64,000 nucleotides of DNA. Origin: Pelagerythrobacter rhizovicinus (GTDB lineage: Bacteria; Pseudomonadota; Alphaproteobacteria; Sphingomonadales; Sphingomonadaceae). A model generated the notes under the pieces. The model searched no databases. It saw nothing but the letters and a program-made list of their open reading frames with translations, and was not told the DNA's origin. The position numbers and the translations under genes are program-made. Numbering within the stretch: position 1 is the stretch's first letter; each line of letters begins with the position of its first letter. This document shows, in pieces, positions 1 through 64,000 of the stretch. The DNA lies in contig NZ_SDPV01000002.1 in NCBI RefSeq assembly GCF_004135625.1, forward strand, positions 310,001 to 374,000. Direction: 5' to 3'.

Positions 1-74
1 TGCGCGTGCAGGCGCGAGGCCATGACCTCGTGCAGGCGGGTGAGGATGCGGCGTGCTGCTGCGGCTGCGCTCAT
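1..74 (-). CDS. ptsP: PtsP-like PEP-protein phosphotransferase, N-terminal fragment
   Basis: Only the first 24 codons lie in the window, read leftward from the ATG at 74. They begin MSAAAAARRILTRLHEVMAS. This resembles the start of PtsP (EI-Ntr), which has an N-terminal GAF domain followed by an enzyme I domain and feeds phosphate from PEP into the nitrogen phosphotransferase chain. The neighbouring DUF465 and DUF1465 genes are the usual sphingomonad company of ptsP, which supports the call. Too little sequence is present to check any catalytic residue. Confidence 0.55.
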   Translation of the reverse strand, partial: MSAAAAARRILTRLHEVMASRLHA

Positions 75-149
75 GCACGTCGCCTATAACAAAGCGTACG
101 ATATTGGAACGGCTTAGCGCCGCTCCCGCCCGCTATTCTTCCGCCGGAA

Positions 150-305
150 TCAGATTTCGGCGAGTTCTTCCTTGATCCTCAGCTTCTGCCGCTTGATGGC
201 TTGAATCGTCGACGCATCGGGCGAGGGCCGGTTCATTTCCTCGCGAAGTCTGTTTTCGAGACCGGCGTGCTTGTTCTGCAATGCGCTGGCGTGAGACGAT
301 ACCAT
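150..305 (-). CDS. DUF465 (YdcH-like) small protein
   Basis: This 51-residue, almost wholly helical, charged protein belongs to the DUF465/YdcH family of short coiled-coil proteins of unknown role. The C-terminal part carries the family's KRQKLRIKEEL pattern. The open frame runs further upstream, but the ATG at 305 follows a strong AGGAGGAGAG ribosome site, so I start there. It is divergent from a second DUF465 gene. No transmembrane segment or signal peptide is seen. Confidence 0.75.
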   Translation of the reverse strand: MVSSHASALQNKHAGLENRLREEMNRPSPDASTIQAIKRQKLRIKEELAEI

Positions 306-468
306 CGGGCTCTCCTCCTGGGTAGACCTGGGGAGCGACTCGCCCGCCGCGGGCGAGCCGCGCATTGACATAAAACCACAGCCGGGCCGCCATGCGAAGG
401 GGCAAGATTGCGCAATTCGACGGGACCGGGCAGAGGCGCGTCGAATCGACCGGGAGGAGCAGGCTCAG

Positions 469-666
469 GTGAACGAGCAGGAACTGCGCAAGCGATTGGC
501 AACGCTGAGAATCGAGCACCGCGATCTCGACGCGGCGATCGACGCGCTGCGCGCCTCGGGCTCGGCCGATCAGCTGCAGATCGCCCGCCTGAAGAAACGC
601 AAGCTGAAGCTGCGGGACCAGATCGCTGCGATCGAGGACGAACTGCTGCCCGATATAATCGCCTGA
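469..666 (+). CDS. DUF465 (YdcH-like) small protein, second copy
   Basis: This 65-residue coiled-coil protein starts at GTG 469 after GGGAGGAGC. It ends with the family pattern LKKRKLKLRDQI. It is a divergent relative of the DUF465 gene on the other strand; the shared region lies in the C-terminal helix with alternating Lys/Arg and Leu. Function is unknown for the family. A longer overlapping frame at 408-791 is out of register and is not a gene. Confidence 0.75.
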   Translation: MNEQELRKRLATLRIEHRDLDAAIDALRASGSADQLQIARLKKRKLKLRDQIAAIEDELLPDIIA

Positions 667-803
667 TTTCCGAATGGACTAGGCGGAATGCGATTTTCGC
701 AACAATCCTCGCCATCCCGTCACGACACAATTGTTGTCAAAATGGGAAAACCTCCACCGAGCGGCTGGCGGAGCGACTCCGTCTGCGATAGCGCTTTTCC
801 GGG

Positions 804-1274
804 ATGGGCATCCGCGCGGACATCAGCCAGACGATCGTCGAATCGCTTTATCGCGAGGCGCTGATCCTTGCCGACGAGGTGCGCGCGACATTCGATCTCT
901 CGCATCACAACGTGCCTGCAGGGGAGAGCGACTTCGCGCGCATCGCCCTGTCGGTGGAGGGGCTGCGCACGACCACGCGGGTAATGCACGTTCTCGCCTG
1001 GCTGTTGAACCGGCGGGCGTTCTTCAACGGCGAGATGACCGAGTTCCAGCTCCGCCGTCACGGCCGCCTGCCGGGCGACCGCCCCGCCGATCCCGACAAC
1101 CTGGCGTGGCTCGAGCCGGAGATCCGGGACCTGATTCGTGCGAGCGCGAAGCTCCATGCGCGGATCGCGCGACTCGACCGGGCCTGGAACAGCGGGTTCG
1201 AGATGTATCCGCCGGCGATCCTGCGGCTGCGTGAGCGCCTCGACCGCCGGATGGGCGAGATCCAGACCCTCTAG
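804..1274 (+). CDS. DUF1465 family protein
   Basis: This 156-residue soluble protein matches the DUF1465 family of alphaproteobacteria, which is mostly helical and has no assigned biochemical role. No catalytic motif, signal peptide or membrane segment is visible. The ribosome site before ATG 804 is weak. The stop overlaps the stop region of the convergent glycerol kinase gene by 4 bases. Its place beside ptsP and the DUF465 genes fits the sphingomonad arrangement. Confidence 0.75.
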   Translation: MGIRADISQTIVESLYREALILADEVRATFDLSHHNVPAGESDFARIALSVEGLRTTTRVMHVLAWLLNRRAFFNGEMTEFQLRRHGRLPGDRPADPDNLAWLEPEIRDLIRASAKLHARIARLDRAWNSGFEMYPPAILRLRERLDRRMGEIQTL

Positions 1275-2740
1275 ACCGCCGCCAGCGCCTTGCGCCAGCG
1301 GACCAGGCGCTCCTCGCGTGCGCCGTCTGGCAGCGCCGGTTCAAAGCGGCGCACCTTGCCGCGCATCGCCTTGGCGGCATCCTCGAGGTTCGCGTGTATG
1401 CCCGCCCCCACTGCTGCGAGCATCGCCGCGCCCAGCGCGGTCGTCTCGACAAAGTCCGGCCGCTCGACCGTTACACCGAGCATGTTCGCGAGATCCTGCG
1501 CCATCCAGTCGTTCGCGCTCATCCCGCCGTCGATGCGCAGCGTCTGCCAGGCGGCGCCATCGGCAGCAAATGCCTCCGCGAGATCATGGGTCTGGTGCGC
1601 CATCGCCTCCAGTGCCGCACGCGCGATCTGCGCCCGTCCGCTAGCGAAGCTCAGCCCCGCGATCACCCCGCGCGCTTCGGCCTGCCAGTGCGGCGCTCCC
1701 AGGCCGGAGAGCGCAGGCACGATCGTCACGCCACCGCTGTCGGAAATCGATCGTGCAAGAGCCTCGGTCTCGGCCGCGGTGCCGATCAGCCCGAGCGAGT
1801 CGCGCAGCCACTGGACTAGGCTGCCGGCGACGAAGACCGAGCCTTCGAGCGCATAGCGCCGCACGCCGCCGCGCTGGGTCAGCACCGTGCCGAGCAGCCG
1901 GTGCTCCGATCGCGGCACGGCCTCGCCCTGGTTGGTCAGCACGAACGCCCCGGTTCCGTAGGTCGCCTTGGTCTCCCCCGGGGCGAGGCAGCATTGCCCC
2001 ACGGTCGCGGCCTGCTGATCGCCGGCGAGCCCGCAGACCGGAACGGCGCCGCCGAGCAGTTCGGCATTCGTCTCGGCCAGCGCGCCATGGGTGTCCACCA
2101 CCTGCGCGAGCGCAGAACGCGGCACCCCGATAAGCTCGCACAGCCCCGCGTCGAACTGCGCGCCATCGAGCGGGAGCAGCAGCGTACGGCTGGCGTTGCT
2201 CGCGTCGCTGACGAACGCGCCGCCCGAGAGCTTGAACACGAGCCAGCTCTCGACCGTGCCAAGCGCCAGCGCCTTGCGCTCGGCCGCGGCGCGCACGGCG
2301 GCGTCGTTGTACATCAGCCAGCGCATCTTGGTGCCGGAGAAGTAGGGATCGAGCACCAGCCCGGTGCGGCGCTGGACGTCCGCTTCGTGCCCGGCTTCGC
2401 GGAGCGCGTCGCAAAGGTCCGCCGTGCGCCGGTCCTGCCACACGATCGCGCGGGCGAGCGGTTCGCCCGTGTTGCGGTCCCATGCGACGACCGTCTCGCG
2501 CTGGTTGGTGATGCCGATCGCGGCGACGGCCCCGGCGCCGCCCGCCTTCTCCACCACGTCGCGCGCGCAGGCGAGCGTGCGCTGCCAGATCTCGCCGGCA
2601 TCGTGCTCGACCCAGCCGGGGCGCGGATAGTGCTGCGTCAGCGGGCGCTGTGCCATCTGGTGGAGCGCGCCGTCGGACCCGAACAGCATCGCGCGGGTCG
2701 AAGTCGTGCCGGCGTCGAGGACGAGGATGTGTTCTCCCAT
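1271..2740 (-). CDS. glpK: Glycerol kinase
   Basis: The 489-residue product is a full-length FGGY-family kinase that phosphorylates glycerol to sn-glycerol 3-phosphate with ATP. It opens with the phosphate-binding DAGTTSTRAMLF motif, has the central GDQQAATVGQCC segment typical of GlpK, and a C-terminal GGMSANDWMAQ block, which is the second FGGY signature area. Length matches the usual 490-505 residues. No glpF, glpD or glpR lies next to it, so it stands alone here. Other FGGY sugar kinases are possible but the motifs fit GlpK closely. Confidence 0.93.
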   Translation of the reverse strand: MGEHILVLDAGTTSTRAMLFGSDGALHQMAQRPLTQHYPRPGWVEHDAGEIWQRTLACARDVVEKAGGAGAVAAIGITNQRETVVAWDRNTGEPLARAIVWQDRRTADLCDALREAGHEADVQRRTGLVLDPYFSGTKMRWLMYNDAAVRAAAERKALALGTVESWLVFKLSGGAFVSDASNASRTLLLPLDGAQFDAGLCELIGVPRSALAQVVDTHGALAETNAELLGGAVPVCGLAGDQQAATVGQCCLAPGETKATYGTGAFVLTNQGEAVPRSEHRLLGTVLTQRGGVRRYALEGSVFVAGSLVQWLRDSLGLIGTAAETEALARSISDSGGVTIVPALSGLGAPHWQAEARGVIAGLSFASGRAQIARAALEAMAHQTHDLAEAFAADGAAWQTLRIDGGMSANDWMAQDLANMLGVTVERPDFVETTALGAAMLAAVGAGIHANLEDAAKAMRGKVRRFEPALPDGAREERLVRWRKALAAV

Positions 2741-2888
2741 CGGCCCATCCTAACCACGTTCGCGGTCGCGGCGAAAGCCGAATGGGACATTCCCAGCGGA
2801 TGGTGTCGCTACGGCTTGGTTCAAGACACAATCCGCCCCGAGCGCGGCGTGCCCTCGGAAGCTCGACAGGCCCGCTCGCCGCCCCCAT

Positions 2889-3770
2889 ATGGAGCGCATG
2901 GCAGGTCCCCCTCCCAAGCCGTGGCCGACCGGACTGGTCGAAAGGCCCGAGCCGCTCGTGCGCCGCGTGCTCGCGCCCAATCCCTCGCCCTACACCTATA
3001 CCGGCACGCAGACCTACATCGTCGGCGAAGGCGAGGCGGTCGCTGTGATCGACCCCGGCCCGGACGATCAGGCGCATATCGATGCCATCGTCGAAGCCGT
3101 CGGCGCAGCAAAGATCGCCGCGATCATGTGCACGCACACGCACCGCGACCATTCGCCCGCTGCGCGGCCTCTCGCCGAACGCACCGGCGCTCCGATCGTC
3201 GGCTGCGCCCCGCTGGTGCTCGACGACAGCGGACCGCGAGCCGATGCCAGCTTCGACCGCGACTATGCCCCCGACAGGGTGATGGAGGACGGCGAGGCGA
3301 TGACCGGCCCCGGCTGGACATTGCGCGCCGTTCACACGCCCGGCCACACATCGAACCACCTGTGCTTCGCGCTCGAGGAAAGCGGAGCCCTGTTCACCGG
3401 CGATCATGTGATGGGCTGGTCCACCAGTGTCGTCGTGCCCCCGGACGGGGACATGGGCGCCTACATGAAGAGCCTAGAGAGGCTCTACGAGCGGGGCGAC
3501 CGCGTCTACTACCCGGCGCACGGCGCGCCGGTGGAGAAGCCGCGCCAGCTCGTGCGCGGGATGATCGGCCATCGCCGCCAGCGCGAGAACCAGATCCTGC
3601 GCTTGCTGGGCGAGACGCGGCAGAGCGCGGCGGACATGGTCCCGCGCATGTACAAAGGCCTCGACCCGCGGCTGACCGGCGCCGCCGAGATGAGCGTGAC
3701 CGCGCACCTGCTCGATCTGGAACGCCGCGGGCTCGTCGGCCGTTCGGGGGACTTATGGCAAACCCTTTGA
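2889..3770 (+). CDS. MBL-fold metallo-hydrolase
   Basis: The 293-residue protein has the metallo-beta-lactamase zinc motif at residues 83-88 (HTHRDH), a GHTSNHLCF strand, GDHVM, and the late His in PAHGAPV. The C-terminal third looks like the winged helix of the LACTB2 / beta-lactamase-like protein 2 group, some of which act on RNA. The substrate cannot be read from sequence. ATG 2889 is used; an in-frame ATG at 2898 is also possible. Its last 16 bases overlap the next gene, so the two are probably co-translated. Confidence 0.85.
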   Translation: MERMAGPPPKPWPTGLVERPEPLVRRVLAPNPSPYTYTGTQTYIVGEGEAVAVIDPGPDDQAHIDAIVEAVGAAKIAAIMCTHTHRDHSPAARPLAERTGAPIVGCAPLVLDDSGPRADASFDRDYAPDRVMEDGEAMTGPGWTLRAVHTPGHTSNHLCFALEESGALFTGDHVMGWSTSVVVPPDGDMGAYMKSLERLYERGDRVYYPAHGAPVEKPRQLVRGMIGHRRQRENQILRLLGETRQSAADMVPRMYKGLDPRLTGAAEMSVTAHLLDLERRGLVGRSGDLWQTL

Positions 3771-4456
3771 AGACGAAGCGCCGCAGCGGCGAGACCCTCG
3801 GCCCAGAGGTCCGCCGCGAGCGTCCGCTGGCGCTGGTGCAGGCCGTGCCGTGGATGATCGTGATCGTCCTCCTCGCGCTCGCGGCCTGGCTTGGCTGGCG
3901 CGCGTTCGTCTATCAGGAAGAAGGCGATCCGGTCGGCAGCGCGATGCTCGCGTTCGAGAAGCAGAACTCGCTGACGGTGTTCTCCTCGCGCTTCGAAGTC
4001 GTCGCCGAGAGCGAGGACACGCGCGGCGTGCTCGGCGTGCCGGTCCTGCGTTCGCGCCAGGCGATGATCATTCCCGCGACGGTCGAATACCGCGTCGATC
4101 TCTCGCAGGTCGGACGCGAACGGATCGCCTGGGACGCCGAGACGCAGCAGCTCACCGTGCGCCTGCCGCAGCTCCAGACCACGCGCCCCAACCTCGACGA
4201 GGCGCAGGCGCGCGTGTTCCAGGACGGCGTGTTCATCACCCGCGACGCCTCCCGCGACCTCAGCCAGAACAACTCGCGCCAGGCGGAGCGCAAGGCGAGC
4301 GCCTTCGCGAAGAACCCCGAAGTGCTGGCGCTCGCGCGCACCGCCGCGAGGGAGGCCGTGCGCCAGAACCTTGCGATCCCGCTGCAGATCGCTGGCCACG
4401 ACCGCGCGACCGTGCAGGTCACCTTCGACGGGGAGCAGGCGCCCCCCGCACGGTGA
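3755..4456 (+). CDS. DUF4230 family membrane-anchored protein
   Basis: The 233-residue product has a short basic N-terminus, one transmembrane helix at about residues 31-50, and a soluble part of the DUF4230 type. Family function is unknown. The open frame extends far upstream through the MBL gene, but ATG 3755 sits inside the end of that gene and gives a protein of normal family length, so the upstream part is a high-GC artefact. The topology suggests an inner-membrane protein with a periplasmic domain. Confidence 0.78.
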   Translation: MANPLKTKRRSGETLGPEVRRERPLALVQAVPWMIVIVLLALAAWLGWRAFVYQEEGDPVGSAMLAFEKQNSLTVFSSRFEVVAESEDTRGVLGVPVLRSRQAMIIPATVEYRVDLSQVGRERIAWDAETQQLTVRLPQLQTTRPNLDEAQARVFQDGVFITRDASRDLSQNNSRQAERKASAFAKNPEVLALARTAAREAVRQNLAIPLQIAGHDRATVQVTFDGEQAPPAR

Positions 4457-4459
4457 CGC

Positions 4460-6448
4460 TCACGCCAGCCGGCGGGCCTGCCGGAAATGGGCGTAGCGGT
4501 TGAGCAGGTCGTGGATCACCTGCCCGCTGGTATAGCCCGTTATGTCGTGCGCATGTTCGCCTTCGGAACTGTGCGCCATGGCGCGATAATGGCGCCGCTC
4601 CCGATCGCTCGACTTGCGCGTCTCTGCCCAGACGAAGCTGGGGGAGAGAAACGCGCGGCTGCGAATGGTGTAGCGGAACGTGCCGCGCTCTCCGTGAGGC
4701 ACGGTGAGCTCGATGCGATCGTCTCGCTCCTCGAGCTCGGGGGCGAGGCCGTTCTCCCGCAGCTCGGCCGCAACTTCCTCAAGCGCCGGTCGCGCCGTGT
4801 CGCTCAGGAAACGGCCGATTTCATCCCTGCCGAAGAACTGCGTTATCGACGCGAGGCGCTGCTGCCAGCTTAGCTCCGGATCGGCCGGCGCGTCGGTCGG
4901 CTGCGAAAGATCGGCGGCGGAGCCAACCGCTTCCATTTGCAGCGCCCGCAGCAGGCCGTAGCAGATGAAGATCATCACCACCGCGAACGGCAGGGCGCTG
5001 GCGATCGCGGCGGTCTGCAGGGCCTCGAGCCCGCCCGCGACCAGCAGAACCGCGGCGATTCCGCCCGCGCAGGCCGCCCAGAAGATACGTTGCCACACGG
5101 GCGGATTCTCGGCCGCTCCGGACGTGATCATGTCGATCACCAGCGCGCCCGAGTCCGCCGAGGTCACGAAGAAGGTGATGACCAGCAGCGTCGCGATCAG
5201 CGAGGTGATGGCCGACAGGGGCAGCTCGGACAGCATCTCGAACAGCGCAACCGGCAGGTTGTCCGCCACCGTCGCGGCGATCGGCGCCGCACCGCTCATG
5301 TCGAGCTGGATGGCGGTATTGCCGAACACCGTCATCCACAGGCAGGTGAACAGGACAGGCACCAGCAGCACGCCGCCGACGAACTGGCGGATGGTCCGCC
5401 CGCGCGAGATGCGCGCGATGAACATCCCGACGAAGGGCGACCAGGCGATCCACCATCCCCAGTAGAACAGCGTCCAGTTGCCGAGCCAGGGATTGGGCTC
5501 GTAGGCATAGAGGCGGAAGGTCCGCTGCACGAAGGCGTTCAGATACGTGCCGAGGTTCTGGACGAAGGCCTCCAGCAGGAAAACGGTGGATCCCGCGAAG
5601 AGCACGAAAAGCAGCAACAGTATGGCGAGCACGATGTTGAGCTCGGACAGACGCTTCACGCCTCTGTCGAGCCCCAGAAAGACCGACAGCGTGGCAAGCG
5701 CGGTGATCGCCGCGATCAGCAGGAGCTGCACCGCGGTGTCGATCGGCACTCCGAAGAGATAGCTGAAGCCGGCATTGACCTGCAGCACGCCGAGGCCGAG
5801 CGACGTCGCGACCCCGAACATCGTGCCCAGCACCGCGAACGTGTCGATCGCGTGGCCGATCGGGCCATTGATTCGCCGGCCGATCAGCGGAAACAGTGCC
5901 GACCGGATCGTCAGCGGCAGTCCGCGCCGAAACGAGAAGTACGCCAGCGCCAGCCCGACGACGATGTAGATCCCCCACGCGTGAAAACCCCAGTGGAAGA
6001 AAGTCAGCACCATCGCCTGCCGCGCGGCGTCGACGGTCCCGCCGTCCCCGACGGGCGGCAGGGCGTAGTGCTGGATGGGTTCGGCGACGCCGAAGAAGAC
6101 CAGGCCGATGCCCATTCCGGCGCTGAACAGCATGGCGAACCACGACAGGTGGCTATATTCCGGCTCGCTCTCGTCCGGCCCCAGCTTGATGTCGCCGTAG
6201 CGGCTGATCATGAGGAAGACGACGAAGATCAGGAACCCCGCGACCGAGGCGATGTAGAACCAGCCGAAATCGGCGACGATCACCTCCTGCAGGTGGCCGA
6301 ACAGGACGCCCGCACGCTCGGCGAACAGCGCGCCGAACAGCGCGAAAGCGAGAATCAACGCGGCCGAAACGAAGAAGACAGGCGGATTGACCTTGATCCG
6401 CGCGCGCGACGCCGCCCCTGCGGCTTCCTTCAGGACTGGATCGTTCAC
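4460..6448 (-). CDS. BCCT family betaine/choline/carnitine transporter
   Basis: The 662-residue protein has the 12-helix BCCT core (about residues 25-510), including the GIGLVFFGVAEP segment and the Trp-rich WTLFYWGWWIAWSPF signature. It then has a cytoplasmic tail of about 140 residues like that of BetT-type choline transporters. It should import a quaternary amine such as choline or betaine, driven by Na+ or H+. I start at GTG 6448 after GGAGAGG; the frame stays open to a GTG at 6523 with no ribosome site. No betaine synthesis genes are nearby. Which substrate is carried is not decided by sequence. Confidence 0.88.
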   Translation of the reverse strand: MNDPVLKEAAGAASRARIKVNPPVFFVSAALILAFALFGALFAERAGVLFGHLQEVIVADFGWFYIASVAGFLIFVVFLMISRYGDIKLGPDESEPEYSHLSWFAMLFSAGMGIGLVFFGVAEPIQHYALPPVGDGGTVDAARQAMVLTFFHWGFHAWGIYIVVGLALAYFSFRRGLPLTIRSALFPLIGRRINGPIGHAIDTFAVLGTMFGVATSLGLGVLQVNAGFSYLFGVPIDTAVQLLLIAAITALATLSVFLGLDRGVKRLSELNIVLAILLLLFVLFAGSTVFLLEAFVQNLGTYLNAFVQRTFRLYAYEPNPWLGNWTLFYWGWWIAWSPFVGMFIARISRGRTIRQFVGGVLLVPVLFTCLWMTVFGNTAIQLDMSGAAPIAATVADNLPVALFEMLSELPLSAITSLIATLLVITFFVTSADSGALVIDMITSGAAENPPVWQRIFWAACAGGIAAVLLVAGGLEALQTAAIASALPFAVVMIFICYGLLRALQMEAVGSAADLSQPTDAPADPELSWQQRLASITQFFGRDEIGRFLSDTARPALEEVAAELRENGLAPELEERDDRIELTVPHGERGTFRYTIRSRAFLSPSFVWAETRKSSDRERRHYRAMAHSSEGEHAHDITGYTSGQVIHDLLNRYAHFRQARRLA

Positions 6449-6606
6449 ATACCTCTCCGGATCTACTGCCTCCCCGGGCCGAGCAACGCACTCGGCGGCC
6501 GCCGGTTGCCCCGCGGGCCGCACAAAGCGCGGGATGGCGGGGCATTAGAATAACTCCGCGACATGCACGCGGTCGCTTCCTATATGGCTGGCGACAGGAG
6601 ATTGGC

Positions 6607-7593
6607 ATGTCCATTGAAAACAAACTGCCCACTGGAACCGATCTGCTCGCGGAGATCGACCGCCTGCGCAACGAGCGCAACGCGGTGATCCTGGCGCATT
6701 ACTACCAGAAGCCGGATATCCAGGACCTCGCCGATTTCGTCGGCGATTCACTCGAGCTCTCGCGCAAGGCGGCGGAGACCGATGCCGACGTGATCGCGTT
6801 CTGCGGCGTGAAGTTCATGGCCGATACGGCCAAGATCCTCAGCCCCGAGAAGATCGTCGTCCTGCCCGACATGGACGCGGGATGCAGCCTGGAGGATTCC
6901 TGCCCGCCGGAGAAGTTCAAGGCTTTCCGGGAGGCGCATCCCGATCACATCGCGCTGACCTACATCAACTGCTCGACCGAGGTGAAGGCGCTGTCGGACA
7001 TCATCGTCACCAGCTCTTCGGCCGAGACGATCATCAGCCAGATCCCCGAGGATCAGCCGATCATCTTCGGCCCCGACCGGCACCTTGGCGGCTATCTCAG
7101 CCGCAAGTTCAACCGCGACATGCTGCTCTGGCCCGGCGTGTGCATCGTGCACGAGGCCTTCAGCGAAACCGAGCTGATGAAGCTGAAGGAGCAGCATCCC
7201 GGAGCGCCCGTGGCCGCGCACCCCGAATGCCCGCCCACGATCATCGATCATGCGGATTACGTCGGCTCGACCAGCGGCATCCTGCAGTTCGCCAGCACGT
7301 TCGAAGGCGACACGCTGATCGTCGCGACCGAGCCGCACATCATCCACCAGATGGAAAAGGCGCTGCCGCAGAAGAATTTCATCGGGGCGCCGGGTGCCGA
7401 CGGCAACTGCAGTTGCAACATCTGCCCGTACATGGCGCTCAACACGATGGAGAAGCTCTACGCCTGCCTGCGCGACCTCGAACCGCGCATCGAAATCGAG
7501 GAAGGCCTGCGCCTCAAGGCCAAGCAGAGCCTTGATCGCATGCTCGAGATGGCCAGCGGCACGATCGGCAAGGGCGACTTGGGACGGGTCTAG
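6607..7593 (+). CDS. nadA: Quinolinate synthase A
   Basis: The 328-residue enzyme condenses iminoaspartate with dihydroxyacetone phosphate to quinolinate, the precursor of NAD. Motifs include the N-terminal ILAHYYQ (substrate His and Tyr) and three Cys in the positions known to bind the [4Fe-4S] cluster: C93 (in DAGCS), C208 (in HPECPP) and C273 (in CNICPYM). A clear AGGAGA ribosome site precedes ATG 6607. nadB and nadC are not in the window. It is divergent from the BCCT gene. Confidence 0.96.
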   Translation: MSIENKLPTGTDLLAEIDRLRNERNAVILAHYYQKPDIQDLADFVGDSLELSRKAAETDADVIAFCGVKFMADTAKILSPEKIVVLPDMDAGCSLEDSCPPEKFKAFREAHPDHIALTYINCSTEVKALSDIIVTSSSAETIISQIPEDQPIIFGPDRHLGGYLSRKFNRDMLLWPGVCIVHEAFSETELMKLKEQHPGAPVAAHPECPPTIIDHADYVGSTSGILQFASTFEGDTLIVATEPHIIHQMEKALPQKNFIGAPGADGNCSCNICPYMALNTMEKLYACLRDLEPRIEIEEGLRLKAKQSLDRMLEMASGTIGKGDLGRV

Positions 7594-7616
7594 CTCCCGC
7601 GCATTCCGTTGCCCCG

Positions 7617-7640
7617 TCGCCCCTGCGGAGGCAGGGGCGA
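7617..7640. terminator. Perfect 9-bp hairpin after nadA
   Basis: The arms TCGCCCCTG and CAGGGGCGA enclose a 6-base loop CGGAGG, starting 24 bases past the nadA stop. No run of T follows, so it may be a short dispersed palindromic repeat of the kind common in sphingomonad genomes, acting as an RNA 3' end, rather than a classical intrinsic terminator. Confidence 0.55.
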
Positions 7641-7760
7641 TGCGGCGGATGGCTGATGCACGCGCGTTGGGTTGAGCGCGCGTTACACCCCGATCGCATT
7701 GCACCCCTTTGATCGGACGGCGAAATGGCTATGGTCCCGCGCGTTCACAAAGAGGTGCCA

Positions 7761-9881
7761 ATGCTGCTGAACCGCACGACCGCTTTCGCTCTCGCCTGCC
7801 TCTCGCTGCCCGCCGCGCTCGCCGCGCAGGACGCGGTGTCGGACGATCCCTATGTCTGGCTCGAGGAGATCCAAGGCGAGCGCGCACTCCAGCAGGTCGA
7901 AGAGTGGAACGCGGAGACCGAGGCGAAGCTGACCGGCGAGCCCGAATATGCGATCGCGAAGGCCTGGGCACGGCAGATCCTCGACGACGAGCGGCAGATC
8001 GCGATGCCCACCGCGATCCAGGGCGACAAGGTCACCAACCTCTGGCGCGACAAGGACAACCCCCGCGGCCTGTGGCGTATCGCCGCGCTCGACAGCTATC
8101 TCACCGGTGCGCCCGAATGGCGCGTGCTGATCGATGTCGACGCGCTGGGCAAGCAGGAGGGCGAAAGCTGGGTCTGGCACGGCGCCAACTGTCTGGCGCC
8201 CGAATATACCCGTTGCCTCGTTTCGCTCAGCCCCGGCGGCACCGATGCGGACGTTGTGCGGGAGTTCGATGTCGCGAGTGGTGCCTTCGTGGAGGGCGGC
8301 TTCACGCTGCCCGCCGCGAAGTCGAACGTCGCCTGGTTCGACGCGGACACGCTGATGGTCGGCACCGAATACGGCGCCGGCAGCATGACCGATTCCGGCT
8401 ACCCACGGCAGATCCGCCTGTGGAAGCGAGGAACCGATCTCGCCAAGGCGCCGCAACTGGTCGAAGCTGAGCAGGAAGCGGTCAGCGCTGGCGCGTTCTC
8501 GATCCTCGACGGCACCACGCGCTGGCGCTTCGTCAACGTCTCGCCGAGCTTCTGGACCAGCCGCGTCAGCCTCGTGCGCGAGGATGGCGCGACGGTTGCC
8601 CTCCCATTGCCCGAGGATGCCGATTTCCAGGACGTGCTCGGCGGCCGCGTGATCGCCAAGCTCAATTCACCGCTGGAGGCCGGCGGCGCCACCTTCGCCG
8701 CCGGCTCGTTGGTCTCATGGCCGCTCGCGGAGATCGCCGCCGGAGGCGAGGCCGCACCTTCGCTGGTCTTCGCGCCGAGCGCTTCGCAGGCGTTGGAGGA
8801 AGTCGCGGCGTCCGAAGGCAAGCTGTGGATCAAGCTGCTCGACGACGTCTCGGGCAAGCTCATGGCGCTGACGCCGGGCGCGGACGGCTGGACGGCCGAG
8901 GAAATGGCGCTGCCCGATAACTCCACCCTCTCGCTCGCCGCAGTGAGCGGCAGCAGCGATCTGGCACTGGTGACGGTCGAAGGCATGCTGACGCCGCCGA
9001 CGCTCTATGCTGCCACGCCGGGCACGGCGCCGCGCGTTGTCGATTCAATGCCCGCGCAATTCGATGCCTCGAAGTTCGCAGTCGAGCAGCGCTTCGCCAC
9101 TTCGAAGGACGGCACCAAGGTGCCCTATTACATCGTCCGCCCGAAGGATGCAGACGGGCCGTTGCCGACGCTGATGCACGCCTACGGCGGTTTCCGCGCG
9201 GCGCAGACCCCGAAGTACCTCACCGCGGAGCCCTATCGCAGCGGTCCGCTGGCGCTGTTCTGGCTCGAGGAGGGGCACGCCTACGTGCTCGCAAACATCC
9301 GCGGCGGAGGGGAGTACGGGCCGCGCTGGCACGAGGACGCCCTGCGCGAGAAGCGGCAGAACAGCTTCGACGACCTGCATGCGGTGGCCGAGGACCTGAT
9401 CGCGAACGATCTCGCGGTGGCGGACGGGATCGGCATCTCGGGCCGCTCCAACGGCGGCGTTCTCGTCGGCGCCGCGGCGAACCAGCGGCCGGACCTCTAT
9501 GCCGCCGTGATCTCGGGCTCGCCGCTTGACGACATGAAGCGGTATCACAAGCTGCTCGCGGGTGCCTCATGGATGGCCGAGTACGGCAATCCCGATGTGC
9601 CGGAAGACTGGGCCTTCATGAAGGAATGGTCGCCGTACCAGAACCTGCGCGATGTCGAGGGCTATCCGGCCACCTTCTACTACAGCTCGACCCTCGACGA
9701 CCGGGTCCATCCGGGCCACGCGCGCAAGATGGCGGCGAAGCATGAGGAACTGGGGCAACCGTTTTACTTTCACGAGTATCGCGAAGGCGGCCATTCGGTG
9801 GGGGCGGATCATGCCGAGGATGCCAAGCGCGCCGCTCTGCTGCTGACCTTCCTCAACCGCGAGCTGGCGGGAATGGACTGA
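7761..9881 (+). CDS. Secreted S9 family prolyl oligopeptidase
   Basis: The 706-residue enzyme is an S9A-type prolyl oligopeptidase that cuts short peptides after proline, probably in the periplasm. A signal peptide ends near LAAQ (residues 1-22). The propeller fills the N-terminal two thirds. The catalytic triad is S563 in GRSNGG, D646/D647 in TLDDRVHP and H678 in EGGHSVG, matching family spacing. I start at ATG 7761, which follows AGAGGTGCC and begins the signal peptide; the frame is open to 7725. Confidence 0.9.
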   Translation: MLLNRTTAFALACLSLPAALAAQDAVSDDPYVWLEEIQGERALQQVEEWNAETEAKLTGEPEYAIAKAWARQILDDERQIAMPTAIQGDKVTNLWRDKDNPRGLWRIAALDSYLTGAPEWRVLIDVDALGKQEGESWVWHGANCLAPEYTRCLVSLSPGGTDADVVREFDVASGAFVEGGFTLPAAKSNVAWFDADTLMVGTEYGAGSMTDSGYPRQIRLWKRGTDLAKAPQLVEAEQEAVSAGAFSILDGTTRWRFVNVSPSFWTSRVSLVREDGATVALPLPEDADFQDVLGGRVIAKLNSPLEAGGATFAAGSLVSWPLAEIAAGGEAAPSLVFAPSASQALEEVAASEGKLWIKLLDDVSGKLMALTPGADGWTAEEMALPDNSTLSLAAVSGSSDLALVTVEGMLTPPTLYAATPGTAPRVVDSMPAQFDASKFAVEQRFATSKDGTKVPYYIVRPKDADGPLPTLMHAYGGFRAAQTPKYLTAEPYRSGPLALFWLEEGHAYVLANIRGGGEYGPRWHEDALREKRQNSFDDLHAVAEDLIANDLAVADGIGISGRSNGGVLVGAAANQRPDLYAAVISGSPLDDMKRYHKLLAGASWMAEYGNPDVPEDWAFMKEWSPYQNLRDVEGYPATFYYSSTLDDRVHPGHARKMAAKHEELGQPFYFHEYREGGHSVGADHAEDAKRAALLLTFLNRELAGMD

Positions 9882-9890
9882 CGCCCGATC

Positions 9891-10814
9891 CTATCGTTCG
9901 GCGAAAACTGCGCGCGCCGCGCGCGGCTCGGCCAGCTTGGCGAGCAGCAGGGCACAGGCGACGAGCGTCATGCCTGCCATGTCCGGTAAACCGAGCACTT
10001 CGCCGAATGCCAGCCAGCCGACGGCGGCGGCGATCGCGGGCTGGGTCAGCAGCGCGACGCCGATGACCAGCGGCGGGAAGTGCCTGAGCGAGAAAACGAG
10101 CAAGCCCTGGCCGACGATCTGGCTGGAGAGCGCCAGTCCGACCACGGGCGCCCAGCCTGCGGTGCCGGGCCAGACCGGTTCTCCCATGGCTAGCGCCATC
10201 GCGAGCAGAATGGGCGCAGAGGCAAGGCCGACCAGCAGCAGCACCGTCCACTGCCCCAGGCCCGAGCGGGCCCGATGGGCGGGAATGAGGTAGAAAGCGT
10301 AGAAGATTCCGGCGAGCAGGCAGAGCAGGTCGCCGGCCAGCGTCGCGGTCGAAACTTCCAGGCTTCGCCCCATCAGGATCGCCGCACCGCCGAGCGCGGC
10401 GGCGAGTGCCAGCCATTCCAGTCCGCGGGGTCGCCGGCGCAGCGCCACCAGTCCCCAGATCATCAGGATCACACTGCCCGAGTTGCCGAACAGGGTCGCG
10501 TTGCCGAGCCGGGTGCGTTCGATCCCGATGTGCCAGCTCGCGAGATCGAGGGCGAAAAACAGCCCAGCCGCGCCGACCAGCAAAGCGAGCCGCCGATCGA
10601 GCGGCTCCGGCGTGCGCGCACGCCAGGCGAGCAATGCGATCACCGGCAGTGCGATGACCATTCGCCAGAATCCTGCAGCGACCGGCCCGGTATCGGACAT
10701 CCGCACGAACCAGGGGCCGAGCGCCAGCGCCAAGTTGCCGCCGACGAGCGCGGCGAAGTGCCAGGCACCGGCCTGATAGTTTTTCTCACCCTCCGGTTCG
10801 GTTGTGATCGCCAT
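9891..10814 (-). CDS. EamA/DMT family transporter
   Basis: The 307-residue protein has about ten hydrophobic helices in two EamA repeats, as in drug/metabolite transporters that export metabolites or amino acids. The substrate is unknown. It is convergent with the peptidase gene (9-base gap) and divergent from the old yellow enzyme gene, with 54 bases between the starts, which could hold both promoters. Confidence 0.85.
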   Translation of the reverse strand: MAITTEPEGEKNYQAGAWHFAALVGGNLALALGPWFVRMSDTGPVAAGFWRMVIALPVIALLAWRARTPEPLDRRLALLVGAAGLFFALDLASWHIGIERTRLGNATLFGNSGSVILMIWGLVALRRRPRGLEWLALAAALGGAAILMGRSLEVSTATLAGDLLCLLAGIFYAFYLIPAHRARSGLGQWTVLLLVGLASAPILLAMALAMGEPVWPGTAGWAPVVGLALSSQIVGQGLLVFSLRHFPPLVIGVALLTQPAIAAAVGWLAFGEVLGLPDMAGMTLVACALLLAKLAEPRAARAVFAER

Positions 10815-10868
10815 GGCCGCCCCCTAGCTCCAAACGCAGGAAGCGACAGCAAAAAGGATGTGTCCCGA

Positions 10869-11975
10869 ATGCACGAGAACCTGTTCGAACCGCTGACCAT
10901 GGGCGCCCTTCAGGCGAGGAACCGCATCTTCATGGCGCCGCTGACACGCGGCCGCGCGACTCTCCCCGGCGTGGTGCCGAACGAGATGATGGCGACCTAC
11001 TACCGTCAGCGGGCGGGCGCGGGGCTGATCATCAGCGAAGCGACCGGCATCAGCATCGAAGGGTCCGGCTGGCCGGGTGCGCCCGGCATCTGGAGCGATC
11101 AGCAGGTCGCAGGCTGGAAGACGACAACCGATGCGGTGCACCGCGAAGGCGGGCTGATCGTACTCCAGCTCTGGCACATGGGCCGGCTGGTCCACCCCGA
11201 CTTCCTCGACGGCGCGTCCCCCGTCTCCGCCAGTGCGACAACCGCCCCGGGCCACGCACACACTTACGAGGGACGCAAGGACTATGAACCCGCGCGCGCA
11301 CTGAGCGTGGGGGAGATCGCTCGCATCGTGGAGGACTATCGCAAGGCGGCCGAGAACGCGAAGAAAGCCGGCTTCGACGGCGTCCAGCTCCACGGCGCGA
11401 ATGGATACCTGATCGATCAGTTCCTGCGCGATTCCACCAACTTGCGCGACGACGGATACGGCGGCTCGCCGGAAAATCGCGCTCGGCTGCTGCGTGAGGT
11501 GCTCACTGCCCTGATCGAAGTTTGGGGTGCGGATCGCGTCGGCTTGCGTCTTTCACCCAACGGCGAGACGCAGGGCTGCGACGACAGCGATCCGGCGACG
11601 ACCTTCGGTGCTGCGGCGCAGGTGGCGGAGGATCTCGGCATCGCCTTCCTCGAGCTGCGTGAACCGGGGCCGGGCGGGACCTTCGGCAGCACCGAAGTGC
11701 CCAAGCAGAGCCCGCTGATCCGCAGCATCTATTCGGGACCGCTGATCCTCAATTCGGATTACGACGCTGCCCAGGCGGCAGCGGACGTCGGGGCCGGTCG
11801 TGCGGATGCGATAAGCTTCGGGCGGCCCTTCATCTCGAATCCCGATCTACCCGATCGCATTCGGGCCGGCGCCGACCTCGCCCCGAACAAGGGAGTGCCG
11901 CAAAGCTGGTACGGGCGCGGACCCGAGGGTTACATCGACTATCCGACGCTGATGGAGCAGAGTGCCGCGGCCTGA
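10869..11975 (+). CDS. Old yellow enzyme family alkene reductase
   Basis: The 368-residue FMN-dependent ene-reductase reduces the C=C bond of alpha,beta-unsaturated carbonyls with NAD(P)H (NemA/OYE group). Visible motifs are FMAPLTRGR at the N-terminus, LWHMGR, and VQLHGANGYLIDQFLRD with the substrate-binding His and Asn. The end of the barrel has DAISFGRPFISNPDLP for phosphate binding. Start ATG 10869 gives the normal length; an open extension to 10275 is antisense shadow of the DMT gene. Confidence 0.93.
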   Translation: MHENLFEPLTMGALQARNRIFMAPLTRGRATLPGVVPNEMMATYYRQRAGAGLIISEATGISIEGSGWPGAPGIWSDQQVAGWKTTTDAVHREGGLIVLQLWHMGRLVHPDFLDGASPVSASATTAPGHAHTYEGRKDYEPARALSVGEIARIVEDYRKAAENAKKAGFDGVQLHGANGYLIDQFLRDSTNLRDDGYGGSPENRARLLREVLTALIEVWGADRVGLRLSPNGETQGCDDSDPATTFGAAAQVAEDLGIAFLELREPGPGGTFGSTEVPKQSPLIRSIYSGPLILNSDYDAAQAAADVGAGRADAISFGRPFISNPDLPDRIRAGADLAPNKGVPQSWYGRGPEGYIDYPTLMEQSAAA

Positions 11976-11978
11976 GCG

Positions 11979-12338
11979 TTATTCGCCGTCATCCTCGCCG
12001 GGCGCGGGGGTGACGGGCTCGGGCTCCGGATCGAGCCGGATGTCAGGCACGCTGGCGTCATCGTCGCTCTGGTCGGCACCGCCCTGTTCCTGCTCGTCGG
12101 GCGCTTCCTCGGCTTCGGGGGTCGCTTCGTCCCCCGCCGCGCCCTCCTCGCCCGGCTCCGTGCGCAGCGGCGGCGATTGCGAGCGTACGGTGTCGAGCGG
12201 CAGCATCTCGTCGCTGATCGTGCCGCCCAGCACCTCGCCCTCGGCCGCGCCTTCGCCTGCGGCGTCACCGCTGGTCCCACCGTCGCAGGCGGCGAGGAAC
12301 AGTGCGAGAGTCGCCACTGCAATCGTCTTGTGCATCAT
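11979..12338 (-). CDS. Small acidic lipoprotein, hypothetical
   Basis: The 119-residue product has a lipoprotein signal ending in LAAC (Cys near residue 18) and then a low-complexity tail rich in Glu, Asp, Gly, Pro and Ala with hardly any basic residue. It looks unfolded and strongly acidic. I know no family. ATG 12338 overlaps the lipB stop in an ATGA arrangement after GGAGTGAAGG, so it is probably translated with lipB. The stop lies 3 bases from the convergent old yellow enzyme stop. Confidence 0.65.
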
Positions 12339-13006
12339 GCCTTCACTCCGCAAGCATGCGCGAGCCCGTCGAGAAAGCTCTCCGCGCGCGCTTCCAATGC
12401 CCTATCCCATTCTGCCGGCGCAACCGGCACGCCGAGCCGCTCGAGGCTGGTGACGCCGTATTCCGCGATGCCGCACGGCACGATCCCGGCAAAATGGGCG
12501 AGATCGGGCGCAAGGTTGACGGCAAAACCGTGCATCGTGACCCAGCGGCGCACGCGCACGCCGATCGCGCCGATCTTCGCCTCGCTGCCGTCGATATCGC
12601 GCGTCCAGATGCCGATCCGCCCTTCGGCACGCCAGGCTTCGACACCGAAATCGCCGAGCGTGTCGATCACCCAGCCTTCGATCGCGTGGACGAAGCAGCG
12701 CACGTCCTTCCCGCGCCGGTTGAGGTCGAGCAGTACGTAACCCACCCGCTGGCCGGGGCCGTGATAGGTGTAGCGCCCCCCGCGCCCTGCCTCGACCACC
12801 TCGAAACGTGGGTCGAGCAGCTCGGCACCATCTGCGCTGGTGCCGGCTGTGTAGACCGGCGGATGCTCGAGCAGCCAGACCAACTCGCGCGCATCCCCCG
12901 CGGCGATCGCGCGGTTGCGCAGGTCCATCTCGGCCAGCGCGGTGCGATACGGCACGGGCATGGCCTCGCGCCGCCATTCGATTTCTGACTGGGTATTGCC
13001 GGACAT
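12335..13006 (-). CDS. lipB: Octanoyl-ACP:protein octanoyltransferase
   Basis: The 223-residue enzyme moves octanoyl from ACP to the lipoyl domains of 2-oxoacid dehydrogenases, the first step of lipoate synthesis. It has [23 protein letters not shown], the catalytic Lys K144 in [11 protein letters not shown] and the catalytic Cys C178 in GIVPCGI, followed by YGVTSL. ATG 13006 gives the usual length; the longer open frame to 13177 overlaps the divergent membrane gene. lipA is not in the window. Confidence 0.95.
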
Positions 13007-13073
13007 TGCCGATTGCGTGGCGCGCCCGGCCCGGCTTATCAAGGGCAAAGGCACCGGAACGAGGGGACATGCC

Positions 13074-13889
13074 ATGAAATTCGACATGGGACGCGCGTGG
13101 AACGAAACGACCGCGATGATTGGGGCGAACAAGGAACTGCTCGCGGTAATCGCGGGGATTTTCATTTTCCTGCCCAATCTCGCGCTGGCGCTGCTCGTGC
13201 CGGAGATGATGGCCGGCCCCGCGGAGGTGGATCCGGAAAATCCGATGGCCGCGCTCCAGGCATTCTACGCGGAAAACGGTCTGTGGTTCTTCCTGCTCGC
13301 GATCATCCAGTCGGTCGGTACGCTGTCGCTGCTCGCATTGCTGCACGATCGCCGTCCCACTGTAGGGGAGGCGATCAAGACCGGACTCGTCACTCTCATC
13401 CCCTATATCGCAGCGCAAATCATCCTGGTTATCGGCCTGTCGATCGTGCTCGGCATACCGGTCGGCGTAGCGGCCGGTCTCGGCGGTCCGGCGGCGGGGG
13501 TGATCGTTGGTCTGCTCGCCTTCGTCGTACTGGTCTACGTCATGGTGAAGGTTTCGCTCGTATCGCCGGAGATGGTGATCGGCGCAAACCTCAATCCGAT
13601 CACGGCGCTTCGCAACTCCTGGCGCCTTACCAAGGGCAATAGTCTGCGGCTGTTCGCGTTCTACCTGCTCCTGGGCATCGGCGTGGTCGTGGTCGCGATC
13701 GTCATCAGCATGATCTCGGGACTTTTCGTCGCCATGCTCGGCCAGAACACGGCCGGGCTGCTGGTCGGCGGGGCACTCAGCGGCCTCATCGCGGCGATCT
13801 GGAGCGTGCTGATCGTGGGCGTGCTCGCGGCGGTCTACAAACAGCTCGCGGGCCCCACGCCGGAAGCCGTCGGCGAGACTTTCGAATAA
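13074..13889 (+). CDS. Multi-pass membrane protein, function unknown
   Basis: The 271-residue protein has about six hydrophobic segments, with many Gly/Ala/Val residues and a cytoplasmic [10 protein letters not shown] loop typical of the membrane domain found in glycerophosphodiester phosphodiesterase-like and YciC-type proteins. It has no enzyme motif. Start ATG 13074 follows ACGAGGGG. It is divergent from lipB with 67 bases between the starts. I do not assign a role. Confidence 0.75.
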
Positions 13890-13900
13890 CGGAGGCGGGG

Positions 13901-13923
13901 CGAGGCGGTGCTAGGCCGCCTCG
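13901..13923. terminator. Bidirectional hairpin between convergent genes
   Basis: CGAGGCGG and CCGCCTCG form a perfect 8-bp stem with a 7-base loop, 11 bases after the membrane protein stop. The methyltransferase stop codon lies in the loop. TCCTTCC follows on the plus strand. It is a plausible terminator for both genes. Confidence 0.5.
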
Positions 13924-14537
13924 TCCTTCCAGCCCCAGAAGAGCTGGCAGGGGAGCACGTTCCACAGCTCGAAACCCTGCTCGATGCGCGCGAAGTGCCT
14001 CGCCATGAAATCGCGCGCCTTGGCCGAGAACTGATAGACGAGAAACGCCCCGCCGGGCCGCAGCACCTCGTGCGTCGCCTCTACGATCGCCGGGCCTACC
14101 CCTTCGGGCAACGTCGAAAACGGCAATCCCGAGAGCACATAGTCCGCCTCCTCATGTCCGATCGCACGAACGATATCCTGCACGTCGGCGGCGGAGCCGT
14201 GGACGGCGATGAACCGGCCGTCGGTAATCGTACGCTTCAGATAGTCGATGTAGAGCGAGTTGGTATCGATCACGAGCAGCTTGCCGTCGCGCGGCAGCCG
14301 CTCCAGCACCGGGCGACAGAAGGTGCCGACGCCGGGGCCGTATTCGACGAACAGCTTGCATTCTGCCCAATTCACGGGCTCCAGCATCTTGCGGATCGTG
14401 AAGCGCGAAGAAGGGATGATCGACCCGACCATCCGCGGATGCTCGACGAAACCCCGGAAGAAGATGCCCCATTGCCCGAAGAGCCGGGCAGCGCGATCGC
14501 GGAGCCGGGTGCGCGGTCGAACCGCCAGTTCGTTCAT
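13911..14537 (-). CDS. Class I SAM-dependent methyltransferase (PmtA-like)
   Basis: The 208-residue protein has the SAM-binding strand VEYGPGVGTF, an acidic LLVIDTNS strand end, and DYVLSGLPFSTLP in the motif IV position. The layout is that of the short phospholipid N-methyltransferases (PmtA) of alphaproteobacteria that make phosphatidylcholine from phosphatidylethanolamine, but other substrates, including rRNA, are possible. The start is uncertain: ATG 14537 is used; a TTG 9 bases upstream sits better after AGGCAGGA. The longer frame to 14843 overlaps the divergent MFS gene. Confidence 0.75.
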   Translation of the reverse strand: MNELAVRPRTRLRDRAARLFGQWGIFFRGFVEHPRMVGSIIPSSRFTIRKMLEPVNWAECKLFVEYGPGVGTFCRPVLERLPRDGKLLVIDTNSLYIDYLKRTITDGRFIAVHGSAADVQDIVRAIGHEEADYVLSGLPFSTLPEGVGPAIVEATHEVLRPGGAFLVYQFSAKARDFMARHFARIEQGFELWNVLPCQLFWGWKDEAA

Positions 14538-14661
14538 CTGGACCAAGAAATCCTGCCTCGCTCGATTGCGGTTGCGCTTGGGTACTTCGGCGACAAGCCC
14601 CGCGTTCGCAAATCCGCGCCCGTATTGCAAGCGCCCCGCGGCGAGCCTAGCGAAGAGCAGG

Positions 14662-16035
14662 ATGGCTGACCGCGACCTACATCTCCCCGTGCTGGAAACG
14701 TCCGCGGCGCGGGGAATTTCCCGCGGACGCATGGTGCTGCTCTTCCTGGTCATGCTGGTGACGGCGGCGGGCAATACCGCGATGCAATCGGTCATGCCTT
14801 CGGTCGGCACGGCGCTGGGCGTCGAGGACGTATGGATCAGCATCGCCTACACCTGGTCGGCGCTGCTGTGGGTGATCTGCGCGCCGATCTGGGCGCGCCG
14901 CTCCGACCGGCGGGGACGCAAGGCGATGATGGCCATCGGACTGACCGGCTTCATCGCCTCGTTCGCCCTGTGCGGGCTCGTGCTCATGTTCGGACTGGCG
15001 GGCGCGATCTCGGCCGCGGCGACGCTGGTGTTCTTCGCCGCCGCGCGCAGTCTCTACGGCGGGTTCGGCTCGGCCGCGCCTCCCGCCGTCCAGGCCTACG
15101 TGGCGAGCCGCACACCCCGGTCCGAGCGGACCAAGGCGATGGCGCTGATCGCCTCCAGCTTCGGGCTCGGAACAGTCATCGGCCCGGCGCTCGCGCCATT
15201 GCTGATCTTCCCCGCGACCGGGCTCGTCGGCCCGTTCTTCGCGTTCGCGCTGGTCGGCGCGGCGGTGCTGATCGCTTTGCGGCTGCGCCTGCCGAACGAC
15301 GCCCCCACCTTTGCGGCGCGCGGCGACGTCGTCGCCGCTCCGTTCAGCGCGAACTCGAACCCCAATGTCGCGCGCGGCGAGGACGAGGACGTCGGCGAAG
15401 GCGTGATGCCCGACCCGGAGACCATCCCCGACCTCTCATGGCGTGATATCCGGCTGAGGCCGTGGCTGGTGGCGGGCTTGCTCGGCGGACACGCCCAGGC
15501 AGCAACGCTCGGCATCATCGGGTTCTTCATACTCGACCGCCTAGGGCTACGCGCCGATCCTTCCGCGGGTACCGGACCGATTGGCCTTGTCCTGATGTGT
15601 GGGGCCATCGCCACACTCCTCGCGCAGTGGGGCCTGATCCCGATGCTCAAGCTCGGACCACGCTCCTCGACATTGTGGGGCATGGCGCTGGCGATCATCG
15701 GCGTCCTGGGATTCTCCGTCGCACAGGATCTGCACGCGATCGCGCTGGGCTTCGCGGTGGCCTCCCTGGGCTTCGGATTGTACCGGCCCGGCTTCACCGC
15801 AGGCGCATCGTTGGCGGTGACGCGCGAGGAGCAGGGGCAGATCGGCGGGATCGTCGCCTCGGTCAACGGCGCGGCCTATGTCGTCGCGCCGGCGGCGGGC
15901 GTGTGGCTCTACGGCCACCACCAGTGGATCGGCTTCGCTTCGATCTGCGTCCTGTGCGCCGCGGTGTTCGTGTTCGGCTGGCGCTCGCTTCAGGCCGACG
16001 CAGTGCTCGAAGGAAGCGGCGGAGACGACGACTAG
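14662..16035 (+). CDS. MFS transporter, drug-resistance type
   Basis: The 457-residue protein has 12 predicted helices. A loop after helix 2 carries the MFS motif A form (WARRSDRRGRKAMM). A central cytoplasmic loop of about 60 residues is rich in Asp, Glu and Asn. The layout is like TetA-type H+ antiporters; the exported compound is unknown. Start ATG 14662 follows GAAGAGCAGG. The stop overlaps the convergent arsC-like gene by 4 bases. Confidence 0.85.
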   Translation: MADRDLHLPVLETSAARGISRGRMVLLFLVMLVTAAGNTAMQSVMPSVGTALGVEDVWISIAYTWSALLWVICAPIWARRSDRRGRKAMMAIGLTGFIASFALCGLVLMFGLAGAISAAATLVFFAAARSLYGGFGSAAPPAVQAYVASRTPRSERTKAMALIASSFGLGTVIGPALAPLLIFPATGLVGPFFAFALVGAAVLIALRLRLPNDAPTFAARGDVVAAPFSANSNPNVARGEDEDVGEGVMPDPETIPDLSWRDIRLRPWLVAGLLGGHAQAATLGIIGFFILDRLGLRADPSAGTGPIGLVLMCGAIATLLAQWGLIPMLKLGPRSSTLWGMALAIIGVLGFSVAQDLHAIALGFAVASLGFGLYRPGFTAGASLAVTREEQGQIGGIVASVNGAAYVVAPAAGVWLYGHHQWIGFASICVLCAAVFVFGWRSLQADAVLEGSGGDDD

Positions 16036-16376
16036 AGGATGTCCTCGATCCGCTCGGGCGGTCGACAGAGGCGCACTCCCTTGGCGGTCTCGACCAGCGG
16101 GCGCTCGATCCGCCTCGGGTCGGCGGCCATCGCATCGAGCACCGCGTCGTCGTCGGCTTCGGTCAGGCCGCGTTCCTTTGCGTCCGTGCCCTGGGTGCGT
16201 AGCCCTTCGCGCGGGGCGATGCCCGCGTCGCGATAGAGCTGGGCGAGCTTGTCGCGGCTCGGCGGGTTCTTGAGGTATTGGACCACCTCCAGCTCGATGC
16301 CGTCACGCCTGCGCAGGGTCTCAAGCGCTGCGCGCGACTTGCTGCAGTTGGGGTTGTGCCAGATGGTTGCTTTCAT
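16032..16376 (-). CDS. ArsC-family arsenate reductase-like protein
   Basis: The 114-residue thioredoxin-fold protein has the ArsC active-site stretch WHNPNCSKSR with C11, and an R in the GLRTQG loop. It is the length of the YfgD/ArsC group that uses glutaredoxin. No arsR, arsB or acr3 is nearby, so arsenate reduction is by family only. ATG 16376 follows AGAGGAACAGG. It lies on the same strand as, and 112 bases after, the [2Fe-2S] gene. Confidence 0.85.
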   Translation of the reverse strand: MKATIWHNPNCSKSRAALETLRRRDGIELEVVQYLKNPPSRDKLAQLYRDAGIAPREGLRTQGTDAKERGLTEADDDAVLDAMAADPRRIERPLVETAKGVRLCRPPERIEDIL

Positions 16377-16488
16377 CCTGTTCCTCTTTTCGCGGGAGCG
16401 GTAGCCGGCGAGCTTCTTTGAACTGGAGCGAAGGCTGGAGCCTCCTCTGCGCGCGTCGAGCCCTCCCTTCGGAGGCGCTCGCCTTGGA

Positions 16489-17043
16489 TCATTGTGGTCG
16501 TTCGCCCTCCGACGCAACGATCGCGGGCACCTCTACAGCAGCATCCTCGGCGCTGATACCAGGTGCAGGCGCCGCGCTGATGCGTTCGACCCGGCGCGCG
16601 ACCCGGCCGGCGCGCTGGATGGCGCGGACCAGGCGGGGATAGACGCCGCAGCGGCACAAGTTGGGAATGGCCTGCCTGATCGCGTCTTCCGAGGGATCGG
16701 GATTGGCCTGGATCAGCGCGGCCGCCGCCATCGCTATCCCGGGCGTGCAGAAGCCGCACTGAATCGCCTGCTCGGCCACGAGCGCCTGCTGCACCGGATG
16801 CGAGCGATCGCGGCTCAGCCCCTCGATCGTGGTGACGTAGCGCCCTTCCGCCTCGGCCAGGGTGATCAGGCACGATCGTAAGGCTTCTCCATCGACAATC
16901 ACGGTGCAGGCGTGGCAATCGCCCACGCCGCAACCGTATTTCGTGCCGGTGAGATTGGCCGCGTCGCGCAGCGCCCACAGCAGCGGCGTCTCCGGATCCA
17001 TGTCGAACCGGACGGGACGATCGTTGACCGTAAGCGCGGGCAT
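16489..17043 (-). CDS. Orphan [2Fe-2S] subunit of a molybdenum hydroxylase
   Basis: The 184-residue protein is the small electron-transfer subunit of xanthine dehydrogenase-family enzymes (CoxS/IorA/QorS type). All eight ligands are present: C38, C43, C46, C58 for the plant-ferredoxin cluster and C96, C99, C130, C132 for the second. About 30 residues after the last cluster are an Ala/Pro/Glu-rich tail. No molybdopterin-binding large subunit or FAD subunit is adjacent. It follows the class II aldolase by 22 bases and is probably in the same operon. Confidence 0.88.
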   Translation of the reverse strand: MPALTVNDRPVRFDMDPETPLLWALRDAANLTGTKYGCGVGDCHACTVIVDGEALRSCLITLAEAEGRYVTTIEGLSRDRSHPVQQALVAEQAIQCGFCTPGIAMAAAALIQANPDPSEDAIRQAIPNLCRCGVYPRLVRAIQRAGRVARRVERISAAPAPGISAEDAAVEVPAIVASEGERPQ

Positions 17044-17065
17044 TCGGTTCGGCGGAGCCCGGTCC

Positions 17066-17830
17066 TCAGTCGCGCCAACTCGAATCGATCCGGTCGATCT
17101 TGCGCTTCCACGCCTCGAAGTCGGCGTATCCCGGCCCGCCCGGCGCCTGTGCCTGGCTGATATCGCGCTGATGAACCGCGATGACCTCCTGCGGCACGTG
17201 GATCGGCTTGCCCTGGCTCAAAGTCGCCACCTGGATCTCGCAGGCACGCTGGAGCGCCCAAGCCTGGACGAACATCTCGTGGATCGTGCGCCCGAGCACG
17301 ACCGGGCCGTGGTTGCGCAGCATCAGGATGCGCTTGTCGCCGAGGTTCGCGAGCAGCCGTTCGCCCTCTTCCTCGCGTACGGTCACGCCTTCGAAGTCGT
17401 GATAGCCGATCTGACCCTGGAAGTTGCAGGCGTAGAAGCTGATCGGGAGCAGCCCGCCTTCGGTGCTCGATACCGCCATCGCCTCGGTGGTGTGCGTGTG
17501 GCAGATCGCGTGCGCCCAATCGAGATGCCGGTGGAAATAGGCATGCTGGGTGAAGCCTGCCTTGTTCACCGGGTAGTTGCCCGACAGGACGTTGCCGTCG
17601 ATGTCGATCTTGACCAGGTTGGATGCGCTCACTTCCGAATAGAGCAGCCCGAACGGATTGATCAGGAAGGCATTGTCCTCGCCCGGCACTTTCACCGAGA
17701 TGTGGTTGTAGATCGACTCCGACCAGCCGAAATGTTCGAAGATGCGATAGCATGCGGCCAGGTCGAGCCGTGCCTGCCATTCGGCCTCGCTGCACTCCAT
17801 GCGGGGCTTGAGCTGGGTCGCCACGGGCAC
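17066..17830 (-). CDS. Class II aldolase/adducin family protein
   Basis: The 254-residue protein has the family zinc ligands H111 and H113 (CHTHTTE) and H174 (LRNHGPV). Members include L-fuculose-phosphate aldolase, decarboxylases, and adducin-like proteins of unknown activity. The form here, with QIGYHDFEG and a C-terminal WKRKIDRID, is the adducin-like type, so a sugar-phosphate substrate should not be assumed. Start is GTG 17830 after AAAGGAGAG. It precedes the [2Fe-2S] gene and is divergent from the MATE gene. Confidence 0.85.
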   Translation of the reverse strand: MPVATQLKPRMECSEAEWQARLDLAACYRIFEHFGWSESIYNHISVKVPGEDNAFLINPFGLLYSEVSASNLVKIDIDGNVLSGNYPVNKAGFTQHAYFHRHLDWAHAICHTHTTEAMAVSSTEGGLLPISFYACNFQGQIGYHDFEGVTVREEEGERLLANLGDKRILMLRNHGPVVLGRTIHEMFVQAWALQRACEIQVATLSQGKPIHVPQEVIAVHQRDISQAQAPGGPGYADFEAWKRKIDRIDSSWRD

Positions 17831-17937
17831 TCTCTCCTTTCGATTGCTTTACGCCACTTATCGCACAGGCCGGCGCTCGGGCACAAGCGCTTGCCTGCCA
17901 ATCTTGCAATCGTGCGGTGCGGCGCTATCGCCAGCGT

Positions 17938-19284
17938 ATGAACGAGGGCGCCAAGCTGACGCGCGGGTCGATCCGCGGCCACCTCGTGACCCAGACTATA
18001 CCGATGATCATCGGCGTTGCGGCGATCATGTCGGTCGGGCTCATCGACGCATATTTCATCGGCCAGCTCGGCAGCCAGGAGCTTGCCGCAGTCGCATTCG
18101 TCTTCCCTGTCACCATTGCCCTGTCGAGCCTTGGCGTCGGCGTCATGGTCGGGGTCAATTCGGTCATCGCACGGGCTTTGGGCGAGGGCGACGTCGACCG
18201 GGCGGCACGGAGGGCGAACTTCGGCGCGGTGTTCGCCGTCGTGCTCGGCGGAATTCTCGGCGTGGCGCTCTACCTTCTGCTCGATCCGCTGTTCCGCCTT
18301 ATGCAAGCCTCCGGCGCGCTGCTGCCGCTGATCCGGGCCTACATGGTGCCTTTCGCGCTCGGCATGCCCGTTCTGCTGCTGCAGATGGCACTCAACGGCG
18401 CGCTGCGGGGACAAGGGGAGGCGCGCAAGACCTCGTTCGTCTCGCTGACCTTCGCGGCCGCGAACTGGGTGCTCGATCCGCTGCTGATTTCCGGCGCCTT
18501 CGGTTTCGCCGGCTATGGCATGGCCGGTGCCGCCTACGCGACAATCGCGGGATATGCGCTCGCCATCGGCATGGCGCTGTGGCTGATCGCGGGCACCGCG
18601 TTGCCGATAAAGCCGAGCCTGATCCGCCAGTCCCGTTTCGGCGAATCCGCGCGCGCGATCCTGCGGGTTGCCGGTCCGGCGGCGTTCTCGAACGCCGTCA
18701 ACCCCGTGGGGCTCTCAATTCTCACCGCCCTTCTCGCCGCACAAGGCGAGGCGGCGGTGGCGGGTTTCGGCGCGGCAGGCCGGTTGCAAAGCTTCGCCGT
18801 AGTGCCCCTGCTCGGCCTCTCGGGTTCGATCGGCGCAATCGTCGGCCAGAACTGGGGCGCCGGGCGTCCGGACCGCTCTCGGCTCGCAATGCTCGAAGCG
18901 GGAATATTCTGCGTCGGGTACGGAATGGCGCTTGCGTTCGTCCTGTTCGCGGCCGGCGAGTGGTTTGCGCAGTTCTTCACCGATGATCCGGCGGTGATCG
19001 CCGAGTTCGACGGATACCTGCGGATCGCGGCGTGGGGCTACGCGGGATTCGGGCTGCTCATCGTTGCCAATGGCGCGCTGAATGCGGTCGACAAGGCCGC
19101 CTGGGCGCTGACGCAGAGCTGCGTGCGCGTGTTCCTGGTCATGCTGCCTTTCGCGTGGTTGCTGCGCCCCCATTGGGGTGCGGACGCCGTCTATGCCGCG
19201 GAGCTTGCCGCCAACGTCGTCGGCGGCGCGATCGCAGCACTCGTGGTCTGGTGCATCCTGCGGCACTTTCCCGACAGGCGGTGA
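17938..19284 (+). CDS. MATE family efflux transporter
   Basis: The 448-residue protein has 12 helices in two related halves, as in MATE/NorM exporters that pump cations or drugs with Na+ or H+. Motifs include IPMIIGVAAIMSVGLIDAYFIG at the first helices and the matching PAAFSNAVNPVG in the second half. The substrate is unknown. Start ATG 17938 gives the family length. Confidence 0.9.
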   Translation: MNEGAKLTRGSIRGHLVTQTIPMIIGVAAIMSVGLIDAYFIGQLGSQELAAVAFVFPVTIALSSLGVGVMVGVNSVIARALGEGDVDRAARRANFGAVFAVVLGGILGVALYLLLDPLFRLMQASGALLPLIRAYMVPFALGMPVLLLQMALNGALRGQGEARKTSFVSLTFAAANWVLDPLLISGAFGFAGYGMAGAAYATIAGYALAIGMALWLIAGTALPIKPSLIRQSRFGESARAILRVAGPAAFSNAVNPVGLSILTALLAAQGEAAVAGFGAAGRLQSFAVVPLLGLSGSIGAIVGQNWGAGRPDRSRLAMLEAGIFCVGYGMALAFVLFAAGEWFAQFFTDDPAVIAEFDGYLRIAAWGYAGFGLLIVANGALNAVDKAAWALTQSCVRVFLVMLPFAWLLRPHWGADAVYAAELAANVVGGAIAALVVWCILRHFPDRR

Positions 19285-19344
19285 CCGTTCGTTAACCATC
19301 ATTGGCCATACCTCCCTGCACTATCCCGGGGGGCATGGATTTCG

Positions 19345-21690
19345 ATGGACGACCTGCTGGCAGATTTCGTGGCCGAGACCCGCGAGATGCTCCAAGCGAT
19401 CGAGGGGGAGATCGTGGCGTGGGAAGCCGATCCCGCCGACCGGGAGCGGCTCGACGCCATCTTCCGCTTCGTCCACACGGTAAAGGGCAACTGCGGGTTC
19501 TTCGACTTTCCCAGACTCGAGAGGCTCAGCCACGGCGCGGAAAGCGCGCTTTCGGAAGTCCGCGCCGGGCGCCGTCATGCAAGCACCGGCCTCGTCACTG
19601 CGGTGCTCGCGATCATCGATCGCATTACCGACATGATCGACGCGATCGACGCTGGCGAGAGCTTGCCCGAAGGCGGCGACGAGATGCTGATCGCGGCACT
19701 CGAGCCTCGCCGCGACGAACCCGATAGCGAAACCATTCAGGCCGGCGAGCAGGCCGGCCCCAGAGCCGCCAGGACAAACGGCAACACACGCTCGATCCGG
19801 CTGCCGGTCGAACTGCTGGACCGGGTGATGAGCGGCGTTTCCGACATGGTCCTCGCGCGCAACGAACTCGCCCGGCGGTTGCGGGAGCAAGGCGCCGATC
19901 CCGCGCTGCAAGGCCCCTTCGAACGGCTGTCGGCCATTCTCGACGAAGTTCGCGAAGGGGCGACCCGGATGCGTATGCAACGGCTCGAGCATTTGTTCGG
20001 CGCGCTGCCACGGATGGTCCGCGACCTCTCCTCCGAACTCGGCAAGCAGGTGATGATCGATCTCGAAGGCGGCGACGTCGAGCTCGACCGCGAAATGATC
20101 GAATCGGTGCGGGACCCGCTGATGCACATTCTGCGCAACGCCATCGATCACGGGATCGAACCCCCGGCGCAGCGTCTCGCCGCCGGCAAGCGCGAAATCG
20201 GCATCGTCACCGTCTCGGCACGCCGCACGGGCAACCGGATCGTCATCGGCGTAAGCGACGACGGGCGCGGAATCGCGCTCGACAGGCTGGCCGAGAAAGC
20301 CGTCGCCGCGGGCGTGGCGAGCGCCGCGGAAGTCGCCGCGATGACTGCCGAGCAGAAGCTCGATCTCATCTTCGCCCCCGGCCTCTCGACTGCCGACACG
20401 GTCAGTCAAGTCTCCGGACGCGGCGTGGGGATGGACGTGGTGCGCGCGAACGTCGAACGGTTCGGCGGTTCTGTCTCCGTTTCCAGCAAGGAAGGCAGGG
20501 GCACGATCGTGTTTCTCCATCTGCCGCTGACGCTCAGCATCGTCGAGGGGCTGACGGTGAAAGTCGGGTCCCACACGCTGGGTCTGCCGCGTTCGTACAT
20601 CGTCGAGATCGCGCGCAGTGTCTCGCGCTCGGTCGAGGTGGACCGTCTCGGCGACGGCATCTTCCTCACCTTCCGAGGTGAACGCGTGCCGTGCCTCGAC
20701 CTCGCCGAGGTGCTCGGTCTCGATCAGGAGGTCGATCTCGACCGTGCCACGTTCGTCTTCCTGCGGCTCGTCAGCGGCGATTTGTTCGCGCTCGCGGTCG
20801 ACCGCGTGCTCGACAACGAGGACTTCGTGCTGAAGCCGCTGCCGCCGGCGCTGGAGGCGATCGGGCTTTACGGCGGCACGGTACTGCTCGACGACGGCAA
20901 GCCGATCCTCAAGATCGACATTCCCGGTCTCGCCGAGGCACACGGGCTCGCCAGCCAGACCCGCGTCCGCACCGTCTCGGCGGATGGCGGTACCCAAGAG
21001 GCGGTCGCCTCCCCTCAGCATGCAGTCGTCTTCACTTCCCTCACCGGACGCCGGCGCGCCCTGCGCATGGCCGTGATCCGCCACATCCACATGCTTCCAG
21101 TGTCCGCAATCGAGCACGCCGGCGATGGAATGCTGGCGACCGTTGACGGCACGATCCTCCCCCTGCTGGGCGCGGAAGGTGCGAACATAGCCACCGAGAC
21201 GATCACCGCACTGCGCCTCGACGACGGGGAAAGCACACTGCTGTACGCGGTCGGAGGCGTCGTCGACTCGCTTGAACTCCCGGACACGATCGTGCCGGTC
21301 GAAGGAGACGACACGCTCGAGGGCACGGCGTTGATCGACGGGGCGATGGTGGGGGTCGTCGATGCGCACCGTCTGTTCGCCCGCCATGGTCGCCGTGCGG
21401 CGCCGGCACAGCAGCCGACCTGCCGTCTGCCCACCACCGATCCATGGGTAGTAAGCTTCCTCGAACCGCTGATCCGATCGGCGGGCTACGAGATTCTGGG
21501 CGAAGACGATCGGCGGGCGGCCGATATCTCGGTGACGCTGGATGCCGCGCGGGAACCTGACGGAGACGGAACAGTCGTCCGCCTGCGGTCGCGGCCGGAG
21601 GGTAGTGACGGCGATCCGCACAGCATCTACCGCTATGACCGCGAAGCGCTGCTTACGGCCCTCGCCAGCGCGCGCTCGGGTACACGCTGA
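19345..21690 (+). CDS. cheA: CheA chemotaxis histidine kinase, hybrid form
   Basis: The 781-residue kinase takes signal from receptors and phosphorylates CheY and CheB. Domains in order: Hpt (residues 1-100, phosphoacceptor H44 in RFVHTVKGN), dimerisation helices (about 150-225), ATPase with the N box HILRNAIDHG, DDGRG and GRGVGMDVV, a CheW-like domain (about 400-530), and a second CheW-like part (about 555-680). The C-terminal 90 residues are laid out like a receiver domain but lack its acidic pocket and phospho-Asp. No P2 domain separates Hpt from the dimerisation helices. It is first in the operon and overlaps cheW by one base. Confidence 0.93.
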   Translation: MDDLLADFVAETREMLQAIEGEIVAWEADPADRERLDAIFRFVHTVKGNCGFFDFPRLERLSHGAESALSEVRAGRRHASTGLVTAVLAIIDRITDMIDAIDAGESLPEGGDEMLIAALEPRRDEPDSETIQAGEQAGPRAARTNGNTRSIRLPVELLDRVMSGVSDMVLARNELARRLREQGADPALQGPFERLSAILDEVREGATRMRMQRLEHLFGALPRMVRDLSSELGKQVMIDLEGGDVELDREMIESVRDPLMHILRNAIDHGIEPPAQRLAAGKREIGIVTVSARRTGNRIVIGVSDDGRGIALDRLAEKAVAAGVASAAEVAAMTAEQKLDLIFAPGLSTADTVSQVSGRGVGMDVVRANVERFGGSVSVSSKEGRGTIVFLHLPLTLSIVEGLTVKVGSHTLGLPRSYIVEIARSVSRSVEVDRLGDGIFLTFRGERVPCLDLAEVLGLDQEVDLDRATFVFLRLVSGDLFALAVDRVLDNEDFVLKPLPPALEAIGLYGGTVLLDDGKPILKIDIPGLAEAHGLASQTRVRTVSADGGTQEAVASPQHAVVFTSLTGRRRALRMAVIRHIHMLPVSAIEHAGDGMLATVDGTILPLLGAEGANIATETITALRLDDGESTLLYAVGGVVDSLELPDTIVPVEGDDTLEGTALIDGAMVGVVDAHRLFARHGRRAAPAQQPTCRLPTTDPWVVSFLEPLIRSAGYEILGEDDRRAADISVTLDAAREPDGDGTVVRLRSRPEGSDGDPHSIYRYDREALLTALASARSGTR

Positions 21691-22124
21691 TGAGTGACCT
21701 GCTTCTTCTCACGCGCATCGCCGGACGCCCCGCCGCCTTTCGCGCCGGGGACATTGGTTCGATCGTCGAGCTCACCGAAATCACCCCGGTTCCGCGTGCA
21801 CCCGACTTCATCGCCGGGCTCGCCGCGTTGCGCAGCCGTGCGCTGACCGTGATCGACAGCCGGAAGGCCCTGGGCCTGCTTGGCCCGTCCGAGACGACCG
21901 ACATGCGCGCGCCGGTGGTCGAGGTGGCAGGGCATTCCTACGCCCTGCTCGTCGATCGGGTGGATGACGTGGTCCCCGCCGCTGGCGAACCTGCGCCTAC
22001 GCCTGCCACCTTGGGCGCCTGCTGGGCGCAGGTCGCCCACGGCATGATTGAAACCGCCAGCGGGCCCGCGGTGCTGGTCGACGTGGCCGCGCTTGTCGCC
22101 GGCCCCGGCGAGACCGCTGCTTAA
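21690..22124 (+). CDS. cheW: CheW coupling protein
   Basis: The 144-residue protein is a single CheW domain that links receptors to CheA. It has the GIVEL-like strand, VPRAPDFIAGLAALRSRALTVIDSR-type core, and a C-terminal LVDVAALV. ATG 21690 overlaps the cheA stop (TGATG), so translation is coupled. Sequence is somewhat diverged from enteric CheW, but context makes the call firm. Confidence 0.88.
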   Translation: MSDLLLLTRIAGRPAAFRAGDIGSIVELTEITPVPRAPDFIAGLAALRSRALTVIDSRKALGLLGPSETTDMRAPVVEVAGHSYALLVDRVDDVVPAAGEPAPTPATLGACWAQVAHGMIETASGPAVLVDVAALVAGPGETAA

Positions 22125-22179
22125 ACGATTGGTTACCCGGAGCGAATAGACGGGAGCCGCAGAAAAGGATCGCATCAAG

Positions 22180-22545
22180 ATGAAGAACTGCCTGATCGTC
22201 GACGACTCGCGCGTGATCCGAAAGGTCTCGCGCCATATCCTGGAGTCGCTCGGGTTCGCCGTCGAGGAAGCCGAGAACGGCGCGAAGGGCATCGCCCAGT
22301 GCGAGGAGGCCATGCCCGATCTCGTGCTGCTCGACTGGAACATGCCGGTCATGACCGGCATCGAGTTCATCACCAATCTCCGCCGTATGCCAGGCGGCGA
22401 CGCGCCGAAAGTGGTCTTCTGCACCACCGAAAACGACGTCGCCCATATCCGCGAGGCTATCGGCGCGGGCGCGGACGAATACGTGATGAAGCCGTTCGAC
22501 CACGAAACCCTGCAGATCAAGCTTCAGCTCGTTGGAATGGCCTGA
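22180..22545 (+). CDS. cheY: CheY response regulator
   Basis: This 121-residue single receiver domain has the acidic pair D8 and D9, phosphoacceptor D52 (LLDWNMP), T82/T83 and K104 (VMKPFD). It should carry phosphate from CheA to a motility target, or act as a phosphate sink. ATG 22180 follows AAAAGGA. The 55 bases after cheW hold no clear hairpin, so it is probably in the same transcript. Confidence 0.93.
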   Translation: MKNCLIVDDSRVIRKVSRHILESLGFAVEEAENGAKGIAQCEEAMPDLVLLDWNMPVMTGIEFITNLRRMPGGDAPKVVFCTTENDVAHIREAIGAGADEYVMKPFDHETLQIKLQLVGMA

Positions 22546-22555
22546 GGCCCGGCCC

Positions 22556-23659
22556 ATGGGCGCGGAAAGCAGCGTCGCCGCCGATCAGGCCGGGCAACCT
22601 CCGCCCCAGCGGGCGCCCATCCGCGTCATGATCGTCGACGATTCGCTGACGGTACGTGCCGTGCTCTCGAGGATCATCGCGCCCGAAGGCGACATGGCCA
22701 TCATCGGCAAGACCGGCAGCGCAGAGAACGCACTCGCCGCCCTTGCGATCACTCCGGCCGACGTTGTGCTGCTCGACCTCGAAATGCCGGGCATGGGCGG
22801 GCTCCACGCGCTGCCGAAGATACTCGCCGCGCACCCCGGCACGCAGGTGCTGGTGGTCTCCTCTCTCACCGAAGTGGGGGCGGAGCACACGCTGGCCGCG
22901 CTCTCGATGGGTGCCGCTGATACGATGCTCAAGCCGCGCAGCGGGGAGTTCGACGAAAGCTATCGCGCCGCGCTCCTGCAGCGAATTCGCGCGCTGGGCC
23001 GGCGCAGCCGAGCGGACGCGGCGCCGGCATCGCCCGCCGAACCGCCCCTGCGCGCGCGCAACAGGCACGGCGGCCCCCTGGAGATCATCGGCATAGGCGC
23101 TTCGACCGGTGGGATTCACGCGCTGTGCATGCTGTTGCGCAATCTCCCACGGTACGTGGAGGCGCCCATTCTGGTGACGCAGCACCTGCCCCGAAGCTTC
23201 ATGCACGTCTTCGCCGGCCAACTCGAACTCGCAAGCGGACGCGAGGCGGTGGTGGTCGACCGCGAGACGCCCGTAGAAAGCGGTCGCATCCACATTGCTC
23301 CCGGCGACGGGCACCTTCTCCTGCGCGGGAACACGGGCGCCCTGGTCGCCGATCGGACGGACTTCAGGGCGCCGAGCGGATGCATGCCCTCGGTCGATTC
23401 CATGTTCGAGAGCATGGCCGGCGTCGTGGCGGACGGCGCACTTGGCGTGGTACTCTCCGGAATGGGACGCGACGGCCTCCTGGGTGCCGAGCGACTGGTC
23501 CAGGCGGGCGGCAATATCATCGCTCAGGACGAAGCCAGCTCCTCCGTCTGGGGCATGCCCCGCGCGGTCGTGCAAGCCGGGCTCGCGTCGGCGGTGCTAC
23601 CGCCCGAGAAAGTGGCGTTGCGCATCGCCCTCCACGCCGGAGAAGCGGCATGGAGGTGA
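22556..23659 (+). CDS. cheB: CheB protein-glutamate methylesterase
   Basis: The 367-residue protein has an N-terminal receiver (D28/D29, phosphoacceptor D74) and a C-terminal methylesterase with triad S183 (GASTGG), H210 (VTQHLP) and D306 (GMGRDG). It removes methyl groups from receptor glutamates during adaptation. The linker between the domains is about 30 residues, rich in Arg and Ala. ATG 22556 is used; it lies 10 bases after the cheY stop. It overlaps cheR by 10 bases. Confidence 0.95.
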   Translation: MGAESSVAADQAGQPPPQRAPIRVMIVDDSLTVRAVLSRIIAPEGDMAIIGKTGSAENALAALAITPADVVLLDLEMPGMGGLHALPKILAAHPGTQVLVVSSLTEVGAEHTLAALSMGAADTMLKPRSGEFDESYRAALLQRIRALGRRSRADAAPASPAEPPLRARNRHGGPLEIIGIGASTGGIHALCMLLRNLPRYVEAPILVTQHLPRSFMHVFAGQLELASGREAVVVDRETPVESGRIHIAPGDGHLLLRGNTGALVADRTDFRAPSGCMPSVDSMFESMAGVVADGALGVVLSGMGRDGLLGAERLVQAGGNIIAQDEASSSVWGMPRAVVQAGLASAVLPPEKVALRIALHAGEAAWR

Positions 23660-24534
23660 CGCAGATATCGCACCGAATCATCGCGGATCTGCTGCTGGAA
23701 CGAACCGGCCAGCAGCTCACCGAAGGCCGCCAGTGGCGTGTCGGCAGCGCACTGACAGACGTGTTCCGCGAATATGGCATCGACAACGTCGACCAGCTCG
23801 TTTGCATGCTGGACAGAAACGATTCCGAAGAGATCTCGCGCAAGGTCGTGGAAGCGCTCCTCAACAACGAGACCTACTTCTTCCGCGACCGACAGCTGTT
23901 CCAGCGGTTGTCCGATACCGTGTTGCCCGATCTCGCCGCGAAGCGCGCAGGAACACGGCGCCTCGCTATCTGGTCCGTCGGCTGCTCCACCGGGCAAGAG
24001 GCGCTGTCGCTGTCGATGATGTTCGCGGACCGACCGCAGATGTGGCGCGGGTGGAAGATCGAGATACTGGGTACCGATATCTCGAGTCGGGCGATCTCGG
24101 CTGCGCGGCGGGCCTGCTACAGCCAGTTCGAGATTCAACGCGGCCTCGGCGTCGCACAGATGCTTCGGCACTTCAGCGAGACTCCGCGCGGATGGGTGCC
24201 GGACCCGGCACTGCTTGCGCCGATCTGCTACCGCGTCGGCAACGTACTCGACACGCCGATCAGGCCCGAACGATTCGATCTCGTGCTCTGCCGCAACGTG
24301 CTGCTCTACTTCGATACGGCGACCCGGCGGCGCGCCCTGGGCCGCGTGGCCGACAGCCTGCGGAGCGACGGCTGGCTGATGCTCGGCGCCGGAGAGACGA
24401 TGGCAGGCAACAGCGGACGGTTTGCGCCGGCCACGGATGTGCAGGGCCTCTACCGGTGCACGGGTCGGGAGCCCGCCGACAGAGGCTTACGGGGCAGCAG
24501 CTGCAAGGTAAATTCGCACTTAACGCTTCCTTAG
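23650..24534 (+). CDS. cheR: CheR protein-glutamate methyltransferase
   Basis: The 294-residue protein methylates receptor glutamates with SAM. It has the N-terminal helical domain ending in LLNNETYFFRD, the SAM motif WSVGCSTGQEALSL, ILGTDIS, and FDLVLCRNVLLYF. No TPR extension is present. ATG 23650 lies inside the end of cheB, so the pair is coupled. The C-terminus has about 20 extra basic residues that have no counterpart I know. Confidence 0.95.
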   Translation: MEVTQISHRIIADLLLERTGQQLTEGRQWRVGSALTDVFREYGIDNVDQLVCMLDRNDSEEISRKVVEALLNNETYFFRDRQLFQRLSDTVLPDLAAKRAGTRRLAIWSVGCSTGQEALSLSMMFADRPQMWRGWKIEILGTDISSRAISAARRACYSQFEIQRGLGVAQMLRHFSETPRGWVPDPALLAPICYRVGNVLDTPIRPERFDLVLCRNVLLYFDTATRRRALGRVADSLRSDGWLMLGAGETMAGNSGRFAPATDVQGLYRCTGREPADRGLRGSSCKVNSHLTLP

Positions 24535-24569
24535 TGCGGCGGCGCTAAGTTGCGAGCAAGAACAGGGGT

Positions 24570-26114
24570 TTGGGGTTCGAACGGGTGACACTAGAGGGGG
24601 AAAATCACGGTTTGGCGCCGCGCCTTCTGGTGGTCGCGCCGCTCGTAGTCCTGACGGCGATCTTCGCCGCGATCTGGCTCGCGCTGCTGCTCAGCGATGA
24701 TTTCCCATTGGCAAGAACCTCTCCGTTGCTCATCGTCGGCGTCGGGACATACGCGATTGCTGTGCTCTTGCTGCTTCGCTTCGGCTTTGCCCATGTCGCG
24801 CGGCTCGAGCGGCTCGGCATGACCGACAGTCTCAGCCAGCTTCCCAACCGCCGCGCGCTGCACCGGAACATCGCCGCCGCCGCCGCGGGGCAGGAGATGG
24901 CCGTGGCACTGATCGACCTCGACGGCTTCAAGACCGTCAACGACCTCTATGGGCACGGCGTCGGCGACCGCCTGATCAAGGAAATCGCACAGATCCTTCG
25001 CCAGCTGTGCGGCAACGACGCGGCGACCTATCGCCTGGGCGGCGACGAGTTCGCAGTGAGCATGGTCGGACCGCTCGCAGGGACGCTGCTCGAAGGCATT
25101 TGCCGCGGGTTGATCGAAACCCTCTCGCAGCCGGTGGCCCTCGACGACAGACGAATCCCTATCGGAGCGAGCGTGGGGCTCGCCCGCTGCCCGGCCGGCG
25201 CAACGCTGGAGTCCTCCGAGCTGCTGCGCCGCGCAGACGTGGCCATGTACGTGTCCAAACGCGACGGCAAAATGCGCTGCACCTGGTTCAAGGACGAATT
25301 CGACCGCAGCCTTGAAGCGCTACGCGATCTCGACAACGATTTGCGCGCCGCGCTGCTCCACGAAGAGTTCCGCGTGCATTACCAGCCTCTCGTCGACTCG
25401 CGAACACGCCACATCGTCGCCGTCGAAGCGTTGCTGCGATGGCAACGGCCCGACGGAAGAGACCTCGGCCCCGACGTGTTCATTCCGGTGGCCGAGGAGT
25501 CGGGCCTGATCAACGCGATCGGCGCATGGGTTCTGCGCCGCGCCTGCACCGATGCCTTGCGCTGGGGAATCAAGTTGTCGGTGAATATTTCCGCCGCGCA
25601 GCTGCGCAACCCGGAGTTTCCTTTCCAGCTCGGTCAGATCCTGGAAGAGACCGGCTTTCCGCCAGAGCGGCTGGAGCTGGAGATCACCGAGACCTGCCTC
25701 GTCCTCGATCCGCTCGTGGCCGAACGCAGCCTCGACCTCGTCCGGGGGCTCGGGGTCGACGTCGTGCTCGACGATTTCGGAACCGGCTATGCTTCGATCG
25801 GCTTCCTTCGGCAATTCCGGTTCGAGAAGCTCAAGCTCGACCGCTCTCTGGTGGTCGACTCCGCGGTCGACGAGAGCCTGCGGGCGATGATGCTCTCCAG
25901 CATTTCCATGGCCCGCGCGCTCAAAATGCGCGTGACCGCCGAAGGGGTGGAGACCGAGGACCAAGCCGCCATGGTGCGCAGCGCCGGTTGCGATCACATC
26001 CAGGGCTGGCTCTTCTTCGCGCCCATGCCCGCAGGGGAAGTCGCACAGCACCTCACAGCAGAAGTCCCTCAAGGTGGCACAGCAAAGGCCGAGCCGGGAA
26101 GGAAAGTAGCATGA
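24570..26114 (+). CDS. GGDEF-EAL cyclic-di-GMP enzyme, membrane-bound
   Basis: The 514-residue protein has two transmembrane helices (about 18-42 and 50-72), a GGDEF domain with intact GGDEF at 157-161 and no RxxD inhibition site before it, and an EAL domain with E286-A287-L288, DDFGTGYAS at 401-409 and the later KLKLD, AEGVE and IQG stretches. Both cyclase and phosphodiesterase activity look possible. The start is TTG 24570 after ACAGGGG, or GTG 24585. It lies between cheR and the receptor gene and overlaps the latter by 4 bases, so it is part of the che operon. Confidence 0.9.
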
Positions 26115-27469
26115 ACGCTCCGACGACGATCATCGTGCCCGACGACATGCGCGAAGAAATCGAGCAAGTAGAGCTGAGGCAATCCGCCCCCGCGGCGGCG
26201 AACGATACGTTCGCATTGGCGCGCTGGTTCAATGACCGCTCGCTCGCGCGCAAGATCGCGTTTCTCGCCGGCATCCCGCTCGCTGCTCTGACGCTCGTGA
26301 CGGTGCTGGCATGGATAGCGCTCTCGGCGGATCCGCAAACCGCGTCCACGCTACGCTGGGCGATCGTCGCCGTCGCCGGCGTGGCTGGCGTGCTCTGCCT
26401 CGGCGCGATCCGCATCATGCTGGCCGATACCTCGGAGCAACTCGGCACCCTGGCACGCGACATGACCGCCCTGACCGCCGGCTATCGCGATTTTACGATC
26501 GATGGGCTCGATCGGCGCGACGAGATCGGCGAAATTGCGCGTGCGTTCGAGGTTTTCGTCAAGTCCGGGGTCAAACTCGACGAGATGTTCGCCAGCCGCC
26601 GTGCAGAGCGCGAACGGCGCGAGAAGGAAGTCCGTGCGTTTGCTCGCACGTTCGAATCGAGCGTCGGCGAGGTCGTGTCCGGCGTCGGGGCGGCTTCCGC
26701 ACAGTTGAAGGCGACTGCCAGTTCCATGGCCATCGCGGCGGAGCAAGGGGCCGCGCAGACCCAGCGTGTGGCCCAGGCGATGGTCGAGGCCTCGTCCGGC
26801 GTCACCGCTGCCGCCGCCGCTTCGGACGAGTTCGCCATGTCGATCGGAGAAATCAGCCGTCAGGCCGCGCAATCGGCCGAATTGGCGCGCGAGGCAACCG
26901 GCGCGACCCGTGAAGCGAACGATACGATCTCGGCACTTTCCGCGACAGCCGATCAGGTCGGGCAGGTCGTCGAGCTGATCTCGACCATCGCGCAGCGCAC
27001 CAACTTGCTGGCGCTCAACGCCTCGATCGAGGCAGCACGCGGCGGAGAGGCCGGCCGCGGGTTCGCGGTCGTCGCTTCGGAGGTCAAGGAGCTCGCCTCG
27101 CAAACCGGGCGCGCGACCGAGCAGGTGGCGCAGCAGATCCGTGCGATACAGCAATCGACCACTGCGAGCGTGGGCGCTCTGCGCACTGTCGCCGATCAGG
27201 TCCAGCAGCTAGAATCGACCGCCGTCTCGATCGCCTCTGCGGTCGACCAGCAGTCGGTCGCAGGGCAGGAACTGGCACGCAATATCGACCTGGCAGCGCG
27301 TGGCGCGAGCGAGGTCAAGGCCAACGTGGAGCAAATTCGCGAAACCGCGCTCTCGACCGGCGCGGCCGCCTCACAGGTCCTCAACTCCGCTACGGAGCTC
27401 GAGAAGCAGGCCTCCACCCTGCGCAGCGAGGTTGCGCGCGTCATGCAGGTGATCCTCAAACGGAAGTAG
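26111..27469 (+). CDS. Methyl-accepting chemotaxis protein with minimal periplasmic loop
   Basis: The 452-residue receptor has a cytoplasmic N-terminal stretch of about 45 residues, two membrane helices (about 48-71 and 82-104) separated by only about ten residues, a HAMP-like region, and a long signalling coiled coil. Its tip is the conserved [20 protein letters not shown]. No periplasmic ligand domain fits between the helices, so it must sense through the membrane, a partner, or the N-terminal stretch. ATG 26111 overlaps the GGDEF-EAL stop. Confidence 0.9.
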
Positions 27470-27488
27470 GCCCCGGCGCGGCCCACTT
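27464..27488 (+). terminator. Probable terminator of the che operon
   Basis: AAGTAGGCC and GGCCCACTT form a 9-bp stem with one mismatch and a 7-base loop. It begins at the receptor stop codon and is followed by CTTTCGCTTTCC, a T-rich tail. Confidence 0.55.
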
Positions 27489-27557
27489 CTTTCGCTTTCC
27501 CGCACGCACAAGTCGCTTGGTGCGCGGCGCGTCGCGGCGCTATGGCCGCTGCGGCAA

Positions 27558-27573
27558 CGGAACCGACGTTCCG
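27558..27573. promoter_or_regulatory. Inverted repeat before the sugar ABC ATPase gene
   Basis: CGGAAC-CGAC-GTTCCG is a perfect 6-bp inverted repeat ending 9 bases before the GTG at 27583. It could be an operator or a hairpin over the ribosome site. It does not match the palindrome found at the three LacI-type sites. Confidence 0.3.
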
Positions 27574-27582
27574 GTTGAGGGA

Positions 27583-28698
27583 GTGACGCAATTGCCCGGC
27601 GCAACGCTATCCCGGGTCGGCAAGAGTTTTGGCGCCGCCGTGCTGTTCGATGGGCTCGACCTGTCGGTGGGTGACGGCGAGTTCGTCGTGCTCGTGGGTC
27701 CGTCTGGTTGCGGCAAGTCGACACTGCTGCGGCTGATCGCGGGCCTCGAACGACCCGACAGCGGCGAGATCTGTATCGGCGGGCGACGGGTGGATCAGTT
27801 GCCGCCGGGCGAACGCAGTGTCGCCATGGTATTCCAGTCCTATGCTCTCTACCCGCAGATGACGGTTGCGCAGAACATCGCATTCCCGCTGCGCATGGCC
27901 GGACGGCCGCGGCCACAGCTCGACGAGAGCGTGACCAGAACGTGCGAACTCCTCGGGCTGGCCGAACTGATGAACCGCCGCCCCGCCGAGCTCTCCGGCG
28001 GGCAGCGGCAGCGTGTCGCTATCGGCCGCGCGATCGTGCGAGAGCCCGACCTGTTCCTGTTCGACGAGCCGCTCTCCAACCTGGACGCCGGCCTGCGGGC
28101 GCAGATGCGGCGCGAGTTTGCGGAACTGCACGCCCGGCTGGGCACATCGACGATCTACGTCACCCACGACCAGGCCGAGGCGATGGCGCTGGCCGACCGG
28201 ATCGTGCTGATGCGCGATGGGCGGATCGAGCAGGAAGGCGCGCCCGAGGACCTCTACTGCCGCCCAGCGACCCTGTTCGCGGCAGAGTTCTTCGGCCAGC
28301 CGCCGATCAACCGCCTGCCCGGTCGGATCCTGCGCGTCAGTGGAAGCGAAACCGAAATTGCCGTCGGTGATTGCGAAAGGATCGTGCTCGGCGCGCTCGG
28401 CACGCCGCTCGCGGCCGGAAGCGAGGTGACGGTAGCCATCAGACCCGAAGCGCTGACGGTGGTGCCGGAAGGCCATATGATCGCGCTGGCCCCGCGCAGG
28501 GTCGGATTTGTCGAGTGGTTCGGAGGAGAACGCCACGCGCGGCTCGGCACGGGCGATGCCGCGCTGGTTTGGCGCACCGCAGGCGATCGTGCGATCAAGA
28601 CCGGCGAAAGCATTCCGCTGCATGTCGCGCCGGAACGGCTGCACCTGTTCGACCGCGACGGGAAAGCCATTCCGTGCACACCATTGCCGAACTTATGA
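27583..28698 (+). CDS. Sugar ABC transporter ATPase (MalK/UgpC type)
   Basis: The 371-residue ATPase powers uptake of a sugar with the two permeases downstream. It has Walker [11 protein letters not shown] loop FQSYALYP, signature [10 protein letters not shown], Walker [13 protein letters not shown], the switch His in VTHDQAEA, and a C-terminal TOBE/OB regulatory part as in MalK. I start at GTG 27583; the frame is open to a TTG at 27517. The gene is separated from the binding protein and permease genes by lacI, an unusual order. Its stop codon lies within a LacI-type operator. Confidence 0.9.
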
Positions 28699-28709
28699 AA
28701 ACGGTTACA
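28696..28709. promoter_or_regulatory. LacI-type operator, site 1 (before lacI)
   Basis: TGAAAACGGTTACA is a 14-base imperfect palindrome with the central CG expected of LacI-family operators, 23 bases before the lacI ATG. It overlaps the stop codon of the ABC ATPase gene. It shares the GGTTACA half with site 3. This place suggests autoregulation of lacI and of the genes after it. Confidence 0.6.
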
Positions 28710-28732
28710 TTGATATCGGAGCGAGGGGAGCC

Positions 28733-29755
28733 ATGGTCACGATTCGGGATGTTGCGCGGGAAGCTGGCGTTTCAGTCGCTACCGTCTCGCGTGCGCTGAA
28801 CGGACACAGCAACGTCACCAAGGCGACCCGCGAAGCGATCGAGGTTGCGGCCAAGCAGCTCAATTTCGTGCCGCACAGCGGTGCGCGCAGCCTTACAAAC
28901 CGCCAGACCGATACGATCGGCGTTATCCTGCCCGACCTGTTCGGCGAGTTCTTCTCCGAAGTGATCCGCGGAATCGACAAGATCGCGCATGGGGCCGGCA
29001 AACACCTGCTGCTTGGCAATATGCACGGCAGCTCGCACGAGACGACCAATGCGATCCGCGCCATGCGCGGGCGTGTTGACGGATTGCTGCTGATGCCGCC
29101 GGATTCCACCGCCGAGCTGCTGTCGGAACATCTCGACCCGAACATGCCGACCGTGCTGCTCAACGCCCAGGCGGACGGCAGTGATGTGCCCTTTGTCGCG
29201 GTCGACAATTATCACGGCGCGCGCACCATCACCGAGCACTTGATCGCGCGCGGGCGCAAGCGGATCGTTCATATCGCCGGCCCCAAGCACAACCGCGATG
29301 CGCGCGAGCGACTGCGCGGCTTCACCGACGCCATGCGCGAGGGTCTGTGTGAGAGGGCACCGGTGATTCTGCCCGGCGACTTCACCGAGAGCGCAGGCCA
29401 GGAAGCCGCGCGGCTGCTGCTGGCCGGGCAAGTGCCCGCCGATGCGGTGTTCGCGTCCAACGACGTGATGGCGGTCGGCCTCATGTCGGTGCTCGAAGAG
29501 GCAGGCGTCGCCGTGGGCGTCGAGACGCTCGTCGCCGGATTCGACGACATCCCGCTCGCGCGCCACGTCAGCCCCAAGCTGACCACCATGCAGTCGAACA
29601 TGGCGCAGCTCGGCTCGACCGCGGCGATGCTGCTGCTGCGAATGCTGCGCGGTGAGGAACTGGGCCTGGAACACGGCGTCGTGCTTTCCCCGCGGCTGGC
29701 GGAACGCGACTCCACCGGCGGTGCAGCCCTCCGTGCGTCCTCCGACGCGGCGTGA
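28733..29755 (+). CDS. LacI family transcriptional regulator
   Basis: The 340-residue regulator has a classic N-terminal helix-turn-helix and hinge (VTIRDVAREAGVSVATVSRA at residues 2-21) and a periplasmic-binding-protein-like sugar sensor domain with GVILPDLFGEFF and VAGFDDIP. It should repress sugar genes until a glycan breakdown product binds. ATG 28733 follows GCGAGGGGAG. Three palindromes in this island are good candidates for its sites. It lies between the ATPase gene and the binding-protein gene, whose start overlaps its stop by one base. Confidence 0.93.
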   Translation: MVTIRDVAREAGVSVATVSRALNGHSNVTKATREAIEVAAKQLNFVPHSGARSLTNRQTDTIGVILPDLFGEFFSEVIRGIDKIAHGAGKHLLLGNMHGSSHETTNAIRAMRGRVDGLLLMPPDSTAELLSEHLDPNMPTVLLNAQADGSDVPFVAVDNYHGARTITEHLIARGRKRIVHIAGPKHNRDARERLRGFTDAMREGLCERAPVILPGDFTESAGQEAARLLLAGQVPADAVFASNDVMAVGLMSVLEEAGVAVGVETLVAGFDDIPLARHVSPKLTTMQSNMAQLGSTAAMLLLRMLRGEELGLEHGVVLSPRLAERDSTGGAALRASSDAA

Positions 29756-31008
29756 TGGACGGCGGGTTCTCGCGGCGCGACCTTCTGGCGGCGGGGATCG
29801 CGAGCTCGGCGGCATGCGCACTGGGCGGCTGCCGTCGCGATCGCGGACTGACGTTCTGGGCCATCGGCAACGAGGCGGCGGTCCTTCCGGGCCTTCTGCC
29901 CGATTTCGGGCTCGGGTCGCTCGACGTGCAGCCGCTCCCCTGGTCGGGCGCGCACCAGAAGCTCCTGACCGGGTTCGTCGGCGAGGCGCTGCCCGACCTG
30001 GCGCAGGTCGGCAATAGCTGGCTTGCCGAACTCGCAGCCCTCGATGCACTGGAGCCGGTGCCGACGGGCCTTGAGCTCGGCACGGACCAGTTTGCGGCGG
30101 TCCTCGAAAGCAACCGCATCGACGGGCGACTGGCGGCGGTGCCGTGGTATGTCGACACGCGCGTTCTGTTCTACCGCACCGATCTGTTCGTGCGCGCGGG
30201 GTACGACACACCGCCGCTCGACTGGGGCGAATGGAAAGCGGCGCTCGCCCGCATCCGCAGGCAGAGCGCCGGCGAGACCTACGGTGTCCTCCTGCCGCTC
30301 GAAGAGTTCGAGCACCTACAGACCATGGCCCTCTCGACAGGCGCGACGTTCCTGCGAGAGAACGGCACGCGCGGCGCTTTTTCCTCGCCTGAGTTTCGGG
30401 AGGCGTTGGGGTTCTACAAGTCGCTGTTCGATGAGGGTTTGGCCCCGACCGTCGCTGGTGCGCAGATCGCCAACCGCTGGGCCGAGTTCGCACGCGGCTG
30501 GTTCGCGGCCTATCCGTCGGGGCCGTGGATGATCGGCGAGATGCGCGACCGCCTGCCGGCCTCGATGCAGACGCTGTGGGCCACAGCGCCGCACCCCGGA
30601 CCGGGAGGGCCCGGAACCGTTGCGCCCGGCGGCTCGAGCCTCGTCGTCTTCCGCAACGGCCAACGCAAGCGCGAGGCATGGGACGCCGTGCGCAGGCTCA
30701 CCGATCCGGCGGCTCAGCTCGCTCTGCATCGCGCGACCGGTGATCTGCCGGCGCGGCGATCCGCCTGGGTCGCCGGCGATCTCGCACGCGACAGCGTGGT
30801 CGCTCCGTTCGCGCGCCAGCTCGAACTTGCCCGTCCCCTGCCCAAGGTACCCGAATGGGAGCGCGTGGTTACGGAGATGCAGGTCGTTGCCGACCGCACC
30901 GTTCGGGGCGAGTACACGGTGCGCAGTGCCGCTGCCGAGATCGATCGCCGTGTCGACGACATCCTCGCCAAGCGGCGCTGGATGATGGAGCGGGGACGCC
31001 TGACATGA
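29755..31008 (+). CDS. Sugar ABC transporter substrate-binding lipoprotein
   Basis: The 417-residue protein is a family 1 extracellular solute-binding protein. Its N-terminus has a twin-arginine start (SRRDLL at about 6-11) and a lipobox LGGC with C26, so it may be exported by Tat and held to the membrane by lipid. The body has the usual two-lobe layout, with VPWYVDTRVLFYRTDLF and SGPWMIGEM. The ligand is unknown; context points to an oligosaccharide. ATG 29755 overlaps the lacI stop; a GTG 3 bases earlier is possible. Confidence 0.88.
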   Translation: MDGGFSRRDLLAAGIASSAACALGGCRRDRGLTFWAIGNEAAVLPGLLPDFGLGSLDVQPLPWSGAHQKLLTGFVGEALPDLAQVGNSWLAELAALDALEPVPTGLELGTDQFAAVLESNRIDGRLAAVPWYVDTRVLFYRTDLFVRAGYDTPPLDWGEWKAALARIRRQSAGETYGVLLPLEEFEHLQTMALSTGATFLRENGTRGAFSSPEFREALGFYKSLFDEGLAPTVAGAQIANRWAEFARGWFAAYPSGPWMIGEMRDRLPASMQTLWATAPHPGPGGPGTVAPGGSSLVVFRNGQRKREAWDAVRRLTDPAAQLALHRATGDLPARRSAWVAGDLARDSVVAPFARQLELARPLPKVPEWERVVTEMQVVADRTVRGEYTVRSAAAEIDRRVDDILAKRRWMMERGRLT

Positions 31009-31907
31009 GCCGCACCGGTGTCGAGGCCGAGCGGCGCGCCGGGTGGCTTTTCAGCGCCCCGGCGCTGCTCGCGATCGCCCTGTTCTTCGTCCTGCCTACG
31101 ATCGCCTCGCTCGCGCTGAGCCTGACCGATTTCGACATCTACGCCCTCGCCGACATCCGTAACCTGCGCTTCGTCGGGCTCGACAACTACGCCGCCCTGC
31201 TTGCCGATCCGCTGTTCTGGACCGCGCTCGGCAACACGCTGTGGTTCGTCGTTCTCGGCGTGCCTCTGGTGATCGCCATCTCACTCGCCGCGGCGATCCT
31301 CGTCAACGAGCGCATGGTCGCCTGGCGCCCGGTCTGGCGGGTCGTCTTCTTCGCGCCCTATGTCGCGACGCTAGTGGCCGCCGCTGTCGTATGGAAGTAC
31401 CTGCTCCACACGCGCTACGGCCTCGTGAACTACGCGCTGGATACGCTTGGGTTACAGCCGGTCGACTGGCTCGGCGACCCGCGATGGGCGATCCCCGCAA
31501 TCACACTGTTCGTCGTGTGGAAGAGTTTCGGCTACGCCATGCTGATCTTCCTCGCTGCATTGCAGACGGTGCCGCGCGAACTGGACGAAGCAGCGCGGAT
31601 CGATGGTGCCGGCTGGTGGGCGCGGCTGCGCCACGTGACCCTGCCCGCGATCGCGCCCGCCACCGGTCTCGTCGCGATCTTGACGATCGTGGCCATGTTC
31701 CAGCTCTTTGCCGAGCCGTACGTGATGACCGAAGGCGGCCCGGCGCAATCGACTGTCACCGTACTCTACCTGATGTTCGAGGAAGGCTTCCAGTGGTGGA
31801 ACCTCGGGACCGGTGCGGCGGTCGCGGTCGTGCTGTTCGTCTGCATCCTCGCCGCGGCGCTGCTGCCGGCGCTCGCGATGCGTCTGTTGCACGTGCGCAG
31901 GACATGA
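31005..31907 (+). CDS. Sugar ABC transporter permease (MalF type)
   Basis: The 300-residue inner-membrane permease has six helices and the cytoplasmic EAA loop ([20 protein letters not shown]), which docks on the ATPase. It pairs with the next gene. ATG 31005 overlaps the binding-protein stop as ATGA, so translation is coupled. MalF-type permeases of this length lack the large periplasmic loop of E. coli MalF. Confidence 0.92.
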
Positions 31908-32716
31908 AGGCCGGGCACGCCATGACCGCGCTTGTCGCGCTGTTCGCGGCAATCACGCTTGCGCCGCTGCTGTGGATGATCTCGGTCAGCCTGATGCAGC
32001 CCGGCGATGCCGGCCAGTTCCCGCCGCCGCTGATCCCCGCCGAACCGACTCTCGCCAACTATCGCGAGCTTTTCGCCGCGCAGGGCATGGGCGTGTTTCT
32101 GCTCAACAGCCTCCTCGTCTCCACCCTCGCGACGCTGCTCGCGCTGCTATTCACCGTCCCTGCCGGCTACGCCTTCGCCAAGCTGCGCTTCGCGGGGCGG
32201 ACGGCCACGGTGCAGACGCTGCTCGCGCTGCTGCTGATCCCGGGACAGATCGGCATGCTGCCGCTGTTCCTCGAGCTCAAGGCCATGGGCCTCGTCAATT
32301 CCTACGCCGGCGTCCTGGTCCCGTGGCTTGCCGGGATCATCGGGATATTCCTGGTGCGGCAATTTGCGCTCTCGATTCCCGACGAACTGCTGGAGGCGGC
32401 GCGGATCGACGGCGCGAGCGAGTGGGACGTGTTCCGCCACGTCGTGCTGCCGATCCTGCGCCCCGCGGTTGCGACACTGGCGCTGTTCGTCTTCCTCGGG
32501 AGCTGGAACGACTTCATGTGGCCCCTGATCGTGCTGTCCGATCAGGACCTCTACACCCTGCCCGTCGCTCTCGCCTCGCTGGGGCGCGAACGCGCGCAGG
32601 ACATCGAATTGATGATGGCCGGCTCGGTGGTCACCACTGTGCCGGTGCTGCTGCTGTTTCTGGCGCTCCAGCGCCAGTTCATCGGCGGATTGCTTGCCGG
32701 GAGTGTCAAAGGATGA
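31904..32716 (+). CDS. Sugar ABC transporter permease (MalG type)
   Basis: The 270-residue permease has six helices and the EAA loop [20 protein letters not shown]. It is the second half of the channel with the preceding gene. ATG 31904 overlaps that gene's stop as ATGA. An in-frame ATG six codons later is less likely because of the overlap. Confidence 0.92.
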
Positions 32717-33462
32717 ATTGGGTTCGTTTGTTGCCGCTGGTCCTTCTGCTGGGGGCCTGCACCGGATACGACGCCGTCGCGGCGACGCCGCCCCCGGCGA
32801 TGAAAGCCGGGCAACACCCGCAGCCGGCGGTGGAGGAAGGCGGCTACGTCTATCAGCTTCACCTCCCGCCCGGCGTCGCGACGGCCGACGAGGACGCGCG
32901 CTGGCCGCTGATGATCTTCCTCCACGGCTCGGGCGAGCGGGGCAGCGATGTGGCCAGGATCAAGATCCACGGCCCACCCAAGGTCGCCGACCGACAGACG
33001 GACTTCCCGTTCATCCTCGTCTCCCCGCTGCTGCCGGCCGAGGAGGACTGGGACATCGCCAAGCTCGACGCGATCGTCGATCATGTCATGGAAGCGCTCC
33101 CGGTCGATCCGGCGCGGGTCTATCTCACCGGCCTCAGCCGGGGCGGCCATGCGACCTGGCGCTGGGCGGCGGCGGAACCGAAGCGCTTCGCCGCGATCGC
33201 GCCGGTCGCCGGGCGCGGCGATCCCGCCACCGCCTGCGCGCTGACGGGCACACCGGTCTGGGCCTTCCACGGCGACCGCGACGACGTGGTGACACCCGAG
33301 GGCAGCTTCGCCATGGCCCGAGCGATCCGCGCCTGTGGCGGGCATCGGAGCCGCCTGACGATCTATCCAGACCTCGGCCACAACGCCTGGGACCCGGCCT
33401 ACGACGACCCTGCGCTCTACCTGTGGCTGCTGTCGCACCGCGTCGAGGAGCAGGGCCGATGA
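32713..33462 (+). CDS. Alpha/beta-hydrolase lipoprotein, probable carbohydrate esterase
   Basis: The 249-residue lipoprotein (lipobox LGAC, C16) is a dienelactone hydrolase/feruloyl-esterase-like hydrolase. It has LHGSGERG near residues 70-77, the nucleophile S142 in GLSRGG, an acid in HGDRDD (188-191) and H223 in DLGHNAW. Such enzymes near glycan genes often remove acyl groups from sugars. ATG 32713 overlaps the permease stop as ATGA. The exact ester is unknown. Confidence 0.8.
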
Positions 33463-34811
33463 GCGGCTTTCCCGAAGGCTTCCTGTGGGGCGCGGCCACG
33501 GCGGCCTATCAGATCGAGGGCTCCCCGCTCGCGGATGGGGCGGGGGCCAGCATCTGGCACCGCTTCACCCACGACCCGCGCCTGATGATCGCCACCGGCG
33601 ATACCGGCGACGTCGCCTGCGATCACTACAACCGCATGGAAAGCGACGTCGAGCTGATGAAGCGGCTCGGGTTGCAGGCCTATCGCTTCAGCGTCTCGTG
33701 GAGCCGCGTGCTGCCCGAAGGCACCGGCCGCGTGAACGAGGCTGGGCTCGACTTCTACCGCCGCCTCGTCGACCGCCTGCTCGAAGCCGGGATCGAACCC
33801 TTGGCAACCCTCTATCACTGGGACCTGCCCGCCGCGCTCGACGACCGGGGCGGCTGGCTCAACCGCGAGAGCGCGGAATGGTTCGCGGAGTACGCCGCCG
33901 TCATGTTCGGGGCGCTCGATGGCAAAGTGAAGAAGTGGGCGACACTCAACGAGCCGTGGGTGGTGGCCGACGGCGGCTATCTCAACGGCGTGCTCGCGCC
34001 GGGCCACCGCAGCATCTTCGAATGCGCGATCGTCAGCCGCAACCTCATGCGCGCGCATGGCCGCGCGGTGCAGGCCTACCGCGAATGCGGCGCGCACGAG
34101 GTCGGGCTGGTCATCAATATCGAACCCAAATACCCGGCTAGCGACAGGCCCGAGGACCTTGCCGCCACGGCGCGCGCCGACGCCTATATGAACCGCCAGT
34201 ACTTCGACCCCGCGCTGCTCGGCACCTGCCCGGCGGAGCTCCGTGAAATCTACGGCGAGGCGTGGGAGGACTGGTCGGCCGAGGATCTGGCGCTGTGCTG
34301 CCAGCCGGTCGACTTCGTCGGCATCAATTACTACACCCGCAGCGTCGTGCGCGCGTCGGACACGGCGTGGCCGCTGTTCGCGGAACACGTCGTCCAGGAA
34401 GGGGCGCCGCATACCGAGACCGATTGGGAAGTCTTTCCCGAAGCGATGACCCGCACACTGCTCTGGTTTCGCGAGCGGTACGGCGACCTGCCGGTCTACA
34501 TCATGGAGAACGGCGCCGCCTTCTCCGATCCCGCGACCAGTGAAGCCGACGGCATTTTCGACGAGGATCGCTGCCAGTACCTTACCGAGCACATAGCCGC
34601 GGTGCGCGATGCGATCGCAGCGGGGGTCGACATCCGCGGCTACATGGTCTGGTCGCTGTTCGACAATCTAGAATGGGCGCTCGGCTATGCCAAGCGCTTC
34701 GGAATCGTCCACGTGGACTACGAGACGCTCGCACGCACGCCCAAACGCAGCGCAGCACTCTACCGCGAGATTATCGCCAGCAACGGTACCGAACTGGAGC
34801 GCGCAGCATGA
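33459..34811 (+). CDS. GH1 family beta-glucosidase
   Basis: The 450-residue enzyme is a full GH1 barrel. The N-terminal FLWGAATAAYQIEG signature, acid/base E165 in TLNEPW and nucleophile E350 in YIMENG are all present. There is no signal peptide, so it acts in the cytoplasm on oligosaccharides brought in by the ABC transporter. Likely activity is release of glucose from beta-linked glucosides; linkage is not decided. ATG 33459 overlaps the esterase stop as ATGA. Confidence 0.92.
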   Translation: MSGFPEGFLWGAATAAYQIEGSPLADGAGASIWHRFTHDPRLMIATGDTGDVACDHYNRMESDVELMKRLGLQAYRFSVSWSRVLPEGTGRVNEAGLDFYRRLVDRLLEAGIEPLATLYHWDLPAALDDRGGWLNRESAEWFAEYAAVMFGALDGKVKKWATLNEPWVVADGGYLNGVLAPGHRSIFECAIVSRNLMRAHGRAVQAYRECGAHEVGLVINIEPKYPASDRPEDLAATARADAYMNRQYFDPALLGTCPAELREIYGEAWEDWSAEDLALCCQPVDFVGINYYTRSVVRASDTAWPLFAEHVVQEGAPHTETDWEVFPEAMTRTLLWFRERYGDLPVYIMENGAAFSDPATSEADGIFDEDRCQYLTEHIAAVRDAIAAGVDIRGYMVWSLFDNLEWALGYAKRFGIVHVDYETLARTPKRSAALYREIIASNGTELERAA

Positions 34812-35674
34812 AACATCTCCTCACCCTCCTCGCCGTCGTTCTGCTCGGCGCTTGTGCGCATGTGCCGGCCGAACCCGCCGGCAGCGCGCCGATCCGCGCG
34901 ATGACGTTCAACATTCGGCTCGACGTCGCCTCCGACGGCGCAAACGCCTGGCCGCACCGCAAGGAGATGGTGGCTGCCGTTATTCGGCGCGAGGGGCCGG
35001 ACTTACTCGGCATGCAGGAGGTCCTGCTCCATCAGAAGCAGTATCTCGAAGCGGCGCTGCCCGAATACACCTTCGTCGGCGTCGGGCGCGACGACGGGGC
35101 CCAGGCAGGAGAGTTCTCCCCACTCGGCTGGCGCAATGACCGTTTCACGGCGGTGGATTCGGGCACGTTCTGGCTCTCGCCGACGCCCGAGGTGGCCGGC
35201 AGCAAGGGGTGGGACGCCGCCCTGCCCCGCATCGCGACGTGGGCTGTCCTGCGCGACCTGCGCAGCGGCGAGACGATCCGCGTGCTCAATACGCATTTCG
35301 ACCATGTCGGCATGGCCGCGCGGGCCAATGCCGCGCGGATGATCGTCCAATGGGTCGCCGCGGGCAGCGCGCCCGCGATCGTGATGGGGGACTTCAACGT
35401 CAAGCCGGGCGCCGAGCCCTACCGCATCCTCGCCGACACCGCGCGGAGCGGCCTCGCCGATTCACGCTCGATCAGCAGCCCCCCACCCTACGGGCCCCCG
35501 GGGACCTTCACCGGGTTCGACATCACGGCCGCAGCCGACGGGCCGATCGATCACATCTTCGCGACGAGCGAGTTTGCGGTGACGGGGCACTCGGTCGTGA
35601 CGCAGCATTGGGAAGGCCGGCTACCCTCCGATCACTATCCGGTCATCGCCGATCTGGCTCTGGAGGCCGAATGA
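34808..35674 (+). CDS. Endonuclease/exonuclease/phosphatase-fold lipoprotein
   Basis: The 288-residue lipoprotein (lipobox LGAC, C16) has the whole motif set of the EEP fold: MTFNIR, MQEV, NTHFDH, MGDFN and SDHYPV, which bind Mg2+ and cut phosphoesters. Secreted EEP proteins of this type are often found in glycan loci, with unknown substrate. In this locus one possibility is removal of phosphodiester substituents from a glycan. ATG 34808 overlaps the GH1 stop as ATGA. Confidence 0.82.
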   Translation: MKHLLTLLAVVLLGACAHVPAEPAGSAPIRAMTFNIRLDVASDGANAWPHRKEMVAAVIRREGPDLLGMQEVLLHQKQYLEAALPEYTFVGVGRDDGAQAGEFSPLGWRNDRFTAVDSGTFWLSPTPEVAGSKGWDAALPRIATWAVLRDLRSGETIRVLNTHFDHVGMAARANAARMIVQWVAAGSAPAIVMGDFNVKPGAEPYRILADTARSGLADSRSISSPPPYGPPGTFTGFDITAAADGPIDHIFATSEFAVTGHSVVTQHWEGRLPSDHYPVIADLALEAE

Positions 35675-37818
35675 GTCGTCTGTTAATCCTCCTGCTTTCG
35701 TCGATCCTGCTGGCGGCCTGCGCGACAGGCTCCGTTCCCCCCGGCGACCGCTTCGTCCGCGAAACGCGTGACCTGACCGAAAGCTGGAGCTTTCGCTACG
35801 ACGACGACTGGACGCCCGAAGCGGCGCTGGAGGCGACATCTTCCGCCTGGCAGCCGATCACCTTGCCGCACACCTGGAACCAGCTCGGCGAGTATCGCAT
35901 CGGTCGCACCGACGCGACCGACAACCGGCAGGGCAAGGGCTGGTACCACCGAGTGATCGATGGGCGGCAGCTCGACCCGGACAGACGTCACGTGCTCGAA
36001 TTCGATGCCGTCGGCAATGTCGCCGACGTGTGGCTCAACGGGCGGCATCTTGCCCGCCATGCGGGAGCCTTCACGCGCTTTCGTGTGGATTTGACCGGCA
36101 CGCTCGACTTCGCCGGCGAGAACGTGCTGCTGGTCCGCGCCGACAACAGCGATCCGCGACCGGGCAGCCCGACGGAGCACGTCATCCCGCTGCTCGGCGA
36201 TTTTTTTGTTCACGGCGGCATCTATCGTCCGGCGCGGCTGATCTCGGTACCGAAGAGCCACATCGACCTTGGCGACTACGGCGGCCCGGGCGTCTACGCG
36301 ACGCCACGCATGCTCGGTGACGGCAAGGCCGAGGTCGAGGTGCTCGTGCGGCTCACCGGCATTCGCGACGGGCAGGAGCTCGCGGTGGCGCTAAGCGATG
36401 CCCGGGGCAAGCTTGTGGCGGCACGGACCGTCGACCTTGGAAACGATCAGGAGGAGGCGCGCCTGACGCTCTCCGTCGCGAACCCACAGCTCTGGGACGG
36501 CCGCGCGGATCCGCATCTCTACCGGCTCGCGGCCACTCTGCACGAGAACGGCAGGACGCTCGATCGGGTCGATGAGAGTGTCGGCATCCGCACGATCCGC
36601 TTCGACCCGGATCGTGGCTTCTTTCTCAACGGCAAACACCTTCCGCTACGCGGCGTCTCCCGGCATCAGGATTACCTTGGGCAGGGCTGGGCCCTTTCGC
36701 GGGAGGATCATGAACGCGACATGGCGATGATCGCCGAGATGGGCGCCAACAGCGTGCGCGTGGCGCACTATCCGCAGGCGGAGGAGTGGTTCGACCTCGC
36801 AGACCGCTATGGAATGATCGTCTGGGCCGAGGTCCCGTTCGTCAACAAGATCAGCTTCGCCGATGCCGAGGCCGCCCCGAAACTGATCGCGAACGCGCGG
36901 ACACAGATGATCGAGATGATCCGCCAAAACTACAACAGCCCGGCGATCGTCACGTGGGGGATCGGCAACGAAGTGGACATCGATCTCGCCTTCGGTCGGC
37001 TGGGGCCGAAAGCCGACGCCCGGCCGCTGCTGCGCGAACTGAACGCGTTGGCCCACCGGGAAGATCCGACGCGGCCGACGGTGATCGCGGACTGCTGTGA
37101 GGCGACGCCGGGGGACAAGGTCGACTACCTGCCGGTGCTCACGGGCGAGTCCGATCTGATGGGCTACAACCGCTACTTCGGCTGGTACTACGGCGAGGTC
37201 GACGACCTGGGCCCCCATCTCGACATGCTGCACGCGCGCCACCCCGACGTTCCCCTGTCGATCAGCGAATACGGCGCAGGCGGCGCACTAACCCAGCACA
37301 GCGATGATCCGGAAGGGCGGCCGACCAACGTCACCGGTCGGCCCCAGCCCGAGGAATTCCAGTCCTGGTGGCACGAGCAGACCTGGCCGCAGATTCGCGA
37401 ACGTCGCTATCTCTGGGGAAGCTGGATCTGGAACATGTTCGATTTCTCCAGCCGCATCCGCAAGGAAGGCGATGCGACCGATATCAACACCAAGGGGCTC
37501 GTCAGCTACGATCGCCGGACGCGGAAGGATGCGTTCTTTTACTACAAGGCCCAGTGGAGCGACGCCCCGGTAGTGCACGCGACGTCGCGCCGCTTCGTCG
37601 AGCGGGCCGATCCGGTGACACGGATCAAGGTCTACAGCAATGCCGATCGCGTCGAGGTCGCGCTCAACGGGGAGGCGCTCGGCAGCGCGCCGTGCGTCGA
37701 CCGCGTGTGCACGGTCGAAAACGTTCGCCTCTCGCCTGGCCTGAACACCGTCACGGCGCGTGGCAACTTCCCGACCGGCGCCGTGAGCGACACGGTGGAA
37801 TGGCGGCTGGGCAGTTAG
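35671..37818 (+). CDS. GH2 family glycoside hydrolase lipoprotein
   Basis: The 715-residue lipoprotein (lipobox LAAC, C17) has the GH2 order: jelly-roll sugar-binding domain (about 30-200), Ig-like domain (about 215-310), TIM barrel (about 310-600) and a C-terminal beta domain. The acid/base is E434 in WGIGNEVD and the nucleophile E533 in ISEYGAG. GH2 members are mainly beta-galactosidases, beta-glucuronidases and beta-mannosidases; the short form here fits the first two. ATG 35671 overlaps the EEP stop as ATGA. It is the last gene of the seven-gene chain. Confidence 0.88.
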   Translation: MSRLLILLLSSILLAACATGSVPPGDRFVRETRDLTESWSFRYDDDWTPEAALEATSSAWQPITLPHTWNQLGEYRIGRTDATDNRQGKGWYHRVIDGRQLDPDRRHVLEFDAVGNVADVWLNGRHLARHAGAFTRFRVDLTGTLDFAGENVLLVRADNSDPRPGSPTEHVIPLLGDFFVHGGIYRPARLISVPKSHIDLGDYGGPGVYATPRMLGDGKAEVEVLVRLTGIRDGQELAVALSDARGKLVAARTVDLGNDQEEARLTLSVANPQLWDGRADPHLYRLAATLHENGRTLDRVDESVGIRTIRFDPDRGFFLNGKHLPLRGVSRHQDYLGQGWALSREDHERDMAMIAEMGANSVRVAHYPQAEEWFDLADRYGMIVWAEVPFVNKISFADAEAAPKLIANARTQMIEMIRQNYNSPAIVTWGIGNEVDIDLAFGRLGPKADARPLLRELNALAHREDPTRPTVIADCCEATPGDKVDYLPVLTGESDLMGYNRYFGWYYGEVDDLGPHLDMLHARHPDVPLSISEYGAGGALTQHSDDPEGRPTNVTGRPQPEEFQSWWHEQTWPQIRERRYLWGSWIWNMFDFSSRIRKEGDATDINTKGLVSYDRRTRKDAFFYYKAQWSDAPVVHATSRRFVERADPVTRIKVYSNADRVEVALNGEALGSAPCVDRVCTVENVRLSPGLNTVTARGNFPTGAVSDTVEWRLGS

Positions 37819-38006
37819 CGCATAAGCACATCGTCCCTGTCATTTCGCACCGATCGGCGTCGGCAATGTCCGCGCCAGGAGCGGCACGGCAGTCAGGGCG
37901 AGCATGCGCCCATGCGAGCGGGCCTTCCCGACCGCGCCTCTGCAAAGGCACACCGGTCCGTGCCGGACGATGGACTTGAACTTCTACGCCCCCGGGGAGG
38001 CGGCGG
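37819..38006. other. Convergent intergenic region, no gene seen
   Basis: This 188-base stretch lies between the GH2 and GH144 stops. It holds only weak dyads, for example GGCAC/GTGCC around 37948-37965. I see no strong terminator and no open frame that looks coding. Confidence 0.4.
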
Positions 38007-39521
38007 CTATTCCGCTGCCGCTCCTTCCAGCCAGCCGCCGGTGAAGCCGAGGCGCTCAAGGCCGCGACGGATATGCGGGTTCTTGCGCATCGTGCGCCAC
38101 ACCAGGCCGCTGCGGTGGTTCTCCATCATGGCGAGGATCGGGCCCTGGTCGATGCCGATGTAGTCCCGCGCGATCCAGCCGAGCTCGGGATCGACGGTGC
38201 CGCTGGGGCTGCCCGTGTCGATGAAGGTATAGCTGGGATTGAACGCGTCCTTGAAGCCGTACTTCGTGTAGAGCTTGTTGCCGTAAGCTTCGCGCATGTT
38301 CATCAATGCGTCGATCGCCACTTCGGGCGCGAAAGGCACCGAACCGCCCGTCGCGGTCGGGACGATCGTCCCGTCATCGACCACGCGCTCTTCGCTCACG
38401 CCCCGCGCGGAATAGCCCATGAAGGTCCGCGGTTTGCCATTCACCACCCGGCCGTTTGCCGCACCGGTCGGCCCGTCGGAAGCTGTCCAGCCCCAGATGT
38501 CGGCCGAGTAGCCGACCCAGTCGTTCGGATTATCAGCACCATAGGCGCGTTGGCTCAGCGTCGCGCGGCGGCTGTTCTCGAAGTAATCGATGCCCTTCCC
38601 GCGCATGAATTCGTCCTGGATGCCGCGGAAATCGACCCAGACGTGGCTGTACTGGTGCCCGAACAACGGCTCGAACTGCAGATGCTCGTAGCCGTGGTAG
38701 GTGCCCCAGTCCTTCTCCAGGTTCGCGGCCCACCCGGTATCCCAGGCGTCCTTCCCGATCGGATGCGTCGGCGATCCGGCGGCGAGGATATAGACCAGCA
38801 TGCCTTCGTTGTAGCCGACCCAGTCGTGCGTTCCGAAGTCGCCATTCTCCCCGCGCTCGGGATACCAGCCCATCGCGATCGCCTTGCCGCTGCCGCCATT
38901 GGCGGAGGGGATGTCGCTGTTCTCGCGCTGGACGAAAGTCCAGTCGACGCGGCGGTAGATCTTTTCGGCGAGATCGCGGATTTCCGATTCCACCGCAGTG
39001 TCGCGGTCGAAGTAGCTCTGCGCGAAGAGCACGCCGCCGAGCAGCAGCGAGGTGTCGACCGTCGAAAGCTCGGTCTTGCCGCGACGCGTGCCGTCTTCGT
39101 TGGTGAGAAAATGGTAGAAGAAGCCCTTGTATCCCGTGTTGCCCGAGACCTCCGCCCCCTGCGGCGCATTCCAGTAGAACTCCAGGCAGTCGCGCGTGCG
39201 CTGCGCGGCTTCCTCACGCGTAACATAACCGCGTTCGGCGCCGATGCCGTAGGCCGTCAGCGCGAACCCCGTCGCCGCGATTGAGGAGAACGGATTGCTC
39301 GGCCAGCGATCGGGCGCGAGGCAGCGCTGTGTGTCCGTGGTTTCCCAGAAATAATCGAACGTACGGCGCGAGAGCTGCTCGGCGAACTCCGCCTGCGTGA
39401 GCTGGGGCAGCGTTGCAGCGGAATTCTCCGTCACTCCGGCAGGAGGCGGCGTGGCGATAGACGTGCACCCGGCCAGCGCCAGAAGCGGCAGCGCAAGCGA
39501 TCCGAGACGGAAGGTCATCAT
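38007..39521 (-). CDS. GH144-type glucoamylase-like lipoprotein, probable endo-beta-1,2-glucanase
   Basis: The 504-residue lipoprotein (lipobox LAGC, C19) is of the glycoamylase (PF10091-type) family. It has RRTFDYFWE, AATGFALTAYGIG, GFFYHFL, STVDTSLLLGG, GYNEGMLVYILA, HQYSHVWVDFR and GIDQGPIL in the order seen in that family. Characterised members are GH144 endo-beta-1,2-glucanases. The lipobox puts it in the periplasm or at the cell surface. ATG 39521 follows TTGGGAGCT. It comes after the TonB receptor gene across a strong hairpin and is probably in its transcript. The activity is inferred from the family. Confidence 0.85.
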   Translation of the reverse strand: MMTFRLGSLALPLLALAGCTSIATPPPAGVTENSAATLPQLTQAEFAEQLSRRTFDYFWETTDTQRCLAPDRWPSNPFSSIAATGFALTAYGIGAERGYVTREEAAQRTRDCLEFYWNAPQGAEVSGNTGYKGFFYHFLTNEDGTRRGKTELSTVDTSLLLGGVLFAQSYFDRDTAVESEIRDLAEKIYRRVDWTFVQRENSDIPSANGGSGKAIAMGWYPERGENGDFGTHDWVGYNEGMLVYILAAGSPTHPIGKDAWDTGWAANLEKDWGTYHGYEHLQFEPLFGHQYSHVWVDFRGIQDEFMRGKGIDYFENSRRATLSQRAYGADNPNDWVGYSADIWGWTASDGPTGAANGRVVNGKPRTFMGYSARGVSEERVVDDGTIVPTATGGSVPFAPEVAIDALMNMREAYGNKLYTKYGFKDAFNPSYTFIDTGSPSGTVDPELGWIARDYIGIDQGPILAMMENHRSGLVWRTMRKNPHIRRGLERLGFTGGWLEGAAAE

Positions 39522-39538
39522 AGCTCCCAAAGTCAGGA

Positions 39539-39580
39539 GGGCGCCCGGTCAAGGGAGGAGGAGGGGATGACCGGGCGCCC
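39539..39580 (-). promoter_or_regulatory. 13-bp perfect hairpin between receptor and GH144 genes
   Basis: GGGCGCCCGGTCA and TGACCGGGCGCCC are perfect complements around a 16-base purine/pyrimidine-biased loop. In the minus-strand RNA the hairpin sits after the TonB receptor stop and just before the GH144 ribosome site, without a following U run. It may protect the upstream message and lower expression of the downstream gene. Confidence 0.65.
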
Positions 39581-39594
39581 GAACAGTGTGACGA

Positions 39595-42500
39595 TCAGAA
39601 CGAGAAGCCGGCGGAGAACTTGATCGTGCGGGGTGGATTGCCCCCAACGCCGAAGCCGGTCCGCTCACCATAGATCGTGGGCGAGCTTTCGGTCCGTGTG
39701 TCGTCCGCCGGATTGTTGTTGAAGTTGGTGTAGTTCCGATCGTTGAACAGGTTGATGATGTCGACCCGGAAGCGGACCCGCGACTCGTCGCTCAGAAAGC
39801 TCATTGGAATGTACTTCGTGAACGCCAGGTCCATCTGCCGCCGGCCCCAACGATCGCCATTGCCGTCCTGCCAGATGCCGACGATCGTACGTTCGAAAGG
39901 ATCGGAGAGATTGCGGAATGCCTTCATATAACGTGGTGATTCCAGCGTGAACTTCGCTGAAAGCGCAGCCTCGAACGGCAGGTCGACACTACCCGCAGCG
40001 ACGAAGCGGTGGCGCGGCACGCCCGATGAGGTCAGAACAGGATAATCTTCAATCGACGGATAATCGAGCGAGAAGACTTCGCCGTACTGACGGTTCTCCT
40101 CCGCCTCCGTATAAGTGTACGTCGCGCTAAGGCTCCAGGGCGAAGACGGCGAATAGTTCTTGGTGAACTTGAGGTAGGCGGAATCGGAGCTGGTTTCGAG
40201 CCCATTGTCGCCAAGGATCAGGTTACCGTAACCGGGAGGGCTGAAGCTCCACGGAGTCTGCGGCGTCTCGCCGGGCGCGGGGTTCGGCTGGAAGTACGAA
40301 CCGTCCGGCCGGCGGTTGCCGAGCAGGAAGACGAAGCCATCCTTGCTCTCGACGTGCGTGTACCCGGCTTCGAGTTCCACCTGCTCGAAGCGCGTGCGCA
40401 GGCCCAGGCTGAACTGGTCCGAATAGGGCATCTTCAGATCGTTGTTGATGAACCGCAGTTCACTGCCCCCGCCGGGAGTGCTCTCGGCCAGCTGCGCCAG
40501 CCCTTCCGGCGTCAGGTAGATCGGATCCCACGGAACGCAGGTCGGCGAGGGGTTGCATTCGTTGAGCGGATCGCCCGTGTCGAAGTTGAATGTGCGCGTG
40601 GTGAACGAACCGACGCTGATCTCCTGCTGGAGGAAATCAAACTGGTTGCGGTCGTAGGAACGGCCGTAGCCGCCGAACAGCACGAACCGCGCCTCCTCGT
40701 CGAGTTCGTAGCTGAACCCGACACGTGGCTGGAACGCGCCCATGAACGGCTCGCGCTCGCTGCCGGTCGAGATGTAATCGTTGATGTCGTAGTTGGCGTT
40801 CGCGAGATTCGGATAGAGAGGCTCGCCCGTAGCAGGATCGAGCGTCTGGCCCGTTACGAGATCGACGACGTCCTGATCGTGGGCGAAGTCGAGGTACGCC
40901 GGCGTCTTCTCGTAGTCCCAGCGAATGCCGAGATTGAGCGTCAGGCGATCGGTAACCTCCCAATCGTCCTGAATGTAGACGCCGAACTGGAAGTTGTCGG
41001 ATTCGATCTGCGATTCACCGAAGCCGCTCTCGTATCCGAACTGGACGCGATAGGGGATCACGTCGTTGAACGTGATACCACCACCGGGATTGAAGGCGAC
41101 GTTGTAGGTGTAGGTCGGGTTCAGGTTGTTCCGCTGAAGCGAGTTCAGCGTTACCCACTTCGCCTTTATGCCAGCCTTGATCGTGTGCCGATCGAAGCCG
41201 GTGTAGGTGAAGTCGTTCTGGATGCCCCAGCCTTCCTGCCCCTTGTTCTGATAGTTGGAGCTACCTCCCACATGGAGGAGATTGCCCCGCTCCGTTTCGG
41301 CGGGATCTTCCGCTCGGGGCGCGGCATAAGCGAACAGGAACGACGGCTCGAATAGTGCAGGCGTGGGCGCCCATTTCACGTCTTCATAAGTGAGCTTGAG
41401 GTCGTTGACCCACGTGTCCGCGCTATGCTCCCACCGCGCGGTGCCCCGCAGCTCCTCGGTATTGACGAGACTCCGCCTCGAAAGGGAGTTGATACCTCCC
41501 GCCACATTCTCGCCCGTCTCGTCACGATACTTCACTGAGAACTCGACAAGGTCGGAATCACTCGGAGAGATGTCGATCTTCCCGAAGTACAGGTTCTCAT
41601 TGAAGGTTTCGTTGGTCGTTCCGAAGGCGTCTCGATATTCCTCGGGAAAGAAGCTCGGCTCCCGCCCAAGGCCGGGGGTGATGTCCACCGGTCGCTGGAT
41701 GCGCTTGCCTTCATAAGCGACGAAGAAGTGCATGACATCCTTGATGATCGGACCACCCAGTGATCCGCCGAACTGCATGTCCTTCGTCTCGACCTTCACG
41801 CCATCGTCTTCGTATAGCTCCGACGGTGTCGGGTCGCGCAGGTCCTGGTTGGTAAAGTCGAAAAAGCCTTCACCGTGGAATTCGTTAGTGCCCGATTTGG
41901 TGACCGCGGTGATCGCGACCGAACTCACCTGATCGAACTCCGCCTTATAGTTGGAGCTAATAACGCGGTACTCGCCGATGGCGAGCTGGGGGAAGGGGTT
42001 GCCGGGCGAGGAATCCTGACCGGTGATGCCGTTCTTGAGGACGTAGTCCTTCTGTCCCACGCCATCGATGAAGACGTTGACCGTACTGCTGTCCTGTGCA
42101 CCCCCTTGCAGGCGCGACTGACCGTTGGCACCCGTCACGAACATCACGCCCGGCGCGAGGTCGGCAAAGGCCAGGAAGTTGCGGTTGTTCTGCGGAAGCT
42201 GCTCGATCAGGCGCTGGGTGATGTTGACGCCGACTTCGCCGCCTTCCATCGTGCGGATCCGGTCGGCAGTGACGAGGATTTCCCCGCCGGTCGAACCCGG
42301 CAGTTCCTCACCACCGGCAGGTGCGGTCTGCGGCGCAGCGAGATCAAAGTCGAGCACCGCGTCCTGCGCCACCAGAAGCGTGAACTGATCGGTCTGCCGC
42401 ACGCCGTCGGCCGTCGTGATCTCAAGGCGATAGATGCCGGGACGTAGAGAAGCGAATTGATAGCTGCCATCGGCGCCGACCGTGGAGATACGACGGATGC

Positions 42501-42708
42501 CGGTGTTCACCTCGATCGCGGCGACCTGCGTTACGCCTTCCACGCCCGTGATCCGGCCGCGCAGCGAGGCAGTCGATTCCTGCGCATGCGCCGGTGCGAC
42601 CATGGCGAGCGACATGGCACCGCCGGCGACGCCGAGAGCGAGCGCCGCGGCGAGCTTGCGGCCGACGCCGATGCGGGTGTTGCGGGTGCGGGATTGGGTA
42701 TGCGGCAT
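39595..42708 (-). CDS. TonB-dependent receptor with carboxypeptidase-like N-terminal domain
   Basis: The 1037-residue receptor has a long signal peptide ending AHAQ (near residue 43), a carboxypeptidase-regulatory-like beta domain (about 45-130), a plug (about 135-290) and a 22-strand barrel ending in FSAGFSF with the terminal Phe. This Oar-like form is common in sphingomonads and stands in for SusC; no SusD is present. It should carry glycan fragments over the outer membrane. ATG 42708 follows GGGGAGGAATAC. It shares a regulatory region with the divergent GH3 gene. Confidence 0.92.
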   Translation of the reverse strand: MPHTQSRTRNTRIGVGRKLAAALALGVAGGAMSLAMVAPAHAQESTASLRGRITGVEGVTQVAAIEVNTGIRRISTVGADGSYQFASLRPGIYRLEITTADGVRQTDQFTLLVAQDAVLDFDLAAPQTAPAGGEELPGSTGGEILVTADRIRTMEGGEVGVNITQRLIEQLPQNNRNFLAFADLAPGVMFVTGANGQSRLQGGAQDSSTVNVFIDGVGQKDYVLKNGITGQDSSPGNPFPQLAIGEYRVISSNYKAEFDQVSSVAITAVTKSGTNEFHGEGFFDFTNQDLRDPTPSELYEDDGVKVETKDMQFGGSLGGPIIKDVMHFFVAYEGKRIQRPVDITPGLGREPSFFPEEYRDAFGTTNETFNENLYFGKIDISPSDSDLVEFSVKYRDETGENVAGGINSLSRRSLVNTEELRGTARWEHSADTWVNDLKLTYEDVKWAPTPALFEPSFLFAYAAPRAEDPAETERGNLLHVGGSSNYQNKGQEGWGIQNDFTYTGFDRHTIKAGIKAKWVTLNSLQRNNLNPTYTYNVAFNPGGGITFNDVIPYRVQFGYESGFGESQIESDNFQFGVYIQDDWEVTDRLTLNLGIRWDYEKTPAYLDFAHDQDVVDLVTGQTLDPATGEPLYPNLANANYDINDYISTGSEREPFMGAFQPRVGFSYELDEEARFVLFGGYGRSYDRNQFDFLQQEISVGSFTTRTFNFDTGDPLNECNPSPTCVPWDPIYLTPEGLAQLAESTPGGGSELRFINNDLKMPYSDQFSLGLRTRFEQVELEAGYTHVESKDGFVFLLGNRRPDGSYFQPNPAPGETPQTPWSFSPPGYGNLILGDNGLETSSDSAYLKFTKNYSPSSPWSLSATYTYTEAEENRQYGEVFSLDYPSIEDYPVLTSSGVPRHRFVAAGSVDLPFEAALSAKFTLESPRYMKAFRNLSDPFERTIVGIWQDGNGDRWGRRQMDLAFTKYIPMSFLSDESRVRFRVDIINLFNDRNYTNFNNNPADDTRTESSPTIYGERTGFGVGGNPPRTIKFSAGFSF

Positions 42709-42810
42709 GTATTCCTCCCCATAAGCGGCCGCGCTTTCAGCACGATCCGACAAGCTGCTCACGCGGCAGGGGCCCATCGCCCACTGCCGAATCAAAATTT
42801 GCAAAGGTCT

Positions 42811-42824
42811 TGTAACCGGTTTCA
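42811..42824. promoter_or_regulatory. LacI-type operator, site 2 (receptor/GH3 divergent region)
   Basis: TGTAACCGGTTTCA is a near-perfect 14-base palindrome in the 209 bases between the TonB receptor and GH3 starts. For GH3 it overlaps a possible -35 TTGTAA (42810-42815), with TATAGC (42834-42839) 18 bases on. It can serve both divergent promoters. Confidence 0.7.
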
Positions 42825-42917
42825 TATCGCCTGTATAGCCTCCCCACACAGGCCGATTCTGGTATTCGTTCAAGAGCTACGTCCGCGGACTAGGCGGGCG
42901 GGCGCGGGGAGAGAGAC

Positions 42918-45242
42918 ATGATCAAAACAGCCCGAATCCTGCTCGCCGGCGCCGCGGCGATGGCGCTCGCCGGGTGCGCAACCGCCCAGGCTCAGCCAGC
43001 CGCCACGACCACATCCACGAACGCCGTGCCGATCAGGCAGGCAGAGCCCGAATGGGCGCGCCTCGACCCCGAGATGGACGCATTTCTCGACGAGCTGATC
43101 GCGAAGATGACGCTGCAGGAGAAGGTCGGCCAGCTCACCCTGCTGACCAGCGATTGGGAGTCGACCGGCCCCACCATGCGCGAAGGCTACAAGCAGGATA
43201 TCGCTGCGGGCCGCGTCGGCGCGATCTTCAATGCCTATACCGCCAAGTACACGCGCGAGCTGCAGCAGATGGCGGTCGAGGGCACGCGGCTCGGGATCCC
43301 TCTGCTGTTCGGCTATGACGTGATCCACGGCCACCGCACGATCTTCCCGATCTCCCTCGGCGAAGCCGCAAGCTGGGATCTCGAGGCAATCGAGAAGTCG
43401 GCGCGCGTGTCTGCGCAGGAGGCGTCGGCGGAGGGTATCCACTGGACGTTCTCGCCGATGGTCGACATCGCGCGCGATGCCCGCTGGGGGCGAATCTCCG
43501 AGGGTGCCGGAGAAGACGTTTTTCTGGGCAGCGAGATCGCGCGGGCCCGTGTGCGCGGTTATCAGGGAGAGGATCTCGGCGCGACGGACACCGTGCTCGC
43601 AACCGCCAAGCACTTCGCCGCCTACGGGGCAGCGCAGGCGGGCCGCGACTACCACACGGTCGACATTTCCGAACGCACGCTACGCGACATCTACCTTCCC
43701 CCGTTCAAGGCCGCGGTGGACGAGGGCGTTGCCACGTTCATGACCTCGTTCAACGAGTACGATGGCATTCCCGCGAGCGGCAGCAAATTCCTGCTCACCG
43801 ACGTGCTGCGCCACGAATGGGGCTTCGACGGGTTTGTCGTAACCGATTACACGTCGATCAACGAGATGGTCCCGCACGGCTATTCCAAGGATCTCGTCCA
43901 GGCCGGCGAGCAGGCTATCGACGCCGGGGTCGACATGGACATGCAGGGCGCGGTGTACATGGAGAACCTCGCCAAGTCGGTCGAGGAAGGGCGTGTCGAC
44001 ATCGAACGCATCGACGAGGCCGTGCGCCGCATCCTCGAGATGAAGTACCGCCTCGGCCTGTTCGAGGATCCTTACCGATATTCCGATCAGGCGCGGCAGG
44101 ACGCGACGCTCTACAGGCCAGACTTCCTGGAAGCCGCGCGCGACGTAGCGCGCAAGTCGATGGTCCTGCTGAAGAACGAAGGCGACGCCCTGCCGCTGAC
44201 TGCGCAGGCGCAGTCGATCGCCGTGATCGGCCCGCTCGGCAACAGCAAGACCGACATGATCGGCAGTTGGTCCGCGGCCGGCGATCGGCAGACGCGGCCT
44301 GTTACCATCCTCGAAGGCCTGCAGGCACGCGCCGGCGAAGGCGTGACCGTCGAATACGCGAAAGGCGCGAGCTACGCCTTCGAGGACGAGGGCGAGACCG
44401 ACGGCTTCGCCGAAGCGATCGCACTGGCGGAGAAGGCCGACGTGGTGATCGCCGCGATGGGCGAACGCTGGGACATGACCGGCGAGGCCGCCAGCCGCAC
44501 CTCGCTCGACCTGCCCGGCAACCAGCAGGCCCTGCTCGAGAAGCTGGTCGCGACGGGCAAACCGGTAATACTCGTCGTGCTGAGCGGGCGGCCGAACACG
44601 ATCACCTGGGCGAACGAGAACGTGCCGGCGATCCTGCACGCCTGGTATCCCGGCACGCAAGGCGGCCATGCGGTCGCGGACGTGCTCTTCGGCGACTACA
44701 ACCCGTCCGGCAAGCTGCCGGTGACCTTCCCCCGCGTGGTCGGCCAGTCGCCGATCCACTACGACATGAAGAACACCGGCCGCCCGATCGAGCTCGGTGC
44801 GCCGGGTGCGAAATATGTCTCACGCTATCTCAACACGCCGAACGATCCCCTGTATCGCTTCGGTTACGGCCTCAGCTACACGACGTTCGGCTACTCGCCG
44901 GTCACGCTCTCGGCCTCATCGATGGGACCGGAGGGATCGATCACCGCGAGCGCGACGATCACCAACACAGGTGATCGTGCCGGTGAGGAAGTCGTGCAGC
45001 TCTACGTCCGCGACCTCGTGGGTTCGGTGACACGGCCGGTGCAGGAGCTCAAGGGCTTCGAGAAGATCATGCTCCAGTCAGGTGAGGCGCGCGCCGTCAG
45101 CTTCACGCTGCGGCCCGAGGATCTCGCTTTCACCCGCGCCGACATGAGCCACGGGTGGGAGCCTGGCGAGTTCCAGCTCTGGATCGCGCCCTCCTCCGGC
45201 GCGAAGGCGAGCACGCCGGTCACCTTCACGATCACGGAGTGA
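42918..45242 (+). CDS. GH3 family beta-glucosidase lipoprotein (BglX-like)
   Basis: The 774-residue enzyme has a lipobox LAGC (C20), the GH3 N-terminal barrel with GRISEGAGED, AKHFAAYG and nucleophile D310 in FVVTDYTS, the alpha/beta sandwich (about 395-600), and a C-terminal FnIII-like domain. The layout is that of periplasmic BglX-type beta-glucosidases, which take glucose from beta-linked oligosaccharides. Linkage is not decided. It starts 93 bases after the operator and its stop overlaps the sulfatase start. Confidence 0.93.
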   Translation: MIKTARILLAGAAAMALAGCATAQAQPAATTTSTNAVPIRQAEPEWARLDPEMDAFLDELIAKMTLQEKVGQLTLLTSDWESTGPTMREGYKQDIAAGRVGAIFNAYTAKYTRELQQMAVEGTRLGIPLLFGYDVIHGHRTIFPISLGEAASWDLEAIEKSARVSAQEASAEGIHWTFSPMVDIARDARWGRISEGAGEDVFLGSEIARARVRGYQGEDLGATDTVLATAKHFAAYGAAQAGRDYHTVDISERTLRDIYLPPFKAAVDEGVATFMTSFNEYDGIPASGSKFLLTDVLRHEWGFDGFVVTDYTSINEMVPHGYSKDLVQAGEQAIDAGVDMDMQGAVYMENLAKSVEEGRVDIERIDEAVRRILEMKYRLGLFEDPYRYSDQARQDATLYRPDFLEAARDVARKSMVLLKNEGDALPLTAQAQSIAVIGPLGNSKTDMIGSWSAAGDRQTRPVTILEGLQARAGEGVTVEYAKGASYAFEDEGETDGFAEAIALAEKADVVIAAMGERWDMTGEAASRTSLDLPGNQQALLEKLVATGKPVILVVLSGRPNTITWANENVPAILHAWYPGTQGGHAVADVLFGDYNPSGKLPVTFPRVVGQSPIHYDMKNTGRPIELGAPGAKYVSRYLNTPNDPLYRFGYGLSYTTFGYSPVTLSASSMGPEGSITASATITNTGDRAGEEVVQLYVRDLVGSVTRPVQELKGFEKIMLQSGEARAVSFTLRPEDLAFTRADMSHGWEPGEFQLWIAPSSGAKASTPVTFTITE

Positions 45243-46930
45243 AGACGGTGGGTCGGCCCAGGATCGCTCTCGCCGCCGCGCTCTGCACACTGGCGCTGCC
45301 GGCATGCGCCACGCTGCCGGAGGACACTCCACGCCATGCGGCGGGACCTTCCGCGGCGCCGCAGGAAGAACGGCAGAGACCGAACATCGTGTTCATCATG
45401 TCGGACGATCACGCCTATCAGGCGGTCTCCGCCTATGGGAGCGAGATCAGCCGCCTGGCGCCCACCCCGAACATCGACCGTATCGCCCGGAACGGCGCGA
45501 TCTTCCTCAACAGCTACGTCACCAACTCGCTGTGCGGCCCGAGCCGCGCGACAATGCTGACCGGCCAGTTCAGCCACATGCACGGCTTCACCAAGAACGG
45601 CCAGAGGTTCGACAATTCGATGTGGAACTGGCCGCGGGCGCTGGGCCAGCAGGGGTACGAGACCGCGCTCTTCGGCAAGTGGCACCTCAATTATTCGCCC
45701 GAGGGTGCTGGCTTCGGTGCCTGGAAGGTGCTCGACGATCAGGGCAAGTACTACAACCCCGACATCATCACGCCCGAAGGCCGCGGCGTGGTCGAGGGTT
45801 ATGCGACCGACCTGGTCACCGACTACAGCCTCGAGTGGCTGGAAGAGGAGCGCGATCCCGACAAGCCGTTCGCGATCCTGATTCACCACAAGGCGCCGCA
45901 CCGCAACTTCATGCCCGCCATCCGGCACCTGCAGAAGTATCTCGGCACCGAGTTCCCGGTGCCGACCAACTACTTCGACCACTACGACGGTCGTCCTGCC
46001 GCCGCGGCGCAGGAAATGAATATCTACGAGGACATGTACGAAGGCCACGACCTTCACATGACCGAGGAGGTCGGATCGAGCGAGCTGCGCTTCGACCGCT
46101 GGCCCGACGATTTCGCGCGCATGACGCCCGAGCAGCGCGCCGCATGGGATGCGCGGCTGCAGGCGAACAACGACGCCGTGAACAAGGCCGATCTCCACGG
46201 CCGCGACCTCGCGCTGTGGAAGTACCAGCGCTATATGAACCAGTATCTCGCGACCGTCAGCGCCGTGGACGAGAGCGTTGGGCGCGTGCTCGACTGGCTG
46301 GAGCGGACCGGGCTCGATGAGAACACGATCGTCGTCTACACCTCCGATCAGGGTTTCTACCTCGGCGAGCACGGCTGGTTCGACAAGCGCTTCATGTACG
46401 AGGAATCGCTGCGCACGCCGCTGGTCATGCAGTACCCGGGGCACATCGCGCCGGGCACGCGAGTGGAGGCGCCGGTGCAGAACGTCGACTACGCGCCGAC
46501 TTTCCTCGATTTCGCCGGGCTGCCGATCCGCGATACGATCCAGGGCCGCTCGCTACGCGAAGTGGTCGACGACGGCGGGGCGCCTGCGGACTGGCGTGAG
46601 GACATCTATTACCACTACTACGAGTATCCCGGCTTCCATTCGGTCCGCGCGCACTACGGCGTGCGCACCGACCGCTACAAGCTGATGCGCTTCTACGGCG
46701 ACATCAACGCATGGGAGTTCTACGACCTCGCGACCGACCCCACCGAGATGCATAACCGGATCGATGACCCATCGGCGCAGGACGTCATCGCCGAGCTCAA
46801 GGGCAAGTTGGTGGAGCTGCGTGCACAGTACAAGGACAGCGACGGTCCCGCAGTGGACGACCCGTTGTCGGCGGTCGCCAAGGGGAAGCGGGACGCGCAG
46901 GCCGCTGCGGGACTTCACCACCATCATTGA
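45239..46930 (+). CDS. Type I sulfatase lipoprotein
   Basis: The 563-residue enzyme has a lipobox LPAC (C23), the metal-binding IVFIMSDDHAY strand, and the formylglycine motif C99-G-P-S-R with a following TMLTG, so it is a Cys-type sulfatase that needs a formylglycine-generating enzyme. It also has GKWHL, HKAPH and YTSDQGFYLGEHGWFDK. It resembles GlcNAc-6-sulfatase and iduronate-sulfatase-like groups. The start is GTG 45239, overlapping the GH3 stop by 4 bases (GTGA); no ATG fits. The protein ends in four His residues. Action on a phosphoester or phosphonate instead of a sulfate ester is possible for this superfamily. Confidence 0.9.
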   Translation: MKTVGRPRIALAAALCTLALPACATLPEDTPRHAAGPSAAPQEERQRPNIVFIMSDDHAYQAVSAYGSEISRLAPTPNIDRIARNGAIFLNSYVTNSLCGPSRATMLTGQFSHMHGFTKNGQRFDNSMWNWPRALGQQGYETALFGKWHLNYSPEGAGFGAWKVLDDQGKYYNPDIITPEGRGVVEGYATDLVTDYSLEWLEEERDPDKPFAILIHHKAPHRNFMPAIRHLQKYLGTEFPVPTNYFDHYDGRPAAAAQEMNIYEDMYEGHDLHMTEEVGSSELRFDRWPDDFARMTPEQRAAWDARLQANNDAVNKADLHGRDLALWKYQRYMNQYLATVSAVDESVGRVLDWLERTGLDENTIVVYTSDQGFYLGEHGWFDKRFMYEESLRTPLVMQYPGHIAPGTRVEAPVQNVDYAPTFLDFAGLPIRDTIQGRSLREVVDDGGAPADWREDIYYHYYEYPGFHSVRAHYGVRTDRYKLMRFYGDINAWEFYDLATDPTEMHNRIDDPSAQDVIAELKGKLVELRAQYKDSDGPAVDDPLSAVAKGKRDAQAAAGLHHHH

Positions 46931-47015
46931 CAGGGGTCAGCGGATCCGCGCCTACGTATGCAGATTGACGCGGCGCGGTTTCCGCGGATGAGTTGTGATG
47001 GAAGAGAATCGTTCG

Positions 47016-47029
47016 TGCAACCGGTTACA
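47016..47029. promoter_or_regulatory. LacI-type operator, site 3 (before the MFS sugar gene)
   Basis: TGCAACCGGTTACA differs from a perfect palindrome at one position. It lies 49 bases before the MFS start, in the 148 bases after the sulfatase. A GACATA at 47034-47039 could be part of a -10 element. Confidence 0.7.
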
Positions 47030-47078
47030 CGATGACATAAGCGGTTCAAGCGCGTGATTTGTTGGGAGGAATGCAAAT

Positions 47079-48368
47079 ATGGCCATCGCACCGGAAGTCT
47101 CGTCGAGCACCGATCCCAATCCGGTGGAGGAGGCGGGCCAGCATGTCGATGCGCCCGGATTGCAGTACTTTGTTTTTGGCCTGTTCTTCATCTTCGGAGG
47201 CATCACCTCGCTCAACGACGTGATCATTCCCAAGCTGAAAGAGCTGTTTACGCTCAGCTACTTCGAAGCCTCGCTGGTTCAGGTCTGGTTCTTCATAGCT
47301 TACGCGGTGGTGGGCATTCCGGGGGCGAAACTGGTCAAGAAGATCGGCTACATGCGCGGCGCGGTCGCCGGGCTGATCGCCATGATCGTGGGCTGCCTGC
47401 TCTTCATCCCGGCGAGTCAGTCCGCCGTCTTCGCCTTCTTCCTCGTGGCATACTTCGTGCTCGCGACAGGCGTGGTGCTCGTGCAGATCGTCGCCAACCC
47501 GCTGATCAGCCTGCTGGGGCCGCCTAGGACGGCACACAGCCGGCTCACGTTCGCACAGGGGTTCAATTCGCTCGGCACGACCATCTTTCCGTATTTCGGA
47601 TCGATCCTGATCCTTGGCAGTCTCGCGACCGTCACCGCCGCCGAACTCTCGGGTGCGGAGCTGACCGCCTACCGCCAGGCCGAATCGCAGGCGATCGTCC
47701 ACGGCTACCTCGGCCTCGCCGCAGCAATCGCAGTCGTTGCATTCGTCGTCTGGCTGTTCCGCAACCGCCTCAAGGGCGAGCGCCACGAGCCGACGAGCCT
47801 GGTCGAGGGCCTCGCCCTGCTCAAGCGCCCGCGTTTCGGCTACGGCGCCGCATGCATTTTCCTCTACGTCGGCGCGGAAGTTGCGATCGGCAGCTTTATC
47901 GTCAACTACCTGATGCAGGCGGATGTGCTTGCGGCACCCGAACAGGAAGCTGGCAAGCTGATCTCACTCTACTGGGGCGGCGCATTGGTAGGACGCTTCA
48001 TCGGCTCGGGGCTGCTGCGCGTGATCAACCCGGGCCTGTTGCTCGCCACTTTCGCCAGTGGCGCGATCGTGCTGATCGCGATCTCCATGAGCACGACGGG
48101 GACCGTATCGGGGTACTCGCTGCTCGCAATCGGGCTGATGAACTCGATCATGTTCCCGACGATCTTCACGCTCGCTTGCGAGAAGCTCGGCGCGCGCGCG
48201 GCGGACGGCTCGGGTATCATCAACGTGGCGATCGCCGGCGGTGCGGTGATCCCGGCACTCTATGGCGCACTCGCCGATGCGACGAGCCTCGCTGCCGCCT
48301 TGATGCTGCCCGCGCTCTGCTACGCGATTATCGCCGGGTTCGGGATCTTCGCCCGACGTCCGGCGTGA
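47079..48368 (+). CDS. MFS sugar transporter (FucP/GluP type)
   Basis: The 429-residue inner-membrane carrier has 12 helices and family stretches FFIFGGITSLNDVIIP, GYMRGAV, VQIVANPLISLLG and FAQGFNSLGT. These are typical of H+-coupled fucose, glucose and galactose carriers of the FHS group. It would take up the monosaccharide made in the periplasm by GH3. ATG 47079 follows GGGAGGA. It has its own operator copy, so it is probably a separate transcription unit in the LacI regulon. Confidence 0.92.
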   Translation: MAIAPEVSSSTDPNPVEEAGQHVDAPGLQYFVFGLFFIFGGITSLNDVIIPKLKELFTLSYFEASLVQVWFFIAYAVVGIPGAKLVKKIGYMRGAVAGLIAMIVGCLLFIPASQSAVFAFFLVAYFVLATGVVLVQIVANPLISLLGPPRTAHSRLTFAQGFNSLGTTIFPYFGSILILGSLATVTAAELSGAELTAYRQAESQAIVHGYLGLAAAIAVVAFVVWLFRNRLKGERHEPTSLVEGLALLKRPRFGYGAACIFLYVGAEVAIGSFIVNYLMQADVLAAPEQEAGKLISLYWGGALVGRFIGSGLLRVINPGLLLATFASGAIVLIAISMSTTGTVSGYSLLAIGLMNSIMFPTIFTLACEKLGARAADGSGIINVAIAGGAVIPALYGALADATSLAAALMLPALCYAIIAGFGIFARRPA

Positions 48369-48372
48369 CGCG

Positions 48373-48406
48373 AGGCCCGGCCGATGGTCAGCCGCCGGCC
48401 GGGCCT
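48373..48406. terminator. Bidirectional terminator between MFS and tetR
   Basis: AGGCCCGGCCG and CGGCCGGGCCT form a perfect 11-bp stem with a 12-base loop. It starts 5 bases after the MFS stop and its right arm touches the tetR stop. ATTCTTCG follows on the plus strand. Confidence 0.65.
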
Positions 48407-49019
48407 ATTCTTCGAGGCCCGCGCCTCGCAGGAAGAACTCGATGCGGGCGGCAATGCGCTCTGCCGAGGGGCGCGCGACGACGCCATGGCTGATGGCGTC
48501 GGTCTGCATGTCGCTGACCATCAGGCCTAGGAACACCTCCGCCAGCATGTCCGGCGGCCCGTGCAGGCGCACGCCCTGCGCCTCCCACCGTGCGAACATC
48601 TGCTCGAGGCCCTTGCGAGTATGCATGGCCGTCGTTTCGAAGAAGCGGCGCGCGAAGTCGGCATCCTCGATGCTGCGCGCAATGACGATGCGGACGAGCG
48701 CGACGTCCTTGGGATCGAGAAAGCGCTCATAGAGAACTGCGGCAAGCCGGCGCAGGGTGTTCGCGGGGCTGGCGCCACAATCCGCAAATTCCCTTATCAG
48801 GTTCTCGCCCGACACGGCCTTGTCGAAGACCACCGCATCAAGCAGCCCCTCTTTGTTGCCGAACAGCTTGTAGACGGTCGCGAGCGAGCCGCCGGCGCGT
48901 TCAACAATTTGGCCGAGCGTCGTACGTTCGAAACCCTGTTCGGTGAACAGGGCTCGCGCAGCATCCATGATCGCACGGCGGCGGCGGTCGAGCCGGTCGC
49001 ATTCGAATTCATCGTTCAT
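48405..49019 (-). CDS. TetR family repressor of the RND operon
   Basis: The 204-residue regulator has an N-terminal TetR helix-turn-helix (IMDAARALFTEQGFERTTLG, then ATVYKLFGNKEGL) and a helical ligand domain of the AcrR C-terminal type. It is divergent from the efflux operon, with a perfect inverted repeat between, so it probably represses that operon and is relieved by a pump substrate. ATG 49019 gives the family length; the open frame to 49811 is shadow. Confidence 0.92.
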   Translation of the reverse strand: MNDEFECDRLDRRRRAIMDAARALFTEQGFERTTLGQIVERAGGSLATVYKLFGNKEGLLDAVVFDKAVSGENLIREFADCGASPANTLRRLAAVLYERFLDPKDVALVRIVIARSIEDADFARRFFETTAMHTRKGLEQMFARWEAQGVRLHGPPDMLAEVFLGLMVSDMQTDAISHGVVARPSAERIAARIEFFLRGAGLEE

Positions 49020-49043
49020 CGCCGCAAGGCTCCACGATAACGG

Positions 49044-49075
49044 CTTGCATGACAATCGTGTAATGGATATTACAC
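49044..49075 (+). promoter_or_regulatory. RND operon promoter with TetR operator
   Basis: The operator is GTGTAATGGATATTACAC at 49058-49075: 7-bp perfect arms with a 4-base centre. A promoter fits over it: TTGCAT, 17 bases, then TATTAC as -10, whose bases lie inside the right arm. A bound repressor would block RNA polymerase. The tetR start is about 40 bases to the left. Confidence 0.75.
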
Positions 49076-49112
49076 CTTCGCACCTGCACAATTCTGCCTG
49101 AGAGTCCTTCCG

Positions 49113-50270
49113 ATGAAGCGCATCCTCGCCGGTATGTTCGCCAGCCTTCTGCTCGCTGCCTGCTCCGGCTCCGAGGAGCCGCCGGCGCCGCAAGCAGTTC
49201 CCGTAAAGGCCGTCACCGTGGCGAACCAGTCGATACCCAATGTGATCGAGCTGCCAGGGCGAGTGGAACCCGTGCGCGAGGCGGAGGTGCGCGCGCGCGT
49301 GACCGGGATCGTCCAGCAGCGGCTTTACCAGGAAGGCACCAACGTCTCGGCAGGCCAGCCGCTGTTCCGCATAGATCCACGCGAGCTGCGCGCCGCTCGC
49401 GCACAAACCCAGGCCAGTCTCGAACGCGCACGCGCCACCGCGGCGAATGCCCGGGCGGTGGTCGAGCGCTATCGCCCGCTGGTGGCCGAGAATGCGATCA
49501 GCCAGCAGGAATACGATGCCGCGCTTGCCGCCTCGCGCGAGGCCGATGCCAATGTCGCGCAGATCCGCGCTCAGCTCGAGGCAGCCTCGCTCCAGCTCGG
49601 GTACACCACGGTGCGAGCCCCGATCGCCGGGCGGGCCGGCCGGGCCCAGGTGACCGAAGGTGCGCTGGTCAGCCAGCCGGAAGGCACCTTGATGACCCGC
49701 ATTGAGCAGATTTCCCCGGTCTATGTCAGCTTCGCCCAGTCCGCGAGCGAGGTCCTTGCGCTGCGCCGTGCCGTCGCCGCCGGCGATATCGAACTCGATG
49801 AGAACGACCACATCGAAGTACGCCTGAGGTTCAGCGACGGCACCGAATATCCGGTCCCCGGCTACATCGATTTCCGCGGCTTCTCGGTTGACGAAGAAAC
49901 GGGCACGGTCGAGCTGCGTGCCGAATTTCCCAATCCTTCAGGGCTGCTCCTGCCGGGCGAGTTCGTCCGCGCGCAGATTTTCGCCGGGCAGGTGAACCAG
50001 GGGATCGCGGTGCCACAGCGGGCTGTGACGATCAACGAGAACGGCGGCTCGGTCTTCGTCATCGACGACAAGGGGCTGGCCGCGCTGCGGCCCGTGGAAC
50101 TCGGGGCTATGGTCGACGGACGCTGGATCATCGAGAGCGGGCTAAGACCTGGCGACGTTGTGATCACCAGCAACCTGCAGAAGATCCAGCCGGGTATGCC
50201 TGTCGAGCGCCTCAAGGACACGGCAAACGGCAAGGCCCCTCCCAAGAACGCCGGCAGCAAGGCGCGCTGA
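49113..50270 (+). CDS. RND efflux periplasmic adaptor (membrane fusion) lipoprotein
   Basis: The 385-residue adaptor has a lipobox LAAC (C17), two half lipoyl stretches (VRARVTGIVQQRLYQEG and TVRAPIAGRAGRA) around a coiled-coil hairpin (about 95-165), and beta-barrel and membrane-proximal domains with the conserved VVITSNLQKIQPGMPV end. It links the pump to the outer-membrane factor. The pump gene begins 3 bases on. Confidence 0.95.
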   Translation: MKRILAGMFASLLLAACSGSEEPPAPQAVPVKAVTVANQSIPNVIELPGRVEPVREAEVRARVTGIVQQRLYQEGTNVSAGQPLFRIDPRELRAARAQTQASLERARATAANARAVVERYRPLVAENAISQQEYDAALAASREADANVAQIRAQLEAASLQLGYTTVRAPIAGRAGRAQVTEGALVSQPEGTLMTRIEQISPVYVSFAQSASEVLALRRAVAAGDIELDENDHIEVRLRFSDGTEYPVPGYIDFRGFSVDEETGTVELRAEFPNPSGLLLPGEFVRAQIFAGQVNQGIAVPQRAVTINENGGSVFVIDDKGLAALRPVELGAMVDGRWIIESGLRPGDVVITSNLQKIQPGMPVERLKDTANGKAPPKNAGSKAR

Positions 50271-50273
50271 GCC

Positions 50274-53200
50274 ATGGCGCAGTTCTTCATCAACCGGCCG
50301 GTCTTCGCATGGGCCGTGGCACTCAGTATCCTGCTCGCCGGGCTGATGGCGCTGCGCGCACTGCCGGTGGAGCAATATCCAGAGGTCGCCCCGCCGTCGC
50401 TCGCTATCAACGTGGTCTATCCCGGCGCCGACGCGGAAACGCTCGAGAAGAACGTCACCCAGGTAATTGAGCAGCAGCTCAACGGGGTCGAGGGCTTCCT
50501 CTACATGTCCTCCTCCAGCATGTCGAACGGCACTGCCAGCATCACGCTGACGTTCGAGGCAGGCACCGACATCGACATCGCGCAAACCGAGGTGCAGAAC
50601 CGCCTGAGCACGGTCGAGGCGCGCCTGCCCGAGGAAGTCCGACGCCAGGGCATCACCGTTCGGCAAGCGAATGACGCCTTCTTGATGATCGTGGCCCTGA
50701 CATCGGAAAGCGGCAGCCTCGACAGCACCGACCTGGGCAACATCGCCACCAATCAGGTGATCGATGAATTGCGCCGCGTGCCCGGCGTGGGCGACGTGAT
50801 GCTGTTCGGATCGCAATACGCGATGCGCATCTGGCTCGATCCTGACGCGCTGGCATCGTACAATCTTTCGCCCAGCAACGTGCTCGCCGCGATTCGCGAG
50901 CAGAACGCCCAGACCCCGGGCGGCGCGCTGGGGGCGATGCCGCTGGTCGACGGGCAGCAGATCAACGCCACGATCTCGACCGAGGGCCGCTTCACGACTG
51001 CTGAGGAATTCGAGAACATCATCCTGCGCGCCAACTCGGGCGCGGCCGTGGTGCGCCTCGGCGAAGTCGCCCGCGTCGAGATCGGCGCACAGAGCTATGC
51101 CACCTCAACGACGCTGAACGGCCGCCCCATGGCCGGAATGGCGGTGCAGCTCGCCACCGGGGCCAACGCGCTGGAGGCGGCCGAGGGTGTCAAGCAACGG
51201 CTGGAGGAAATCGCGCCCAGTCTGCCCGGTGATACGGCCTGGTCGATCCCGTACGACACCACGCCGTTCGTTCAGGCATCGATCGAGGAAGTGGCCAAGA
51301 CGCTGATCGAAGCCATGGTCCTCGTGTTCCTCGTCATGTTCCTGTTCCTGCAGAACTGGCGCGCCACGCTGATTCCTACGCTCGTCGTCCCGATCGCCCT
51401 GGCCGGAGCATGCCTGGGCCTGTGGATGCTGGGCTTTTCGATCAACGTGCTGTCGCTGTTCGGCATGGTGCTCGCCATCGGTATCCTGGTCGACGACGCG
51501 ATCGTGGTGATCGAGAACGTCGAGCGGATCATGCGCGAGGAAGGGCTTCCGCCGCTGCAGGCGACGCGCAAGGCAATGAAGCAGATCACCGGTGCGATCA
51601 TCGGGATCACGCTGGTGCTGGTTGCGGTGTTCGTGCCGATGGCGTTCTTCCCCGGCTCCACCGGTGGAATCTATCGCCAGTTCTCGGTCACGCTGGCGAT
51701 CTCGATCTTCTTCTCCGCCTTCCTCGCGCTCTCGCTGACGCCGGCGCTGTGCGCCACGTTCCTCAAGCCCATGCACGCTCACGACGGGGAGCCGGAGGTA
51801 GACGAGGAGGCCGAGGCGCAGCCTGGCTGGCGCGGCGCCCTTGCCCGAGGGCGCAGAAGAATTGCGCGCTTTTTCACCGGCTTCAACCGCTGGTTCGCGG
51901 ACATGACGGACAAGTACGGCCGCGCCAACGACAAGGTTCTGTCGCGTCCGATGCGTGCCTTTGCGGTGTTCCTCGCCCTGGGCGCGGTCACCCTGCTGCT
52001 CTTCATGCGTCTGCCCACCGCCTTCCTCCCGACCGAGGATCAGGGCTATCTCATCACCGCGGTCCAGGCCCCGCCCGGCGCGACGCAGGAGCGTACCGAC
52101 GAGGCGCTGGAGCCGATCGTCGACTTCTGGATGGCGCAGGAAGAGCTCGAAAACCTCGTGGTCGTGCGCGGCTTCAGCTTCTTCGGGCAGGGGCAGAACA
52201 ACGCCATCATGTTTGCTCCCTTCAAGCCGTGGGAGGAACGCACCGCCTCCGAAAGCAGCGCCGAAGCGATCCTGGAACGCGCCATGGGCGAATTCATGCA
52301 AGTCGACGGGGCCATGGCCTTCGTCATCCAGCCGCCCTCGATCCAGTCTTTGGGCACGGCGAGCGGGTTCACCTTCAAGCTGCAGGATCGCGGCGGTCTG
52401 GGGCGCGAGGCGCTGATGAACGCCCGCAATCAGCTTCTCGGCATGGCTTCGCAGAGCCCGCTGATCGCCAACCTGCGGCCCGAAGACCAGGGGCCGAGCC
52501 CCGAACTCGAAATCGAAATCGACCGGGTCCAGGCACGCGCGCTCGGGCTCTCGCTGGCCGATGTCAATGCAGCGCTGTCGATCACCTTCGGCTCCGCCTA
52601 CGCGAACGATTTCAACCGCGAGGGACGCGTGTTGCAGGTGCTCGTCCAGGCCGATGCGCCCTACCGCATGACGCCCGACGACGTGCTGGCGCTTCGCATA
52701 CCCAACCAGCAAGGCGAGCTGGTACCCTTCAGCGCGTTCGCCGAGGTCGACTGGTCGGCGGCGCCTGCCAGCCTGTCGCGCTATAACGGCTACCCTGCGA
52801 TGACCTTGTCGGGCACGGCCGCACCGGGTGAATCGTCCGGCGCCGCGCTGGCGGAAATGGAACGGTTGGCGAGCCAGTTGCCGCAGGGCATCGGGTATGA
52901 ATGGACCGGCATCTCGTTCGAGGAAAAGCAGGCCGGGGGACAGATCGGGATGCTGCTTGGCCTGTCGGTCGTGGTGGTCTTCCTCGTGCTCGCCGCGCTT
53001 TACGAAAGCTGGGCTGTGCCGCTGGCCGTGTTGCTGATCGTGCCGATGGGCGTCCTTGGCGCGGTGCTGTTCTCGATGCTCCGCGGCCTTTCGGCGGACG
53101 TGTACTTCAACGTCGGGCTCATCACGATCATCGGACTTGCCGCGAAGAACGCCATCCTGATCGTCGAATTCGCGATCGAGGAGGAAGAACTCGGCAAGCG

Positions 53201-53501
53201 GCGGATCGACGCGGTCAAGGCCGCCGCGCGCCTGCGCCTGCGGCCGATCATCATGACCTCGCTCGCCTTCACCATGGGCATGGTGCCGCTGGTGCTGGCA
53301 AGCGGCGCGGGCGCCGCCAGCCGCATTGCGGTCGGCACCGGTGTGATGGGCGGGATGATTGCCGCGACCCTGCTTGGCATCTTCCTTATCCCGATGCTCT
53401 ACCTGCTCGTGAGGCGAAACATCAGCCGCAGGCAACCCACCGCCGCGGGCCATATCGAGGAAACGCCCGCACCGCCCATCGGTGAGGAGCCGGCGCGATG
53501 A
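50274..53501 (+). CDS. RND family multidrug efflux pump (HAE1)
   Basis: The 1075-residue inner-membrane pump has the AcrB layout: 12 helices with two large periplasmic loops, the N-terminal FINRPVFAWAVAL, the proton-relay Asp pair in ILVDDAIVVIENVER and the Lys in GLAAKNAILIVEFA. It should drive drug export by the proton gradient. A cytoplasmic loop of about 50 residues near 500-550 is rich in acidic and then basic residues and is longer than in AcrB. It overlaps the outer-membrane factor gene by 4 bases. Confidence 0.95.
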   Translation: MAQFFINRPVFAWAVALSILLAGLMALRALPVEQYPEVAPPSLAINVVYPGADAETLEKNVTQVIEQQLNGVEGFLYMSSSSMSNGTASITLTFEAGTDIDIAQTEVQNRLSTVEARLPEEVRRQGITVRQANDAFLMIVALTSESGSLDSTDLGNIATNQVIDELRRVPGVGDVMLFGSQYAMRIWLDPDALASYNLSPSNVLAAIREQNAQTPGGALGAMPLVDGQQINATISTEGRFTTAEEFENIILRANSGAAVVRLGEVARVEIGAQSYATSTTLNGRPMAGMAVQLATGANALEAAEGVKQRLEEIAPSLPGDTAWSIPYDTTPFVQASIEEVAKTLIEAMVLVFLVMFLFLQNWRATLIPTLVVPIALAGACLGLWMLGFSINVLSLFGMVLAIGILVDDAIVVIENVERIMREEGLPPLQATRKAMKQITGAIIGITLVLVAVFVPMAFFPGSTGGIYRQFSVTLAISIFFSAFLALSLTPALCATFLKPMHAHDGEPEVDEEAEAQPGWRGALARGRRRIARFFTGFNRWFADMTDKYGRANDKVLSRPMRAFAVFLALGAVTLLLFMRLPTAFLPTEDQGYLITAVQAPPGATQERTDEALEPIVDFWMAQEELENLVVVRGFSFFGQGQNNAIMFAPFKPWEERTASESSAEAILERAMGEFMQVDGAMAFVIQPPSIQSLGTASGFTFKLQDRGGLGREALMNARNQLLGMASQSPLIANLRPEDQGPSPELEIEIDRVQARALGLSLADVNAALSITFGSAYANDFNREGRVLQVLVQADAPYRMTPDDVLALRIPNQQGELVPFSAFAEVDWSAAPASLSRYNGYPAMTLSGTAAPGESSGAALAEMERLASQLPQGIGYEWTGISFEEKQAGGQIGMLLGLSVVVVFLVLAALYESWAVPLAVLLIVPMGVLGAVLFSMLRGLSADVYFNVGLITIIGLAAKNAILIVEFAIEEEELGKRRIDAVKAAARLRLRPIIMTSLAFTMGMVPLVLASGAGAASRIAVGTGVMGGMIAATLLGIFLIPMLYLLVRRNISRRQPTAAGHIEETPAPPIGEEPAR

Positions 53502-54964
53502 AACGACTGATCGCTATCGCCGCGCTCTCGACCGCGCTCGCAGGCTGCGCCAATTTCGCGCCCGAGCACACACGGCCCGAGTTGGCAGTCACCCCCGCCT
53601 ATGATGGCGAGTTGCAGCCCGACGGCACGGTTGTGGCTTCGCAGCTCTCCTACCGCGACTGGTTCCTCGACCCGCGGCTCGAAAGGCTCATTGCAAGCGC
53701 GCTGGAAAACAACCGCGACCTCGTCGCGGCGACGGCGCGGATCGAGCAGGCCCGCGCCCGCTACCGCATCCAGGACAGTCGCAGGCTGCCCACGGTAGTC
53801 GCGGACGCCAGCGGGGTGCGCACGCGCCAGTCGCTCTCCGGCAATCCCACCCTCGGCGGAGTTGGCCGCGAGGAAGGTGCCGACGGGCCCGCTTCGGTGA
53901 CCTACAACCGATTTCAGGTGGGCGTCGGCATCAGCGCCTTCGAACTCGATTTCTGGGGCCGTATCACGAACCTGAGCGAAGCGGCACGCGCCGAGTACCT
54001 CTCGACCATCGCCGCTCAGCGCGCGTTCTATCTCTCGCTGATCGCCGATACCGCCAACACGTACTTCGAGATCATCGAGACCGAAGAGCAAGTCGCGCTG
54101 GCGGAGGCGACGGCGCAATCCCGCCGCGAAGGCCTGCGGATCGCGCGCCTCCGACTTGATTCCGGGGTGACCTCCGCCCTGCCCTACCGACAGGCTGAAA
54201 CGCTGCTGACGCAGGCCGAGCAGCAGCTCGCGGCCGAGCGGCTGGCGCTCGCGCAGCTCCGCAACCAGCTTGCGGTGCTCGTGGGCGGAACCGTTCCTCA
54301 GGATCTTCCGCAGGGCCTGACCCTTGCCGCACAGGCCGACGAACAGCGACTTGCTGCGGGGCTGCCGTCGGATCTCCTGCTCGCCCGTCCCGATATCATT
54401 GCCGCGGAGGAGCAGCTCCGCGCGGCGCGCGCCAACATCGGCGCGGCGCGGGCGGCGTTCTTCCCGACGATCTCGCTCACCGGCAACGCGGGTTTCAGCT
54501 CCGACAGCCTCGGCGGTCTGTTCGGTTCGGATGGGCTGGGCTGGAGCTTCGGCCCCACTATCAGCCTGCCGATCTTCGACTGGGGCGCACGCGAGGCCGA
54601 TCTCGACCTCGCCCGCGCGCTGGAAGTGGAGCAGGTCGCCAACTACGACCGCACGGTCCAGACGGCGTTCCGCGAAGTGGCCGACGCGCTCGCCGGGCGG
54701 CGCTATCTCGCAGAGCAGGTCGAAACGCTCGAACGCGCGCTCGCGGCGCAGGAGAAGATCGCCCGGATCGCCCGCCTGCGCTATCGGGAGGGCGTCGCCG
54801 ACTATCTCGAAGTGCTCGATGCGGAGCGCAACCTGTTCAGCGCGCAGCAGCAGCTTCTCGCCACCCGCCGCGCCTGGCTGCAGAACCGCGCCACGCTGTT
54901 CGTCGCCCTCGGCGGTGGATTCGAGCAGGACGACCGCGCCGCGCCGGGGGCGGTGGAGGAATAG
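53498..54964 (+). CDS. Outer-membrane efflux lipoprotein (OprM/NodT family)
   Basis: The 488-residue lipoprotein (lipobox LAGC, C17) has the two repeats of coiled-coil helices and beta strands of TolC-type channels, with AFELDFWGR and LLARPDIIAAEEQLRAA, the family hallmarks. It completes the tripartite pump. ATG 53498 overlaps the pump stop as ATGA. Confidence 0.95.
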   Translation: MKRLIAIAALSTALAGCANFAPEHTRPELAVTPAYDGELQPDGTVVASQLSYRDWFLDPRLERLIASALENNRDLVAATARIEQARARYRIQDSRRLPTVVADASGVRTRQSLSGNPTLGGVGREEGADGPASVTYNRFQVGVGISAFELDFWGRITNLSEAARAEYLSTIAAQRAFYLSLIADTANTYFEIIETEEQVALAEATAQSRREGLRIARLRLDSGVTSALPYRQAETLLTQAEQQLAAERLALAQLRNQLAVLVGGTVPQDLPQGLTLAAQADEQRLAAGLPSDLLLARPDIIAAEEQLRAARANIGAARAAFFPTISLTGNAGFSSDSLGGLFGSDGLGWSFGPTISLPIFDWGAREADLDLARALEVEQVANYDRTVQTAFREVADALAGRRYLAEQVETLERALAAQEKIARIARLRYREGVADYLEVLDAERNLFSAQQQLLATRRAWLQNRATLFVALGGGFEQDDRAAPGAVEE

Positions 54965-55061
54965 CGCCTCCACTGGTGGACGCGATGGCCGGCGCTGCTG
55001 TTCCAAAGCCGAAACGCGCCGCCGGTGACGGAGCCCCATTGCCCTGTCCGGCAGCAAGCCT

Positions 55062-55874
55062 ATGGGCCTGCGGATGGAGCTGACCTTCGAACTTGTCGCC
55101 TTTCTGATGGCGGTCGCCTTCCTGGCCGGAGCGGTGGACGCCATCGCGGGCGGAGGCGGATTGCTGACGCTTCCCGCACTTCTTGCCGCCGGAGCATCGC
55201 CAGCAGCGGCGCTCGGCACGAACAAGCTGCAAAGCACGTTCGGTGTGGCCACCGCCGTCATCACCTTCGCGCGGAAAGGCCGGATCGATCTGAGGCGGTT
55301 CGGCGGTCCGGCGATCGCCGCCTTCCTCGGTTCGGTCGGCGGGGCCTTCGTGCTGACGCGCATCGATCCGGAGTTTCTCTCCGGCCTGATCCCGGCGCTT
55401 CTGATCGCCATGGTCATCTACTATTCGCTCAAGCCCAACCTCAGCGACGAGGATCGGCACGTACGCGCCCGTCCGGTCCTGCTGCTCGCGGTGGCACTGG
55501 TGATCGGGTTCTACGACGGCTTCTTCGGTCCCGGCACCGGCTCGTTCCTGACCACTGCGCTGATCGCCGCGTTCGGCCTCGGCACCGTCAATGCGATCGC
55601 CCACACAAAACTGCTGAACTTCGCGAGCAACCTTGCGAGCCTGGTCGTGCTGCTCGCAGCCGGCGAGGTTCTGATCGTGCCCGGCCTGGCGATGGCGGTC
55701 GCAAGCGTTGCCGGCGGTTACGTCGGCGCGCACAGCGCCTTGCGCTTCGGCGGCAAGGCGGTGCGGCCGCTGCTGATCGTCATGTGCCTCGCTCTGACGG
55801 CGAAACTGCTCGCCGACCCGGCCAATCCACTCACCGCCGCCATTCTGGAATGGTGGGCGGGCGCAAGCCGATGA
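55062..55874 (+). CDS. TSUP (TauE/SafE) family transporter
   Basis: The 270-residue inner-membrane protein has about eight helices and the family pattern VDAIAGGGGLLTLPALLA, repeated in the second half as IGFYDGFFGPGTGSF. Members move sulfite, sulfoacetate or other organic anions. The substrate is unknown. ATG 55062 is used; ATG 55074 is possible. Neither has a strong ribosome site. It lies 97 bases after the efflux operon. Confidence 0.9.
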   Translation: MGLRMELTFELVAFLMAVAFLAGAVDAIAGGGGLLTLPALLAAGASPAAALGTNKLQSTFGVATAVITFARKGRIDLRRFGGPAIAAFLGSVGGAFVLTRIDPEFLSGLIPALLIAMVIYYSLKPNLSDEDRHVRARPVLLLAVALVIGFYDGFFGPGTGSFLTTALIAAFGLGTVNAIAHTKLLNFASNLASLVVLLAAGEVLIVPGLAMAVASVAGGYVGAHSALRFGGKAVRPLLIVMCLALTAKLLADPANPLTAAILEWWAGASR

Positions 55875-55916
55875 GCCGGTGACAGGGGCCGCCGCGGTGC
55901 TTATGGCGGGCGCCCG

Positions 55917-56330
55917 ATGAGCCAGTTGCGCGCCTCGATTCGCCGGTATCGCCATCTGGCGATCGTGCTGCTGGTGCTGGCGTTCTTCCTCAAGGCGGCG
56001 ATCCCCGCCGGCATGATGATCTCCAGCACGCCCGACAAGGTGCTGACGGTGACCGTCTGCACCGGGAGCGCGGGTGAGGTCGAGACGATCGCACTCACCG
56101 TGCCGGTGAATGCCGAAAAGGGCGCCGACCATCCGAGCGACGCAGCCAAGGCCGATCATTGCGCCTTCACCGGGCTCTCCAAGGCGGCGCTCGGCGGGGT
56201 CGATCCGATCCTGCTCGCCGCGGCAGTCGCGTTCATCCTCGTGCTCGGCCTTGCGCCGGTTCGCGCGGCACCCCTCGCACGTTTTCGCTACCTCCTGCCG
56301 CCTCTGCGCGGCCCTCCGGCAGCGGCCTGA
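55917..56330 (+). CDS. DUF2946-like protein, copper-locus associated
   Basis: The 137-residue protein has an N-terminal membrane helix (about 14-34), a periplasmic part with a DHCAF stretch, and a second hydrophobic stretch (about 97-115). It fits the DUF2946 group found next to copper genes in proteobacteria. Function is unknown; the His/Cys residues suggest metal contact. The next genes are PCu(A)C and SCO. Confidence 0.7.
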   Translation: MSQLRASIRRYRHLAIVLLVLAFFLKAAIPAGMMISSTPDKVLTVTVCTGSAGEVETIALTVPVNAEKGADHPSDAAKADHCAFTGLSKAALGGVDPILLAAAVAFILVLGLAPVRAAPLARFRYLLPPLRGPPAAA

Positions 56331-56401
56331 CGATCTGACCTGATCCTTTGGCCAACCTCCCCGCCGCGCGCTCGCGTGCCGGGCTGTCGGAGTAATCAAA
56401 C

Positions 56402-56962
56402 ATGACTGTTATCCCGCGCTGCCCTCAGGGGCAGCCGAAGGCGGCCCTTGCCGCCGGACCTCGCCGCGTGGCGAATGCGCTCGTTGCCGCGCTCGCTCTC
56501 GCCCTCCCCCTGTCCGCCTGCGGCTCAGCGCCTGACGCGGATACCCGCACCGACGCGACTGCCAGCCGAACCACCGTGGAGCGCGCCTGGTCGCGCGAGA
56601 CCGCGCCCGGCCAGGACGCCGGCGGTGCCTTCCTGACGATCGTCAACCCGGGCAGCGCACCCGACCGCCTGATCGGCGGCAAGGCCTCCATTGCGGGGGA
56701 TGTACAGGTCCACACGGTCGACATGACGGACGGCGTCATGCGTATGCGCCAACTCGCGGAGGGTCTGGAGATTCCCGCAGGCGGAACGGTGACGCTGGCG
56801 CCGGGCGGCTATCACATCATGCTGATGGACCTGCAGCGCCCCCTCACCCGCGGCGACGCAGTGCCGCTGACGCTCGAGTTCGAGAAGGCGGGCCGCATCG
56901 AGGTAAACCTCGCGGTCCAGCCCATCGGCGCCGCCGGGCCCGGGGAGGCGCACCATGACTGA
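56402..56962 (+). CDS. PCu(A)C-type periplasmic copper chaperone lipoprotein
   Basis: The 186-residue protein has a lipobox LSAC (C40) after an unusually long N-terminal stretch, then a cupredoxin-like PCu(A)C domain. Copper ligands are seen as H104 in QVHTVDM, M113/M115 in VMRMR, and H138/M140 in GGYHIM. PCu(A)C brings Cu(I) to the CuA site of cytochrome oxidase, often with SCO. The start may be downstream of ATG 56402. It overlaps the SCO gene by 8 bases. Confidence 0.88.
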   Translation: MTVIPRCPQGQPKAALAAGPRRVANALVAALALALPLSACGSAPDADTRTDATASRTTVERAWSRETAPGQDAGGAFLTIVNPGSAPDRLIGGKASIAGDVQVHTVDMTDGVMRMRQLAEGLEIPAGGTVTLAPGGYHIMLMDLQRPLTRGDAVPLTLEFEKAGRIEVNLAVQPIGAAGPGEAHHD

Positions 56963-57587
56963 TCCCGCACCTTCTGGCCGCACCGCAAAGCGCCTCAAGG
57001 CCCTGCGCGCGATCCTCTGGGCTCTCGTCCTGCTCGCAGCGGGCGCGGGGCTCTACGCCCTCCTGAACCGAAGCGAGCAGCCGCCCGAAGCGGCGCCCTA
57101 CGGCGATGCGGTGGGCGGCCCCTTCGCCCTCACCGCGCCCGATGGCTCCACGGTCACCGAGCGGACGCTCGCCGGCAAGCCCTTCGCCTTGTTCTTCGGC
57201 TTCACCCGCTGCCCCGACGTCTGCCCGACGACCCTCGCCCGGCTGGCGCAATTGCGGGAGCGGATGGGCGAGCAGGGCGACGGATTCGAAATCGTCTTCG
57301 TCTCGGTCGATCCGGAATCCGACACGCCGGAGGACATCGGCCGCTACGTCGCGCTGTTCGACACCCCGATCCTGGGGCTCACCGGCACGAAGGAACAGAT
57401 CGACGCGATCGTCGGCGCCTACCACGCCTTCTACGAGAAAGTGCCGACGGAGGGCGGCGGCTACACCGTCGACCACACGGCCTCGGTGTTCCTGATGGAC
57501 CGCGAGGGCAAGCTGCAGTCGATCATCGACCATCACGAAAGCGCCGAGACCTCGCTCGACAAGCTCGAGCGGCTCGTCAGCGCCTGA
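56955..57587 (+). CDS. SCO1/SenC family copper protein
   Basis: The 210-residue protein has an N-terminal anchor helix (about 18-36), a thioredoxin fold, and the copper site C86-x3-C90 in TRCPDVCPTT with H174 in VDHTAS. It helps put copper into the CuA centre of cytochrome c oxidase, or acts as a thiol reductase there. ATG 56955 lies inside the PCu(A)C end, so the two are coupled. Confidence 0.93.
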   Translation: MTDPAPSGRTAKRLKALRAILWALVLLAAGAGLYALLNRSEQPPEAAPYGDAVGGPFALTAPDGSTVTERTLAGKPFALFFGFTRCPDVCPTTLARLAQLRERMGEQGDGFEIVFVSVDPESDTPEDIGRYVALFDTPILGLTGTKEQIDAIVGAYHAFYEKVPTEGGGYTVDHTASVFLMDREGKLQSIIDHHESAETSLDKLERLVSA

Positions 57588-57604
57588 ACGCACGGGAGGA
57601 CACC

Positions 57605-59596
57605 ATGTCCCTTTCACGCCTTGCGCTGGCCGCGCCGCTGCTCGCCTGCGCTCTTCCCGCCCACGCGGAAACCGCCGCCCTGGCGGAGGGCCGCACGATC
57701 ATCGTGACCGGCACTCGCGCGGCCGACGAAGCCGAGGCGCGCGCCGCCGCGACGCCCGGGGGAAGCGACGTCGTCACCCACGACGAATATGCCGACAAGT
57801 CGCTCGTCTCGCTGCGCGACGCGCTCGCCTTCTCGCCCGGCGTCTATCTCCAGCCGCGCTACGGGCAGGAGGTGCGGATCTCGATCCGCGGTTCCGGTCT
57901 CTCGCGCGGCTACCACATGCGCGGCATCACGCTGCTGCAGGACGGGGTGCCGATCAACCTCGCCGACGACAACGGCGATTTCCAGGAGCTCGAGCCGATC
58001 TTCTTCGACCATCTCGAAGTCTATCGCGGGGCCAACGCGCTGCGCTTCGGCTCGGGCACGCTGGGGGGCGCGATCAACGGGGTGACGCCCACAGGCGAGA
58101 CCGCGCCGGGGCTCTACCTGCGCGGCGACGCCGGCAGCTTCGGTACCTGGCGCGGGCTCATCTCGGCCGGCACCGCGATCGGAGCGGGCAACGCCTGGGC
58201 CGCCCTCAGCCTCGACGGTTCGGACGGCGACCGCGACCACGCCCGGCGGCGCTCGCTCCGCTTCCACGGCAATGTCGGGCTCGACATCACCGAAGCGGTG
58301 GAGACGCGCTTCTACGCCAGCGTGAACGACATCGATCAGAAACTGCCCGGCGCGCTCGAGCTCGAAACGGTTCGCGACGCGCCGGAGACCGGCAACTTCG
58401 CGGGCGATCAGGCGCGCGACATCGATTCCCTCCGGCTGCAGAACCGCACCCGGTTCGGCTTCGACGGCGGACGGGTCGATGCCGGTGTCTTCCTCAACGC
58501 GAAGTCGCTCTACCACCCGATCTTCCAGGTGGTGGACCAGGAGTCGGTGGACCGCGGCGTCTATGCCCGGCTCGACTACGCCTCCGGCCCGTTCGAGCTG
58601 ACGCTGGGCGGGGAGGCGCGGTTCGGCGAGGTCGCCTCCAAACGCTTCGTCAATCTCGACGGCAGGCGCGGCGAGCGGACGTTCGATGCCCGGCAGGATG
58701 CCCGGACCGCCAACATCTACGGCGAGGTGCGCTTCCGCCCGGTGGCCTCGCTGCAACTGATCGCAGGCGGCATCTACGCCGACGGCTACCGCGAGCAGCA
58801 CCTGCGCTACGACGCGTTCCAGGGCGGCCCCACCGACGTAACGGGCCGGGCGGACTTCGATGCCTTCTCGCCCAAATTCGGCCTGCTCTACGAGCCGGCG
58901 CCGGGCGTCCAGGTCTTCGCCAACTACAGCCGCTCGGTCGAATTCCCCGGCTTCATCGAGCTGGCGCAAGTCGCAAGCTTCGTGGAGCTCGATCCGCAGC
59001 GCGCCTGGAGCCTCGAAGTCGGCACGCGCGGCCGCGGGGGCATCGCCGAATGGGACCTCGCCGCCTATCGCGCCGACCTGAGCGGAGAGCTGCTCCAGTT
59101 CGATGTCGGGCCGGACATTCCCGCATCGACCTTCAACGCGGGCGAGACGCGGCACCAGGGCGTCGAGGCGGCGCTGGCGCTCGACTTCGCGGAATGGCTC
59201 CAGCTTCGGCAGGTCTACCAGTACAGCGCCTTCCGCTTCGTGGGCGATCCGCAATACGGCGATAACCGCCTGCCGGTCGTGCCCGAGCACGTCTATCGCG
59301 CCGAACTGCGGCTCGGGACCGACGCGCTCCACGTCGCGCCCAACATCGAGTGGGTCCCCCGCGGCGCCTGGGCCGATTACGCCAACACGCTGCGGGTGGA
59401 CGGCTATGCGCTGGTCGGCCTGACCGCGGGGGCGACGGTCGCCGAGGGAATCGACCTGTTCCTCGACGCCCGCAACCTGCTGGGCGAGAAGGCGGTCGGC
59501 GACATCAGCGCGGCGATCGGCGCCACGCCGGCATCGGCGATCTTCTATCCCGTAGAGCGGCGCGCCGTGTTCGGCGGCGTCCGCGCCCGCTTCTAG
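57605..59596 (+). CDS. TonB-dependent receptor of the copper cluster
   Basis: The 663-residue outer-membrane receptor has a signal peptide ending AHAE (residue about 22), a TonB-box-like IIVTGTR, a plug with RISIRGSGLSRGYHMRGI and a 22-strand barrel ending in Arg-Ala-Arg-Phe. Its place between SCO and PepSY genes suggests import of copper or a metal complex, as for OprC/NosA, though ferric-siderophore uptake is possible. ATG 57605 follows GGGAGGAC. Confidence 0.9.
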   Translation: MSLSRLALAAPLLACALPAHAETAALAEGRTIIVTGTRAADEAEARAAATPGGSDVVTHDEYADKSLVSLRDALAFSPGVYLQPRYGQEVRISIRGSGLSRGYHMRGITLLQDGVPINLADDNGDFQELEPIFFDHLEVYRGANALRFGSGTLGGAINGVTPTGETAPGLYLRGDAGSFGTWRGLISAGTAIGAGNAWAALSLDGSDGDRDHARRRSLRFHGNVGLDITEAVETRFYASVNDIDQKLPGALELETVRDAPETGNFAGDQARDIDSLRLQNRTRFGFDGGRVDAGVFLNAKSLYHPIFQVVDQESVDRGVYARLDYASGPFELTLGGEARFGEVASKRFVNLDGRRGERTFDARQDARTANIYGEVRFRPVASLQLIAGGIYADGYREQHLRYDAFQGGPTDVTGRADFDAFSPKFGLLYEPAPGVQVFANYSRSVEFPGFIELAQVASFVELDPQRAWSLEVGTRGRGGIAEWDLAAYRADLSGELLQFDVGPDIPASTFNAGETRHQGVEAALALDFAEWLQLRQVYQYSAFRFVGDPQYGDNRLPVVPEHVYRAELRLGTDALHVAPNIEWVPRGAWADYANTLRVDGYALVGLTAGATVAEGIDLFLDARNLLGEKAVGDISAAIGATPASAIFYPVERRAVFGGVRARF

Positions 59597-59609
59597 GAGG
59601 AGGCGCGTC

Positions 59610-60938
59610 ATGGCCGACACGGCACTCTATCGCAGGGTCTGGCGCTGGCATTTCTATGCCGGGTTGTTCGTGCTGCCCTTCGTGCTGATCCTCTCCGCCA
59701 CCGGCGCGGTCTATCTGTTCAAGCCGCAGATCGACCGGTGGGAGGAAAGCGCGTTCCGCGGACTCTCGGCGGAGGGCGCGGTGTCGGCCGACGCGCAGCT
59801 CGAGGCGGCGCTGGAGGCCTATCCGGGCAGCCGGTTCAATCATTACCGCCTGCCGGAGGCGCCGGGCGACGCGGCCATGCTCCAGCTCGCCTTGCCGGGC
59901 GGCGAGCTGGCCGAGGTCTTCGTCTCGCCGCAGGGCGAAGTGCTCGGCGCCCTCGACCCCGACGCGCGGATTGCGGCCACCGTGGCGCGAATCCACGGCA
60001 CGCTGCTGCTCGGCGAATGGGGCGACCGGCTGGTGGAGCTGGTGGCGAGCTGGACCATCGTGATGATCCTCAGTGGCCTCTATCTTTGGTGGCCGCGTCC
60101 GTTCAGCGCGGCGGGCACCTTCTGGCCGCGCCTGTCGCTGCGCGGGCGGCCGCTGCTGAGGGACATTCACCGGGTCACCGGCTTCTGGATCTCGGGGCTG
60201 GTGCTGGTCATGCTCGCCAGCGGCCTCCCGTGGGCCGGCGTATGGGGCAGCGGCTTCAAGTGGGCGCGCACCGAGCTGGGACTGATCGAGGGCCCGCAGG
60301 ACTGGAAGATCGGCGCCGGCGCCGAGCACTCGGCCCATGCGCATGGCGCGGTGGCGCACGCGCCCGAGCGGCCTTCGCACGGCCTCCCCCTCTCGGCTTT
60401 CGTCGCCAGGGCGGAGCGGGAGAACCTCGCCTTTCCCGCGCTGGTCCTGCCGCCGCACGCGCCGCAGCTCTTCGGCCCGCCGACCGGCAACGAGTGGACC
60501 GCCAAGTCGCAGGCGCAGAACCGGCCGCTGGTGCGTTCGGTGACCTACGACCCACTCACCGGCGCCGAGACCGGCCGCAGGGGCTTCGCCGACCAGCACC
60601 CGATCGACCGCGCGGTCAACTACGGCATCGCCTGGCACGAAGGGCAGCTCTTCGGCCTCGCCAACCAGCTCATCGGCCTCGCGACCGCGCTCGCGCTGAT
60701 CGCGGTGACCGTGCTCGGCGCCGCAATGTGGTGGAAGCGCCGTCCGCGCGGGGCGCTCGGCGCACCACGCGGCGCCGAACGGCCCCTCGGTCCGTGGTTA
60801 TGGGTCGCGGTCGCCGTGCTGGCGATCCTGCTGCCGCTGTTCGGCCTCTCGCTGCTGGCGGTCCTCGCAGCCGAGTTCCTGTGGAACCGGCTGCGAGGCG
60901 CGATGCGGCGAAGCGAGCCTCAGTCCTCCCACCAGTAG
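59610..60938 (+). CDS. PepSY-domain membrane protein, possible metal reductase
   Basis: The 442-residue protein has four main membrane helices with His residues at or near their ends (WRWHFYAG, RIHGTLL, RDIHRVTG, AWHEGQ) and PepSY-type periplasmic parts, as in the PepSY-associated TM / PiuB group that may bind haem and reduce metal. It follows the TonB receptor by 13 bases. A His-rich stretch HSAHAHGAVAH near residues 236-246 could bind metal. Its stop overlaps the convergent amidohydrolase gene by 19 bases. Confidence 0.85.
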   Translation: MADTALYRRVWRWHFYAGLFVLPFVLILSATGAVYLFKPQIDRWEESAFRGLSAEGAVSADAQLEAALEAYPGSRFNHYRLPEAPGDAAMLQLALPGGELAEVFVSPQGEVLGALDPDARIAATVARIHGTLLLGEWGDRLVELVASWTIVMILSGLYLWWPRPFSAAGTFWPRLSLRGRPLLRDIHRVTGFWISGLVLVMLASGLPWAGVWGSGFKWARTELGLIEGPQDWKIGAGAEHSAHAHGAVAHAPERPSHGLPLSAFVARAERENLAFPALVLPPHAPQLFGPPTGNEWTAKSQAQNRPLVRSVTYDPLTGAETGRRGFADQHPIDRAVNYGIAWHEGQLFGLANQLIGLATALALIAVTVLGAAMWWKRRPRGALGAPRGAERPLGPWLWVAVAVLAILLPLFGLSLLAVLAAEFLWNRLRGAMRRSEPQSSHQ

Positions 60939-63900
60939 GGCAGGCGCCGGGAGTCGCCGGTCTCGACCTCGTTCATCGTCCGCGCATCATAGAGGCGGCC
61001 GCCGAGCATGACGCGCTCGATGTCGTCACTCGCCATGATGTCCTGCGACGGATCGGCCGAGAGGATGACGAGGTCGGCAAGCTTGCCCGGCTCGAGGCTG
61101 CCGATGTCGCGGTCCATGCCGAGCGACTGCGCGGCGACGATCGTGCCCGCCCGCAGCGCCTCGACCGGGCTCATCCCGCCCCGCGCGAAGCTCCACAGCT
61201 CCCAGTGCGCGGCGATGCCCGGCTGCTGCCCGTGCGCGCCGATGGAGACCTTCACCCCGCGCTCGGCCAGCTTGGCGGCCTCGCGCGCGCTGTCGTCGTC
61301 GACGAAGGCCCATTCCGGCGCCTTCACCCGGCGTGCGGTCGCGGCGAGCAGCTGGCGCGGCGGCGTGTGGACCAGCAGCGGGTTGTCGAACACGTCGGTC
61401 GCCTGCCGCCAGTAGGGATCGCCCGCGAGCCCGCCGTACGTCACCGTCAGGGTCGGCGTGTAGTTGCTCTGGCTCTGGCCGAAGAACTGCAGCACGTCCT
61501 CGTACATCACGTTGACCGGGACGTTGTGCTCGATCGTCGAGTTGCCGTCGGCGACCAGCGCCATGTCCATCCCGAACAGCGAGCCACCCTCGGCCACCAC
61601 CAGCATGTCCTCCGCGCGGCTGGCGGCGACGACCTGCTGGCGCTGCTCGCGCCGCGGCTGGTTGTAGTTCTTGATCGAGATGCCGCCCTGCGCCTTGATC
61701 CGGCGGACGTGGGCGAGCGCATCATCGTAGCTGTCGATCCGCGCATAGACGCCCGCGGCCTTGGCCCCGTAGACCACTTCGCCGGTCGAGAAGATGCGCG
61801 GGCCGAGCAGCTCGCCCGCACGCTGGCGTTCGGCGGCGGCGAAGATCATGCTCGCGCTCGACGAGGGATCGTGGATCGTGGTCACGCCCATCGCGAGGTC
61901 CTGGACCAGCGCCCAGTTCTGCTGCGGGACGAGATCGCCGACACCTTGCGGCCCGTGCGCATGCGCATCGATCAGGCCGGGCATGATCGTCTTGCCGCTC
62001 GCATCCACCACCGTCGCGCCGCCGGGGATGCTGACGCTGCCGGCGGAGCCGACCGCGACGATGCGGTCGCCCTCGATCACGATCGTGCCGTTGTCGATCG
62101 CGCCGGCATCCTCGCCCGCCATCGTCAGGATGCGGGCGCCGGTCAGCGCGACCGTGCCGCTCGGCTTGGCGGCGCGGACGGTGCGCGCGATCGAGATGCC
62201 GCTCTCGGGCGGGGTGAAGCCGGGCGCGCCTTCCGCCTGGGGCGCGCGCGGGAACATCGCCGCGGCCGTGGCGCGATAGACCGTCGGTCCCATCGACCAG
62301 TAGAGCGTGTCGCCCCCGCCCGACCAGCCGATATATTCGGCGCCGCCCTTGCTGGCGCGGACCACCGGCAGGACTTTCGCCTCCTCGTCCACTTCGACCG
62401 CCTGCCCGCCGGGCATCAGCGGCATGGCGAACACTTCGTAGTTCTGGCGGAAGGCGAAGAACTCGCCGTTCGGCGAGACGCGGAAGTCGCTCGCCAGCTC
62501 GCCCTGCGCGTGCACGCGGCGCGCCTCGCCGTTGAGGTCGGCGGAGATGAGCTGCAGCTTGCCGCCCTCGCGGCCGAGCATGAACACCCGCTCGCCGTCG
62601 GCGCCGAACTGCGGATCGCCGAGATCGCGTGCGATCAGCTCGGGCGTGCCGCCCGACACGGGCACGCGGTAGACGCCTGGGTCTTCCGAGTACTCGGGCG
62701 CCGTCAGGCTGCCGCCCGCGCGCTTCTCGAACACCAGCGTGCGGCCGTCGGGCGAGAACTGCGGCACCGCGTAGTGGCCCGGCTGGCGGGTCACCGTGCG
62801 CGCGTTGCGGCCATTGGCGTCGGCGACGACGATCTCGCCCAGCCCGGCGTCGGTCCAGCGCACCCAGGCAAGCTGGCGCCCGTCGCGCGACCAGGCCGGC
62901 CACAGCTCCAGCGCCTCGTCCTGCTGGGTCAGGCGCCGCGGCTCACCGCCGGCAGTGTCCTTGACGTAGAGCTTGCCGAGGCTGGCGAAGACGACGCGGC
63001 CGCCATCGGGCGAGATCGCGGCGAACTTCGGCATTCTGGCGACGAAAGTATCGGGCGCCACCGGGATCGCCGGATGGGGCGCATCGGCGACGCCGCGCGT
63101 GTCGTCGATGGCGAAGGGGATCTCGCTAAGCCCGCTGCCGTCGGCGTTCACCCGGCGCAGCTTGCCGCCCGCCCAGAACACCACGCTGCGGCTGTCGGGC
63201 GTCCAGTCCATGTTGGGATAGACGCCGTAGACCGCCCATGTCTCCTGCATATCGAGGTCGAGATCGCCGTAGATCATCCGTTCCTCGCCGGTCTCCAGGT
63301 CCTTGACCCAGAGCTGCGACTGGTCCTTGTCGCGCCGCACGAAGGAAAGCAGCCTGCCGTCGGGCGACGGGTTGGGGCGGACCGAGCCGCCGTAGCCGGA
63401 GACCGCCGTGGTGACCTCGCCGGTCTTGAGGTCGTAGCGTTCGATCTCGAACATGCTCTGGGTCGAATCCTGCGCATATTCGAAGATCGGACCCGGCGTG
63501 ACGTTGCGCGTGTAGTAGATCGCGCTGCCGTCGGGCGCATAGACCGGCTCGCCCAGTTCCTTCTGGAGCTGCTCGCTCGCACGCTCGACCAGCGCCACGC
63601 CGCTGCCGCCCGAGACGTGGTAGATCCAGACTTCGCCGGTGCCCAGCGAACGCCCGGTCGTGAAATGCTTCCTCGCCGCGATGAAGCGCCCGTCGGGGCT
63701 CCAGGTCGGCTGGTTGAGCAGGCGGAACTTCTCCTTGGTGACCTGCCGCTTGTCCGACCCGTCGGCGTTCATCACCCAGATGTTGTCGCCGCCGCCCCGG
63801 TCGGAGGTGAAGGCGATCCGGCTCCCGTCGGGAGAGAAGCGCGGCTGCACTTCCCACGCCAGCCCCTCCGCGATCCGCCGGGGCGTGCCGCCGGTGATCG

Positions 63901-64000
63901 GCATGGTGTAGATGTCGCCGAGCAGCGCGAACGCAACGGTGCTGCCGTCGGGCGAGACGTCGACGTCCATCCATGTGCCTTCGTCGGTGCGGATCGGAAC
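60920..64000 (-). CDS. TolB-propeller amidohydrolase, 5' end outside window
   Basis: The 1026 codons in the window cover most of a large secreted protein. The N-terminal two thirds is a TolB/WD40-like propeller with repeated FSPDGS/SPDGR units. The last third (from about residue 610 of the part seen) is an amidohydrolase domain with the metal motif LIDAHAHGP, IKNYN, and GVKVSIGAHGQ. This fusion is a known family of periplasmic hydrolases, probably peptidase- or imidazolonepropionase-like, substrate unknown. The reading frame is open at the right edge. Confidence 0.9.
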   Translation of the reverse strand, partial: VPIRTDEGTWMDVDVSPDGSTVAFALLGDIYTMPITGGTPRRIAEGLAWEVQPRFSPDGSRIAFTSDRGGGDNIWVMNADGSDKRQVTKEKFRLLNQPTWSPDGRFIAARKHFTTGRSLGTGEVWIYHVSGGSGVALVERASEQLQKELGEPVYAPDGSAIYYTRNVTPGPIFEYAQDSTQSMFEIERYDLKTGEVTTAVSGYGGSVRPNPSPDGRLLSFVRRDKDQSQLWVKDLETGEERMIYGDLDLDMQETWAVYGVYPNMDWTPDSRSVVFWAGGKLRRVNADGSGLSEIPFAIDDTRGVADAPHPAIPVAPDTFVARMPKFAAISPDGGRVVFASLGKLYVKDTAGGEPRRLTQQDEALELWPAWSRDGRQLAWVRWTDAGLGEIVVADANGRNARTVTRQPGHYAVPQFSPDGRTLVFEKRAGGSLTAPEYSEDPGVYRVPVSGGTPELIARDLGDPQFGADGERVFMLGREGGKLQLISADLNGEARRVHAQGELASDFRVSPNGEFFAFRQNYEVFAMPLMPGGQAVEVDEEAKVLPVVRASKGGAEYIGWSGGGDTLYWSMGPTVYRATAAAMFPRAPQAEGAPGFTPPESGISIARTVRAAKPSGTVALTGARILTMAGEDAGAIDNGTIVIEGDRIVAVGSAGSVSIPGGATVVDASGKTIMPGLIDAHAHGPQGVGDLVPQQNWALVQDLAMGVTTIHDPSSSASMIFAAAERQRAGELLGPRIFSTGEVVYGAKAAGVYARIDSYDDALAHVRRIKAQGGISIKNYNQPRREQRQQVVAASRAEDMLVVAEGGSLFGMDMALVADGNSTIEHNVPVNVMYEDVLQFFGQSQSNYTPTLTVTYGGLAGDPYWRQATDVFDNPLLVHTPPRQLLAATARRVKAPEWAFVDDDSAREAAKLAERGVKVSIGAHGQQPGIAAHWELWSFARGGMSPVEALRAGTIVAAQSLGMDRDIGSLEPGKLADLVILSADPSQDIMASDDIERVMLGGRLYDARTMNEVETGDSRRLPYWWED

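Follow-up and report, generated by a model that had tools for sequence, protein, structure and literature searches.

A sphingomonad locus predicted to degrade a decorated beta-1,2-glucan and carrying a Cys-type sulfatase tied to GH144

The closest described relatives of the gene cluster analysed here are GH144 PULs of marine Bacteroidetes with an added sulfatase, from which Lapebie et al. 2019 (PMC6499787) inferred, in the accessible part of that paper, an unknown sulfated beta-1,2-glucan that is widespread in the sea. A cluster of Maribacter dokdonensis combines GH3 and two GH144 enzymes with susCD and a sulfatase according to the accessible sections of PMC8072126. We analysed a window of 64,000 nucleotides from the sphingomonad Pelagerythrobacter rhizovicinus (contig NZ_SDPV01000002.1, positions 310,001 to 374,000) and propose, with a probability of roughly 70%, that its sugar locus enables the cell to feed on a beta-1,2-glucan of foreign origin carrying small charged or acyl groups.

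Gene content and proposed working of the locus

Genes of the locus lie on the plus strand unless stated otherwise. An ABC transporter ATPase gene of the UgpC/MalK type (27583..28698; an open frame with DNA similarity to ugpC of rhizobial plasmids) is followed by genes for a LacI-family regulator (28733..29755; Pfam PF00356/PF13377), the sugar-binding protein of an ABC importer (29752..31008), and permeases of the MalF (31005..31907) and MalG types (31904..32716), both open frames that overlap their neighbours and have orthologues adjoining GH144. Of 71 sphingomonad GH144 stretches retrieved, 19 (L087, L088, and L094 among them) have the ATPase gene next to that for LacI. A tRNA-His (anticodon atg) called at 27512-27589 is probably spurious, and ARAGORN found no tRNA in seven related loci. 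Comparisons with PHROGs and with plasmids contributed nothing decisive. Next come genes for an alpha/beta-hydrolase esterase (32713..33462; PF00326/PF02230), a GH1 beta-glucosidase (33459..34811; NCBIfam TIGR03356 at 578 bits, above cut-off) that lacks a signal peptide as judged by eye, an EEP-fold phosphoesterase (34808..35674; PF03372 at 80.5 bits), and a GH2 lipoprotein with an N-x-K motif (35671..37818; Pfam and NCBIfam profile matches). The minus strand encodes the GH144 beta-1,2-glucanase, a lipoprotein (38007..39521; PF10091), and a TonB-dependent receptor with a carboxypeptidase-like N-domain (39595..42702; Pfam). A GH3 beta-glucosidase lipoprotein of the BglX type (42918..45242; PF00933/PF01915, NCBIfam BglX at 838 bits, above cut-off) precedes the Cys-type sulfatase (45239..46930; PF00884 at 190 bits and SGSH_C at 219 bits), whose GTG start overlaps the GH3 stop, and an MFS sugar transporter of the GluP/FucP type is a putative further member (47079..48368; Pfam and NCBIfam). 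Among the 10 locus proteins scanned with Pfam, out of 14 listed, no SusD family member and thus no SusC/SusD pair of the Bacteroidetes type was seen.

An alpha/beta-hydrolase, an EEP-fold phosphoesterase, and a Cys-type sulfatase standing among glycosidases had been predicted from the letters of the window, and open frames, translations, and Pfam bear this out. Lipoboxes, which the same prediction gave to all three, are clear in the esterase and the EEP protein (both predicted lipoproteins with LLGAC) and weak in the sulfatase (LPAC) on visual comparison with the usual consensus; in Sphingopyxis-type orthologues of the three proteins (e.g., at L094, L096-L098, and L103), the N-terminus resembles a signal sequence but matches no lipobox.

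We envisage that the TonB receptor takes up glycan fragments and that the esterase, sulfatase, and EEP phosphatase of the envelope would remove acyl groups as well as sulfate and phosphate at O6, leaving a stripped chain that GH144 could cut to beta-1,2-glucooligosaccharides. GH3 outside the cytoplasm and, after ABC import, GH1 inside it would finish these to glucose, with LacI regulating the gene set and GH2 taking off an optional side sugar. Gene identities, catalytic motifs, purifying selection, and the tie of the sulfatase clade to GH144 are observed, whereas the bonds that the esterase, sulfatase, and EEP protein attack and the origin of the glycan are ones that we infer.

GH144 and its partners across genomes

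The GH144 protein has its best PDB match in XcSGL (XCC2207; 8xul, 510 bits), a proven beta-1,2-glucanase to which it is thus homologous by sequence, and also matches the endo-beta-1,2-glucanase 5gzh (138 bits). For the binding protein, 3uor (363 bits) comes first and Lin1841 (164 bits) second, the latter a binder of the beta-1,2-glucooligosaccharides Sop3-5 in the accessible text of PMC12369401.

In a quick tree, the window's sulfatase falls into a clade of 52 rows (SH-aLRT 98) that includes sulfatases of Bacteroidota. This clade, delimited after the neighbourhood pattern had already been seen, is represented at 34 of 79 loci counted from the best 80 of at least 594 stretches (L007 was left out, as G291 stands for the same genome). 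These 34 loci hold GH144 in 29 cases, GH3 in 27, the esterase in 18, GH43 in 16, and EEP in 12, against 0, 0, and 0 for GH144, GH3, and the esterase and 2 for EEP at the 45 non-clade loci with the thresholds used; weaker GH3 and GH2 matches are present outside the clade. Among 396 Sphingomonadales genomes, 70 have GH144 and 17 the sulfatase, and all 17 sulfatases lie within about 10 kb of GH144. The sulfatase clade is tied to GH144 in two phyla, an outcome of the co-occurrence check that the original prediction had called for.

At 72 sphingomonad GH144 loci, sulfatase and EEP occur together in 16, the sulfatase alone in 1, EEP alone in 5, and neither in 50 (Fisher p 7.7e-11 with kinship ignored; the sulfatase changed only 5 times on the GH144 tree, and there are too few independent pairs for a test). 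This count leaves out EEP matches below 50% identity in five sulfatase-free loci and a second kind of sulfatase (34% identical) beside GH144 at L113. Bacteroidia have any sulfatase match at 6 of 48 GH144 loci, 4 of the 6 being clade-like with more than 500 bits, and EEP at 2 of these 6 versus 3 of the 42 others, which is not significant (p 0.11). The esterase is present at 27 of the 72 sphingomonad and 25 of the 48 Bacteroidia loci, of which 11 and 20, respectively, are sulfatase-free. Esterase, EEP, and sulfatase are hence not a single unit, as the esterase occurs with or without the other two; it is widespread in GH144 loci, and sulfatase and EEP are add-ons. GH2 is found at 7 of the 72 sphingomonad loci, always with the N-x-K motif typical of beta-glucuronidases, and the occurrence of GH2 and GH43 at some loci suggests that other sugars are present in part of the substrates.

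Taken together, the identity of GH144 and the tie of the sulfatase clade to it lend good support to the prediction that the substrate has a beta-1,2-glucan backbone and carries decorations, so that the decorated glycan of the original prediction gains a probable backbone. To our knowledge, a decorated beta-1,2-glucan of this kind has seemingly not yet been isolated.

Decoration chemistry and sulfatase maturation

The nucleophile context of the sulfatase, SLCGPSRATMLTG, contains the motif CGPSR with the Cys at protein residue 99, which makes the enzyme Cys-type. It has the C/S-x-P-S-R nucleophile and the D-D / D-Q metal site of S1_11 O6-sulfatases and is similar over its whole length to the GlcNAc-6-sulfatases 7p24 and 5g2v and the L-galactose-6-sulfatase 7lha (PDB), all of which we take to belong to SulfAtlas family S1_11. 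These relatives and the D-D...D-Q metal site point to a sulfate at O6, and not a phosphoglycerol diester, as the likely target. Residues conserved in at least 98% of 100 aligned sulfatases are D56 D57 H58, R103, K147, H149, K218, H221, D370 Q371, and K383, all with presumed functional roles. Thirteen positions mark the clade, among them F466 (all 52 clade rows, 0 of 48 others), such that the residue preceding the invariant His467 is F throughout the clade and mostly E elsewhere; the loop 263-292 also differs. Both 7p24 and 5g2v stand outside the 52-row clade, the latter on a long branch of the quick tree, and their homology to the sulfatase is clear.

Calling the EEP protein a phosphodiesterase, as had been done at the outset, was too specific: of its four PDB relatives (3g6s, 3mpr, 4c1r, and 3l1w), only 4c1r (160 bits) has a functional name, mannosyl-6-phosphatase, and this is a monoesterase, while two of the others are labelled "putative endonuclease/exonuclease/phosphatase" and one is uncharacterised. 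Homology to 4c1r and the motifs TFNIR, QE, NTHFDH, GDFN, IDHIF, and SDHYP, which we assume to be catalytic, suggest a sugar-6-phosphatase; most of these patterns were found in 20 orthologues, and some were unmatched by the regular expressions used. A nuclease is not the leading idea given the PDB names and a sole NCBIfam match to exodeoxyribonuclease III at 23 bits (cut-off 99). A literature search on mannosyl-6-phosphatase returned nothing to the point.

A formylglycine-generating enzyme (FGE), for which the original prediction had suggested looking, was not found with its Cys pair in the window's genome; the two genes that came up, one EgtB-like and one PvdO-like with a broken frame, both lack the pair, and no anSME was found (no TIGR03942 match). 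FGE went undetected in 9 of the 17 sulfatase genomes, i.e., this one and 8 more, and tblastn with one FGE had no match in 72 GH144 stretches, so none was seen adjoining the locus. Because no canonical maturase was found in the window's genome, the sulfatase may be poorly active there. For E. coli, a further formylglycine maturase has been claimed to exist, and FGE-less genomes are a place to seek another maturation route. We tentatively suggest, as a possibility and not as our expectation, that there is a natural, probably marine beta-1,2-glucan with O6-sulfate and O6-phosphate and that sphingomonads feeding on it need neither FGE nor anSME for their Cys-type sulfatase, which would be activated by a new formylglycine maturase or work with the cysteine unmodified.

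The same lack of a detected maturase in nine genomes would fit a sulfatase that is a decaying passenger without function, its maturase lost from the genome. We hold this to be very improbable, since the sulfatase is under purifying selection in the four pairs of FGE-less genomes tested (dN/dS 0.08-0.155, resembling the adjacent GH3 and three FGE-bearing pairs) and all 9 FGE-less genomes retain the extended motif LCGP[SA]RATMLTG. A recent loss of FGE would give the same dN/dS and motif picture, but the nine genomes cover several genera. It is likewise improbable that the target is an algal heteropolysaccharide bearing sulfate and side sugars such as glucuronic acid, of which GH144 would attack a minor beta-1,2-glucan part or on which it would show another specificity. 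The GH2 motif and the GH43 genes at clade loci agree with this reading, as do the closest sulfatases outside Sphingomonadales among the matches listed, which come from the largely marine Flavobacteriaceae and Flammeovirga. However, GH144 and GH3 are almost always present and GH2 is a rare partner, the Kordia GH2 of L019 is unmatched by the motif pattern used, and GH43, lyase, and fucosidase families are absent among the ten window-locus proteins scanned with Pfam.

More serious, if still unlikely, is a foreign osmoregulated periplasmic glucan (OPG), on which the sulfatase-fold enzyme and/or EEP would hydrolyse the diesters of phosphoglycerol or phosphoethanolamine and the esterase would remove succinyl. 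The diesters might be removed stepwise, with a monoester left first and EEP then acting on it as a phosphatase. The beta-1,2-glucan backbone fits, and GH144 loci of both phyla often have an esterase. In Sphingomonadales, the EEP and sulfatase genes tend to co-occur, as would be expected if their products acted successively on one substituent. E. coli OPG bears phosphoglycerol, phosphoethanolamine, and succinyl (accessible part of PMC3818809), and a putative acetyl-esterase belongs to the S. griseus beta-1,2-glucan cluster (PMC12369401, likewise). Against this, the sulfatase is nearest to O6-sulfatases and occurs in a minority of GH144 loci (17/72; 6/48), yet OPG substituents should be common. 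It stays below the cut-off of the NCBIfam PehA model (148 vs 900), although it also misses those for arylsulfatase (209 of 481) and choline-sulfatase (166 of 433). Its metal site is D-Q rather than the D-H of phosphonate monoester hydrolases. The idea that the trio is a tool kit for OPG substituents thus lost ground to an O6-sulfatase-like metal site, a sugar-6-phosphatase-like EEP protein, and an esterase found with or without the others; the decorated glycan survives, and its phosphoglycerol and succinyl chemistry is less supported.

Turnover of self-made OPG seems unlikely, as the genome has no PF04349 (OpgG) match and no PF10091 protein besides GH144 itself; with neither OpgG nor a cyclic-glucan synthase found, the glycan is probably foreign. 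Within the class, opgG (PF04349) occurs in 38 of 289 genomes. A sulfated OPG with a sulfotransferase beside opgG is unsupported, the nearest one on the same contig being about 42 kb away (PF13469 and PF00685 only; 34 opgG genomes at least 90% complete, of one class and with many short contigs; printed coordinates compared by eye).

Comparison with known systems

A literature search turned up no relevant paper on sulfated cyclic or beta-1,2-glucans and none on PDB 9s03 ("Putative sulfatase"), whose entry name states no activity. This member of the window's sulfatase clade is practically identical to a Mariniflexile fucanivorans protein encoded beside GH144, GH3, and esterase (L032), but has Ser at the nucleophile where the latter has Cys. 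The O6-sulfatases 7p24, 5g2v, and 7lha share nucleophile motif and metal residues with the window's enzyme but differ in clade, at the position before His467, and in loop 263-292. Compared to the clusters of Streptomyces griseus and Listeria innocua, the locus shares an ABC importer with a Lin1841-like binder, GH1 or GH3 acting on sophoro-oligosaccharides, and, for S. griseus, a putative acetyl-esterase, whereas sulfatase and EEP genes are unmentioned in the accessible part of PMC12369401. The core enzyme set of the Maribacter dokdonensis cluster is the same, but import is by SusCD and decoration is undiscussed in the accessible text of PMC8072126.

With the PULs of Lapebie et al., as far as their accessible text describes them, the locus shares GH144, a sulfatase, and the notion of a sulfated beta-1,2-glucan, and the GH144-linked sulfatase of the Bacteroidota loci analysed here belongs to the window's clade. 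It differs from these PULs in belonging to Sphingomonadales, in having a single GH144, GH1, and a TonB receptor plus sugar ABC importer with no SusD seen, and in the EEP gene beside the sulfatase at 16 of 17 sphingomonad loci. New, then, are the proteobacterial version, the residue signature, the EEP partner, and the nine sulfatase genomes in which FGE went undetected. The added phosphatase and esterase narrow the decoration chemistry, the signature helps to find further loci, and the enzymes could serve to fish out the glycan. Bacteria of two phyla that differ in import machinery keep this sulfatase clade together with GH144.

Locus layout and predicted substrate

The genes for an alpha/beta-hydrolase esterase (32713-33462), an EEP-fold (PF03372-type) phosphoesterase (34808-35674) and a Cys-type sulfatase (45239-46930) are real and all lie in one 21-kb locus (window 27583-48368). 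The plus strand encodes, in this order, a LacI regulator, a sugar-binding protein, two permeases, the esterase, a GH1 enzyme, the EEP protein and a GH2 enzyme, and the ends of these genes overlap from the first to the last. GH144 (PF10091) and a TonB-dependent receptor are on the minus strand, and GH3, then the sulfatase (overlapping the GH3 stop codon), then an MFS transporter are again on the plus strand. Measured in 2-kb steps, G+C content is 0.63 to 0.69 over the locus and falls to 0.595 only where the receptor is encoded, and Sphingomonadales are the source of the locus's relatives. ARAGORN called a tRNA-His (anticodon atg) at 27512-27589, directly before the ABC ATPase; this call is probably false, since the program called no tRNA in seven related loci.

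The PF10091 protein is closest to the proven beta-1,2-glucanase XcSGL (8xul, 510 bits; next PDB match 207 bits). For the ABC binding protein the best match is 3uor (363 bits), followed by Lin1841 (164 bits), which binds beta-1,2-glucooligosaccharides according to an excerpt of PMC12369401. The window's genome has neither an OpgG family match nor a second PF10091 protein besides the locus GH144, so it does not itself make such a glucan by known routes.

The sulfatase matches 9s03 best (615 bits), then the mucin-desulfating sulfatase 7p24 (523), which we take to be a GlcNAc-6-sulfatase, the GlcNAc-6-sulfatase 5g2v (520), 7ebp (428) and 9s8y (426; both entered simply as "sulfatase"), and the exo-L-galactose-6-sulfatase 7lha (323); it shares its metal and nucleophile residues with the O6-sulfatases that it resembles. 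The EEP protein retains the catalytic motifs and has four PDB matches, the best being 3g6s (195 bits, no assigned function) and another being 4c1r (160 bits), named a mannosyl-6-phosphatase. Judged by these resemblances, both enzymes would have the O6 position of a hexose as their target, and substituents on osmoregulated periplasmic glucans (OPGs) are found at O6 as well. Since both are predicted to act there, we favour O6-sulfate and O6-phosphate over phosphoglycerol, with an acyl group as the likely target of the esterase. The original prediction saw the three enzymes as tools for stripping succinyl and phosphoglycerol or phosphoethanolamine groups from OPGs, with a sulfated algal polysaccharide as the main alternative; its decorated glycan is supported, and the OPG substituent chemistry is rated less likely than sulfate.

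Companions of GH144

Among 396 Sphingomonadales genomes, 70 have GH144 (E ≤1e-30) and 17 the sulfatase (E ≤1e-60). Neighbors within 10.5 kb of GH144 (identity floor 40 to 60% depending on the gene) were counted at 72 sphingomonad loci, i.e., 71 fetched stretches plus the window: GH3 at 58, esterase at 27, EEP at 21, GH1 and the binding protein at 20 each, the sulfatase at 17, and GH2 at only 7. All 7 of these GH2 enzymes carry N-x-K, a mark of beta-glucuronidase; the GH2 of Kordia gave no match to this pattern as searched. Sulfatase and EEP occur together at 16 loci (sulfatase only 1, EEP only 5, neither 50; Fisher 7.7e-11, kinship ignored), as do sulfatase and esterase (sulfatase only 1, esterase only 11, neither 44; Fisher 4.4e-8, kinship ignored). 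The GH144 tree implies 5 changes for the sulfatase and 4 for EEP, and the 3 to 5 independent pairs are too few for a sign test. Below the identity floors, EEP matches of 35-37% occur at five sulfatase-free loci (L108, L115, L117-L119) and a sulfatase match of 34% at L113. One locus from the window's genus (L089, genome G189) has esterase, GH1 and GH144 and is without EEP and sulfatase, as if these had been lost together.

In Bacteroidia, the class of Kordia, GH144 is present in 52 of 395 genomes (E ≤1e-40), from which we took 53 stretches (one per genome except Kordia, a second from two genomes) and counted the 48 of at least 15 kb. GH3 is found at 32 of these, esterase at 25, GH43 at 18, a sulfatase at 6 and EEP at 5; four of the 6 sulfatases score above 500 bits like the clade described below, and the other two are of other kinds. 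EEP is present at 2/6 loci with and 3/42 without sulfatase (p 0.11), and the esterase at 5/6 and 20/42 (p 0.19). Taken together, the two sets show the esterase to be a frequent GH144 companion regardless of the sulfatase, and sulfatase and EEP to be additions; the tie between these two is strong in Sphingomonadales only.

A genome scan for the sulfatase kept the best 80 of at least 594 stretches, and 79 of these entered a quick-method tree of 100 rows (L007 was omitted because its genome was also reached as G291), together with 16 loci from sphingomonads, four sequences from the PDB and the window protein. The window sulfatase falls into a 52-row clade (support 98) that also takes in Sphingomonadales, many Flavobacteriia and 9s03, itself nearly identical to a Mariniflexile fucanivorans protein (L032). 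Among the 79 of these best 80 that were counted, the 34 clade loci have GH144 (at least 100 bits) at 29, GH3 (400) at 27, esterase (70) at 18, GH43 (150) at 16, EEP (100) and a BD-FAE-like esterase (100) at 12 each, and GH2 (200) at 5, whereas at the 45 loci outside none of these exceeds its threshold except EEP (2/45); GH3 and GH2 matches of lower score are present there. With loci longer than 18 kb, GH144 is found at 26/29 inside versus 0/31 outside. This comparison is post hoc, because the split was first seen as a score gradient, although the tree marks the clade with a star. The clade loci lacking GH144 are L009, L016, L017, L031 and L042, with L016 and L017 being short contigs; that of Stakelama flava (L009) also has no GH3, esterase or EEP over threshold within 10 kb. 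Between GH3 and EEP, flavobacterial versions of the locus (L019 at 6490-13555 and others in the clade) often carry GH43, GH2 and the BD-FAE-like esterase as well, a hint that their substrates may bear side sugars. Thirteen positions mark the clade (conserved in at least 90% of it, with the same residue in no more than 25% of the other rows), including Y263, Y267, E268, H270, W288, F292 and F466, the last being F in every clade row and no other row of the alignment; we read these residues as a putatively altered sugar pocket.

Sulfatase maturation

The original prediction proposed checking for a formylglycine-generating enzyme (FGE), and none with the Cys pair was found in the window's genome. 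Its two FGE-fold genes are EgtB-like with a DinB domain (L004) and PvdO-like, split over two frames and without the Cys pair (L003/L005; contig C1, about 1417414-1418180); an open PvdO-like copy in a same-genus genome (L139, G327) likewise misses the pair. No anSME matched in the window's genome, the sole FGE-less genome searched for it. A Cys-pair FGE is present in 8 of 17 sulfatase-bearing sphingomonad genomes (G327, G236, G144, G215, G267, G202, G291, G080) and was not found in the other nine: the window's, seven by reading of an EgtB-like FGE-fold gene (L140-L146), and G108 by search row alone. Their nine sulfatases form one starred tree set of 10 rows with that of G327, and all retain the LCGP[SA]RATMLTG motif. 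Sulfatase dN/dS is 0.08-0.155 in the four FGE-less pairs compared (GH3 at the same loci, 0.09-0.15) and 0.06-0.16 in three FGE-bearing pairs; EEP is the faster-evolving of the two (0.16-0.41 in the three FGE-less pairs possessing it). Of the PF00884 proteins found in the window's genome, the locus sulfatase alone is Cys-type, the other match being Thr-type by eye. What is unexpected in the finding is that no FGE could be detected. Two precedents are described in part of PMC6189696: the choline sulfatase of Ensifer meliloti, made recombinantly, shows slow turnover with unmodified cysteine, and some Cys-type sulfatases are converted in E. coli by machinery not identified; against E. meliloti as a model, the same source expects a higher rate with formylglycine and mentions that this organism has a putative FGE.

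Relation to known GH144 systems

GH144 PULs with an added sulfatase are described for marine Bacteroidetes in a portion of Lapebie et al. 2019 (PMC6499787), where a sulfated polysaccharide of unknown identity was inferred, and such a cluster is noted for Maribacter in an excerpt of PMC8072126. Passages around GH144 in the literature covered by a limited search make no mention of Proteobacteria or of EEP genes in GH144-sulfatase loci. On this limited search, the locus appears to be a proteobacterial variant of a system described before but unsolved.
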